DNA of 39,987 bases from an uncultured Candidatus Melainabacteria bacterium (GTDB lineage Bacteria > Cyanobacteriota > Vampirovibrionia > Gastranaerophilales > Gastranaerophilaceae): NCBI GenBank assembly GCA_947570135.1, contig CANOTP010000011.1, forward strand, positions 1 to 39,987, read 5' to 3'. The notes under the pieces were generated by a model, which saw only the letters and a list, made by a program, of their open reading frames with translations, was not told the DNA's origin and searched no databases. Below are positions 1 through 39,987 of this stretch, piece after piece (positions within the stretch are counted from its first letter, which is position 1; each line of letters opens with the position of its first letter). Position numbers and translations under genes: made by a program.

Positions 1-86
1 AAAACCGTATGCCACCGAACCGCCTTCGGACATTGGAAACAATGGAAGACATTAGGCAAAACTGTAAAGGCAGAATATATGCCAAT

Positions 87-260
87 ATGTTTACAGTTAA
101 AGAGTTTGCAGAAACTTTTAAGATAGGTATTAATACTGTTTACAAGTTATGCAAAACCAAAGATTTTCCAGTAATCCAAATTGGCGGTAAAAAATACATA
201 CTTGCAAATGATTTTAACGAATGGGTGATGAAAAATGTAGGAAAGGTAATAGAACTATGA
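87..260 (+). CDS. excisionase-like HTH DNA-binding protein
   Basis: The short product consists almost entirely of a MerR/excisionase-type winged helix: FTVKEFAETFKIG then NTVYKLCKT form the helix-turn-helix, and PVIQIGGKKYILANDFNEW is the wing and closing helix seen in phage and ICE excisionases. Such proteins bend DNA at the attachment site and steer the integrase toward excision, which fits the integrase at 2335. The frame is open upstream to position 9, with in-frame ATGs at 9 and 42. The ATG at 87 is chosen because the domain starts there, but no start has a convincing ribosome site. The frame may also begin left of the window. The stop overlaps the next start (257) by four bases, suggesting coupled translation. 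Confidence 0.6.
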   Translation: MFTVKEFAETFKIGINTVYKLCKTKDFPVIQIGGKKYILANDFNEWVMKNVGKVIEL

Positions 261-658
261 TGAATGGAAATTATTACCACAGAACACACAAAAACTTTAA
301 ACCTGGCACACGAGGAAAAGTTGACCATAGAGACAGCCCAACTAATTTATTCGGAATTCAAAATACAGATAGAGAAATTAAGTGGGTACAATCAGAAGAT
401 GTTAAAAATGACAGCCTCATTGGATATCATCAAGTTGTTTTTGCACTATCCAAACTTATAAACATTTACTCCAATGTAAAAATAAAGGAATGGCTAGATA
501 AAGACCAAACTTTTAACAGCTTGTTGAAAGAAGATAATCTAGGACGAAAATACATAATTTACAGCGATTACAAAAAATGGGCTGTAGTCAACAGTAAAAA
601 GTTAAATTTAAAAGAGAGACAAAAGAAGGAGATTAAATTATGGATATTAGGTTTATAA
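257..658 (+). CDS. hypothetical small protein of the element
   Basis: Function not recognised. The product is about 133 residues, with a basic, His/Arg/Gly-rich first 40 residues and a more ordinary C-terminal half. Around residues 70-115 the pattern KIKEWLDKDQTF...GRKYIIYSDYKKW loosely resembles the wing and last helix of the excisionase-like protein just upstream, so it may be a second small DNA-binding protein. The start at 257 has a purine-rich AGGAAAGG (about 240-247) at good spacing and overlaps the upstream stop. Third codon positions in this frame are clearly AT-rich, as expected here. A competing 65-codon frame (264-461) overlaps the first half. The 3' end overlaps the next gene by 19 bases. 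Confidence 0.5.
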   Translation: MMNGNYYHRTHKNFKPGTRGKVDHRDSPTNLFGIQNTDREIKWVQSEDVKNDSLIGYHQVVFALSKLINIYSNVKIKEWLDKDQTFNSLLKEDNLGRKYIIYSDYKKWAVVNSKKLNLKERQKKEIKLWILGL

Positions 659-1209
659 ATGTAGAACACTCAATCAAATTTAGGACTATGAAAGAGGCGG
701 AGCGTGAGGCAAATCGTTTAAAAATGGTTATGGATAGATTTGCAAAAAGAACAAAAATACCATTTGCTTGTTTGTTCGGCGTAAGTCAGTTAAGTTTAAG
801 ATTTGGCGAATATGTATTATTTCATAATGGCAAAAAAGGTCGTCCTATAAGAAAAGCTGTTTCAAAAATCAAATTATTTGAACCGCCTGAAACAGTAGCA
901 CCACATTTACATATTTTTATAGTTTATACAGAGCAAGAAAAAAGAATTTCGAACAAAATAGTTGAGAGTATAACTAAAAGATTTGGTAATGATAGTTCAC
1001 GAGCTTACGATATTACAAATACAGACCCGCTATATTTTTTACAATATGTAGCAAGACAATCGGGAATTCTAAGATTTGTAGAAGATTTTACAAATACAAT
1101 CCAGTTTGATTTAAAGAAAATGTGCAGAATTTCAATAAAGCAAAAAGACGGTCTTTATTTTCACAATAATAACCGACACGACAGCCGCTTTAGATTGCCA
1201 GCAGATTAA
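640..1209 (+). CDS. putative HUH-type replication initiator
   Basis: A 189-residue protein with PHLHIFIVY near residue 88, which matches the His-hydrophobic-His metal-binding motif (motif II) of rolling-circle Rep and related HUH endonucleases. About 40 residues later, YFLQYVARQSG sits where the motif III tyrosine, which attacks DNA, would be expected. In known Rep proteins this segment is usually Y-x-x-K-Y; here the Lys position is not clear, so assignment rests on partial motifs. The start is well supported by AAGAAGGAG six to eight bases upstream, inside the end of the preceding gene. Such a protein could nick an origin in the following non-coding stretch and let the excised element replicate as a circle. 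It could also be an unrelated HTH or relaxase-like protein. Confidence 0.45.
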   Translation: MDIRFINVEHSIKFRTMKEAEREANRLKMVMDRFAKRTKIPFACLFGVSQLSLRFGEYVLFHNGKKGRPIRKAVSKIKLFEPPETVAPHLHIFIVYTEQEKRISNKIVESITKRFGNDSSRAYDITNTDPLYFLQYVARQSGILRFVEDFTNTIQFDLKKMCRISIKQKDGLYFHNNNRHDSRFRLPAD

Positions 1210-1747
1210 GTTTCAGCATACTGTAAAAATACATGTGTAATTATTAATGGATAGAGTAAAAGGGTATGGGTAAGAACAGATTAGTTGATATTGTTATTAG
1301 TTGATAATAAAAATATATAAAATTTGTATTTGACCAATGCCCATACCTAAAACCTCTACAAATCAATAATAATGGTGGTGAACAAAGGATTTTAACGAGA
1401 TTTTTTGCAAAACTCATTAAGCATTTACAGTATTGTAATTTATTTTAAGTATTTTATTTGAGCCAAGTGTATGGTTAATGACGAAATGTTTTACCGCAAA
1501 GAGGTATTATCCCATACGAAATAACAAACTCTCAAAATATGTTCAGAAAATGCGTGTATAAAAATCATCAACTTAACAGAACTTGATTAAGAAATGTCTT
1601 TAAATAGGTTATGGTCTAAAACAACATTTTGAAAGTGTTTGAAATGTATTTGTTTAGGGTTGATTTTTTAATTTTTAAATAAATATTTGCGTAAGTCTTT
1701 ACAATCAAACATCAATATCCAATAATGCAAAAGTCCAAGGAGTAAAA
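1210..1747. other. 540-base non-coding region with repeats, possible origin
   Basis: No convincing gene on either strand. The stretch contains an inverted repeat GGTATGGG (1263-1270) / CCCATACC (1340-1347), a further CCCATAC at 1511-1517, and a direct repeat TTAGTTGATA at 1281-1290 and 1297-1306. It is very AT-rich. Its place directly after the putative HUH protein suggests a replication origin or nick site, or the control region for the recombinase operon. This is inference; no canonical origin consensus is identified. Confidence 0.35.
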
Positions 1748-2335
1748 ATGGATAAAGAAGAAACTAAAGTCCAAAATGTCGCTTATATCCGAGTAAGCAC
1801 ATTAGAACAAAACACAGAAAGTCAATTTGAAATTTTAGAACCCTACAAAATTGACAAGTATTTTGAAGAAAAAGTTAGTGGTAAAAACACAGACCGCCCA
1901 AAACTTTTAGAAATGATTGATTATGTTAGAAAAGGCGATACGGTCTATATTAAAGATTTTTCAAGGCTTGCACGCAGTACAAAAGATTTACTTTGGATTA
2001 TAGAAGAATTAGAGAAAAAAGAAGTTAAGCTAATAAGTCACAAGGAAAATTTTGATACAAGTACACCAGCAGGCAAGTTAATGGTTACAATGCTTGGTGC
2101 GATTTATGAATTTGAACGTGCAAATCTTTTAGAACGTCAAAAAGACGGCATTGCTGTTGCGAAAAAAGAGGGGAAATACAAAGGCAGAAAGAAAATTAAT
2201 AAACCTGCAAACTGGCATGAAGTTTACAGCGATTGGTCTTGTCGCAAAATTACAGCTAAAAAGGCTTGTGAATTATTAAAGCTAAAAACTAACACTTTTT
2301 ACAACTTTGTAAAAGAAGAAAGAGAGGTTGCATAA
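1748..2335 (+). CDS. serine recombinase (resolvase/invertase family)
   Basis: A 195-residue small serine recombinase. The catalytic domain begins VAYIRVSTLEQN, placing the nucleophilic serine at residue 17. It continues with the conserved KDFSRLARS arginine motif, the FDTSTPAGKLMVTMLG segment and the E-helix YEFERANLLERQKDGI. The last 45 residues form a Hin-like helix-turn-helix DNA-binding domain (KITAKKACELLKLKTNTFYNFV). Full length for the family, and all visible catalytic residues are present. A clean AAGGAG lies seven bases before the ATG. Its stop overlaps the integrase start by one base (TAATG), so the two recombinases are translationally coupled. The role is probably resolution of multimers or inversion within the element. 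Confidence 0.93.
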   Translation: MDKEETKVQNVAYIRVSTLEQNTESQFEILEPYKIDKYFEEKVSGKNTDRPKLLEMIDYVRKGDTVYIKDFSRLARSTKDLLWIIEELEKKEVKLISHKENFDTSTPAGKLMVTMLGAIYEFERANLLERQKDGIAVAKKEGKYKGRKKINKPANWHEVYSDWSCRKITAKKACELLKLKTNTFYNFVKEEREVA

Positions 2336-3522
2336 TGGCAAAACGAAGAAGTAATGGCGAAGGATGTATATATAAAGATTCTCGTAGCGGGAAATGGAAA
2401 GGGAAATTTGAAATAGGCTACGATGCAAAAGGTAACAGAAAATTCAAATCTTGTACAGGAAATTCAGAGCGGGAAGTAAGATTATTACTTAAAGATTTAA
2501 TGGAAAAGCACCACGCAGGAATTGATATCAGTCCAAAAAGTTTGAAAGTTGGAGAATTTTTTGATAAATGGTTTTATGGTTCTGTTATTGATAGCTTGCG
2601 AACTTCAACAAGCCAAAGTTATGAAATGATAATAAGACGACACATAAAGCCGCATATCGGAGATATTTCACTTGCAAATTTAACAGGTGAGGACATAAGA
2701 AAATTTTATAAATTTCTTTATGATGACGGCAGATTAAATGGTAGAGGCGGACTTGCTCCAAAAACTGTAGAAAATATACATTTAGTTATTAGTAGTGGAA
2801 TAAATTTTGCACTTAAAGAGGGAATCATTATTAGAAATCCTTTGCTTACTGTTAAATTAAGACGTGAAGGCAAAAAAGAAGTTGAAGTATTTACCAAGGA
2901 AGAACAAGATTTAATTACTGCTGAATGTCCAAACCATTACTACGGTATGGCAATCAAGTTTGATTTTTATACGGGCTTAAGAGCTGGGGAGTTGTTAGGC
3001 TTAACTTGGGATTGCGTAAACTTCGAGAAAAATACCGTTAGAATCAACAAACAAGTGCAACGTAATAAAAATTTTGACAAACGAGCAGATAATAAGACCA
3101 TATTAGGATTTGTATATAATACTAAAACAGAAACTTCTACACGCACAATCAAAGTTATAAAGTCTTTAATGAAAGAGCTTAAAGAGTATAAAACCAAACA
3201 AACTGTATTAAGAAAGCGAATCGGAAAAGATTATTATAATTATAATTTAGTCTTCCCAAGAGAGGACGGCTATTTTACAGACGCAGGAACATTTTTAGAT
3301 ATATTCACTAGAATGCAAAAGAAATTAGAGATTTCACCTCGCAATGTTCATGCAATACGCCACACATTTGCGACGCGAGCATTGGAACGTGGGGTGCAAC
3401 CAATAGTTGTGTCAAGAATCCTCGGACACGCAAGTATAAAAATCACCCACGACATCTACGGGCATGTAATCCAAGACTTTGCCGAGCAGGAGCTAGAGAA
3501 AATGGAAGATATCTATGTTTAA
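2335..3522 (+). CDS. int: tyrosine recombinase / integrase
   Basis: A 395-residue phage-type integrase. An N-terminal arm-binding domain (residues 1-60, with basic MAKRRSNGEG) is followed by a SAM-like core-binding domain (about 70-170) and a catalytic domain (about 185-390). The catalytic set is complete: Arg216 in TGLRAGE, Lys264 in the beta-hairpin, His339 and Arg342 in HAIRH, His365 in ILGHASI, and nucleophile Tyr375 in THDIYGH. It catalyses site-specific integration and excision. The 3' half of an initiator tRNA at the element's right end is the likely target. Unusually, it sits 3.4 kb from that site, with the NTPase cargo between them. Translation is coupled to the serine recombinase upstream. 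Confidence 0.95.
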   Translation: MAKRRSNGEGCIYKDSRSGKWKGKFEIGYDAKGNRKFKSCTGNSEREVRLLLKDLMEKHHAGIDISPKSLKVGEFFDKWFYGSVIDSLRTSTSQSYEMIIRRHIKPHIGDISLANLTGEDIRKFYKFLYDDGRLNGRGGLAPKTVENIHLVISSGINFALKEGIIIRNPLLTVKLRREGKKEVEVFTKEEQDLITAECPNHYYGMAIKFDFYTGLRAGELLGLTWDCVNFEKNTVRINKQVQRNKNFDKRADNKTILGFVYNTKTETSTRTIKVIKSLMKELKEYKTKQTVLRKRIGKDYYNYNLVFPREDGYFTDAGTFLDIFTRMQKKLEISPRNVHAIRHTFATRALERGVQPIVVSRILGHASIKITHDIYGHVIQDFAEQELEKMEDIYV

Positions 3523-3615
3523 TAATTAGCCACTTGTCTATACTTTCTTCAATATACTTAACATAACTTATAATAGTTATTCTTTTGCGATATTATAAAT
3601 AGAATAGGAGGGAGT

Positions 3616-6600
3616 ATGTCAATACATTTAAAAGACTCAAATAAAACTAGTGAGCAAGACAGTTTTAAAATTCATTCAAAGATTGCAAAAACTATTTGTG
3701 AGATTATCGAAAATTCTGATTTAGAAGAATGCTCTTTTAATATGGGATTATTTGGAAACTGGGGAAGTGGTAAAAGTTTTATAATAAAAAAGATTGCAAA
3801 AAAATTACCAAAAGAAAAATACTTATTTTTAAATGTTGATGTATGGAAATTTATAGGCACCCCTCTCTTAAGAAGTATTTTATTTGATATTAATAAACAA
3901 CTAAAAGAAAAAGCTAATGATATTTTTCCTAATGGTTATACGGAAAATAACAGAGAATTAGAAAGTATATTATATTATGAAGAAAGTCTAAAGAATGAAA
4001 TACCAATTAGTTTAGAAGAATGTGATAAAAAATTAAAGAAACTTTTTATTGCAAATAAAACATACTGGTTAACAATCTTTGGGGTTATAGTTGTATTGTT
4101 TTTGATTAGTGTTTTTGTTCCAAAAACTTTATATGATAGTTGGGGCTATTGGAGTAACGTTATAAATGGTATATTGGTAACAAATTCTAATTTGCTTGGC
4201 TTTTGTATTGGTATTTTATGTATATTAATTTATCCTTTAAAAAAAATCGGAGAAGTTTTATATAATGGTTTAGAAATTCAAAATTATAAAACTTTGCCTA
4301 ATTTTTCTCCAGAACAATTTGAAAGAATTTTTTCAAATATAACCGATACAATAAGTTATAACAAGAAGAAACTTGTTATTGTTTTTGATAACCTAGATAG
4401 ATGTGAGCCTAAATATGCGTATGAAACACTATCAACTATTAAGACATTTATGGATATAAAAAATTGTTTTTACATTGTACCTTGTGATGACAACGCTGTA
4501 AAACAATATATTGCAAATAATTATTCAATTATCAAAAATACGGAAGAAACAGAACAAAAAAACACTTTTGCAAATACATTAGGGATTGAATTTTTTGATA
4601 AACTTTTTGATACTTATATTAGAATACCAATCTTGGAAGAAATTGACAGAGATAAATTTATTGAAGAACAATTACAACAGATAACAATATTTGAAGAATT
4701 AAAAGATAATATAAGAGAAATAAGGCAAATATTATATTATGGATATAGAGGTTCTACACCTAGACAAATTAAAAAATTTATAAATGATTTTAGTACATAT
4801 TATTTATTAGCAAAAAATATTGATCCAAACAAACAGTTTTTATTAAAAAATATACCATTTTTTGCAATAATGTTAGTTATAAAGCAGAAGTGGAATTCTA
4901 TTGAAAATGTATTAATTCAAGTTCCACAGTTAATTCAAAATCCAGAAATTAAAGATACTTCGTTTAACGATTTTATTAATAAAATAAATCCACTAATTCC
5001 ACAACCATTGCCATCATTGTTACCTTTTATTTATTTAAAAGAAACCACTAATGAGCAATTTATTAATGAAAAATTAAAAAATGGAGAATTTATAGAAGAA
5101 TTTAATGAAAATATTTATAAACGGATAAGAACAGAAATTGATAACATACTTATAAGTAAAGATGAGTTATATATATTGCAAGCCGCTAATTCATCTTTTG
5201 CAACACTTATAAACTCAGAAAATATAGACAATAGTTTAAAAATAGATTTTACTCGTACTATTGGTAAAGTTGTAAGTTGTATTGATGATGTTAAGAACTT
5301 TGCAAGTTTTCTATTAAAAAATCAAAAAAATATTGATGAATTTTATAGAAGTATTAATAATATGTATAATAATGAAAAAAATATTATCAAATCAGTTCTT
5401 GTAGATTTTTTAGCTGAAAAACAAGAAACCTACGTTGATAATCAACAAAAAATATTTAATTTAATAATTCAAGATAAAACGAATTTATTTAAATGCCAAG
5501 ATATAAAAATTATTTTTTCTAGTATAACAGGTTTAACTGAAATAACTAAAAGCATACAAAACTATGTTAGATTAGCTTTTAAAAATAATAAACAAGACTT
5601 TATCCCTTCAAATTTTATAGAATTAATTATTAATTCTATTTCTCAAAATGGAATTCCTGAGCAAGCGGAAGTTTGTTTAAGAAATTTCAATGTAAATAAA
5701 TTATCTAGTACAAATAGAACATTACTAGCAACAAAAGCAAAAGATATAATAACTTACCTTAATTCTCGTCTACAATATAGTGGTGGAAATGAGATTACAA
5801 TTGCAATATCAAATATTATTCTTTGTTTGCAGTTATTATATAAAGAAGACTTTGCCGAAAACTTTTCAGGAATAATGATACAATTATATTCTATCTTAGA
5901 AAGATTAAGAACAACTACTGATACAACTAGAAGGCAATATGCTTATGATTTATTGATTGAAATGTTTTGGTTTGTTGATGATGACAACAAATTTAGTAGT
6001 GTTCTAAATCAATATACAACAAATAACAAAGATTTATTTATTGAGAAATTAAAAACAAAAAACTTTTCATACATAGAAGAATTATTCAAATATGAACTTT
6101 CACAAAAAGTTTTATTATCAGATGTAGATATTTCCAATTGTATTTATGCTACTTTTGCAAAAGAAATTTCTAAAAATTATATGACCTTATTAAGAAAAGA
6201 TGGCGATATTAAAAACTTAGAGCAATTATTGACCTGTATTAAAGAAAAAGAAATATCTTTAGATAAAACAAAATTTAAGAATGATATAATTCAAAAATAT
6301 ATTGATAATGACGATATAAAACTTATACTAGATGTTTTTAAACTCCTTAATAATAATGGATACGAAGTAACTAAAAAACAACGCTTGAGTATTAAGAATA
6401 AATTAATTGATTTTTATAAGGAAGAACCTCTAGGCAGAATTACACAACTTGGAGAGATGAAAAATTTATTATCAGAAGATGAATTCAATACAAATATATT
6501 AACTCCAATATTTAATCATATCAAATCAGAGTTAAATTCTACACATGAAGTTACCAGCTATTCAAATATAATTCAGGTTACTAACGAATCTTTTATAAAT

Positions 6601-6840
6601 TTACAATTGGAAATAGTAAATGATATTATTAGTAATTTGTCAGAAGACAACCAAGAAGCTGCAGAGTATGAGTTATGCTTAGGATTAATTCAGTTAGCAA
6701 AAAGTGCTGGACAAGACATTAGTAATTATAAAGAAAAATTGGAGGAACGTAAAACAGGATTTAACGAAAAATTGATAAATATATACAATTCTTTATACCC
6801 TCAAAATGAAAACAAGAATGAAGTTATAGATAAAACTTAA
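3616..6840 (+). CDS. KAP-family P-loop NTPase, membrane-anchored, possible phage exclusion protein
   Basis: A 1074-residue protein. GNWGSGKS at residues 47-54 is the Walker A motif, and LVIVFDNLDRCEP near residue 255 is the Walker B with the NLDR signature typical of KAP NTPases. Two hydrophobic segments, around residues 150-168 and 193-208, are inserted between them, as in KAP proteins that hang on the inner face of the membrane. The following REIRQILY...STPRQIKKFIND segment is also typical. The C-terminal 600 residues look like helical repeats of unknown role. The family includes PifA, the F-plasmid phage T7 exclusion protein. As the only cargo between integrase and attachment site, a defence role is a reasonable inference but unproven. 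AGGAGGGAG precedes the ATG. Base composition is lower in GC than any neighbour. Confidence 0.85.
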   Translation: MSIHLKDSNKTSEQDSFKIHSKIAKTICEIIENSDLEECSFNMGLFGNWGSGKSFIIKKIAKKLPKEKYLFLNVDVWKFIGTPLLRSILFDINKQLKEKANDIFPNGYTENNRELESILYYEESLKNEIPISLEECDKKLKKLFIANKTYWLTIFGVIVVLFLISVFVPKTLYDSWGYWSNVINGILVTNSNLLGFCIGILCILIYPLKKIGEVLYNGLEIQNYKTLPNFSPEQFERIFSNITDTISYNKKKLVIVFDNLDRCEPKYAYETLSTIKTFMDIKNCFYIVPCDDNAVKQYIANNYSIIKNTEETEQKNTFANTLGIEFFDKLFDTYIRIPILEEIDRDKFIEEQLQQITIFEELKDNIREIRQILYYGYRGSTPRQIKKFINDFSTYYLLAKNIDPNKQFLLKNIPFFAIMLVIKQKWNSIENVLIQVPQLIQNPEIKDTSFNDFINKINPLIPQPLPSLLPFIYLKETTNEQFINEKLKNGEFIEEFNENIYKRIRTEIDNILISKDELYILQAANSSFATLINSENIDNSLKIDFTRTIGKVVSCIDDVKNFASFLLKNQKNIDEFYRSINNMYNNEKNIIKSVLVDFLAEKQETYVDNQQKIFNLIIQDKTNLFKCQDIKIIFSSITGLTEITKSIQNYVRLAFKNNKQDFIPSNFIELIINSISQNGIPEQAEVCLRNFNVNKLSSTNRTLLATKAKDIITYLNSRLQYSGGNEITIAISNIILCLQLLYKEDFAENFSGIMIQLYSILERLRTTTDTTRRQYAYDLLIEMFWFVDDDNKFSSVLNQYTTNNKDLFIEKLKTKNFSYIEELFKYELSQKVLLSDVDISNCIYATFAKEISKNYMTLLRKDGDIKNLEQLLTCIKEKEISLDKTKFKNDIIQKYIDNDDIKLILDVFKLLNNNGYEVTKKQRLSIKNKLIDFYKEEPLGRITQLGEMKNLLSEDEFNTNILTPIFNHIKSELNSTHEVTSYSNIIQVTNESFINLQLEIVNDIISNLSEDNQEAAEYELCLGLIQLAKSAGQDISNYKEKLEERKTGFNEKLINIYNSLYPQNENKNEVIDKT

Positions 6841-6974
6841 CAACACATTCTGCAACACATGAGTTTAACAAATTATAATCAACTTGGTGAAACAAGATAA
6901 ATTCTCATAAAATTTAGTGCCAAGTCGTGGTAAATCGTGAAATTTTATTTCGGGTTGGGTAATGCGAGGCTGTC

Positions 6975-7019
6975 CTCATAACCCGAAGGTCGTTGGTTCA
7001 AATCCAGCACCCGCAACCA
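6975..7019 (+). other. attachment site: 3' half of initiator tRNA-Met
   Basis: The sequence from the anticodon loop (CAT at 6977-6979) through the anticodon-stem 3' strand, variable loop, T arm (GTTGG-TTCAAAT-CCAGC), acceptor strand and encoded CCA (7017-7019) matches bacterial initiator tRNA. The upstream 30 bases cannot form the matching 5' anticodon stem, D arm or acceptor strand, so the gene is only half present. This is what an integrase crossover in the anticodon loop leaves at the distal end of an element. The functional tRNA should be at the other end. An inverted pair TTCGGGTT / AACCCGAA spans 6949-6986 and may be part of the integrase core site. Confidence 0.8.
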
Positions 7020-7026
7020 TTTATTT

Positions 7027-7056
7027 AAAAGCATTGAAGATTTCTTCAATGCTTTT
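7027..7056. terminator. bidirectional hairpin terminator
   Basis: AAAAGCATTGAAGA (7027-7040) pairs with TCTTCAATGCTTTT (7043-7056), giving a long stem with A- and T-rich flanks on both sides. It lies just after the tRNA 3' half and directly next to the stop codon of the leftward gene at 7060, so it can serve both. It was probably the original terminator of the initiator tRNA gene. Confidence 0.75.
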
Positions 7057-7059
7057 TGT

Positions 7060-9144
7060 TTAGAAACTTAAATTGATTTGATATTTATTCAAGAATGTTT
7101 TCATTGATTTTTCGTCAAATTTTAAGACTGTATGGATTGTGCCGTTAAAGTTACGAGTTCCGTCTTCGACCATTCCTAAACTTTTATAAAATTTTATATT
7201 TTCCGGTTTGTCTGTTGCAAACTTCATCGTGTGATTTCCTGTTTCAATGCAAAAACTTACCATTCTGGCGATAACTGCTTTTCCACAGCCGCGGATTTCA
7301 GCATCTGAACCTTGGTTCCAAGGTGCGGTATTAAGGCTTCTTCCCCAGATAATTCCGTCTTTTTGGATTTCAACATTTGCGATTGCCTGTAATCTTCCAT
7401 CATCTGTTCTCAGTGTGAAGTAATGCGCATCAGGATATAATGTACAGGATTTGTACGGAGGGAGGATATCTGCTTGCGGATAAGGCTTTTTCAGCCATTG
7501 ATGCTTGATTTCAGCGGCTAATTTATTATATTCAGATTTGTTGCTAAATGGCGGAATGTCTTTAATATCACCAAATATCGGTTTTGCTTTTTGGACATTT
7601 TGAAGGTAAACGCTTTGACCGTCTTTTAAGATATTCCAAGGAAGTTCGACGTTTTCTTTCGGGATGAATCTGTTGAATTTTTCATCTTTTGTTTTAAATC
7701 TTTCTGACAGGATTTCTCTTTGTTTTTGTAAGTGTTCAATATATGCTTTAAACGCTCTGTCTGCTTTAGGTTCTACGGAATAAGTTCCGTCAGACATCAT
7801 TTTAATTTCTTCCTGAACTTTTGCGGGAAGTTTGGATTTTGGAATATCAAAACGGATTCCGGCTTGTTCAATTCGTTTAAAGCATTTATTTATAACATCT
7901 TCATCTGCAGACATAACTATTCGTACGTAGCCTTCGCCGTTTGTGCCGAAAACTGTTCCGGGGGTAAATGCAACGTGAGCTTTATGTAACACGTATTTGA
8001 AAAATTCATCTGATGTAAATTCAGGCGGCACTTTTGTCCATAAGTAATATGTGCCGTCAGTCGGTTTTGTTTCACTGCCTAATTTGTTTAGCCATTTTAC
8101 GGCAGTGTTTTTACGTCCGCGGTATATTTTGTTGACTTTGTTTATGTAACCTTCTTCATCTTTCAGTGCTTCTATTGCTGCGTGTTGAACTGGAACATAA
8201 ACACTTCCGCCTGATAAATATTTAGCTGCAAGCAGGTTATCTATATTTTCTTTGTCACTGACTGTAAAGGCTACTCTTAAACCGGGCATACTTTGGGCTT
8301 TACTCATTGTATGGATTTGGAATGCTACGTCTTTTGCGCCTTCAACCTGCATAATTCCGACAGGTTTTACTCCGCTGTGGGTAACTTCACTGTTATCCAT
8401 ATCATGAATTATTAGAACCTCGTTTTCTTTTGCCCATTTTACGGCTTGTTCGAAAACTTTTTTCGGTGCAAAAGAACCTGTAGGGTTGTGCGGGTAATTT
8501 AGTATAAGGATTTTAGCATCTTTTGGCATTTTGCTAAAGTCGGGAAGATAACCGTTTTCGGGATTCAGGGCAAACTGAACTTTATTTAAATCATGTCGGG
8601 TAATTAAATCATCATAAAGAGAATACCCCGGGTTTGGAACAAGAACTTTATCTCCGTGGTTAGCGTATGCGGTAAATATGTGGTCTATTGCATCAGACGA
8701 GCCTGATGTAGCCATAACTTCGGTTCTGGGGTTGATTTTTACTCCGAATCTTTTATCCATCCAAGCTGCAACCGTATGAAAAAGCGCTCCTTCCCCTTTC
8801 GGGCTGTTATATCGGTGTGACCATAAGTCGTTTACTTTACTTTTTAGAATTTGTTTTGATTTTTCGGGAGGTGTTAAATCAGGGTTTCCCATTGATAAAT
8901 CTACAACTTCTCTGTCGCCGTGGAAGTTTCGAGCCTTTCCGATTTCACTTATATAACCCGAAATTAAGTAATCGGATTTTTCGAGACGGGCAGCTTTTGG
9001 AATAATCCCTGCAAAATAAATGCTTGCAATGTTTGACGGAATTTTTGCTGAAGGATAACAGGTTAAAGTATTTTGTTTTTTTGGTTTAACTTGGTTGTTG
9101 TTTGTATTTAATTTTAATTGTGGAGTTAATGCATAAACTTTCAT
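7060..9144 (-). CDS. tagged aminotransferase class I/II fused to GNAT acetyltransferase
   Basis: A 694-residue two-domain protein. Residues about 55-435 are a fold-type I PLP aminotransferase. SGSSDAIDHIF (cofactor phosphate-binding region), LNYPHNPTG, HDMDNSE and the PLP lysine in TMSKAQSMPGLR (near residue 279) are all present, most like aspartate/LL-diaminopimelate aminotransferases. Residues about 560-690 resemble a GNAT N-acetyltransferase: IANVEIQKDGIIWGRSL, then a degenerate acetyl-CoA loop RGCGKAVIARMV and IKFYKSLGMVEDG. An amino acid transaminated and then N-acylated by one polypeptide is a plausible idea, but the substrate is unknown. The first 50 residues are a low-complexity polar leader ending in IYFAG, the tag shared by many proteins here. 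A TAGCAA promoter-like element lies just upstream. Confidence 0.85.
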   Translation of the reverse strand: MKVYALTPQLKLNTNNNQVKPKKQNTLTCYPSAKIPSNIASIYFAGIIPKAARLEKSDYLISGYISEIGKARNFHGDREVVDLSMGNPDLTPPEKSKQILKSKVNDLWSHRYNSPKGEGALFHTVAAWMDKRFGVKINPRTEVMATSGSSDAIDHIFTAYANHGDKVLVPNPGYSLYDDLITRHDLNKVQFALNPENGYLPDFSKMPKDAKILILNYPHNPTGSFAPKKVFEQAVKWAKENEVLIIHDMDNSEVTHSGVKPVGIMQVEGAKDVAFQIHTMSKAQSMPGLRVAFTVSDKENIDNLLAAKYLSGGSVYVPVQHAAIEALKDEEGYINKVNKIYRGRKNTAVKWLNKLGSETKPTDGTYYLWTKVPPEFTSDEFFKYVLHKAHVAFTPGTVFGTNGEGYVRIVMSADEDVINKCFKRIEQAGIRFDIPKSKLPAKVQEEIKMMSDGTYSVEPKADRAFKAYIEHLQKQREILSERFKTKDEKFNRFIPKENVELPWNILKDGQSVYLQNVQKAKPIFGDIKDIPPFSNKSEYNKLAAEIKHQWLKKPYPQADILPPYKSCTLYPDAHYFTLRTDDGRLQAIANVEIQKDGIIWGRSLNTAPWNQGSDAEIRGCGKAVIARMVSFCIETGNHTMKFATDKPENIKFYKSLGMVEDGTRNFNGTIHTVLKFDEKSMKTFLNKYQINLSF

Positions 9145-9153
9145 AACAATTAT

Positions 9154-9182
9154 TTTAAAACTTCTGAAAATGTTTTTTGCTA
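9154..9182 (-). promoter_or_regulatory. TAGCAA-type promoter of the aminotransferase-GNAT gene
   Basis: On the minus strand TAGCAA (9177-9182) is followed after 17 bases by TTTAAA (9154-9159). The start codon is at 9144, so the leader would be only a few bases long. The same -35-like hexamer precedes the other tagged genes. Inferred from position and repetition only. Confidence 0.4.
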
Positions 9183-9298
9183 AATTATTAACAAAAAGGG
9201 TAAGTAAATATAGTTATTTTTTGCAATTTAAAGTTATGGAAAAATTATTATAATCAATTTGTCGATAGTGTTTACAGAAAAATTATAGGAGAAAATTG

Positions 9299-9517
9299 AT
9301 GAAAGACGAAAAAAATAAAGAAACCTTAAAAGAAAAAGCAGCACATGCCGCAGAAGACGTTAAAGAAAAAGCACATAAAGTTAAAGAAGACGTTAAAGAA
9401 GGTGCTGAAAAGGTAAAAGATAAAGTCGAAGAAAAAGTCGATGAAATGAAAGTAAAGCATGCGTTAAAAAAAGAAGAAGACGAAATGAAAAAAGCCGAAA
9501 AGAAAGCTAAAAAATAA
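9299..9517 (+). CDS. small lysine/glutamate-rich helical protein
   Basis: A 72-residue protein made almost wholly of Lys, Glu, Ala and Asp in 11-residue-like periods (KEKAAHAAEDVKEKAHKV and so on). It is predicted to form a single long amphipathic helix. The pattern resembles LEA-like or YtxH-type stress proteins and apolipoprotein-like repeats, but composition alone cannot assign a family. It lacks a signal peptide and the N-terminal tag. The ATG at 9299 is preferred over the TTG at 9296 because AGGAG (9287-9291) is seven bases away. TATAAT at 9249-9254 is a likely -10 box. A strong palindrome follows the stop codon. Confidence 0.75.
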   Translation: MKDEKNKETLKEKAAHAAEDVKEKAHKVKEDVKEGAEKVKDKVEEKVDEMKVKHALKKEEDEMKKAEKKAKK

Positions 9518-9524
9518 TTAAGTA

Positions 9525-9560
9525 AGGCGGAATTTTCAAAATATTTTGAAAATTCCGCCT
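9525..9560. terminator. 36-base perfect palindrome, terminator-like
   Basis: Positions 9525-9542 are the exact reverse complement of 9543-9560, giving a stem of about 16 pairs with a minimal loop. It lies seven bases after the stop of the lysine-rich gene. No T-run follows, so a classical intrinsic terminator is not certain; an RNA-stabilising hairpin or protein-binding site is possible. Confidence 0.55.
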
Positions 9561-9567
9561 CAATTTA

Positions 9568-9596
9568 TGGCAAAAATAATTCTTCACGGATTTAAT
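9568..9596 (+). promoter_or_regulatory. TGGCAA variant promoter of the kinase-like gene
   Basis: TGGCAA (9568-9573), differing by one base from the TAGCAA element, is followed after 17 bases by TTTAAT (9591-9596). The ATG at 9604 follows almost immediately, implying a very short leader, as for the gene starting at 9144. Inferred. Confidence 0.35.
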
Positions 9597-9603
9597 ACAG
9601 TTA

Positions 9604-10512
9604 ATGAACTGCATCAATAATAACAAATATACATATACTCCGTCGTTTCAAGCTTATTATAAAAGTCCTTTTGGAAAAAAGATTGAACACTCACTTGCGA
9701 CAAGTCATTTTTCCGAAGATATTGTTGCTGATTTTGAAAAGATTTTTAATCAAAAAAGAAACCGTAAATGTAAAATGGGTGCAGGTAAATATGGTACGGT
9801 TTACAGGATAGATGATTATTTTGTATTTAAGAAATATCATAATTATGACCCTAAATTTATGCCTGTAAAAGTTAATACAAAGACTATGTTTGACGGGTTA
9901 AGAACATATTGCGGTAAGGTTTTGGTAAGAATCGGCAATATTGAAATTATACGTAATGCAACACGTGACAGACGCAATTTTCTTCAAATGGCAAAAACCG
10001 TAGTCGATGGACCTGCTGCTTATGCTCGTTCGTTAAGAGAGTTTTGCACTTTGCCGCAAAGAGCTTTTGATAATCTTGCACAGGATTTTCAACGGTTAAA
10101 CGGGATATATGAAGGTCATCGCTTTTGCAGATTTGACACAGGCAATCCGAATAACTTTATAAAAGTCGGTAAATCAATTAGGATTGTTGATGACGTTTAT
10201 GATATCTGTCCGTGTCCGAATTCTAACGATATTTACGCGTTTTTGAGTGTGTTTATTCAAAAAGGCGGAAGCATGAAACTTAAAAAAGAAATGTTTAAAA
10301 AATGTATTATGGCTTGCGAAAAATACCAGTTGCCAATGGATGATGATATTAAATATTTTTCAAAAGAAGTGAATGAGATTTTCGGATATGCGGGAGTGCG
10401 GGTTTCATTTGAAGAGTTTGACGAAGTTATTAAAACCCTTCGCCAAACTTGTCCTAATAATAAGTTAAGACTTACAAAAGTCAGAGAGTATCTTGAAACC
10501 TTGTGGGATTAA
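9604..10512 (+). CDS. tagged protein-kinase-like protein
   Basis: A 302-residue protein with features of the protein kinase/aminoglycoside phosphotransferase fold. A glycine-rich loop, MGAGKYGTVYRI (residues 58-69), is followed by VFKKY (about 74-78), whose Lys could contact ATP. Near residue 175 is a catalytic-loop-like RFDTGNPNNFIKVG, then IRIVDDVYD in place of the DFG region. The usual His of the HRD/HGD loop is replaced and the fold assignment is by eye, so activity is uncertain. Residues 1-24 form the polar N-terminal tag with core SFQA. No clear Shine-Dalgarno site is seen. The stop overlaps the stop of the convergent gene by four bases (10509-10512). Confidence 0.7.
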   Translation: MNCINNNKYTYTPSFQAYYKSPFGKKIEHSLATSHFSEDIVADFEKIFNQKRNRKCKMGAGKYGTVYRIDDYFVFKKYHNYDPKFMPVKVNTKTMFDGLRTYCGKVLVRIGNIEIIRNATRDRRNFLQMAKTVVDGPAAYARSLREFCTLPQRAFDNLAQDFQRLNGIYEGHRFCRFDTGNPNNFIKVGKSIRIVDDVYDICPCPNSNDIYAFLSVFIQKGGSMKLKKEMFKKCIMACEKYQLPMDDDIKYFSKEVNEIFGYAGVRVSFEEFDEVIKTLRQTCPNNKLRLTKVREYLETLWD

Positions 10513-11099
10513 TCCTGACTGTAGTAAATTTTTTCTGTTAGGATTTTTAAATCATCTTTGTTGTTTTGCAGTTTATCAAGACGAGTGTAATATACATCAA
10601 GCTTATCGGCTTTCATTGACAGAAAATATTGTTTCAAGTCATCAGATAAGTGTTCGTTTTTTGTGAAATTATTCAGTAATCTCAGGTAATCATTAGTATT
10701 GTATTTCTCATACGGAATCGGTTTTGAGTATATCGGCAGGTAGTATGGTGAATTGTATGTGTACTGCCAAAGTTTTTCCTGTCTTTGTTTATTAAGACTG
10801 TCGATTGTTCCGACAAGCCCGACAAAACCTTCGGGATTGTTGTAATATTTTGAGGCTGAAAGTTCTTTAAAATCAGGATTGTTTTTTATATGGTTGTATG
10901 TTTGTTCGCAATTTATGTTTGAACCGTATTTAGCTATCTGTAGAAGTTTTCCGCGTTCATACAGAACTTTAATCTGATTTTCTTTAGACAAAGCAAATTC
11001 TTCATCTGTCAAATCAGGATAATATTGAGTATGGATTTGTTTTAAATCGGTTTGAATGTTTCTGTATAGCGGTTGAAATCTTGGTTGAATTTGTAACAT
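10509..11099 (-). CDS. tagged hypothetical protein, last gene of ankyrin operon
   Basis: Function not recognised. A 196-residue soluble, mostly helical protein rich in Tyr, Asn, Lys and Leu. It begins MLQIQPRFQPLYRN, a short form of the Phe-centred N-terminal tag with a leader of only seven residues. No signal peptide, membrane segment or catalytic motif is visible. AAAGGA lies six bases upstream of the ATG. It starts 11 bases after the metalloprotease gene and is therefore probably the fourth gene of the leftward operon beginning at 14949. Confidence 0.7.
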   Translation of the reverse strand: MLQIQPRFQPLYRNIQTDLKQIHTQYYPDLTDEEFALSKENQIKVLYERGKLLQIAKYGSNINCEQTYNHIKNNPDFKELSASKYYNNPEGFVGLVGTIDSLNKQRQEKLWQYTYNSPYYLPIYSKPIPYEKYNTNDYLRLLNNFTKNEHLSDDLKQYFLSMKADKLDVYYTRLDKLQNNKDDLKILTEKIYYSQD

Positions 11100-11110
11100 A
11101 ATAATCCTTT

Positions 11111-12028
11111 CTAAATTAATCCTTGTCCGTCACCGACAAGTCCTTCCCAGGTTTCATAAAGCACTTGGCGAAGTTCGGGACTGAGGTTTTTTATCGGGAA
11201 CGGGTTGCGTTCCATTTGAAGTGTCATAAAATCCATATTACTTATTACTGCATTTGTAAACTCTTCTGCAAAAAGTTCAGGTAATAAAGTAGAGCCGTAA
11301 CCGCTTGATTGTTTCATTATCTCTCTTACTTCAGGTGTAATATAAGGGCTTCCGTTAGTCGGCATATTTAATTTTTTCATTAAATTTTCTGTCGCGGGAT
11401 TAAATGCGAATCTCGGGTCAGGTGTCGGGCTTCCGAACTTTGAAAAAAGTTTGTGATAATGAACATTATGACCAAATTCGTGGATTGTTGTATGCAAAAA
11501 ATGATTGGAGGTATGGAATTTATTTTTTGCTTTGTGTTCTGCAAGTGATGTGTCAAGAAGGTTTGCCCAGTCCTGATTAAGGTTATATACAACGGTTCCT
11601 ATCGGTTTTCCGACATCAGGTCCGTAATAACATGCCGCAAGTGTTCTATTCGGAAACGGTTCCATATCAATTTTTGCAGGTAACGGCATTCCAAGCTGCC
11701 GCATTATCTCCATTCCGTAAAAAACGCAATAAGCAATAACCTGATTATCTTTCAAGGTTCGTCCTTTGTTTATTGCACACGGGACATTAAGACTGTAACA
11801 GTAGCCTTCGACTTCACGTGGGTTAATCTCATCAATCATGTGGCGATGTTTAACCAGTGATTTTTCGTAAATATAGTCTTGAATCATACTTATTCCAAAA
11901 GGGATATTTGACATTCCTTTTGAATAAATACTTTTTTCAACCTGTCTGTCTTGAGCCTGAGGTGTTGTTACAGCCTTAGGTTTTTGCGCTGGTCTTGTTT
12001 GATATGGTGTTATTGCAGATATTCGCAT
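11111..12028 (-). CDS. tagged zinc metalloprotease (HExxH...E gluzincin type)
   Basis: A 305-residue protein with TTIHEFGHNVHYH around residues 180-192, the HExxH zinc site with its catalytic glutamate. About 65 residues later LLPELFAEEF offers the third zinc-ligand Glu expected of gluzincins. The family is not resolved; resemblance is to small single-domain peptidases rather than M48 membrane proteases, since no transmembrane helix is seen. Residues 1-50 are a Gln/Ala/Pro-rich leader ending in NIPFG, the tag shared by its neighbours; no classical signal peptide is present. AAGGA precedes the ATG. It sits 12 bases from the Asp-repeat gene and 11 from the next gene, within the tagged operon, and might process partner proteins. 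Confidence 0.8.
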   Translation of the reverse strand: MRISAITPYQTRPAQKPKAVTTPQAQDRQVEKSIYSKGMSNIPFGISMIQDYIYEKSLVKHRHMIDEINPREVEGYCYSLNVPCAINKGRTLKDNQVIAYCVFYGMEIMRQLGMPLPAKIDMEPFPNRTLAACYYGPDVGKPIGTVVYNLNQDWANLLDTSLAEHKAKNKFHTSNHFLHTTIHEFGHNVHYHKLFSKFGSPTPDPRFAFNPATENLMKKLNMPTNGSPYITPEVREIMKQSSGYGSTLLPELFAEEFTNAVISNMDFMTLQMERNPFPIKNLSPELRQVLYETWEGLVGDGQGLI

Positions 12029-12040
12029 AATTTTTAATCC

Positions 12041-12724
12041 TTAAAATATATCTATATCAGGGATATCGATTTCAGGTGTGATATCAATGTCAGGGTCGAT
12101 ATCAATATCAGGATCTACGTCGACGTCAGTATCTACGTCAACATCAATATCGGGATCTACGTCAATTTCTGGATCTACTTCAGGGTCAATATCGATATCC
12201 GTGTCGATATCGGGATCGTTTATAATATCTGTATCTTCAACATCTGAAGTTATTTCTTCATGTGTATCTGCTGCTTCATCTGACATATCAACAGGTTTGT
12301 CCTCGGTTTGTTCTTCAACGGCTTCGTCTTTGGTTGTTGATTTAGAAGTTTTACCTTTTATTTTTTCTGCTGCAGCTTTTGTTCCTTCAATTGCAGAACC
12401 TGTAGTAACCCCTGCAACTGCACCGTCAGCGGCGGCTGAGCCTGAGCTGTTTCCGTAAGTGCCTGGTCTTGGTGCTCCGTTTAGGTTTTCGTTATATCCG
12501 TAAGTTCCGGGTTTTGGCGCACCGTTCATTTGGTTGTTGTTTTCTGCTGCTGCGTGATAGTGTTCAATAATTACTGTTCCGCCGTTGTTGCCGCTTGGTG
12601 TGAATCTGTCACCGCCAAGAGGGTTTGTTGTGCCTTTTCCTGCTGCTTGAGCTGCTGCGTTTCTGATTACATCGTTGATTCCGCGAAATGTTGTTTGTCT
12701 TGTTGTGAAAAATGAAACTTTCAT
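12041..12724 (-). CDS. tagged low-complexity protein with C-terminal Asp repeat
   Basis: Function not recognised. A 227-residue protein in three parts. First comes a short tag, MKVSFFTTRQTTFRG. Next is a Gly/Asn/Ala-rich middle containing NGAPKPGTYG and NGAPRPGTYG as a tandem repeat, then an acidic/Lys linker. The last 60 residues are built from alternating Asp and Ile/Val with periodic Pro-Asp or Pro-Glu. The Asp repeat could bind calcium or other cations, or act as a disordered acidic tail. AGGAGG gives a strong ribosome site. It lies 35 bases after the ankyrin gene and 12 before the metalloprotease gene. Confidence 0.7.
   Translation of the reverse strand: MKVSFFTTRQTTFRGINDVIRNAAAQAAGKGTTNPLGGDRFTPSGNNGGTVIIEHYHAAAENNNQMNGAPKPGTYGYNENLNGAPRPGTYGNSSGSAAADGAVAGVTTGSAIEGTKAAAEKIKGKTSKSTTKDEAVEEQTEDKPVDMSDEAADTHEEITSDVEDTDIINDPDIDTDIDIDPEVDPEIDVDPDIDVDVDTDVDVDPDIDIDPDIDITPEIDIPDIDIF
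12047..12225 (-). repeat. coding Asp-(Ile/Val) tandem repeat
   Basis: The DNA repeats short units around GATATCGATATT-like and GATCCTGAAGTT-like blocks (minus strand), encoding D-I/V-D-I/V-D-P units. The many near-identical hexamers, including GATATC, would favour slippage and copy-number change. On the plus strand they create a spurious Ser-rich open frame. Confidence 0.7.
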
Positions 12725-12759
12725 TTATTGCCTCCTTTATTACCATTTAAATATTATTT

Positions 12760-14949
12760 TTATGATGCCCCGCCTGTTGTAACTGCCGTAGTTACTTTTT
12801 TAACGGTTCTTTTTGTTTGTTTTGCTTTTTGGTATGCAAGCATTTTGTCGTATTCGATTTTGTATTTATCCATTGTTGATTTTAAACTGTTTTTAATTTT
12901 TGTATTATTTTGTGTTAATTTAGCATTATTTGTTTTGAGTTTTTCAAGAATTTTTTCGTATTTCGGGTTTTTGCCTTCAATGTAAATTACGTATTCAATT
13001 CCTTCTGCGAGGTATTTGTTTAATTCCGTATAATCTTGAACCTGTTTATTTATGCCGTTTTCGTAGTAGTTTTGACAGATACTGTTATATAGTGCGGTTA
13101 ACTTTTCGGTTTCCTCTTTCAAATTGTCGAAAAATATACCCGTCACCATTCCGAAACCTTGTGCTACGATTCCCACAACAGGTGTTTTAGAACCTTTCGG
13201 GTTTCGGTTGTATAGGTTTGAGATTTCCATACTAAACTTTTCATTATACTGTTTTCTGATAACAGAAAGGGCGGTCATTGATTTGGCGATTTTCTTTTCT
13301 TCTTCTTTAAGCTGTTTGTATGCAGTTGTAATACCGATTTCTGTTGTCGGAGCGGATTGAATAATTGTATTGATTTTTTCAGATGTCAGAGAAAGTTCAT
13401 AGGTTAATTCTTCACGAATATCTTTTGTTCCGTAGAATCTGTAATCGTTGCTGTCATAATTTCCCGTAAATACAACTTGGGAGACTTTTTTGCTGTCAGG
13501 TTTTAACCATTTATGATATTTTTTGTAAGTCTCATTACAATCCTCAATGGTTTTACCGTTTGCTGCCTGATTCGGGTTCATTTGAAATATTTTTACAATA
13601 TCTTCTCTGCCGATAAGAGCAAAGTGATGTGACGGGTAGTAACCGTCTTTATTGATGTAATTAAGGTTTGCACCTTGGTTTGCCAGTTGTTCAATTTCCT
13701 GCTTATTATTTACGTAAAATACGGAGGTTTTTCCTGATGCGTTAGGTTTATCAGGATTTGCTCCGTAAGATAACAATTTGTCAAAAAGTTTTGTGTCTCC
13801 TGATTTTAAAGCGCTAATCAGGTAGTTTCTGTAATTAGGATTGGAACCTGCGTCTAAAAGCATGTTTCTTAATTTCGGGTTATTTAATGCGTAATCAAAC
13901 GGGATTTTTTTATCTTTATCAGGGATATTCGGATTAGCTTTGTATTTTAATAAAAGTTCAACAGCGTTTATGTTGTTTGTTTTCACACAGTTGTGTAAAA
14001 GAGTTGAGCCTTGCGGGGTTATAACATCAGGGTTTGCTTTGTTTGCAAGCAGTAATTCCATTGTTTTTGTACTTTTTGCGTAGTATAGCGGCGGAAGATT
14101 GTATTTATCATACATATTAGGGTTTGCACCAAGTTTTAGTAATAATTTTGAAATGTTATATTTGTTTTCCGAAATATTCTGATGAAGTACGGTTTGTTTG
14201 TTGTTATCCGTAAGATTTATGTCAGCATTGTTTTTAGAAAGCCATTGGATTGTTTGCGGGGTTGTTGTGTAGAATATCGGTGATTTACCGTATTTATCTT
14301 TGTGGTTTAGGTTTGCTTTATATTTTTTCAGAATTTCTGCGGCGTCTAAGTCATCATTTGAGATTGCCGTATACATAAGTGTTTGTGCGTTTTTATCGGG
14401 ATAATCAGGTTTTGTTCCGCATTTCAAGAAAGTTTCAAGACTGTTTTTGTATTTTATTGAAAGGTTAAACGGTGTTTGATTAAATTCGTTTTCAAAATAA
14501 GGATTTGCACCGTGATTAAGTAAAAGTTTTACAAGTTTAGGGTCTGTGACGACTTTATGTAAAGGAGTGTTTTTCTGATTATCGTAAGTGTTTACGTTAA
14601 CATCATACAGTAAAAACGATTCAATTAAGGGATGGTTTAATTTTGAACAGGCAATCGCGAAAGGTGTTCGTCCGCGGAAGTTTTTCAAATTCGGGTCAAG
14701 TTTTTTATATAGTAAAAATTTTGAAATCTCTAATTGATTATTTTGAGTTGATGAGTGGAGCAGTGATTCGCGCCGATTGTTTATAATATATAAATCGGGA
14801 AGTTTTTTAACCTCATCAATTTGTCCGTTTTGAATAAGTTTATCAATATCTTCAAACAAAAGATAACGTGAGGAGAAAGCAATATTATTCACACGGTTAA
14901 ACCTGTTATACCCCCTGTCAAATGTAGTTTTTATAGGTGTAATAAGCAT
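12760..14949 (-). CDS. tagged ankyrin-repeat protein
   Basis: A 729-residue protein. After a tag (MLITPIK..., core NNIAFSS near residue 25), residues about 35-460 hold roughly a dozen ankyrin repeats. Typical units are GRTPFAIACSK, NTPLHKVV, GKSPIFYTTTPQ, QTVLHQNISENKYNISKLLL and GSTLLHNCVKTNNINAVELLL, each near 33 residues. The C-terminal 260 residues are helical and coiled-coil-prone, with a Gly-containing hydrophobic stretch (TPVVGIVAQGFGMVTGIFF) that may touch a membrane. Ankyrin repeats bind other proteins, so a scaffold, inhibitor or host-interaction role is possible. It opens the leftward operon; AAGGA lies eleven bases before the ATG and a TAGCAA/TATTAT promoter upstream. Confidence 0.88.
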   Translation of the reverse strand: MLITPIKTTFDRGYNRFNRVNNIAFSSRYLLFEDIDKLIQNGQIDEVKKLPDLYIINNRRESLLHSSTQNNQLEISKFLLYKKLDPNLKNFRGRTPFAIACSKLNHPLIESFLLYDVNVNTYDNQKNTPLHKVVTDPKLVKLLLNHGANPYFENEFNQTPFNLSIKYKNSLETFLKCGTKPDYPDKNAQTLMYTAISNDDLDAAEILKKYKANLNHKDKYGKSPIFYTTTPQTIQWLSKNNADINLTDNNKQTVLHQNISENKYNISKLLLKLGANPNMYDKYNLPPLYYAKSTKTMELLLANKANPDVITPQGSTLLHNCVKTNNINAVELLLKYKANPNIPDKDKKIPFDYALNNPKLRNMLLDAGSNPNYRNYLISALKSGDTKLFDKLLSYGANPDKPNASGKTSVFYVNNKQEIEQLANQGANLNYINKDGYYPSHHFALIGREDIVKIFQMNPNQAANGKTIEDCNETYKKYHKWLKPDSKKVSQVVFTGNYDSNDYRFYGTKDIREELTYELSLTSEKINTIIQSAPTTEIGITTAYKQLKEEEKKIAKSMTALSVIRKQYNEKFSMEISNLYNRNPKGSKTPVVGIVAQGFGMVTGIFFDNLKEETEKLTALYNSICQNYYENGINKQVQDYTELNKYLAEGIEYVIYIEGKNPKYEKILEKLKTNNAKLTQNNTKIKNSLKSTMDKYKIEYDKMLAYQKAKQTKRTVKKVTTAVTTGGAS

Positions 14950-14976
14950 GAAAACGATATCCTTATGTTATTTTTT

Positions 14977-15004
14977 ATAATACACGTAAATAAGAATTTT
15001 GCTA
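14977..15004 (-). promoter_or_regulatory. TAGCAA/TATTAT promoter of the ankyrin operon
   Basis: On the minus strand TAGCAA (14999-15004) and TATTAT (14977-14982) are 16 bases apart, 28 bases before the start codon. Twelve bases upstream of ATAGCAAAA is TGTTACAT; the same TGTTACAT-N12-ATAGCAAAA arrangement precedes the gene starting at 31851. Confidence 0.5.
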
Positions 15005-15051
15005 TTTAAGTTAAAAAATGTAACAAATATTTAATCGTTTTTTATTTCATG

Positions 15052-15080
15052 TAGCAAAAATGTTTTTTCACTGATTTAAT
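15052..15080 (+). promoter_or_regulatory. TAGCAA promoter of the AAA+ operon
   Basis: TAGCAA (15052-15057), within TGTAGCAAAAA, is followed after 17 bases by TTTAAT (15075-15080). The AAA+ start codon is 25 bases further on. It is divergent from the ankyrin-operon promoter 48 bases away, so the two operons can be co-controlled from one 155-base gap. Confidence 0.45.
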
Positions 15081-15104
15081 AAGATTTAACACAAGGGGGA
15101 AAAT

Positions 15105-16481
15105 ATGTTTATACATCCTATTACGGCGAGATTTACGCCAAATGTTAGCAAACACGGGTCTTTAAAACAAAACACTTACACACAAAATCCTGTATCATTT
15201 ACGAGTGATTATTTTGATTATGATGAAATACTAAAAAAGAAACTTGACGCGCGCAGCGGTTGGAAAAAATTATTCGGGGCAGGTAAAAAGAAGGCAAAAC
15301 AAGAAACTCAGCTTGAATTGGTAGGTTTTACAAGGGCGCAAAACAGAATTGCCGATGAGAAAGAAAAACAGATTGAGATGCAGAAAAGACTTCTTGAACA
15401 AAAAGAAGAAACCTTAAAACAAGAAAGAGAAGCAAAAAGGTTAGTTGAACGACAGCTTGAAATGGAAAAGAAAGCTAACGCGCAGGATAAGATAATTCTT
15501 GAACTTCAAGCAAAATTAGAAGCAGCTCAAAAAAGAGAAGCTGCCGCTCAAACTGATTTTGATATGCAGGCACAAAGAGTCGCAAGTATACAACGCGATC
15601 AATCAATTTTAACAAAACGAGAAAAAGGTAAAGGCTGGGATAAAGTTGCAGGACATGAAGAGTTAAAACGTCAGTTGGAAGAAGCTTTTATTAATAAAAT
15701 TGCACTTGAAAAAAACGGATGTGATGTTAGTCTACCAAACGGAATTTTATTATACGGACAGCACGGAACTGGTAAAACCCGTTTTGCACAAGCATTTGCC
15801 GAACAAGCAGGATGCAGGTTTGTAGAAATAAATACAATGCAATCTGATGAAGATGTTATTGACGATTTGCATAACGAATTAAAGAAATCCAAGAAAGCTT
15901 ATTTCTCACCTGAAACCCCTAAAAAACGTACAATAATCCTTCTTGACGATTTTGATTCCATTGCAAAATTAAGTAAGGACGAAGAAAGTATGCTTCAAAA
16001 CAAAGGTTTTGATTTTACTGATACAAATGTCGGACAGCTTTCGGAAATCTTATCGGATTGTGCGGATAAATATAAGGCAACGATATTTATGACCACAAAC
16101 CACCCGAGAAAAGTCAGCTCGGAACTTTTGAAAGAAGAATTAACACCTTATCAAATATTTTTAGGACCTCCGGGACCGTTGGATGCGTCTAAAATCTTTA
16201 AATATCATTTGAACGGATTTACCGATGAACAAATTGATTATATGAGATTGGGTAACGAAGTCGGAAAAGCTATTGAAGATGAATTAGCGTACAGCGCTCA
16301 GGGTATTGTTGATGTTGTTGATTATGCAAAAGAAAATAAACAAGGCGCTCAAGTCGCAGAACCGGATTTATTAAACGCAATTGAAAATGTCGAACCCGAT
16401 ATTTCAAAAGAAACATTTAACGCTTTTCTTGACGATATGATTGAGTTAAGAGCAGGGCTTGAAGGAAAAGGAGACGAATAA
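15105..16481 (+). CDS. tagged AAA+ ATPase with coiled coil
   Basis: A 458-residue protein. Residues 1-35 form the tag (core NPVSFTS). Residues about 75-170 are a long Glu/Lys/Gln coiled coil. The AAA+ domain spans about 175-400: GWDKVAGHEELKRQLEEAF resembles the FtsH/CDC48-type entry motif, GQHGTGKT is Walker A (about 216-223), and IILLDDFDSI is Walker B (about 276-285). IFMTTNHPRKV looks like sensor 1. The acidic C-terminal helices may form the AAA+ lid. Coiled coil plus AAA+ suggests a remodelling ATPase or proteasome-activator-like ring, but no protease domain is fused. AGGGGGA precedes the ATG. Its stop overlaps the next start, and a degenerate AAA-like paralogue ends the operon. Confidence 0.87.
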   Translation: MFIHPITARFTPNVSKHGSLKQNTYTQNPVSFTSDYFDYDEILKKKLDARSGWKKLFGAGKKKAKQETQLELVGFTRAQNRIADEKEKQIEMQKRLLEQKEETLKQEREAKRLVERQLEMEKKANAQDKIILELQAKLEAAQKREAAAQTDFDMQAQRVASIQRDQSILTKREKGKGWDKVAGHEELKRQLEEAFINKIALEKNGCDVSLPNGILLYGQHGTGKTRFAQAFAEQAGCRFVEINTMQSDEDVIDDLHNELKKSKKAYFSPETPKKRTIILLDDFDSIAKLSKDEESMLQNKGFDFTDTNVGQLSEILSDCADKYKATIFMTTNHPRKVSSELLKEELTPYQIFLGPPGPLDASKIFKYHLNGFTDEQIDYMRLGNEVGKAIEDELAYSAQGIVDVVDYAKENKQGAQVAEPDLLNAIENVEPDISKETFNAFLDDMIELRAGLEGKGDE

Positions 16482-17911
16482 TGAGAGTAACTGCTAATTA
16501 CGATATTTATTCAAGAAATATTCAGTATAAGTATAATAATCCTTCAAATCCTTTTTTTACATCAGGCATGGATGAAGAAAAACCAAATAAAATGTCTAAT
16601 AAAAAGAAATGGACTATTGCATCTTTGGGTACTGCGGTGCTCGGAGCTTTGGGGATTAAAACCATGTCAAAGAAACCTCCGAAAGTTCCTGCGACTGAAA
16701 TAAAGCCCGTTGTTGAAACTGCGGTTGATGTAGTCGGAAACTTAATAAGAAAATTAAAACCTAAAAACGAAGAACTTGCACGTGAGTTTTTCCCTGTACT
16801 TGAACATAATTCACAAACCCTTAAACTGAAACAGGAGGATTACAATACAATCCTGTCAGGGATTCATAAACATAACAGAAAATATATGAAGGATGAAGGT
16901 TTCGGGGTTATCACTTCTCAAATGGGTAAAATGGAAGACTTGATTGCCTCTCCTGCTGATGATATTTTAACTCTTGTCAGGATACTTACAAAAGAAAATC
17001 AGGATATATTCACCCGTATTGTCGGGGATAGAGAAACTTTCAGGCTTGTGGATATTTCTGATATCGCAACATATTTAAAACATATTACACCTGAAAATAA
17101 GGATTATGTTTTCAATGAACTTGTTCCGCTTTTAGAACGCTATGCGAAAGAATTAAAAATTAAAACGGCAGAAAAGCATGCAAAACTTTTAAGTCAAATT
17201 ACACCTGAAACCCAAGATGTAATCCCGACGGTTGCAGAGTCAAAAGTGCTTGACAGTCAGCGAATCAGTAAATATCAGGTTCTTTTGGGTGTGAATAAAG
17301 ACAACAAAGATTGCGTGGCGCCGCTTATTGATAACGTCGAAACCCTCGGACTTAATCAAAACAATACGGTAAGTCTTTTAAATTCTTTGCACAATGAACA
17401 GGCGGGAGTTATCGGTGTTGTCGGTAAAAATATCGACAGGGTGAACGATATGGGGTTAAATATTGAGAAATTGTTCACGGTTTTGAAAGACGATAAGGGT
17501 GCTCAAATCTTTGATACGGTTATTGCTAATCCTCAAGGCTACAAGATTAACGAATTGATTGATTTGAAAAACTATGTCAGAAATTTAGACCCGAAAAATC
17601 TTGAATTTGTAGATAAAACATTGTTGCCAAAGCTTCTTGAGCATTCGGAGGTTTTAGGCATCCGTTATGCTGAGGAAATGGCAGAGGTTATGGGTAAACT
17701 TACTCCAAAAACCGCAGGAAGTATTGATACTGTAGCGGGTTATGCCCAAAAACTTGGAGACGGGGTTTCTTATCCTGCGCTTTTACAGGCAGTGACGGAA
17801 GAAAATCAGGGAAATCTGCCGCGGCTTATGGAAAATATAAAAAATACAGAAGTTTGGGATAATTTTATGGTAGGTCCTGAAGATTTTGCAAAACTGCTGG
17901 CAGGAGGGTAA
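16481..17911 (+). CDS. tagged membrane-anchored helical-repeat protein
   Basis: Function not recognised. A 476-residue protein. Residues 1-30 are an Asn/Tyr-rich tag ending in PFFTSG. One probable membrane helix follows at about 46-64 (WTIASLGTAVLGALGIKTM). The rest is a soluble helical array of units near 40-45 residues with recurring phrases such as LTKENQDI, ITPENKDYVF, ITPETQDV, LDPKNLEFV and LTPKTAGSI, suggesting a solenoid. It lies between an AAA+ ATPase and an ATPase-like protein, with a one-base overlap upstream and a one-base gap downstream. It may be the membrane tether or adaptor of an ATPase complex (inference). The segment after the membrane helix could be on either side. Confidence 0.75.
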   Translation: MRVTANYDIYSRNIQYKYNNPSNPFFTSGMDEEKPNKMSNKKKWTIASLGTAVLGALGIKTMSKKPPKVPATEIKPVVETAVDVVGNLIRKLKPKNEELAREFFPVLEHNSQTLKLKQEDYNTILSGIHKHNRKYMKDEGFGVITSQMGKMEDLIASPADDILTLVRILTKENQDIFTRIVGDRETFRLVDISDIATYLKHITPENKDYVFNELVPLLERYAKELKIKTAEKHAKLLSQITPETQDVIPTVAESKVLDSQRISKYQVLLGVNKDNKDCVAPLIDNVETLGLNQNNTVSLLNSLHNEQAGVIGVVGKNIDRVNDMGLNIEKLFTVLKDDKGAQIFDTVIANPQGYKINELIDLKNYVRNLDPKNLEFVDKTLLPKLLEHSEVLGIRYAEEMAEVMGKLTPKTAGSIDTVAGYAQKLGDGVSYPALLQAVTEENQGNLPRLMENIKNTEVWDNFMVGPEDFAKLLAGG

Positions 17912-17912
17912 A

Positions 17913-19100
17913 ATGAGGATTTCTCCTATAAGAAATTATAATTTTACATCGCAGACAAGTAACAGGAAAAATATTGCGTTTAAAAGCAAGTATTCCGATT
18001 TGGTGGAAGAAATTGCACAAAAATGTCAATATGTTAAAGACCCGTCAGATTTGATTTATGAGGAACTTAACAAACATTATTTTTCTTGGGAAATAAGCGG
18101 ATTAATGACTTGGGATGTTCAACGCCGTATTGAAGAATTGCGGTATGAACGCGAAATGCGGGAAGCTCGATTACGCAATATGGACACTGTTCTTAACGCA
18201 AAAGACAGAGAAATTAAAACCGAAAAAACAACTATCAGTCAGTTATCTCATGAAATAACCGAAACTCAGCGTAAAAATGCGAGAGAAAAGATTAAAATGA
18301 GCCGAATAGTTGCATCATTTGACAGAGTTGCTGAAGTAAATAAGCAATTAGAAGGAAAGTATGTTGATTTGTTTAAGTTTGAGGGTGATAAGAAGTTCCC
18401 TAACGCGATTATGGTTTCCGGCTTAAAAAGTGATGGTGAAGTTGATGATGTTTTAGATTTTTTGACGAAAAGCGGATGTAAGATTTTAAAAATCGATTTT
18501 GCTCAGATTCCTTTAGAAAGTGTTGCAAAAGAAATCAATGCTTTAGCGTCAAAAATCAAAAAAAGCGGTGAACATTCAATTCTTTATATAGAAAACTTTG
18601 ACAAATACACTGTGCCGACAGAAGAAAATATGGATTTTATATCTAAATTCAAAGGGTTTTTATGCAGTTGTTCAAAAAGATGTGATACAACAATACTGGT
18701 TTTTGAAAATAATCCTAAACGTTTAGATGAAAACATTATCGGCGGACACAGGTTTGAAAAGAAAATAGATGTTTCAAATATAAAAGAAGATGTTCCGTCG
18801 GTGTTTGTTCCGAAATTTGACGGTTATACATTTGTTTACGACACGGATGAGGATTCACAAGTGGACTTGTATTTGGGGGATGCGGGGCAAAATCCTGCAT
18901 TGCTCTGGGCTGATACCACATCTTACGATAAGATAAAGGTTGTCCTTGACAGGCTTGATGAAGTTAAGGCGCAGGATAGGTTCAAGTATACGAAATATTT
19001 GCAGGTTCCGTACTCATCAGGTGCGTTTGATGCGGGATTTACGGTATGTCCGTTTAGAAGAACTTATGAAGGAAATGTCATTCTTGAATGTGAAATTTAA
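17913..19100 (+). CDS. tagged degenerate AAA-like protein (no Walker A)
   Basis: A 395-residue protein with a layout parallel to the AAA+ ATPase two genes upstream: a tag (MRISPIRNYNF..., core NIAFKS), a coiled coil at about 70-135, then an ATPase-like domain. At about residues 160-177, FPNAIMVSGLKSDGEVDDV sits where Walker A should be but has no GKT/GKS. At about 220-230 SILYIENFDKY takes the place of Walker B, with Glu-Asn instead of Asp-Asp/Glu. TTILVFENNPKRLDENI resembles the sensor-1 segment. The protein is therefore probably a non-hydrolysing partner. The ATG at 17913 is chosen because GGAGGG lies 5-10 bases upstream and the tag begins there. The last four bases overlap the hydE stop. 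Confidence 0.75.
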   Translation: MRISPIRNYNFTSQTSNRKNIAFKSKYSDLVEEIAQKCQYVKDPSDLIYEELNKHYFSWEISGLMTWDVQRRIEELRYEREMREARLRNMDTVLNAKDREIKTEKTTISQLSHEITETQRKNAREKIKMSRIVASFDRVAEVNKQLEGKYVDLFKFEGDKKFPNAIMVSGLKSDGEVDDVLDFLTKSGCKILKIDFAQIPLESVAKEINALASKIKKSGEHSILYIENFDKYTVPTEENMDFISKFKGFLCSCSKRCDTTILVFENNPKRLDENIIGGHRFEKKIDVSNIKEDVPSVFVPKFDGYTFVYDTDEDSQVDLYLGDAGQNPALLWADTTSYDKIKVVLDRLDEVKAQDRFKYTKYLQVPYSSGAFDAGFTVCPFRRTYEGNVILECEI

Positions 19101-20089
19101 TTCTTGCGAAATCCGTAGTCAGTAGAAATTTTTCTGCCTATTGATTTGATTTTGTTTTCAATACAAGTGCGGCACTTTGTAGGGTTTTCGTTTATGCAGA
19201 TTTTGTTTGGGTAAATTTCGTATTTTGCACGGTACTCGGTTGTTGTAACATTTGGCATAACAACATTTGCTCCGCTTTGGAGTGCTATAATTCTTCCGTT
19301 AGGGTTAAGTGTTTCCATAGCCGTTGTTGCGGGAATGTTAATGTTTTTTAGTATTATTCTTGTCAGTGCCATAACTTTCAGGGCTAATGTGAAATTTCCC
19401 GACTGCTCGTCGTTTAACGGGGTTTGCGGGTGCGGGATAAACGGTCCGATTCCTATCATATCGGCGTTAATTTCTTTGAAAAATAAAATATCGTTGGCAA
19501 GAGATTCTATTGTTTGATTTGGTAAGCCGACAAGGCAGCCTGTTCCGACTTCATATCCGAGTTTTTTCAAATCTTTCAGGCATCTTATACGGTTTTCAAA
19601 ATCCGCGTGCGGGTGCATTTTTTCGTATAATTTTTTGTCTGTTGTTTCTATTCTTATTAAATACCTGTCAGCGCCTGCATCTTTAAAAGCTTTGTAATCC
19701 TCGAAACTTCTTTCACCGATACTTAATGTGAGAGCTGCATCAAGTTTTTTTATACCTTTAATGATTTCACACATAACTTCGGCAGAGTAAAAACTGTCTT
19801 CTCCCGATTGCAGAACAATTGTTTTGTATCCCATTTCAACAGCTTTTTGCGCATATAAAATAATATCCTCAGGAGAAATTCTGTATCTGTCGATATTTTT
19901 GTTCTCGCAGCGAAGTCCGCAATAAAGGCATTCGCGCTTACAAATGTTTGAAAACTCAATCAGACCGCGCAGGTGAACTTCATCTCCGACGTATTTTTTG
20001 CGAATCTCATCAGCATAAGAAAACAGTTCTTTATTTTGACTGTCATCTTTTAATAGTTCAATAATATCATCTCGTGTCAGGTTTTCCAT
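19097..20089 (-). CDS. hydE: [FeFe]-hydrogenase maturase HydE, radical SAM
   Basis: A 330-residue radical SAM enzyme. Cys50, Cys54 and Cys57 (CKRECLYC) bind the SAM [4Fe-4S] cluster. Downstream are HydE/BioB-like segments: GLIEFSNIC, VLQSGED, IRIETTDKKLYEKMHP, VGTGCLVGLPNQT and GIGPFIPHPQTPL. Near the C-terminus CINENPTKCRTC has the CX7CX2C spacing of the second cluster found in many HydE proteins. HydE helps build the diiron subcluster of the H-cluster together with HydF and HydG, neither of which is in the window. A pyrrolysine-pathway PylB or another BioB-like enzyme is less likely because of that C-terminal cluster. No Shine-Dalgarno site is apparent. It follows a small gene by seven bases. 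Confidence 0.85.
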   Translation of the reverse strand: MENLTRDDIIELLKDDSQNKELFSYADEIRKKYVGDEVHLRGLIEFSNICKRECLYCGLRCENKNIDRYRISPEDIILYAQKAVEMGYKTIVLQSGEDSFYSAEVMCEIIKGIKKLDAALTLSIGERSFEDYKAFKDAGADRYLIRIETTDKKLYEKMHPHADFENRIRCLKDLKKLGYEVGTGCLVGLPNQTIESLANDILFFKEINADMIGIGPFIPHPQTPLNDEQSGNFTLALKVMALTRIILKNINIPATTAMETLNPNGRIIALQSGANVVMPNVTTTEYRAKYEIYPNKICINENPTKCRTCIENKIKSIGRKISTDYGFRKN

Positions 20090-20096
20090 TATTTAA

Positions 20097-20408
20097 TTAT
20101 ATCCGTTTGATAAATTTTTGCAAAATTTTTCCTAAAGCGTAAGCAAGCGGAGAAGATAGCGGTATTGGAAACGGCGTTGCTACCCCTGCTAAAATTCCCG
20201 GAAGATGTCTGTTAGTTTGACGGATAAAACTTGTTCCTTGGGTTTTTGCACTTCTGAATATCCCAAAATCCTGGGTTCTTGAGAGCCTGCGGGCTGACCT
20301 GTAACCGTTAGCAATATCAGATGGCAGCTTACGACATCTTGCAACTTCTATTGCCGCAACTTTGCCTTGTCTTAATCCGTATGAAATTATTCTACCAACC
20401 AATGACAT
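20097..20408 (-). CDS. small basic hypothetical protein upstream of hydE
   Basis: Function not recognised. A 103-residue, strongly basic protein with many Arg, Lys and Ser. A moderately hydrophobic Pro-containing segment near residues 70-92 (GILAGVATPFPIPLSSPLAYAL) could be a weak membrane or hairpin region. No Cys ligands or known motif are present. A GGACAGGT purine tract precedes the ATG. It ends seven bases before hydE on the same strand and probably shares its transcript, but nothing in the sequence ties it to hydrogenase maturation. No Phe-centred tag is present. Confidence 0.55.
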   Translation of the reverse strand: MSLVGRIISYGLRQGKVAAIEVARCRKLPSDIANGYRSARRLSRTQDFGIFRSAKTQGTSFIRQTNRHLPGILAGVATPFPIPLSSPLAYALGKILQKFIKRI

Positions 20409-20485
20409 ATTTTTACCTGTCCTACCTGTATATATAAAAACATTTCGTTTTGAAAAATTGCTTAATCTTTACACTTTTTATATGA

Positions 20486-20514
20486 TTACACAAAACACGT
20501 TTTTTTGCTATACT
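20486..20514 (+). promoter_or_regulatory. promoter giving a possibly leaderless mRNA
   Basis: TTACAC (20486-20491) and TATACT (20509-20514) are 17 bases apart, with TGC immediately before the -10, making it an extended -10. A transcript starting seven bases downstream would begin at the ATG at 20521, which has no Shine-Dalgarno sequence. Inferred from spacing. Confidence 0.45.
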
Positions 20515-20520
20515 CTCGGT

Positions 20521-21186
20521 ATGAATAATACGTTTAAAATAATTTTATTTGCTATAGCATTTTTGGCAGTTTTATGTCTTGGCATTTTTGGTTTAACAAG
20601 ATTAAAAGTAGATGATTTCCATAAGGCTGCCGTTATATTTGTGGTTGACTCTTCTGCTTCTAATATGAAGAATTTACCTGCCGAGAAAATGCTTATAAGA
20701 CAATTATGCTCAATGCTTGACCCTGAAGATCATATAAAGATTTTAAGAGTATCCGAGGAGTCATACATTATTTATGAGGGTTCTCCTCAGTCAAGTTCTG
20801 ATGTGCGTAAGGCTATGGAAAAATTTACTCAATACGATGCCAAAGAATTTGGTACTGCTTACGGATTGGCGTTAAAAAAAGCGTTTAATCATGCTCAGAA
20901 TATGAACAAAGAAGGGTATATTCCTGCTGTTGTTGTTATAGGTGATTTGGAAAACGAAGGCGCTATTGAAAAACAAATTGATTGGGATACTCTGCCGTCA
21001 GAGGTTTCAAATGTTCAAAACCAATCACAGGATTTTGTGATGATGTTTTTGTACGCAGCACCTGAAAAATTGGATTTGGTTAAAGAAAAGCTAGGACCTG
21101 TATTGGGCGAAACAAAGCTTGTTTTAGGAAATGAGGCAACAACAAGTAAATCTCTAAGACGTTTCTTGAACGCAATCGGAAGGTAA
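20521..21186 (+). CDS. membrane-anchored vWA-domain protein
   Basis: A 221-residue protein. Residues 7-26 form an N-terminal membrane helix. The rest resembles a von Willebrand factor A fold: AVIFVVDSSASNM (DxSxS at residues 43-47) is the metal-ion-dependent adhesion site, EFGTAYGLAL supplies the Thr position and VVVIGDLENEG the distal Asp. The domain is small and probably faces outside the cytoplasm. The frame extends upstream to 20362, but the ATG at 20521 starts the membrane segment directly and coincides with the predicted transcription start. It begins a four-gene operon, with two bases to the next gene. It may assemble a protein complex at the envelope; the ligand is unknown. Confidence 0.75.
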   Translation: MNNTFKIILFAIAFLAVLCLGIFGLTRLKVDDFHKAAVIFVVDSSASNMKNLPAEKMLIRQLCSMLDPEDHIKILRVSEESYIIYEGSPQSSSDVRKAMEKFTQYDAKEFGTAYGLALKKAFNHAQNMNKEGYIPAVVVIGDLENEGAIEKQIDWDTLPSEVSNVQNQSQDFVMMFLYAAPEKLDLVKEKLGPVLGETKLVLGNEATTSKSLRRFLNAIGR

Positions 21187-21188
21187 TT

Positions 21189-22742
21189 ATGCAAGTAACA
21201 GTTAAATGCGGAAGTTCTATAAAAGATTTTAACGACAAATCTACTATTACTGTCGGCTCCACGCCGGAGTGTGATTTTGTTGCGCCGGAATTAGGAACAT
21301 CTGTTTTAAAACTTGTTTATTCATCAAAATATAATAACTATGTTTTGGTAAATTCGTCAAATAATAAGGATATATTGTTTAATAATAAAACTTTTTCAAA
21401 AATTCTTGTAACACCGAAGTTTACTTTAACTGCAGGTTTTATTCAGTCTCCGATTGAGGTAACTTTGCAGGTAAAAGTTCCGTCAGGAACGGTTCAGGAG
21501 GAAAATACAATAAATAATACGACAGCAGGCGCTAAAGATGTTTTTAACAGTGATGTTGAAAAACACAGGATTGCTATTATAAAAGAAATCGGGCATAAAA
21601 TCGTTGAATTGAAAAACGGTTTAAAATCTGCTAATCGCGTAACTATATTTTTGTATTTTTCAATGATTATTCTGTCTGTTGTATCGGCATTCGGTATTAC
21701 GAATTATTTGTTCGGGTTTAAGATAGATAATTCATCTTCTGTTTTAAACCTTTCAACAAATCCTGTTATTCTTGCTTGTATATCCGTAATGATTGCGGCG
21801 GTTTCATTTGCTATGAAATCAGGTGTTTACTCGTTTTTAGATATCAATAAAAACAAAAGACTCGGTGATACTGATATTATGCAAAGAGTTGTTATAATGA
21901 TTTGCTCGGTATTTATGCTTGTTGTATATGTATTAAACCTGCTTTACTATAAATCAATCCCGGGATTTTTTGCAACGTCTTTATTTATCTCATTGTTGTT
22001 TGTTGGAGCTTTGGCTGCGGTGACTGTTTCTGTAGGGTATTTGGAATTCCAAATGAAAAACGACAGACAAACTTTAACTAATTGCGAGTATCGTGAAGAC
22101 TTTGAATCCGTTATGAAATCTTACAGAAGACTTATCGGAACTTATATCAATAATTTAAGTACAAACAGAATAAATACGGTTAAAAGTAATTTGGTAAATA
22201 ATCAGCTAAAAGCCGTATTGGAAACCTTTGTCGGATTGCTGACTGCGCCGTTCCTGGCTTACGGTGTTTCAAATACATTGGCATCTTGTTTTCCTGAGGC
22301 GGCTAACTGGGTCAGAATTTCAGGGTTAAGATTTTCTCCGATATTTTTGACTCTTGCAACATTTTTGATAATCTTTGCATTTTTCTCTTTTATAAGAGCG
22401 TTTGCTATCGGTAAACAAATTAAGGGGTCTGAAATTATAAAATTTGACGGGTTCCATGATTACAACAGCCACGGTGTAACTATTCTCGGGATTGATTCTA
22501 TGAGAAGTCTGGAACGTGAAAAAACCGTTGTTATGTTTATAGCTTGTTTTATTATTCTTATTGAATTTACAATGAACGTATCATACTTTATTACAGAAAT
22601 CGGCGGTGATATTCAAGGTATGTTCTTGAGTTTTGTCACAGCACTTGTTCCGACCGCTTTGCTTATCGCAGAAACCCACATGTTAAGTGATACGATGTTT
22701 AAGATTCACAATTACAACGATTTGTTATCAACTTTGGATTAG
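21189..22742 (+). CDS. FHA-like multi-pass membrane protein
   Basis: A 517-residue protein. The first 95 residues resemble a forkhead-associated beta-sandwich (STITVGSTPECDFVAPELG, then NYVLVNSSNNKDILFNN). The canonical Arg and Ser/His phosphothreonine-binding residues are not clearly present, so it may be a non-binding relative. From about residue 150 there are about eight predicted membrane helices, for example IFLYFSMIILSVVSAFGI, FFATSLFISLLFVGALAAV, FLTLATFLIIFAFFSFI and VVMFIACFIILIEFTM. The loop with TLTNCEYREDFESVMKS is soluble. GGAAGG lies before the ATG, and it is two bases from the vWA gene and six from the TonB-like gene. The layout suggests an envelope transport, motility or secretion-motor component. 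Confidence 0.7.
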   Translation: MQVTVKCGSSIKDFNDKSTITVGSTPECDFVAPELGTSVLKLVYSSKYNNYVLVNSSNNKDILFNNKTFSKILVTPKFTLTAGFIQSPIEVTLQVKVPSGTVQEENTINNTTAGAKDVFNSDVEKHRIAIIKEIGHKIVELKNGLKSANRVTIFLYFSMIILSVVSAFGITNYLFGFKIDNSSSVLNLSTNPVILACISVMIAAVSFAMKSGVYSFLDINKNKRLGDTDIMQRVVIMICSVFMLVVYVLNLLYYKSIPGFFATSLFISLLFVGALAAVTVSVGYLEFQMKNDRQTLTNCEYREDFESVMKSYRRLIGTYINNLSTNRINTVKSNLVNNQLKAVLETFVGLLTAPFLAYGVSNTLASCFPEAANWVRISGLRFSPIFLTLATFLIIFAFFSFIRAFAIGKQIKGSEIIKFDGFHDYNSHGVTILGIDSMRSLEREKTVVMFIACFIILIEFTMNVSYFITEIGGDIQGMFLSFVTALVPTALLIAETHMLSDTMFKIHNYNDLLSTLD

Positions 22743-22748
22743 TATTTT

Positions 22749-23525
22749 ATGAATAAAAATGCTTTAATTATCGGAATATTGATTTTTGTCTTTGTGACAG
22801 TGTTTGCGCTGACTCTTGATAATTCTTCAACTAAGCGTGTTCAAATTTCAGCCCGAGATGTTGCGATGAATAATGATTCATCAAGTACTCTTGGTGGTAA
22901 AGATGTTAAGGTTAATTTGGAACAGTCAAATTTCACAAGTACAAATATTAACACTGAAAATAAAGATGTAAATATCAATACGTCTTCAAATATCAATAGC
23001 AGTGATGTGAGTTTTAGCGGGTCTGATACTGGGTTTTCGGGACAAAAAAGTAATATAAATTATAAAAACGTTGATATGTTAGAAGTTGATGCCGCATTAG
23101 AAGCTGCCAATAATATTTCAACACAAAAAATTGAAACCTCACTTCCGCCGCGCAGATATATGTATAAAAATATCGACTGGAATACTTGGAAAAGTAATTT
23201 CGTTAACCAAATCTTAGAAGACAGTTTGAATATTCATGAACTTGACAGATATAATGAAGGTGATTGGTTGTCTTATTCGTTCAATGTTGATGTTGAAGGC
23301 AGAATAAGTAATATTGTTGTAAAATCTTTTGCGCTGAGCCAATCTGATAAAGACAAAGTTGCAAGGCTTATAAAAAGTTATGAAAGAACAGATATTACAT
23401 TGTTCCCGCCAAATACAAAGAAGAAAACAGCAAGAGTGTTTGCGGTTATGATGCTTTCAGATACTACCCAAAAATCTAATCCTAACGATTTTCACGATTT
23501 TGAACGCGTAAAAATCCAATATTAA
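22749..23525 (+). CDS. membrane-anchored protein with TonB-C-like domain
   Basis: A 258-residue protein. Residues 5-22 are an N-terminal membrane anchor (ALIIGILIFVFVTVFALT). An Asn/Ser/Asp-rich linker of about 90 residues follows, containing repeated NINT/NINS phrases. The C-terminal 100 residues (WNTWKSNFVNQILE, then LSYSFNVDVEGRISNIVV, then TARVFAVMML) match the two-strand-helix-strand pattern of TonB C-terminal domains. In TonB this domain contacts outer-membrane partners; here the substrate is unknown and ExbB/ExbD are not visible. The Shine-Dalgarno is weak. It follows the FHA-like gene by six bases and precedes the TPR gene by eleven, so it is part of the same operon. Confidence 0.72.
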   Translation: MNKNALIIGILIFVFVTVFALTLDNSSTKRVQISARDVAMNNDSSSTLGGKDVKVNLEQSNFTSTNINTENKDVNINTSSNINSSDVSFSGSDTGFSGQKSNINYKNVDMLEVDAALEAANNISTQKIETSLPPRRYMYKNIDWNTWKSNFVNQILEDSLNIHELDRYNEGDWLSYSFNVDVEGRISNIVVKSFALSQSDKDKVARLIKSYERTDITLFPPNTKKKTARVFAVMMLSDTTQKSNPNDFHDFERVKIQY

Positions 23526-23536
23526 GGCAGAAATTT

Positions 23537-25204
23537 ATGCAAAAAGAAGAGATAAAAACTTTATTTGACTATGATAAAAGTGCGATTGTTGATAATAACA
23601 TATCATCTGAGTTGCTTGCTGAATTTGACGATTATATTTTGAGTTTGGCGGATTCTATTTCAGAGGAAGCTTTTTCTGTTTATAAAAAGTTTGTTGATAT
23701 GAAACAAGATGCGCCTGAATCAATGAAAAAGAATCTTTTTTCAACCTTACTTAATTATACGGGCGAAAAAATATCTCAAAAATATTACGCAGATGCCCTG
23801 TTTTTGTATAGGTTTTTATCAGTTAAATCCGTATTTTTGTCTGATGCTTACGCTAAAATCAGTGAAACATTATTACATTCAGGCAATCGTGATTTGTCGC
23901 TTAAATTCTTAAAATTATACGAAAAAAAAGAAACAAATAAGCCGCTAAAATTTCTTACACTTGCTAATTTTTATAATCTTGAATTAAAGGATTACAAAAC
24001 AGCTATTAAGTATTATGAAAAATATCTTCAAATAGATGAAACAAAACCCGTAATTTATACGATTACTGCAAGTTTGTACGCAAAACTTTACGGAGATTTA
24101 AGTTTAAAAGACCAGATATATTATTTTACAAAATCTTATAATCTTCGCTCAAATGATAAACTTTCAATTCAAGGTTTGGCGTTTTGTTATGAAAAACTTG
24201 GAGACAATGTTAATGCCAAATATTTTTACCAAGAACTTATAGAAAAATGTAATCCGACACCTACCGATTATTATAACTACGGCGCGTTTTTAATAAGCTG
24301 TGGTGATTTTTTAAAGGGTCACAAATATTTTACCTACAGGTTTTTGATAGATGATAAGAATTTTGAGTACCCGCTAAGTTTTGATATTGATAGAAAGTGG
24401 GATTTCAAGCAGGATATATCGGATAAAATCTTATTGGTTCATTATGAACAAGGGTTTGGTGATACTTTTATGTATTGCAGGTTTGTTCCTCAGCTTAAAA
24501 ATTTGGCAAAAAAAGTTATCTTTGTTGTGCAGGAAAACCTTTTAGATTTAATAAAAAATTCAGGTATAATTTCTGACGGAATTGAGGTTGTATCAAGTTT
24601 AGAAAATGTTGATTATGATGTTCACATGGCATTGTTAGATACTCCATTTGCGCTGAAAATCACAACCGATTCAATACCTTACAAAAACGGTTATCTTGAA
24701 GTTGATGAAGATAAAATTAAAACTTACGCTCAAAAATACCTGAAAGAATCTCCAAATCTAAAAGTCGGTATAGCCTACCACGGTGACAAAAATGCTAATT
24801 ATAACGGCAGAGATATTGATTTTGTAAGGTTTAAAACCTTATTGAATCTGGGAAATGTTGATTTTTACTCGCTTCAATGCGACACCGAAGAGGAAGAGGG
24901 GATAATCAATCTTGGGAAAACATTTAATGATTTTACCGATACTGCTTGTGCCATAAAAAATATGGATATCGTGATTTCAACAGATAATGTAATTCTTAAC
25001 CTGTCTGGAGCTCTTGGTGTTAAGACTTTTGGAATGTTTAACAGGTATACAAACTTCCGCTGGTACAAAACTTCAGGTTCAAATGTAGGTTGGTATGATT
25101 CTGTTGAACCGATTCAGGTCGAAGAAAATAACTGTTGGAGTGATGTGTTTTCGTCAATTGTTAATAAACTTAGCAAATATACTGCCCTAACAGCTAATAA
25201 ATAA
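23537..25204 (+). CDS. TPR protein with glycosyltransferase-like C-terminal domain
   Basis: A 555-residue protein. Residues about 75-285 are tetratricopeptide-like repeats (FLTLANFYNLELKDYKTAIKY, SIQGLAFCYEKLGDNVNAKY, DYYNYGAFLISCGDFLKGHKY). Residues about 300-545 resemble GT9/OGT-like glycosyltransferase domains: ILLVHYEQGFGDTFMYCRFV, KKVIFVVQENLLDLI, LKVGIAYHGDKNANYNGRD and NMDIVISTDNVILNLSGALG with GVKTFGMF. This combination is common in bacterial TPR-glycosyltransferases acting on proteins or surface glycans. The acceptor is unknown; it could modify the envelope proteins encoded upstream. No signal peptide is present, so it is cytoplasmic. AAGGCAG precedes the ATG. Probably the last gene of the operon. 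Confidence 0.82.
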   Translation: MQKEEIKTLFDYDKSAIVDNNISSELLAEFDDYILSLADSISEEAFSVYKKFVDMKQDAPESMKKNLFSTLLNYTGEKISQKYYADALFLYRFLSVKSVFLSDAYAKISETLLHSGNRDLSLKFLKLYEKKETNKPLKFLTLANFYNLELKDYKTAIKYYEKYLQIDETKPVIYTITASLYAKLYGDLSLKDQIYYFTKSYNLRSNDKLSIQGLAFCYEKLGDNVNAKYFYQELIEKCNPTPTDYYNYGAFLISCGDFLKGHKYFTYRFLIDDKNFEYPLSFDIDRKWDFKQDISDKILLVHYEQGFGDTFMYCRFVPQLKNLAKKVIFVVQENLLDLIKNSGIISDGIEVVSSLENVDYDVHMALLDTPFALKITTDSIPYKNGYLEVDEDKIKTYAQKYLKESPNLKVGIAYHGDKNANYNGRDIDFVRFKTLLNLGNVDFYSLQCDTEEEEGIINLGKTFNDFTDTACAIKNMDIVISTDNVILNLSGALGVKTFGMFNRYTNFRWYKTSGSNVGWYDSVEPIQVEENNCWSDVFSSIVNKLSKYTALTANK

Positions 25205-25266
25205 TTGTGTTTGATTCCTTTTTGTGGTATTGATATACCTGTATAGTTTGTATGATTGGAGTCAGG

Positions 25267-25944
25267 ATGAAAAAACTGTTAGCGGGATTATTATTTGTTA
25301 TATTGACGTGTGGTGCGGTTAGCGCCTTTGAGATAGATGAAATTTACACAAGCGAAAAAGCTGCATATAATCTTGAAACAGGCAAATGGAGTAGAGTTGT
25401 TCCAACATTTAGACCTTCCTGGATGAAAGAAGAAGATGTTGAAGAAGAAACAGAGGTTGATCCGTCAATTGTTCTTACAAAAAGAACTTCAACAGGTACG
25501 GGAAGCTATTCACTTTATTTTGATGAAAATAATAAGTTAGTGGCTGCATTGTGTTCAAATTTTGAGTTTGTCCATAAAGGAAGGCTGATTACTGTTGATA
25601 ATGCCAATCTAAAATACTATGAACTGATTTACGAGGATGAACAATTTAAAGAGGTTCCGCTATCTGATTCTCAATTGAAAGAGATTTTTGATGAGGCGCA
25701 AATTGTAAAAATTTCAGAGTTCAATAACGATAAATATACAACAACAAAGAATTTTTTCGGTATAAAAAGGATTTTACTTGTAAACGATACCGACAGGAGT
25801 TTCTATAAGTATTCTTACAAGCCTCCTAAAGTTCAGCAAACAGATGTGAAAGGTTATATTACAACTCCAAAGTATGAAAAAATTATCTATTCACATTACG
25901 GGGATAAGAACGGTGCGCTTGAAATAAATGTCAAACGTAAATAA
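25267..25944 (+). CDS. secreted or periplasmic protein of unknown function
   Basis: Function not recognised. A 225-residue protein with a classical signal peptide: MKKLLAG, a hydrophobic LLFVILTCGAV core and a probable cleavage after VSA at residue 20. The mature part is acidic near its start (EEDVEEETEVDP) and otherwise beta-rich, with Tyr/Lys-rich strands. It contains no Cys after the signal and no known catalytic motif. The ATG at 25267 is preferred to 25252 because the signal peptide begins there and TTGGAG lies about six bases before it. It stands 62 bases after the TPR gene and could be read from the same transcript. Confidence 0.7.
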   Translation: MKKLLAGLLFVILTCGAVSAFEIDEIYTSEKAAYNLETGKWSRVVPTFRPSWMKEEDVEEETEVDPSIVLTKRTSTGTGSYSLYFDENNKLVAALCSNFEFVHKGRLITVDNANLKYYELIYEDEQFKEVPLSDSQLKEIFDEAQIVKISEFNNDKYTTTKNFFGIKRILLVNDTDRSFYKYSYKPPKVQQTDVKGYITTPKYEKIIYSHYGDKNGALEINVKRK

Positions 25945-25951
25945 TTTCTTA

Positions 25952-25980
25952 TTGACATCAAATTTCTGACGTAATATTAT
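25952..25980 (+). promoter_or_regulatory. canonical TTGACA/TATTAT promoter
   Basis: TTGACA (25952-25957) and TATTAT (25975-25980) are separated by exactly 17 bases, 25 bases before the start of the zinc-ribbon membrane protein. It is a useful contrast with the TAGCAA elements of the tagged genes. Confidence 0.65.
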
Positions 25981-26005
25981 TAAACCAAGTAAGGAGCTTT
26001 TTAAA

Positions 26006-26434
26006 ATGGAAGAGTCAAGAATAATATTGTGCCCATACTGTAATGCTGAAATATATTCAGATGCAAAAAAATGCAAACATTGCGGGGAATGGGTTAATAA
26101 AGAAGGCGAAACTCTTCCTGATGATATAAAGCACTTTAACTGGGGTGCATTTTTACTTAACTGGATATGGGGAATAATGCACGGAAAGTATATAACACTT
26201 GTTTATTTTCTTGCGTGTTTAATTCCTGTAATCGGACCGCTTGCCATATCAATATGGTTCGGACTTGTCGGGAACAAATGGGCGTGGAACGCTAAAAATT
26301 GGGAAAGTATAGAAGAATTTAACCAAACTCAGCGAAATTGGGTAAAATTATGGATAATTCTTTTTGTTCTTGGTTTAATAATAAGTGCTAAGATATTTTT
26401 AATTTTATTTTTGATCTCAAATATAAATGTATAA
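26006..26434 (+). CDS. zinc-ribbon membrane protein
   Basis: A 142-residue protein. The N-terminus has a four-cysteine zinc ribbon, CPYCNAEIYSDAKKCKHC. Then follow an aromatic segment (FNWGAFLLNWIWGIMHGKY) and two to three membrane helices (TLVYFLACLIPVIGPLAISIW and WIILFVLGLIISAKIFLILFL). The FNWGAF...WIW...KY pattern is found in DUF2628-like membrane proteins, whose function is not established. AAGGAG lies ten bases before the ATG. A canonical promoter precedes it, and tRNA-Thr follows seven bases after its stop, so the two may share a transcript. Confidence 0.75.
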   Translation: MEESRIILCPYCNAEIYSDAKKCKHCGEWVNKEGETLPDDIKHFNWGAFLLNWIWGIMHGKYITLVYFLACLIPVIGPLAISIWFGLVGNKWAWNAKNWESIEEFNQTQRNWVKLWIILFVLGLIISAKIFLILFLISNINV

Positions 26435-26441
26435 GAATAAT

Positions 26442-26514
26442 GCCGATATAGCTCAGTTGGTAGAGCAACTCATTCGTAATGAGTAGGTCAGGGGTTCAAG
26501 TCCCCTTATCGGCT
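26442..26514 (+). tRNA. tRNA-Thr(CGU)
   Basis: A complete cloverleaf. The acceptor GCCGATA pairs with TATCGGC, and the D arm contains AGCTCAGTTGGTAGAGC. The anticodon stem ACTCA/TGAGT carries loop TTCGTAA with anticodon CGT, and the T arm is AGGGG-TTCAAGT-CCCCT. CCA is not encoded. It reads the Thr codon ACG. Confidence 0.95.
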
Positions 26515-26566
26515 TTTCTGTAACTAATTGTTCTTTATCAGGAGTTTTCGCTCGTATTTTTTAGGA

Positions 26567-26660
26567 TTATTGAGTTTTTTCTTTCTGGATTAATTCCTGG
26601 GGTGTCAAAAGAAGTATTGCAGACTGGTATTTATTTAATATAATGATTTTTCTCTTATGA
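26567..26660 (-). pseudogene. short decayed coding remnant
   Basis: On the minus strand a stretch reads LNKYQSAILLLTPQELIQKE then KTQ and a stop (26567-26569). It has protein-like composition but no ribosome site or start. It lies just beyond the larger remnant and may be part of the same dead gene or element next to tRNA-Thr. Low certainty. Confidence 0.3.
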
Positions 26661-26667
26661 CTTGTTG

Positions 26668-27138
26668 TTATTTTGTTACGGTTGCTAAATTAAATGCCCA
26701 TTCAGGCATACCTAAATCTATCTGTACCTGTTTAAATTCAGGAGAATATTGCTATATTCTGTTCTGTCATAAGTCGTTCTTTTGCTGTAGGAAATGACGG
26801 CGCAGTCGGTATTGTTGGAGTATTTAGTTTCTGTCAAATATAGCGTACATTTCTGCCTGTTTCTCTGCCAGAAGCGTCATAAGTTACTTCGGTTATGGTA
26901 TATTCTTTTTCTTTTGGTGGTCGGTTTGAGAAATCCGAATGGTCGACTTTGATTACATTTTCATTTAAAACTGTAAATATTGCTTTTGTTTACGGTCGTT
27001 GCTGTCATATTTGATTTCTACATTAGAAGTTAAAGTTCCGTTTTTGTTGGTGCAAGTTTGTTTAATTATACATCCTGCATCATTTTTTACGGTATTTCGT
27101 GTAATTCCGTTATTTTCTTTAACTTTTTGTAATATTTA
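26668..27138 (-). pseudogene. frameshifted and nonsense-mutated gene
   Basis: Read on the minus strand, successive frames give a continuous protein-like message. KVKENNGITRNTVKND...NVEIKYDSNDRKQ runs from about 27130, and AIFTVLNENV...EYTITEVTYDASGRETG follows after a one-base shift near 26985. A TGA comes after NVRYI, then PTIPTAPSFPTAKERLMTEQ, a second shift, and finally QVQIDLGMPEWAFNLATVTK with a TAA stop (26668-26670). Two frameshifts and an internal stop make it non-functional unless the sequence has errors. The family is not recognised; phrases such as IKYDSNDRK and VTYDASGRETG recall YD/RHS-like repeats. It fills most of the 697-base gap between tRNA-Thr and the next gene. Confidence 0.6.
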
Positions 27139-27147
27139 TAAAAAATG

Positions 27148-27176
27148 TAGCAAAAAATATGTTATTTTTGTATTAT
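27148..27176 (+). promoter_or_regulatory. TAGCAA/TATTAT promoter of the acidic tagged protein
   Basis: TAGCAA (27148-27153), within TGTAGCAAAAAA, is followed after 17 bases by TATTAT (27171-27176). It is the clearest example of the recurring -35-like TAGCAA with a good -10. The ATG at 27212 lies 35 bases downstream. Confidence 0.5.
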
Positions 27177-27211
27177 AAAAAATGTAGATAAAAGTTAGGA
27201 TGGTTTTTAAT

Positions 27212-27736
27212 ATGATTAAACTTCAAAATTTACCTCAATTGGTAGCTCTTAATTATACACCGCAAGCCGTATCACAAAGAAATGTTGCAATAAACAGTAA
27301 TCTTGAACGCTCGCCGCAATGTGACTGTGTAAGCTTTACGGGTAAAAAAGAAGAACCTGAGGAACTTTTACCTATTGTTGAGGTAAGTGATGATGATATT
27401 GTTGTAATTCCTGATGAAGATGTTGAAGTTGTTGATGACAGCGCATACATTTATGATTTAGATCTGGCAGAAGAAAATAAACGTCAGCTAGAAGCTGAGG
27501 AAGAAGAAGAACGCCGCAGACGCGATGAAGACGAGCAATTTAATAATGATATTTTTATTTATGGCGTATTTGTTCCTGAGATGATTGTTGAAGATGAAAT
27601 CATTGCAAGAGATGCGGTTTTGAATGATATGACTGATGATACTGTAAATCCTGCAGAAGATGATTCTTACTCTCAAAATGACGATTTCTCATCATTTAAT
27701 GATAGTTTTAACGACTTTGACGATTACGGATTTTAG
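27212..27736 (+). CDS. tagged acidic hypothetical protein
   Basis: Function not recognised. A 174-residue, highly acidic protein. A polar leader of about 42 residues ends in CVSFTGKK, the tag core. The body is Glu/Asp-rich, with a coiled-coil-prone charged stretch (EENKRQLEAEEEEERRRRDE) near residues 85-105 and a disordered Asp/Ser/Phe tail (SSFNDSFNDFDDYGF). No enzymatic motif is present. The ATG at 27212 is preferred over that at 27200 because AGGA (27197-27200) then has normal spacing and the short hydrophilic leader starts with MIKLQN. Pgk follows 79 bases later under a possible separate promoter. Confidence 0.65.
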   Translation: MIKLQNLPQLVALNYTPQAVSQRNVAINSNLERSPQCDCVSFTGKKEEPEELLPIVEVSDDDIVVIPDEDVEVVDDSAYIYDLDLAEENKRQLEAEEEEERRRRDEDEQFNNDIFIYGVFVPEMIVEDEIIARDAVLNDMTDDTVNPAEDDSYSQNDDFSSFNDSFNDFDDYGF

Positions 27737-27757
27737 TTAAATTTTCTGCTTTTTGCT

Positions 27758-27786
27758 TTTACATCATGTTTTTTGTAGAATAATCA
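27758..27786 (+). promoter_or_regulatory. possible pgk promoter
   Basis: TTTACA (27758-27763) and TAATCA (27781-27786) are 17 bases apart, 29 bases before the pgk start. The -10 matches poorly, so this is tentative. Confidence 0.3.
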
Positions 27787-27815
27787 TGCTGTAGCAGTTA
27801 AGAAGGAGAAAACTT

Positions 27816-29018
27816 ATGAAAAAATCAATTAAAGACCTTGGAGATATCAAAGGTAAACGCGCTCTAATCAGAGTAGATGTTAATGTGCCTTTGGACGCAG
27901 ACAAAAATGTAACTGATGATACACGTATTCAGGCAATTTTACCTACAGTAAACTTCTTGAAAGAAAAAGGTGCTAAAATTATTTTAATGGCACACTTAGG
28001 CAGACCAAAAGGTGAATGGAACCCTGAATTTACATTAGAACCTGTAGCAAAATATATGTCAAAAGTTTTAGGTGAAGATGTATTATTTGTTAAATCACCT
28101 GTTGGTGAAGGTGCTGATAAAGAATTAGAAGCTTTAGAAGACGGTAAAGTAGCATTATTGGAAAATATTCGTTACTACAAAGCAGAAGAAGCTAAAGATG
28201 ATGATATGACATTTGCAACAGAACTTGCTAAATTAGGTGATTTTTATGTGAATGATGCGTTTGGTGCAGCTCACAGAAAACACACTTCAACAGCTAAGGT
28301 TGCTCATATCTTAAAACCTGCTGTAGCAGGCTTGTTAATGGAAAAAGAAATCAGATGCTTATCTCAAGCTCTTGATAATCCGACAAGACCATTCACTGCT
28401 GTTGTTGGCGGAGCTAAAGTTTCTTCTAAAATTGGTGTTTTGGAAAACTTAATTGATAAAGTTGATAACCTGATTATTGGTGGCGGCATGGCTTATACAT
28501 TTGTTAAAGCTAACGGCGGAAAAATCGGTAACTCAATTTGCGAAGATGATCAATTGGAAGTTGCAAAAGCTATTGAAGCTAAAGCAGCAGCTAAAGGCGT
28601 AAAACTTGTTATGGCAACAGATGTTTTGGTTACTGATGATTTCTCAGGAAATGGAACAAACAAATTTGTTAAAATTAACGAAATTCCTGACGGATTTGAA
28701 GGTGTAGATGCAGGTCCTGATTCAAGAAAAGCCTTTGCTGAAGTATTAAAATCTTCAAAAACAATTCTTATGAACGGTCCTGTAGGAGCTTTTGAAAATC
28801 CTAAATTTGCTGAAGGTACAAAAGCTGTATTGGAAGCAATAGTAGAAGCTACCAAAAACGGTGCTGTTTCTGTTATCGGTGGCGGAGATTCAGTCTCTGC
28901 TGCGAAGAAATTCTGTAAAGCAGAAGACTTTACTCACGTTTCAACAGGCGGCGGTGCTTCATTAGAATTTATCGAAGGTAAAGTTTTACCTGGTGTTGCA
29001 GCTTTAGATGAAGCTTAG
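27816..29018 (+). CDS. pgk: phosphoglycerate kinase
   Basis: A 400-residue protein, normal length for bacterial PGK, which transfers phosphate from 1,3-bisphosphoglycerate to ADP in glycolysis. The signature RVDVNVPLD near residue 20 is present, with LMAHLGRPKG, the FVNDAFGAAHRKHTS substrate motif, AVVGGAKVSSKIGVLENL, LIIGGGMAYTF and the C-terminal nucleotide region (GPVGAFE, then VIGGGDSVSA and HVSTGGGASLEF). All look intact. It is cytoplasmic. AAGGAG lies eight bases before the ATG. A strong terminator follows, so it is probably monocistronic. Codon use is more biased toward GAA, AAA and GCT than its neighbours, consistent with high expression. Confidence 0.98.
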   Translation: MKKSIKDLGDIKGKRALIRVDVNVPLDADKNVTDDTRIQAILPTVNFLKEKGAKIILMAHLGRPKGEWNPEFTLEPVAKYMSKVLGEDVLFVKSPVGEGADKELEALEDGKVALLENIRYYKAEEAKDDDMTFATELAKLGDFYVNDAFGAAHRKHTSTAKVAHILKPAVAGLLMEKEIRCLSQALDNPTRPFTAVVGGAKVSSKIGVLENLIDKVDNLIIGGGMAYTFVKANGGKIGNSICEDDQLEVAKAIEAKAAAKGVKLVMATDVLVTDDFSGNGTNKFVKINEIPDGFEGVDAGPDSRKAFAEVLKSSKTILMNGPVGAFENPKFAEGTKAVLEAIVEATKNGAVSVIGGGDSVSAAKKFCKAEDFTHVSTGGGASLEFIEGKVLPGVAALDEA

Positions 29019-29037
29019 AGCTAAATATTTATAATAC

Positions 29038-29069
29038 AAAAAAGACAGAACTTAAGTTCTGTCTTTTTT
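29038..29069 (+). terminator. pgk intrinsic terminator
   Basis: A-rich AAAAAAGACAGAACTT (29038-29053) pairs with AAGTTCTGTCTTTTTT (29054-29069), a near-perfect hairpin ending in a T-run. The TAGCAA element of the next gene starts three bases later. Confidence 0.9.
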
Positions 29070-29071
29070 GT

Positions 29072-29100
29072 TAGCAAAAATTATTTTGTTCGGGTTTCAT
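29072..29100 (+). promoter_or_regulatory. TAGCAA element before the tagged gene at 29122
   Basis: TAGCAA (29072-29077) lies 50 bases before the start codon, immediately after the pgk terminator. The -10 is weak at 17-base spacing (TTTCAT, 29095-29100); TTCATA one base on is an alternative. Called by similarity to the other tagged-gene promoters. Confidence 0.35.
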
Positions 29101-29121
29101 ACATGTAATAAAGGAGAAATA

Positions 29122-29712
29122 ATGCAAATAAATTTTACAGGTATAAAAAATGTCGGTTATAATTGTGATTTCCTGTATCCGACTTATGAACAAGACGGAC
29201 AACTGGTTTATAACTCTGATGATTATGCTGATATGAATGTTATAAATATGCAGTTAACGGATGATTTTAACGGAAAAGATTTGTCTGCGTATAAAGATGC
29301 TGTCGGAACTTCTGATGTTGAGAATAAACGGCATCCGATAGTGCCGAATTTTATACACTTAGCTGTTTTAAAAGGGGAGTTGCCTACTGATAAAGATACT
29401 TATTTCTTTTTAAACGGTTCCAAGTTGGAAGTTAATGATCAAAATATGACTATTTTCTCATTTTTGGCTAAAACTTTGAAGAAATTAAAAGAACAATCGC
29501 TTGACAGATTCTTTGTAGATAAGGATTATTTGTTCGGACCTGATGTTTCTCAATCTATAAAATTGGGACAAGATCTCAGAGATGATTACGAAGACGACTT
29601 AGAATGTTATACGGAACTTTCTAAGCTTCATTATAACGAACACGCCAGAAACGGTGCTGCCAAAATGTTTGAACTTCTTGAAAATAAAATCTATGAATAT
29701 TTGGATATTTAA
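29122..29712 (+). CDS. tagged hypothetical protein
   Basis: Function not recognised. A 196-residue soluble protein beginning MQINFTGIKNVGYN, where the tag core INFTG comes at once without a long leader. The remainder is acidic and rich in Tyr, Asp and Leu, with a helical C-terminal part (LDRFFVDKDYLFGPD, then the repeated-Asp DLRDDYEDDLE). No Cys cluster, membrane helix or catalytic motif is present. The ATG at 29122 is chosen because AAGGAG lies eight bases upstream and the frame before it has no signal. It starts 104 bases after pgk but behind a strong terminator, so it has its own promoter. Confidence 0.7.
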   Translation: MQINFTGIKNVGYNCDFLYPTYEQDGQLVYNSDDYADMNVINMQLTDDFNGKDLSAYKDAVGTSDVENKRHPIVPNFIHLAVLKGELPTDKDTYFFLNGSKLEVNDQNMTIFSFLAKTLKKLKEQSLDRFFVDKDYLFGPDVSQSIKLGQDLRDDYEDDLECYTELSKLHYNEHARNGAAKMFELLENKIYEYLDI

Positions 29713-29747
29713 TTGACCGATATTTGATTTAATGTTTTAATTAGTGT

Positions 29748-30350
29748 ATGAATTATATATTCTATTTTTTGGTAGTATTTTCAATAATAATAGGGGCAAT
29801 AAACGGTCGCTTGCAGGATGTAATTAATGCTGTAATGTCAGGTGCCGAGTTATCAGTGAAGATTGTAATATCTTTAATCGGTATAATGGCTTTTTGGCTC
29901 GGAATTATGAGAGTTGCCGAGAAATCAGGATTAATAAAGTTTATTTCAAGGCTTTTGCGACCGATAACAAAGGTTTTATTTAACGAATTACCGTTTGATT
30001 CTCCTGCTGTTGGTGATATTGCAATGAATTTTACGGCAAACGCTTTTGGGTTGGCAAATGCGGCGACACCGTTCGGGGTTCGTGCAATGGAAGAGATGCA
30101 GGCGGTAAATGATAAAAAAGATACCGCATCAAATTCTATGTGTTTGTTTTTAGGGATGAATACGGCAGGGTTTCAGTTGATACCGACAACGGTTTTGGCT
30201 GTATTGGTTGCAATCGGTTATAAAAATCCGACAGAAATTATCGCACCTACTCTTTTGGTTACGTTGATTGCGTTTGTTTCGGCAGTTTTAATGGCAAAGT
30301 TGGCACAATATCTTGCAGGAAGGAGTAAAGTTAATGACAAAACTCCTTAA
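29748..30350 (+). CDS. spmA: SpmA-like membrane protein, nucleoside-recognition (gate) domain
   Basis: A 200-residue membrane protein of the spore maturation A family. It contains GRLQDVINAVMSGAELSVKI, LIGIMAFWLGIMRVAEKSG, the NELP...P...DIAMNFTANAFGLANAATPFG signature and NTAGFQLIPTTV. Four to five membrane helices are predicted. In Bacillus SpmA and SpmB are required for spore core dehydration, but homologues are widespread in bacteria that do not sporulate, where they probably form a small-molecule transporter or gate. No sporulation gene is in this window. The start follows the previous gene by 35 bases with no strong ribosome site. It overlaps spmB by 17 bases. Confidence 0.9.
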   Translation: MNYIFYFLVVFSIIIGAINGRLQDVINAVMSGAELSVKIVISLIGIMAFWLGIMRVAEKSGLIKFISRLLRPITKVLFNELPFDSPAVGDIAMNFTANAFGLANAATPFGVRAMEEMQAVNDKKDTASNSMCLFLGMNTAGFQLIPTTVLAVLVAIGYKNPTEIIAPTLLVTLIAFVSAVLMAKLAQYLAGRSKVNDKTP

Positions 30351-30867
30351 TTTGATTTCACTTTGGGCTTTGCCTGTAATCTTGTTGACTGTTTTAACCT
30401 GCGGAATTGTAAAAAAAGTTCCTGTTTATGAAGAGTTCACACAAGGTGCAAAACGCGGGGTTAAGGTTTCGTTTAAGATTTTACCTTACCTGATTGCAAT
30501 AATTGTCGGGATTTCAATGCTCAGGGCAAGTGGTGCAATTGAAATGTTTGCACAATTTCTTGCTCCGATTTTGACAAAATTCAATATTCCGTCTGATACG
30601 TTACCTCTTATGATTGTGCGTTCACTTTCAGGCTCGGGAGCTATGGGGGTATTTTCCGATATTGCAAACGCAGCAGGGCCTGATGCTTATTCAACAAAGC
30701 TTGCTGCGGTGATGCTTGGAAGCAGTGAAACAACGTTTTATGTTTTGGCGGTTTATTTTGGAGCTGTCGGGATTAAGAAGTTTAGATACGCGCTTGTAAT
30801 AGGGCTTTTGGCTGATTTTATCGGAATTGTTGCAGCAATTTCGGTGTGTAACCTGATGTTTGCATAG
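30334..30867 (+). CDS. spmB: SpmB-like membrane protein
   Basis: A 177-residue membrane protein of the spore maturation B family and partner of SpmA. Segments LWALPVILLTVLTCG, KRGVKVSFKILPYLIAIIVG and SMLRASGAI are followed by MIVRSLSGSGAMGVFSD and GSSETTFYVLAVYFGAVGIKK, the signature shared with the SpmA/nucleoside-recognition fold. The ATG at 30334 is preferred to the TTG at 30313 because AGGAAGGAG lies just before it. The overlap with spmA indicates coupled translation. The last 50 bases overlap the end of a convergent zinc-ribbon gene. Confidence 0.9.
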   Translation: MTKLLNLISLWALPVILLTVLTCGIVKKVPVYEEFTQGAKRGVKVSFKILPYLIAIIVGISMLRASGAIEMFAQFLAPILTKFNIPSDTLPLMIVRSLSGSGAMGVFSDIANAAGPDAYSTKLAAVMLGSSETTFYVLAVYFGAVGIKKFRYALVIGLLADFIGIVAAISVCNLMFA

Positions 30868-31198
30868 CGTCAATCCAACTTTGTGTGTATTCTGATATTT
30901 CGTTTTGTACAATTTTGCGTACAACTATTGCGTAATTTATATTAATACAGTCGATTTTTTTAATCTCTTCAATTTTATAAGCCCTGCTTCCGCAGTTTCT
31001 GCAAAATCCGTCTTCCGTGACAACTTCGTCATTACGAATTGTCGCCCGCTGTTTGATGCCGCAGCACGCACAGCGGGCTATATACCAATGATTTTCTACT
31101 AATTCTCCGCAATCAGGACAATATGCGATGTCATCTTCTAAGGGTACATTCGGGTGTGTACATTTTTTATTAAATTTGAAAATATCACTCCATTGCAT
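30818..31198 (-). CDS. zinc-ribbon protein
   Basis: A 126-residue protein. Two cysteine clusters are seen in the first 85 residues: the first around CTHPN...YCPDCGEL and the second around CACCGIK...FCRNCGSR. Together they suggest one or two rubredoxin-like zinc ribbons. The C-terminal 40 residues are helical. Function unknown; such small ribbons may bind nucleic acid or proteins. An AAGGT sits just before the ATG. The 3' 50 bases overlap the end of spmB on the other strand, a rather long convergent overlap. An earlier stop is not available, so both genes are accepted. Confidence 0.72.
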   Translation of the reverse strand: MQWSDIFKFNKKCTHPNVPLEDDIAYCPDCGELVENHWYIARCACCGIKQRATIRNDEVVTEDGFCRNCGSRAYKIEEIKKIDCININYAIVVRKIVQNEISEYTQSWIDAMQTSGYTPKLLQQFR

Positions 31199-31236
31199 AC
31201 CTTTTTTATAATGATGAGGTTATTTATGTCAAGTTT

Positions 31237-31851
31237 TTAGTACCAAGAATTAATACAAATATTTGCGTTTTCTTCTAAATCAGGATCACCTTTAGAAATT
31301 TTATTAACAAGAATATTGTTTTTGCGATTAATTAGTTTTTCAACTTCAAGTGACAAACTTTCTGCTCTTTGATTGTTTGAATCAGATAATACTTCATATC
31401 TTTTTGCCATTTCCAAGTCTCCACGTTCTCTGAATTGTGCAGCTTTTGACTTGTTATGTTCAGATAAACCGTGTAAATGTTCAATTTCCTTTTTTAAATT
31501 GAAAATTTGAGTATTCATTTTATCTTCTGTTTTTAAACTTTTAAAAAGTCTGACCAATTTTTTAGCGATGTCGTTATCTGATAAATTTTCCATCATTTTA
31601 TCAAAACCACTTATAAGAAATTGGAAGTTTTCATTAGGATTGTTTCTTGTTTTTTCTCTTAAAAATATCTGAGCACTGCCAAGATTGTCTTCCGGCGGTA
31701 GTATAATAAGTTTTTCTTGAGGGTATCTTACTGTTTTTTGTGAGAATAGTTCTTGGATATTTGCTAATCTTTTACCGTTTTTTACGGCAGTTCTTACATC
31801 AAGATGAGCACCAAAGGATGTTTGCGGGTTGTTGTTTAAATTGCTAATCAT
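31237..31851 (-). CDS. tagged hypothetical protein with coiled coil
   Basis: Function not recognised. A 204-residue soluble protein beginning MISNLNNNPQTSFGAHLD, the tag with core TSFGA after ten residues. Residues about 115-185 are strongly helical and charged and form a likely coiled coil. No enzyme motif, signal or membrane helix is present. A strong GGAGG lies nine bases before the ATG. Its upstream region closely matches that of the ankyrin operon (TGTTACAT, 12 bases, ATAGCAAAA), linking the two by regulation. It ends 38 bases before the zinc-ribbon gene on the same strand, so the two may be co-transcribed. Confidence 0.72.
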   Translation of the reverse strand: MISNLNNNPQTSFGAHLDVRTAVKNGKRLANIQELFSQKTVRYPQEKLIILPPEDNLGSAQIFLREKTRNNPNENFQFLISGFDKMMENLSDNDIAKKLVRLFKSLKTEDKMNTQIFNLKKEIEHLHGLSEHNKSKAAQFRERGDLEMAKRYEVLSDSNNQRAESLSLEVEKLINRKNNILVNKISKGDPDLEENANICINSWY

Positions 31852-31874
31852 AAATATTAATTACCTCCACTGGC

Positions 31875-31903
31875 TATAAACCTTATGAAATATTATTTTG
31901 CTA
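31875..31903 (-). promoter_or_regulatory. TAGCAA promoter of the gene starting at 31851
   Basis: Minus strand: TAGCAA (31898-31903), 17 bases, TTTATA (31875-31880), with the start codon 23 bases further. TGTTACAT lies 12 bases before ATAGCAAAA, as in the ankyrin-operon promoter. Confidence 0.45.
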
Positions 31904-32003
31904 TATTTGTAAAGTAATGTAACAGAAAATCTTACTTGTGAAATTAGAATGTTTTTAAATACTTTATATAATCAAGAGAGATAAAAATAAGAGGACAAGA
32001 GTT

Positions 32004-32399
32004 ATGGCTATTGCAAATTTACACGAAAAGTTGTTATTTTACACACAACAAAAAAGCAGAATATCAATGGCATTATCAGATGTTCAGATGAAACAGTTAT
32101 CTGCAACAAAAACGCAGGCTGTTAAAAATATGGAATACCAAGAGAAATTGAGTGCATTATATTATGATGAAGAATACGGTTTTGGTACTGATGAGTATTC
32201 GGAAATGCTTATAATGCTTCAAAATGAACACGAGTTTGAAATGGGTAATATAACTGCTTGGGAATCTGAGCTTGAGTTACAAAAAGAAAACTTAGAAACT
32301 CAATTAAACGAAATTCAAGGCTATGAAAGCTCATGGCAGAAATTGCTTGGAACATGTATTAAAAACGACTTCAGCTACGGCGGAGGCGGAGGAAAATAG
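32004..32399 (+). CDS. small coiled-coil protein with Gly-rich tail
   Basis: Function not recognised. A 131-residue protein. Residues 1-60 and 75-115 are helical and rich in Gln, Glu, Leu and Met, with heptad-like patterns separated by an acidic Tyr turn (YYDEEYGFGTDEY). It ends in a short flexible GGGGGK. The size, two-helix pattern and lack of signal peptide would suit a small export chaperone or filament-type subunit, but nothing proves it. It lacks the N-terminal tag. AGAGGA precedes the ATG; TATAAT at 31967-31972 is a probable -10. A strong shared terminator follows. Confidence 0.7.
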   Translation: MAIANLHEKLLFYTQQKSRISMALSDVQMKQLSATKTQAVKNMEYQEKLSALYYDEEYGFGTDEYSEMLIMLQNEHEFEMGNITAWESELELQKENLETQLNEIQGYESSWQKLLGTCIKNDFSYGGGGGK

Positions 32400-32402
32400 A
32401 AC

Positions 32403-32442
32403 AAAAAAGGACCCGAAAGCTTTGCTTTCGGGTCCTTTTTTT
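32403..32442. terminator. bidirectional terminator between convergent genes
   Basis: AAAAAAGGACCCGAAAGC (32403-32420) pairs with GCTTTCGGGTCCTTTTTT after a TTT loop. A-run and T-run flanks let it end both the coiled-coil gene and fusA. Confidence 0.93.
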
Positions 32443-32455
32443 ATTAATCCTAAAC

Positions 32456-34543
32456 CTATGCTTTAGCACCTGATTTAGAGATGATTTCTTCTTCGATATT
32501 TCTTGGAACTTGTTCATAGCATTTAAATTCCATAGAGAAAGTACCGCGGCCTTGAGTGTTAGAACGTAAGTCAGTAGCATAACCGAACATATTTGCAAGA
32601 GGAACTAAAGCTCTTACAATTACGTTGCCGGTGTTACCCATAGGTTCTTGACCTTCAACTCTACCACGTCTTCTTGAGATATCACCGATGATAGTACCTG
32701 TAAATTCGTCAGGAATTTCGATTTCAACTTTCATCATAGGTTCTAAGATACAAGGTTGAGCTTTTTTAGTACCTTCTTTGATTGCCATAGAACCGGCAAT
32801 TTTGAACGCCATTTCAGAAGAGTCGACTTCGTGGTATGATCCGTCGTAAAGTTCAACTTTAACGTCAATCATCGGATATCCTGCTAAGATACCGCCTTCA
32901 AGAGCTTCTTCCATACCTTTTCTTGCAGGTTCGATGTATTCTTTAGGAATAGCACCACCGACGATTTTGTTTTCGAATACGAATCCTGCATTTTCTTCAG
33001 CAGGAGAGATTCTGATTTTAACGTGACCGTATTGACCTTTACCACCTGATTGACGAGCGAATTTAGAGTCTTGATCAGCGTTTCCGCGGATAGTTTCACG
33101 GTAAGCAACCTGAGGTTTACCAATGTTAGCTTCAACTTTGAATTCTCTTAACATACGGTCAACAATGATATCAAGGTGAAGTTCACCCATACCTGAGATA
33201 ATTGTTTGACCTGTTTCTTCATCAGATTTAACTCGGAAAGAAGGATCTTCTTCTGCAAGTTTTTGAAGAGCGATGCCCATTTTATCCTGGTCAGCTTTTG
33301 TTTTCGGTTCAATAGCAACAGAGATAACAGGTTCAGGGAAAGTCATTCTTTCTAAGATAATAGGTGCTTTTTCGTCACATAATGTGTCACCTGTTGTAGT
33401 ATCTTTTAATCCAACAGCAGCACAGATGTCGCCTGCGTAAACTTCTGATTCTTCTTGTCTTTGATCAGCGTACATACGAACCAATCTTGAGATACGTTCT
33501 TTTTTACCGTTAGTTGAGTTTAGAACGTAAGAACCTGAGGTGATAATACCAGAATATACTCTTAAGAAAGTTAAACGACCAACGAACGGGTCTGTCATAA
33601 CTTTGAATGATAAAGCTGAGAACGGTTCAGTATCAGAAGAATGACGTTCTGTTTTAGTACCGTCTTCCAATTCACCTTCAATAGCTTTAACATCAACAGG
33701 TGATGGCATATAGTCAACAACGTTGTTTAACAATAATTGAACACCTTTATTTTTGAATGCTGTACCGCAGCAAACAGGAACGATTTTGTTATCGCAAACT
33801 GCTTTTCTTAATACTGCTTTTAATTCCTCAACTGTGATTGAATCAGGATCTTCGAAGAATTTTTCCATTAAAGTGTCATCTTCAGATGCGATAGCTTCAA
33901 CCATAGCATCGTGGTATTCTTTAGCTTTTTCAGCCATATCCGCAGGAATATCTTCTTCTCTGATATCTGTACCTAAATCGTTAGTATAAATTTCGGCTTT
34001 CATAGTCATTAAGTCGATTAAGCCTGTAAATTTATCTTCAGCACCGATAGGTAATTGGATAGGAACAGCATTAGCACCTAATCTGTTTTTGATTTGGTCA
34101 ACTACACGATAGAAATCAGCACCTGTTCTGTCCATTTTGTTAACGAAAACCATACGAGGAACTTCGTAACGGTTTGCTTGACGCCAAACTGTTTCAGATT
34201 GAGATTGAACACCGCCGACAGCACAAAATACTGCAACAACACCGTCTAATACACGAAGAGAACGTTCAACTTCGATTGTAAAGTCAACGTGGCCCGGGGT
34301 GTCGATGATGTTGATTTGGTGATCTTTCCAAGAAGCTGTTACTGCTGCTGATTGGATTGTAATACCGCGTTCTTTTTCTTGTTCCATAAAGTCTGTTACA
34401 GCTGCACCATCGTGAGTTTCACCGATTTTGTGAGTTTTACCGGTGTAAAACAAGATACGTTCTGTTGTAGTTGTTTTACCTGCGTCGATGTGGGCTGCAA
34501 TACCAATGTTTCTGATTTTTTCCAATGGAGTTTTTCTAGCCAT
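32456..34543 (-). CDS. fusA: translation elongation factor G
   Basis: A 695-residue EF-G, full length. The G domain shows [19 protein letters not shown] (P-loop), [18 protein letters not shown] (switch I), [10 protein letters not shown] and [13 protein letters not shown] (NKxD). Domains II-V follow, with domain IV containing [13 protein letters not shown] and domain [14 protein letters not shown] and [12 protein letters not shown]. It catalyses GTP-driven translocation on the ribosome. It stands alone here rather than in the rpsL-rpsG-fusA-tuf cluster, so it could be a second copy or a relocated fusA; the sequence looks like a canonical housekeeping EF-G. AAGGA lies before the ATG. Codon use is biased as in pgk. 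Confidence 0.97.
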
Positions 34544-34639
34544 TTTTTCTTTTTCCTTTTTATTTATATGTGTACATCGCTATTTTATATTTAGCCTCAC
34601 ATTAATTATTTCATAAACATGATATTTTTCAAATATAAT

Positions 34640-34648
34640 TGCTATAAA
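34640..34648 (+). promoter_or_regulatory. extended -10 of the M20 peptidase gene
   Basis: TGCTATAAA (34640-34648) fits an extended -10 (TGnTATAAT-like), 45 bases before the ATG at 34694. No good -35 is visible, as expected for extended -10 promoters. TATAAT also occurs at 34634-34639. Confidence 0.35.
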
Positions 34649-34693
34649 ATTAAGATGTGTTATTATATTATTGGAATTAGCAAGGAGCTTTTT

Positions 34694-35860
34694 ATGGAAT
34701 TAAAAGAATTAAGAAATACAAACGAATTGGTTGACTTATTCTGTACAATGGCAGAAATCCCGTCACCGTCGCTAAAAGAAGAAAAAATTATTGAATGGAT
34801 TTGTGATTATTGTAAGCAGAACGGATTAAAATATGATACAGATGATTACAAAAATATTTATATAACCGTTGATGCTACAGATGATACTAAAGAATCAGTT
34901 TTATTATCTTCGCATATGGACGTAATCGGAGATGATTCACCGATTGAAGTACGCTTGGAAGGTGATTTGATTAAGGCAAACGATAGAACTTTAGGTGCTG
35001 ATGATAAAGCAGGGATTGCAAATGCTCTTTATTTTGCAAAAGAGTTAAATAAAAGAACCGATTTAAAACATGGCGGGTTAGAGATTTTGTTTACAAGAGA
35101 TGAAGAAAGCGGCATGACAGGTATTAAAAATGCTGATTTTTCAAGATTAAAATCAAAATATGTTCTGGTTTTAGATAGTGATGCTTTGGGTCAATGTTTA
35201 ATCGCAGGTGCAAGTTATGTAACAGCAGATTTAAGAGTAAAAGCTTTTAAAGGCGGTCATTCGGGAAATGATATCGGAGATAATACAAGAGAAAATGCTG
35301 CAAAACTTATAGCGGATTTGGTTTCGGTAATGCCGCAAGGTGTGTTTTATTCAGAGGATGGTCAGGTTGTTACATCTTGTAATTTAGGCGGAATCGCTGC
35401 AGGTGATGTTAATGTTACAAACATTATAAATACTGATGCACGTGCAACTTATTCTATCAGAAGTTCAAATAAAGAAAAAGAAAATGAACTTATTGAATCT
35501 ATGGAGTACGCAGTTGAAGTATTTAATAAGGAATATGATGAGGATGTTGCAAGGGCAGAAATTATTTTTACCGAAAAAATGCCTATGTTTGAAAAAAATG
35601 AAGATGAATATCTTCCTATTTTGTTTGAAGCGGTAGCAAGAAAAGTCGGGATAGAACCTGAAATTTCAACATTTCACGCAGGTGCAGAAACCCATATTTA
35701 TGCAAACAGAGTTAATGCTAAGGGTGAAAAATTCTCACCATACCTGCTTGGACTTGCAACGGTTTGCAATATGCACTCTGATAAAGAATACGTTGATTAC
35801 AAAACAATGCTCAAAGGGCAGGAAATTTTAAAAGAGTTGTTTGAAGCTTATAACAAATAA
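34694..35860 (+). CDS. M20 family tripeptidase-like metallopeptidase (PepT-like)
   Basis: A 388-residue cytoplasmic dizinc aminopeptidase of the M20 family. Zinc and catalytic residues are visible: His74 and Asp76 in SSHMDV, the bridging Asp in LGADDKAG (about 103), the catalytic Glu pair in TRDEESGM (137-138), Asp in VLDSDAL and a C-terminal His in FHAGAETHIY. GGHSGNDIGDNTRENA is the dimerisation-domain motif typical of PepT and related enzymes. It probably trims peptides or tripeptides. The ATG at 34694 is preferred to 34619 since AAGGAG lies seven bases upstream and the domain starts there. It is divergent from fusA and followed by a terminator. Confidence 0.9.
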   Translation: MELKELRNTNELVDLFCTMAEIPSPSLKEEKIIEWICDYCKQNGLKYDTDDYKNIYITVDATDDTKESVLLSSHMDVIGDDSPIEVRLEGDLIKANDRTLGADDKAGIANALYFAKELNKRTDLKHGGLEILFTRDEESGMTGIKNADFSRLKSKYVLVLDSDALGQCLIAGASYVTADLRVKAFKGGHSGNDIGDNTRENAAKLIADLVSVMPQGVFYSEDGQVVTSCNLGGIAAGDVNVTNIINTDARATYSIRSSNKEKENELIESMEYAVEVFNKEYDEDVARAEIIFTEKMPMFEKNEDEYLPILFEAVARKVGIEPEISTFHAGAETHIYANRVNAKGEKFSPYLLGLATVCNMHSDKEYVDYKTMLKGQEILKELFEAYNK

Positions 35861-35866
35861 TTATTT

Positions 35867-35897
35867 AAAAAACCCTCTCAATTTGAGAGGGTTTTAA
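35867..35897. terminator. bidirectional terminator
   Basis: AAAACCCTCTCAA (35869-35881) pairs with TTGAGAGGGTTTT (35883-35895), flanked by A/T-rich sequence on both sides. It lies between the convergent peptidase and glucanotransferase genes and can serve both. Confidence 0.9.
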
Positions 35898-35898
35898 T

Positions 35899-37851
35899 TT
35901 ATGATTTTAATATGGTTTCGTATTTTTGTAAATTATCAATGATTTCTTGAATATTTTCAGGGTTACTTGGCGATATTTCATTGTCGCTTAATCCTTGATT
36001 GTGGGCTTTTTTAATGTTCTCCCAATCGGATTTTGCCTGTACTGCTATTTTTAGAATTTCGGGCATATTTATTGCTGTCGGATTTTCGCTTGCAAGATTT
36101 TCGTAGTATGTGTCTTCGTAATCCTTGTTTAGACGAAGTTTCCAGTTTGTGTTATTTTCTTCTCCCGCAATGTTGTATCGTTTATCTATTCCGAAAAAGT
36201 CGGCAAATGATATTTGAACTTTTTTGCAGGTTAAAAATAGTTCCGCAAATTTTGCTTTAACTCTTTCCATATCGTTTTTGTCGATTTTTTCACAGAATGC
36301 GTTGCGCTGTTCTGCTCTTTTAGGGTTTGAGTTTAATAATCCCGCAAGATAAAAAATATTCCAGGCATCGTTGTGTCTTATCCAATCTTGTTTTAACATT
36401 GTATTTGCGGGTGTTGAATCGTGTGAGCCGACTAAGCCCCAGTTCTCTGTATTCTTGAGTTTTTCTCCGCGCATATATTCAAGCTGGGTTATACCCGGTA
36501 AGTTATGCTGCTTGTGATAAATTTCTTCAAATGTCGGAGTTTCCGTAACCAAGTCTTCCCATACGGGATCATTTTGGTTAAGTCCGTGTTCTTCAAGTGT
36601 CGGTAAAATTATTTCATCCAAAACTCGTTTATAATTGCCGTTTGTATCAATATTTGGAATATTTGAAATGTTATCACCTTTAAATTGACTTAAATCAATA
36701 CTTTCACCTACAACTTTAATGGAATTTTCAGCATAAATATACGGGTCGATTAATCCTAAAGCGTGGTCAATACGTACATTTTCACAATCTTCCAACGCAT
36801 CGTCAAGTTTTTTCTTTAAGTATTTCCCTGCATCTCCCAAGCTTCCGTCAGGATTAAATAATTTGTCAGGATTAAGTAAAGGGATTTCCCATAATTGCGG
36901 ACCGTATTTACCACCGTAAGGACAGCCCATTTTATAATCTTTCAGAAATAAATCCTGATTTGCCCATTCATCCGATCTTGAAAATCCGACAAGTAAATCA
37001 TTTATGTATTTAAAATCCAAATCTTTGCGGAAGTTTTTGTTTTCTTTTATTTGTTTATCAACAAGAAATTGTGAGAATATATAGCTTTCAAAGTCCGCTT
37101 TATTTCTTGTTGTGATTTTTTTGTAACGGGAAATTGCTTCATTGTTGCCGGCTTCCAGGTCTTTAATTAAATTACGGTCAATATCATCCCATTTTTGGAA
37201 ATTATTTGTCGCGTACATTTTTGATAAAACGTCAAATAATGCGTCTTTATAAACTTCATTACCTTTTTTCTTTTTAAATTCATTAAATTCTTCGTTTAAT
37301 CTGATTGCATTGGGATCGTTTTCTTCCAATTTTTGTTTAAAGTTTTCGTTTGCAATTTTTATTAAATATTTGTGATTTGCAAATGCGTCTTGGAAAAGTG
37401 ATTCCGAATAATTTTTATCGTTTTTTTGAGGTTCGTTTGCGACAGCTTTTATATCATCTTTATTTAAAATATTTGCAAAATTTTTAGTTGTTAATTGTTC
37501 AAAATCCAAAAATAAATTATTTCTGGTCGATATTGTTGATAAATATGGTGAGCGGTGTTGGGCATCACGAATTACACCGATTGGTCCTAATTGGTTTGAA
37601 TTAAAGCCGTGCAGGATTTCAAACGGGATAAGTTGAGCTGCAACATTACCAAAAGGTGAACCGACACCCGTATCATGTTTTGATTCAGGGTAACTTGTGC
37701 CGTGAAGAATCATTGCAACTTCTTTTGTTCCTAAATAGTCAAGTGCAGGTTTTATTGCATTATTTTGGTAATCAAATTCTTCTGATTTTGTTAATTTTCG
37801 TTCAAACCCGATGTTTCTTTCATTTACTGAATTAATTCCGTAAATTCGCAT
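35899..37851 (-). CDS. malQ: tagged GH77 4-alpha-glucanotransferase (amylomaltase-like)
   Basis: A 650-residue GH77-like protein. Conserved pieces include the early SPFGNVAAQLIPFEIL region, WEIPLLNPDKL, NVRIDHALGLIDPYIYAEN (catalytic nucleophile Asp near residue 360), the acid/base segment WEDLVTETPTFEEIYHKQ with NLPGITQLEY, and VGSHDSTPANTM. It transfers glucan chains between maltodextrins. Several motifs diverge from standard MalQ (HDST instead of HDNxT) and a helical insertion occupies about 150-270, so substrate preference may differ. The first 18 residues, MRIYGINSVNERNIGFER, are the tag found on other proteins here and not on standard MalQ. No other glycogen gene lies in the window. Confidence 0.82.
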   Translation of the reverse strand: MRIYGINSVNERNIGFERKLTKSEEFDYQNNAIKPALDYLGTKEVAMILHGTSYPESKHDTGVGSPFGNVAAQLIPFEILHGFNSNQLGPIGVIRDAQHRSPYLSTISTRNNLFLDFEQLTTKNFANILNKDDIKAVANEPQKNDKNYSESLFQDAFANHKYLIKIANENFKQKLEENDPNAIRLNEEFNEFKKKKGNEVYKDALFDVLSKMYATNNFQKWDDIDRNLIKDLEAGNNEAISRYKKITTRNKADFESYIFSQFLVDKQIKENKNFRKDLDFKYINDLLVGFSRSDEWANQDLFLKDYKMGCPYGGKYGPQLWEIPLLNPDKLFNPDGSLGDAGKYLKKKLDDALEDCENVRIDHALGLIDPYIYAENSIKVVGESIDLSQFKGDNISNIPNIDTNGNYKRVLDEIILPTLEEHGLNQNDPVWEDLVTETPTFEEIYHKQHNLPGITQLEYMRGEKLKNTENWGLVGSHDSTPANTMLKQDWIRHNDAWNIFYLAGLLNSNPKRAEQRNAFCEKIDKNDMERVKAKFAELFLTCKKVQISFADFFGIDKRYNIAGEENNTNWKLRLNKDYEDTYYENLASENPTAINMPEILKIAVQAKSDWENIKKAHNQGLSDNEISPSNPENIQEIIDNLQKYETILKS

Positions 37852-37949
37852 TGAATATCCCTTTTATTTTACTTAACTCTTTTACTTATAGTATTACAAA
37901 GTTGAAAAATAAAAAATTTTATTATACTTTTGTTACAAATTTATATAAA

Positions 37950-37979
37950 TTGTGATTTTTCTAGTAAAATAAGTATATT
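37950..37979 (+). promoter_or_regulatory. promoter of the AMP-ligase gene
   Basis: TTGTGA (37950-37955) and TATATT (37974-37979) are 18 bases apart, 33 bases before the start codon at 38013. Matches are reasonable. Confidence 0.4.
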
Positions 37980-38012
37980 GTTTATTATTGGAGTTAGGTT
38001 AGGGGTAAAAAT

Positions 38013-39695
38013 ATGAAATATGAAAATGTACTTACCTTATTGGAAGAAATTACCATTCATAACGGAGAAAAGGTTTCTTTGGGTATTAAGACAAAATGGG
38101 GTTGGAACGAGTTTACCTACAAAGGTTTAGGTCTATTGTCAAGACGCTTGGGAGCTTACCTTATTGATGAATTACAAGTTCAAAGAGGTGATAGATTAGT
38201 TATTTTATCAGAATCAAAACCGGAATACGGTGCATGTGTGTTTGGTTCTGTGTTAGCAGGCATGACAACCGTTCCTTTAGATAATAAACTGACTATTTTT
38301 GAAATGCATTCGATTTTATCAGATTGCGAACCAACGGTTATTCTTTGTTCAAGTTCGTATATTGAAAAAGCGAAAGAATTAAAAAATAAAATTTCTTCAA
38401 TTAAGCATATAATTCTTATGGATTCATCTGTGTACGAAGATATTAATATTCCGAGTTTGTATTCAATCCCTGAAAATTATCAGGCAAAATGGAGAAGACG
38501 TCCATTGAGCGCTACAGCTTTTATTATTTATACCTCAGGAACGACAGGAGCGCCAAAAGGGGTTGAAATTACCTTTAAGAATATGCTATCTCAAATGCAT
38601 GATCTGCGGATTGCTCTTAAACAGATTTTAGGAGAAGGTCAGGAAATGAGAATGCTTTCAATTCTTCCTATGAACCATTTATTTGAACTAACGGTCGGGT
38701 TTTTCATTTTCCTTCACCACGGGTATTCGATATATTATCCTCAAAGTCTTAAGCCAAAAGATATTATGGATGTAATGACCGAGAAAAAAGTTCGGTTTAT
38801 GATTACGGTTCCTGCGTTTTTGAAACTTCTAAAATCCTCAATCGAATCTGAAATCAGTAAAAAATCACCGTTGGTTAAAAATATTTTTAGTTTAAATTTA
38901 AAAGTAGCAAAATTATTACCTTTAAAGATGAGAAAATACTTATTCAAGCCTATTCATGCTAAATTTGGAGGAGAGTTTTTCGGATGTATTTCAGGGGGAG
39001 CACCTCTTGATCCGATTGTCGGTGATTTCTTTGAAAATATCGGTATCAGGATCTTTCAAGGATACGGTCTGTCTGAAACAAGCCCTGTTGTTGCAGTGAA
39101 TCGCGGAAAATACATTGATAACAAATCAGTCGGTCCTGTTTTGGATTCGTATGAAGCAAAAATTGATGAAACTACAGGCGAATTAATGTTAAAAGGTCCA
39201 TCTGTTATGAAGGGTTATTATAAACGCGAGGATTTAACCGCTGAAGTATTAGAGTCTGACGGTTGGCTTCATACGGGTGATATTGCAAGAATCAATAAAC
39301 ATGGACTCATTTTTATCACAGGCAGGATTAAAAATATGATTGTTCTGTCAGGCGGTAAGAAAGTTTTTCCTGAAGAAATTGAAACTGTTCTGGAACAAAG
39401 CAGAAATTTTGCCGAAGTCTGTGTGTCAGGCATGACAAGAAGTTTTGGGGAAAAAGACGGTTGCGAAGAAATCGTTGCAATAATTGTACCGACAGCAGAT
39501 TATGCGGCAAACTTTAAAGATTTTGTCCAAATGGAAAAAGCGGTGAAAGATGAAGTGAAACATTTATCAACACAGCTTGCACCTTACAAGCGTCCGATAA
39601 ATATTATTGTAAGAGAAGAAAGCCTGCCGAGAACGACAACAAGAAAATTAAAACGTAATGAAATTAAAAAAATTCTTTGCGATTGTGTCAAATGA
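38013..39695 (+). CDS. AMP-forming long-chain acyl-CoA synthetase-like ligase
   Basis: A 560-residue member of the ANL adenylating superfamily. FIIYTSGTTGAPKGVE (about residues 169-184) is the P-loop-like A3 motif. It is followed by LPMNHLFELTVGF, GGAPLDPIVGDFF, FQGYGLSETSPVVAVN (A5), DGWLHTGDIARINKHG with ITGRIKNMIVLSGGKKVFPEEIE (A7-A8), and the C-terminal lysine region RTTTRKLKRNEI (A10). It activates a carboxylate, most likely a fatty acid, with ATP and loads it on CoA or ACP. Acyl-ACP synthetase is the main alternative. Length is normal for shorter FadD-type enzymes. A purine-rich AGGTTAGGGG precedes the ATG. A terminator follows; it is monocistronic. Confidence 0.92.
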   Translation: MKYENVLTLLEEITIHNGEKVSLGIKTKWGWNEFTYKGLGLLSRRLGAYLIDELQVQRGDRLVILSESKPEYGACVFGSVLAGMTTVPLDNKLTIFEMHSILSDCEPTVILCSSSYIEKAKELKNKISSIKHIILMDSSVYEDINIPSLYSIPENYQAKWRRRPLSATAFIIYTSGTTGAPKGVEITFKNMLSQMHDLRIALKQILGEGQEMRMLSILPMNHLFELTVGFFIFLHHGYSIYYPQSLKPKDIMDVMTEKKVRFMITVPAFLKLLKSSIESEISKKSPLVKNIFSLNLKVAKLLPLKMRKYLFKPIHAKFGGEFFGCISGGAPLDPIVGDFFENIGIRIFQGYGLSETSPVVAVNRGKYIDNKSVGPVLDSYEAKIDETTGELMLKGPSVMKGYYKREDLTAEVLESDGWLHTGDIARINKHGLIFITGRIKNMIVLSGGKKVFPEEIETVLEQSRNFAEVCVSGMTRSFGEKDGCEEIVAIIVPTADYAANFKDFVQMEKAVKDEVKHLSTQLAPYKRPINIIVREESLPRTTTRKLKRNEIKKILCDCVK

Positions 39696-39712
39696 TTTTT
39701 TTGATGTAAAAT

Positions 39713-39745
39713 AAATGGTGTAAATAATATATTTACACCATTTTT
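39713..39745 (+). terminator. hairpin terminator after the ligase gene
   Basis: AAATGGTGTAAATA (39713-39726) pairs perfectly with TATTTACACCATTT (39730-39743) around a three-base loop, with a few more T's. It separates the ligase gene from tRNA-Pro. Confidence 0.75.
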
Positions 39746-39760
39746 AAAAATTTTATATAG

Positions 39761-39837
39761 CGGGATGTAGCGCAGCTTGGTAGCGCACTTCGTTCGGGAC
39801 GAAGGGGCCGCAGGTTCAAATCCTGTCATCCCGACCA
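39761..39837 (+). tRNA. tRNA-Pro(CGG)
   Basis: A complete cloverleaf of 77 bases. The acceptor CGGGATG pairs with CATCCCG, and the D arm contains GCGCAGCTTGGTAGCGC. The anticodon stem CTTCG/CGAAG carries loop TTCGGGA with anticodon CGG, and the T arm is GCAGG-TTCAAAT-CCTGT. CCA is encoded. It reads the Pro codon CCG. Confidence 0.95.
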
Positions 39838-39840
39838 TTT

Positions 39841-39869
39841 AAAAGACTCGTTAAGAGTCTTTTTTTTTA
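39841..39869. terminator. tRNA-Pro terminator
   Basis: AAAAGACTC and GAGTCTTTT form a short stem around a small GTTAA-type loop, followed by a run of nine to ten T's. It lies immediately after the tRNA CCA end. Confidence 0.85.
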
Positions 39870-39870
39870 T

Positions 39871-39941
39871 GTATGCCAGGATTACATCCTGAGCACGCAC
39901 GCGATTTTTAACGCTTACGCTAAAAATCAGCTGGCTGCATA
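39871..39941. repeat. nested inverted repeat
   Basis: Three inverted pairs are nested or adjacent. GTATGC...GCATAC form the outer arms (39871-39941), AGGATTACATCCT is a small palindrome near 39878-39890, and GATTTTTAACG...CGCTAAAAATC is an inner hairpin (39903-39928). It is GC-richer than its surroundings and may be a dispersed palindromic element or a terminator of the leftward gene. Copy number cannot be judged from one occurrence. Confidence 0.4.
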
Positions 39942-39957
39942 CCTCTCTCGTACGGGC

Positions 39958-39987
39958 TCATTCTTCGCCTACGATATCGGCATCATC
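39958..39987 (-). CDS. possible C-terminus of a leftward gene (partial)
   Basis: Read on the minus strand from the window edge, nine codons encode DDADIVGEE and then TGA (39958-39960). An acidic ending followed by a hairpin would suit the end of a gene that lies mostly right of the window. Thirty bases are too few to name it, and chance is not excluded. Confidence 0.25.
   Translation of the reverse strand, partial: DDADIVGEE

Follow-up and report, generated by a model that had tools for sequence, protein, structure and literature searches.

The window analysed here spans positions 1 to 39,987 of contig CANOTP010000011.1, from the genome of a Candidatus Gastranaerophilales bacterium, a member of an uncultured gut order. 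It carries three adjacent forward-strand genes, P1, P2 and P3, which encode an AAA ATPase subunit, an alpha-solenoid protein and a Walker-A-less AAA partner, and which lie divergently from a block of four genes on the reverse strand (Table 1).

Table 1. Coordinates of the P1-P2-P3 operon, its protein features and the divergent neighbours in the window.
Feature	Position	Strand	Details and basis
196-aa protein of no recognised family	10509..11099	-	Neighbour in several loci
HExxH protein (HEFGH, downstream Glu conserved), probable metallopeptidase	11111..12028	-	Conserved neighbour; sequence
Tagged protein with Asp-rich repetitive tail	12041..12724	-	227 aa; conserved neighbour
Tagged ankyrin-repeat protein	12760..14949	-	729 aa; PF12796, 3.1e-42; conserved neighbour, present in complete loci
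Intergenic region between divergent blocks	14950..15104	.	Divergent arrangement conserved
P1, AAA ATPase subunit	15105..16481	+	458 aa; PF00004, 7.7e-16; best PDB profile match VCP-like ATPase, 1.3e-22
P1 tag VSFTS	near residue 30	+	Sequence
P1 coiled coil	residues about 75-170	+	
P1 AAA domain	residues about 178-445	+	PF00004
P1 Walker A GQHGTGKT	15756..15779	+	Sequence, alignment
P1 Leu346 at arginine-finger column	16140..16142	+	Finger absent, 8/8 homologues
P2, alpha-solenoid with probable membrane segment	16481..17911	+	476 aa
P2 tag FFTSG	N-terminal	+	Sequence
P2 hydrophobic Gly/Ala-rich segment	residues 45-63; 16613..16669	+	Kyte-Doolittle 1.22
P2 solenoid	residues 79-476; 16715..17908	+	AlphaFold2, most residues pLDDT above 90
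P3, Walker-A-less pseudo-ATPase partner	17913..19100	+	395 aa
P3 tag IAFKS	N-terminal	+	Sequence
P3 coiled coil	residues 63-149	+	87-residue helix preceding AAA domain; AlphaFold2
P3 AAA fold	residues 133-290	+	AlphaFold2 model, fold comparison
P3 degenerate Walker A GLKSDGEV	18420..18443	+	hhalign, alignment
P3 His279-Arg280-Phe281 at arginine-finger position	18747..18755	+	Invariant; p97 Arg359-Phe360 equivalent
P3 C-terminal domain, motif VDLYLG..G....LW	residues 291-395; 18783..19097	+	Sequence

The three-gene operon and its conservation

The P1 stop and P2 start share one base within the sequence TAATG, a single base separates P2 from P3, and a GGAG-type site lies upstream at each junction; the longer TTG alternative start of P3 at 17886 is unnecessary. 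This layout bears out the tight operon described in the first-pass annotation; the fixed stoichiometry proposed there is an inference from gene spacing. The genes are also kept together in relatives, being contiguous in five genomes and, in two more, broken solely by contig ends. A homologous trio is present in another genus, where the P2 homologue is recovered by hhalign (98.0%, 1.9e-13). Recurring trios in the wider family consist of an AAA protein, a membrane protein and a pseudo-AAA protein, and at other loci membrane segments are fused to one of the AAA proteins. We found the P1/P3 family in the order Gastranaerophilales only, in a patchy distribution, with P3 orthologues of the window type in a handful of the 46 genus genomes. 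In one locus (L087) the HExxH neighbour has HEFAH at its motif; this protein has no Pfam match above cut-off, and NCBIfam and PADLOC searches yielded no family for it, for P2, for P3 or for the 196-aa protein.

Domains and motifs of P1, P2 and P3

The AAA domain of P1 scores 59.2 bits against PF00004 (gathering cut-off 21.2), and the VCP-like ATPase and p97 are its best PDB relatives in profile searches. Sensor 1 is kept (TTN), and Walker B reads ILLDDF, with Asp-Asp and not Asp-Glu, a substitution that could mean slow or no hydrolysis. No arginine finger is present in the alignment, where LLKEELTPY stands opposite LLRPGRFDR of FtsH. The aromatic-hydrophobic-Gly pore loop 1 was likewise not found in P1, where QSDEDVIDDL, in a region without Gly, takes the place of MFVGVG in FtsH; a role as a threading unfoldase is therefore doubtful. 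P1 ends after the AAA domain and has no protease domain.

The AlphaFold2 model of P3 has a mean pLDDT of 82.5, and the AAA part of it matches p97 D1 with a VIA Z score of 15.7 (rmsd 3.0, 153 residues aligned); the structure alignments have only 5-6 rows and the predictions are of single chains. Together with the hhalign match of P3 to the P1 family (97.3%, 2.1e-11), this identifies P3 as an AAA protein, and P1 and P3 have the common layout of tag, coiled coil and AAA domain that had been proposed for them. The loss of Walker A and the Glu-Asn at Walker B reported earlier for P3 are also evident: GLKSDGEVDD stands where Walker A would be, and Walker B reads IENF, varying among orthologues as IEN, IDN, IKN and IED. 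His-Arg-Phe is found at the finger position in all six P3 sequences, and the His and Arg are invariant in a broad alignment of 11 rows as well. The P3 stretch HRFEKKIDV lines up with GRFDREVDI of p97. In p97, Arg359 and Phe360 are the finger residues, acting from the adjacent subunit (PMC10914628). Arg280 of P3 is thus a putative arginine finger, assigned by alignment. The C-terminal domain of P3 occurs too in proteins without an AAA domain; neither this domain nor the arginine-finger pattern had been picked up by the first-pass annotation.

P2 shows the LTPEN/ITPET helical repeats described previously; its helix pairs begin with such motifs at intervals of roughly 34 residues. The membrane helix assigned to it in the first-pass annotation is probable, not certain, because the Kyte-Doolittle value of the hydrophobic segment is marginal in the window copy (1.22, against 1.24 to 2.13 in five orthologues). 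Sequence searches of P2 and P3 against the PDB returned coiled-coil or chance matches only. The best Foldseek hit of P2 was a designed protein (E 0.0058), and TALE rows reached TM scores of 0.2-0.25; VIA gave a Z of 9.2 with an rmsd of 19. A likeness to TALE-type DNA-binding solenoids, which are superhelices of 34-residue repeats, was considered and not adopted, given the low TM, the huge rmsd and the ease with which helical repeats match.

Reciprocal losses and a proposed two-subunit ATPase

P1 keeps Walker A and sensor 1. Walker A without a finger is seen in 8/8 P1 homologues, and a finger without Walker A in 6/6 P3 proteins. The same division runs through the wider family, in which the Arg is kept by 27 of 29 Walker-A-less proteins versus 13 of 40 that bear Walker A. 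After collapsing at 50% identity it is present in 11 of 12 Walker-A-less and 5 of 18 Walker-A-bearing clusters (Fisher 0.0008, computed on 30 diverged clusters and not a phylogenetic test). Among loci uncut by a contig end, most of those with a Walker-A-less, Arg-bearing protein have a Walker-A-bearing, Arg-less one as well. In one subfamily (L127 and L129; also L060 and L061) neither partner has Arg at this column. Some clusters also encode an AAA protein that combines Walker A with the Arg and could function alone. From the reciprocal loss of finger and P-loop we predict composite ATP sites and an obligate hetero-oligomer. The active/inactive pair of AAA proteins with a membrane-linked partner suggested earlier survives, since P3 has the AAA fold and the three genes are conserved together, and the reciprocal loss strengthens it.

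We consider it fairly probable that the three genes specify a hetero-oligomeric AAA ring or arc, associated with a membrane, whose ATP sites are composite and receive the finger in trans from P3. In such an assembly ATP would be held by the P-loop, Walker B and sensor 1 of P1, and Arg280 of the adjoining P3 would complete the site. Since P1 lacks the finger and P3 the P-loop, neither alone would complete a hydrolysis site, and the two would have to adjoin, sitting side by side and probably alternating. Their long coiled coils may aid assembly, and P2 would tether the ring to the membrane, its solenoid offering a docking surface. AAA proteins usually carry a helical lid where P3 has its C-terminal domain, which probably forms a second surface for a client or partner. 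With the canonical pore loop missing, a clamp-like change of conformation acting on a bound client would be a more likely result of ATP turnover than the threading of a chain.

P1 could instead be a self-sufficient homo-oligomeric ATPase that uses an unconventional trans residue for its finger, with P3 as a regulatory or adaptor pseudo-AAA bound at the edge. Orphan P1 copies in G006 and on contig 27 of G003 speak for this, as do the 13 Walker-A-bearing relatives that keep the Arg, so that self-sufficient family members may exist. The orphans have, however, lost the sensor-1 Asn (MTSSQP and MTSSHP in G006 and G003 contig 27), and G006 its N-terminus too, a decay that is as expected if P1 depends on P3; with no finger-position Arg in P1 homologues and an invariant His-Arg in P3, we regard a self-sufficient P1 as unlikely. 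Another reading makes the island an anti-phage or anti-plasmid defence system, with the AAA pair as sensor and the ankyrin and metallopeptidase proteins as executors. The patchy distribution of P3, the AAA-plus-protease gene content, a weak match of P1 to IetA models (1.7e-7) and the genes for a serine resolvase, an integrase and a KAP NTPase just upstream in the window speak for defence. Those mobile genes lie outside the conserved block, though, P1 stays far below curated defence models (IteA anti-phage ATPase, 28.3 bits against a cut-off of 510), and the N-terminal tag ties the system to metabolic enzymes, which leaves defence very improbable.

Most AAA proteins of the family bear this acid-poor, "SFKG"-type tag, as do a few per cent of the remaining proteins. 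It heads P1, P2, P3 and unrelated proteins of the genome, soluble and membrane alike, so it is not specific to the divergent neighbours; the earlier idea that the machine remodels or unfolds those neighbours is left unsupported, P1 also lacking a canonical pore loop. Tagged N-termini are rich in Asn, Ser and Thr, with 4.0% Asp plus Glu versus 13.2% inside proteins. A loose tag pattern gave no clear excess over shuffles (26 matches against 16.7 expected, shuffle maximum 25); a tighter motif exceeds shuffles in loci of the family and, to a lesser degree, in the 400-kb genome sample from which the tag counts come. A type IV route for the tag was set aside, VirB4 being absent from the genome.

The tag might be an order-wide signal for flagellin-less, flagellar-type (type III) export, with all tagged proteins, the trio included, as substrates and the operon as an exported two-subunit AAA machine on an extracytoplasmic membrane. 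The window's own genome (99.9% complete) has genes for FliE, FliF, FliH and FlhA and an extra protein consisting of the FlhA cytoplasmic domain only, with no match to Flagellin_N, and FHIPEP proteins occur in 39 of 39 other genomes of the order tested. The acid-poor composition shared by soluble and membrane proteins would suit such a signal, yet a conserved motif is rare among type III signals, and ATP-, NAD- and nucleotide-sugar-dependent enzymes fit the cytoplasm. Tagged metabolic proteins include a GH77 protein and a starch-synthase-like protein that recall GlgA of Chlamydia, which is secreted (PMC3722199). Partial flagellar gene sets are, moreover, already known in Gastranaerophilales, and some authors interpret them as non-motile remnants (PMC5877343); we judge export to be a long shot.

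If the composite-site assembly is correct, P1 and P3 form a natural split ATPase, in which a trans-finger mechanism can be tested on two separate proteins, and illustrate how obligate hetero-rings arise from one ancestor. Because the wider family has proteins with both features, with the P-loop only and with the finger only, the order of the losses could be worked out. The operon also offers a way into a gut order that is uncultured and has an unexplained tagged proteome.

Comparison with known AAA systems

The classical AAA ATPases p97/CDC48 D1 and FtsH are the closest reference for both AAA domains by the scores given above. Relative to them, P1 has lost the finger and the canonical pore loop and P3 the P-loop, there are two different subunits rather than one, no protease domain is present, and another domain replaces the lid of P3. 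P1 falls well short of both NCBIfam models, with 49.5 bits for CDC48 (cut-off 802.65) and 36.3 bits for FtsH_fam (cut-off 600), and without the zinc protease domain it is not an FtsH. The Ycf2-FtsHi chloroplast motor is a membrane-bound hetero-oligomeric AAA assembly with protease-inactive members, and the fold comparison of P3 picked up its chain 8xku_E; that motor is FtsH-derived, unlike P1. The IetA/IteA anti-phage proteins share the AAA domain and a weak profile similarity with P1, far under the family cut-off, and we know of no pseudo-ATPase partner of the P3 kind in those systems. In F1-ATPase, catalytic and non-catalytic subunits (beta and alpha) alternate and the non-catalytic one gives the Arg finger; this is a likeness of logic only, F1 being a rotary machine of another P-loop ATPase branch. 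Clamp loaders such as RFC are AAA hetero-oligomers where a finger on one subunit senses the ATP of its neighbour (PMC8121543). P1 and P3 would resemble RFC and its relatives in this trans-finger logic, and differ in that the sequence relation of the subunits is confined to the AAA domain, no DNA or clamp partner is evident, and the solenoid partner is probably membrane-linked.

Organization and conservation of the operon

The three genes, encoding the AAA ATPase P1, the alpha-solenoid P2 and the Walker-A-less partner P3, lie on contig C11 of a 1.9 Mb genome (99.9% complete) that belongs to Candidatus Gastranaerophilales. They form the tight operon described in the first-pass annotation: the P1 stop and P2 start codons have one base in common (TAATG), a single base separates P2 from P3, and a GGAG-type site precedes every start, from which we infer that translation of the three is probably coupled. 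The series of mobile genes to the left is probably a mobile element adjoining the island.

Coordinates of the operon and of other features (window positions unless a locus is named)
Feature	Position	Strand	Description
P1	15105-16481	+	AAA ATPase
P2	16481-17911	+	alpha-solenoid
P3	17913-19100	+	Walker-A-less AAA-fold partner
Mobile genes	1748-6840		serine resolvase, phage-type integrase, 1074-residue KAP-family NTPase
Tagged protein	7060-9144		aminotransferase
Tagged protein	9604-10512		302 aa; GAGKYGTVYRI resembles protein kinase glycine-rich loop; no Pfam match
Tagged protein	12041-12724
Tagged protein	27200-27736
Tagged protein	31237-31851
Tagged protein	35899-37851		4-alpha-glucanotransferase
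Export genes	L142:5690-11578		own genome, contig C1; FliE, FliF, FliH, FlhA
FlhA-like protein	L141:9796-11274		own genome, contig C7; 492 aa, FlhA cytoplasmic domain only
Small tagged proteins	L180:4026-5887		other family of the order; four in tandem
Tagged protein	L136:3434-6721		1095 residues; also L137, L139, L140

Conservation of the three genes together, a check proposed with the original claim, was borne out: they are contiguous in the window and at L084, L085, L087 and L088 in relatives (in L085 the P1 frame is interrupted by a run of undetermined assembly bases), while P1-P2 reach the contig end in G043, and G020 has P1 and P3 on two contigs, each at the contig end. One relative, G007, is classed in the window's genus. 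Conserved alongside the trio are divergent genes for an ankyrin, an Asp-rich and an HExxH protein. P2 was found in 6 and P3 in 15 of 98 relatives, and the remoter of these P3 hits belong to other types within the family; P3 matches in named genomes are to MAGs annotated Candidatus Melainabacteria, Gastranaerophilales or Cyanobacteria. A homologous trio of AAA protein, P2 homologue (hhalign 98.0%) and pseudo-AAA protein occurs in another genus (L126). At other loci either the middle gene encodes a small membrane protein, or one of the AAA proteins has a membrane segment fused to it. Within the class but outside the order, P1 searches gave matches no better than the FtsH level.

The repeated helical units claimed for P2 are present; they begin LTKEN, ITPEN, ITPETQ and the like, at a spacing near 34 residues. 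The membrane helix also claimed is marginal in the window copy, whereas most orthologues show it more clearly.

Reciprocal loss of P-loop and arginine finger

P1 matches PF00004 (7.7e-16) and has Asp-Asp at Walker B. In P3, GKT is absent and Walker B reads IENF, both as first described; structure prediction and profile comparison indicate that P3 is an AAA protein. Its AlphaFold2 model, built from six aligned sequences (mean pLDDT 82.5), shows a long helix (residues 63-149) and an alpha/beta domain matching p97 D1 and FtsH (Foldseek best 2.4e-6; VIA against p97 D1, Z 15.7, rmsd 3.0, 153 residues). Against the P1 family, the P3 profile scores 97.3% (2.1e-11, 135 columns), with GLKSDGEVDD at the P-loop position.

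Behind the AAA domain, a mixed strand-rich domain of ~100 residues replaces the usual helical lid. It is present in 31 of 286 genomes and 11 of 50 genera of the order, and some of the proteins that carry it have no AAA part. One of these is a tagged starch-synthase and PIG-L protein of 1095 residues, which a GH77 and a sugar-nucleotide dehydratase-like gene adjoin at L136; at L137, L139 and L140 its neighbours are of similar size.

In p97 the arginine finger is Arg359 with Phe360, acting on the neighbouring subunit's nucleotide (PMC10914628). At this column the alignment places LLRPGRFDRQI of own-genome FtsH against LLKEELTPYQI of P1 and IIGGHRFEKKI of P3. None of 8 P1 homologues has Arg there; all six P3 sequences have His-Arg-Phe, and in an 11-row alignment, where identities fall as low as 17%, neither His nor Arg varies. 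Among 69 family proteins, Arg is kept in 27/29 lacking Walker A versus 13/40 bearing it. After clustering at 50% identity these become 11/12 and 5/18 (Fisher 0.0008, a guide only, as such clusters are not independent evolutionary events). The Walker-A-less L060_1 and L061_4, excluded from the 69 for a poorly conserved AAA part, have no Arg at the column. This reciprocal loss, read from alignments, is the new part of the finding beyond the first-pass annotation.

Orphan P1-like genes, with neither P2 nor P3 adjoining, occur in G006 and G003 (contig 27). Both lack the Asn of sensor 1, and in G006 the tag and coiled coil are gone as well, which fits decay after loss of P3.

The N-terminal tag

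More than half of the family AAA proteins have a motif of the type (I/V)SF(K/T)(G/S) within their first 60 residues, where its frequency is 7 to 12 per 1000 positions versus 0.5 beyond residue 80. A few per cent of other proteins bear it too. N-termini with the tag are poor in acidic residues and rich in Asn. The complex had been suggested to handle divergently encoded tagged proteins. Judged by its distribution, the tag is not specific to these, because P1, P2 and P3 carry it, as do enzymes, GH77 and an aminotransferase among them. Tags ending in SFKG-like residues recur in the genome on proteins of unrelated families, with examples across the window, and the four small proteins at L180 (100-185 aa) have tagged N-termini resembling SPSFGA or LSFGA. 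A role in export is conceivable, since a flagellar-type export locus is present in the genome, in which a Flagellin_N search found no recognisable flagellin. Proteins of the FlhA-cytoplasmic-domain-only type occur in nearly all order genomes tested.

A predicted two-subunit ATPase

The observation first reported stands, and its interpretation in part. The simplest reading is a predicted P1/P3 hetero-oligomer with composite ATP sites, in which the ATP pocket would come from P1 and the finger from P3. P2 would tie the assembly to a membrane and provide a docking surface. The reciprocal loss makes an obligate two-subunit ATPase a strong, testable prediction. Because P1, aligned with own-genome FtsH, lacks the aromatic-Gly pore loop, the complex would more likely act as a clamp-like switch than by threading.
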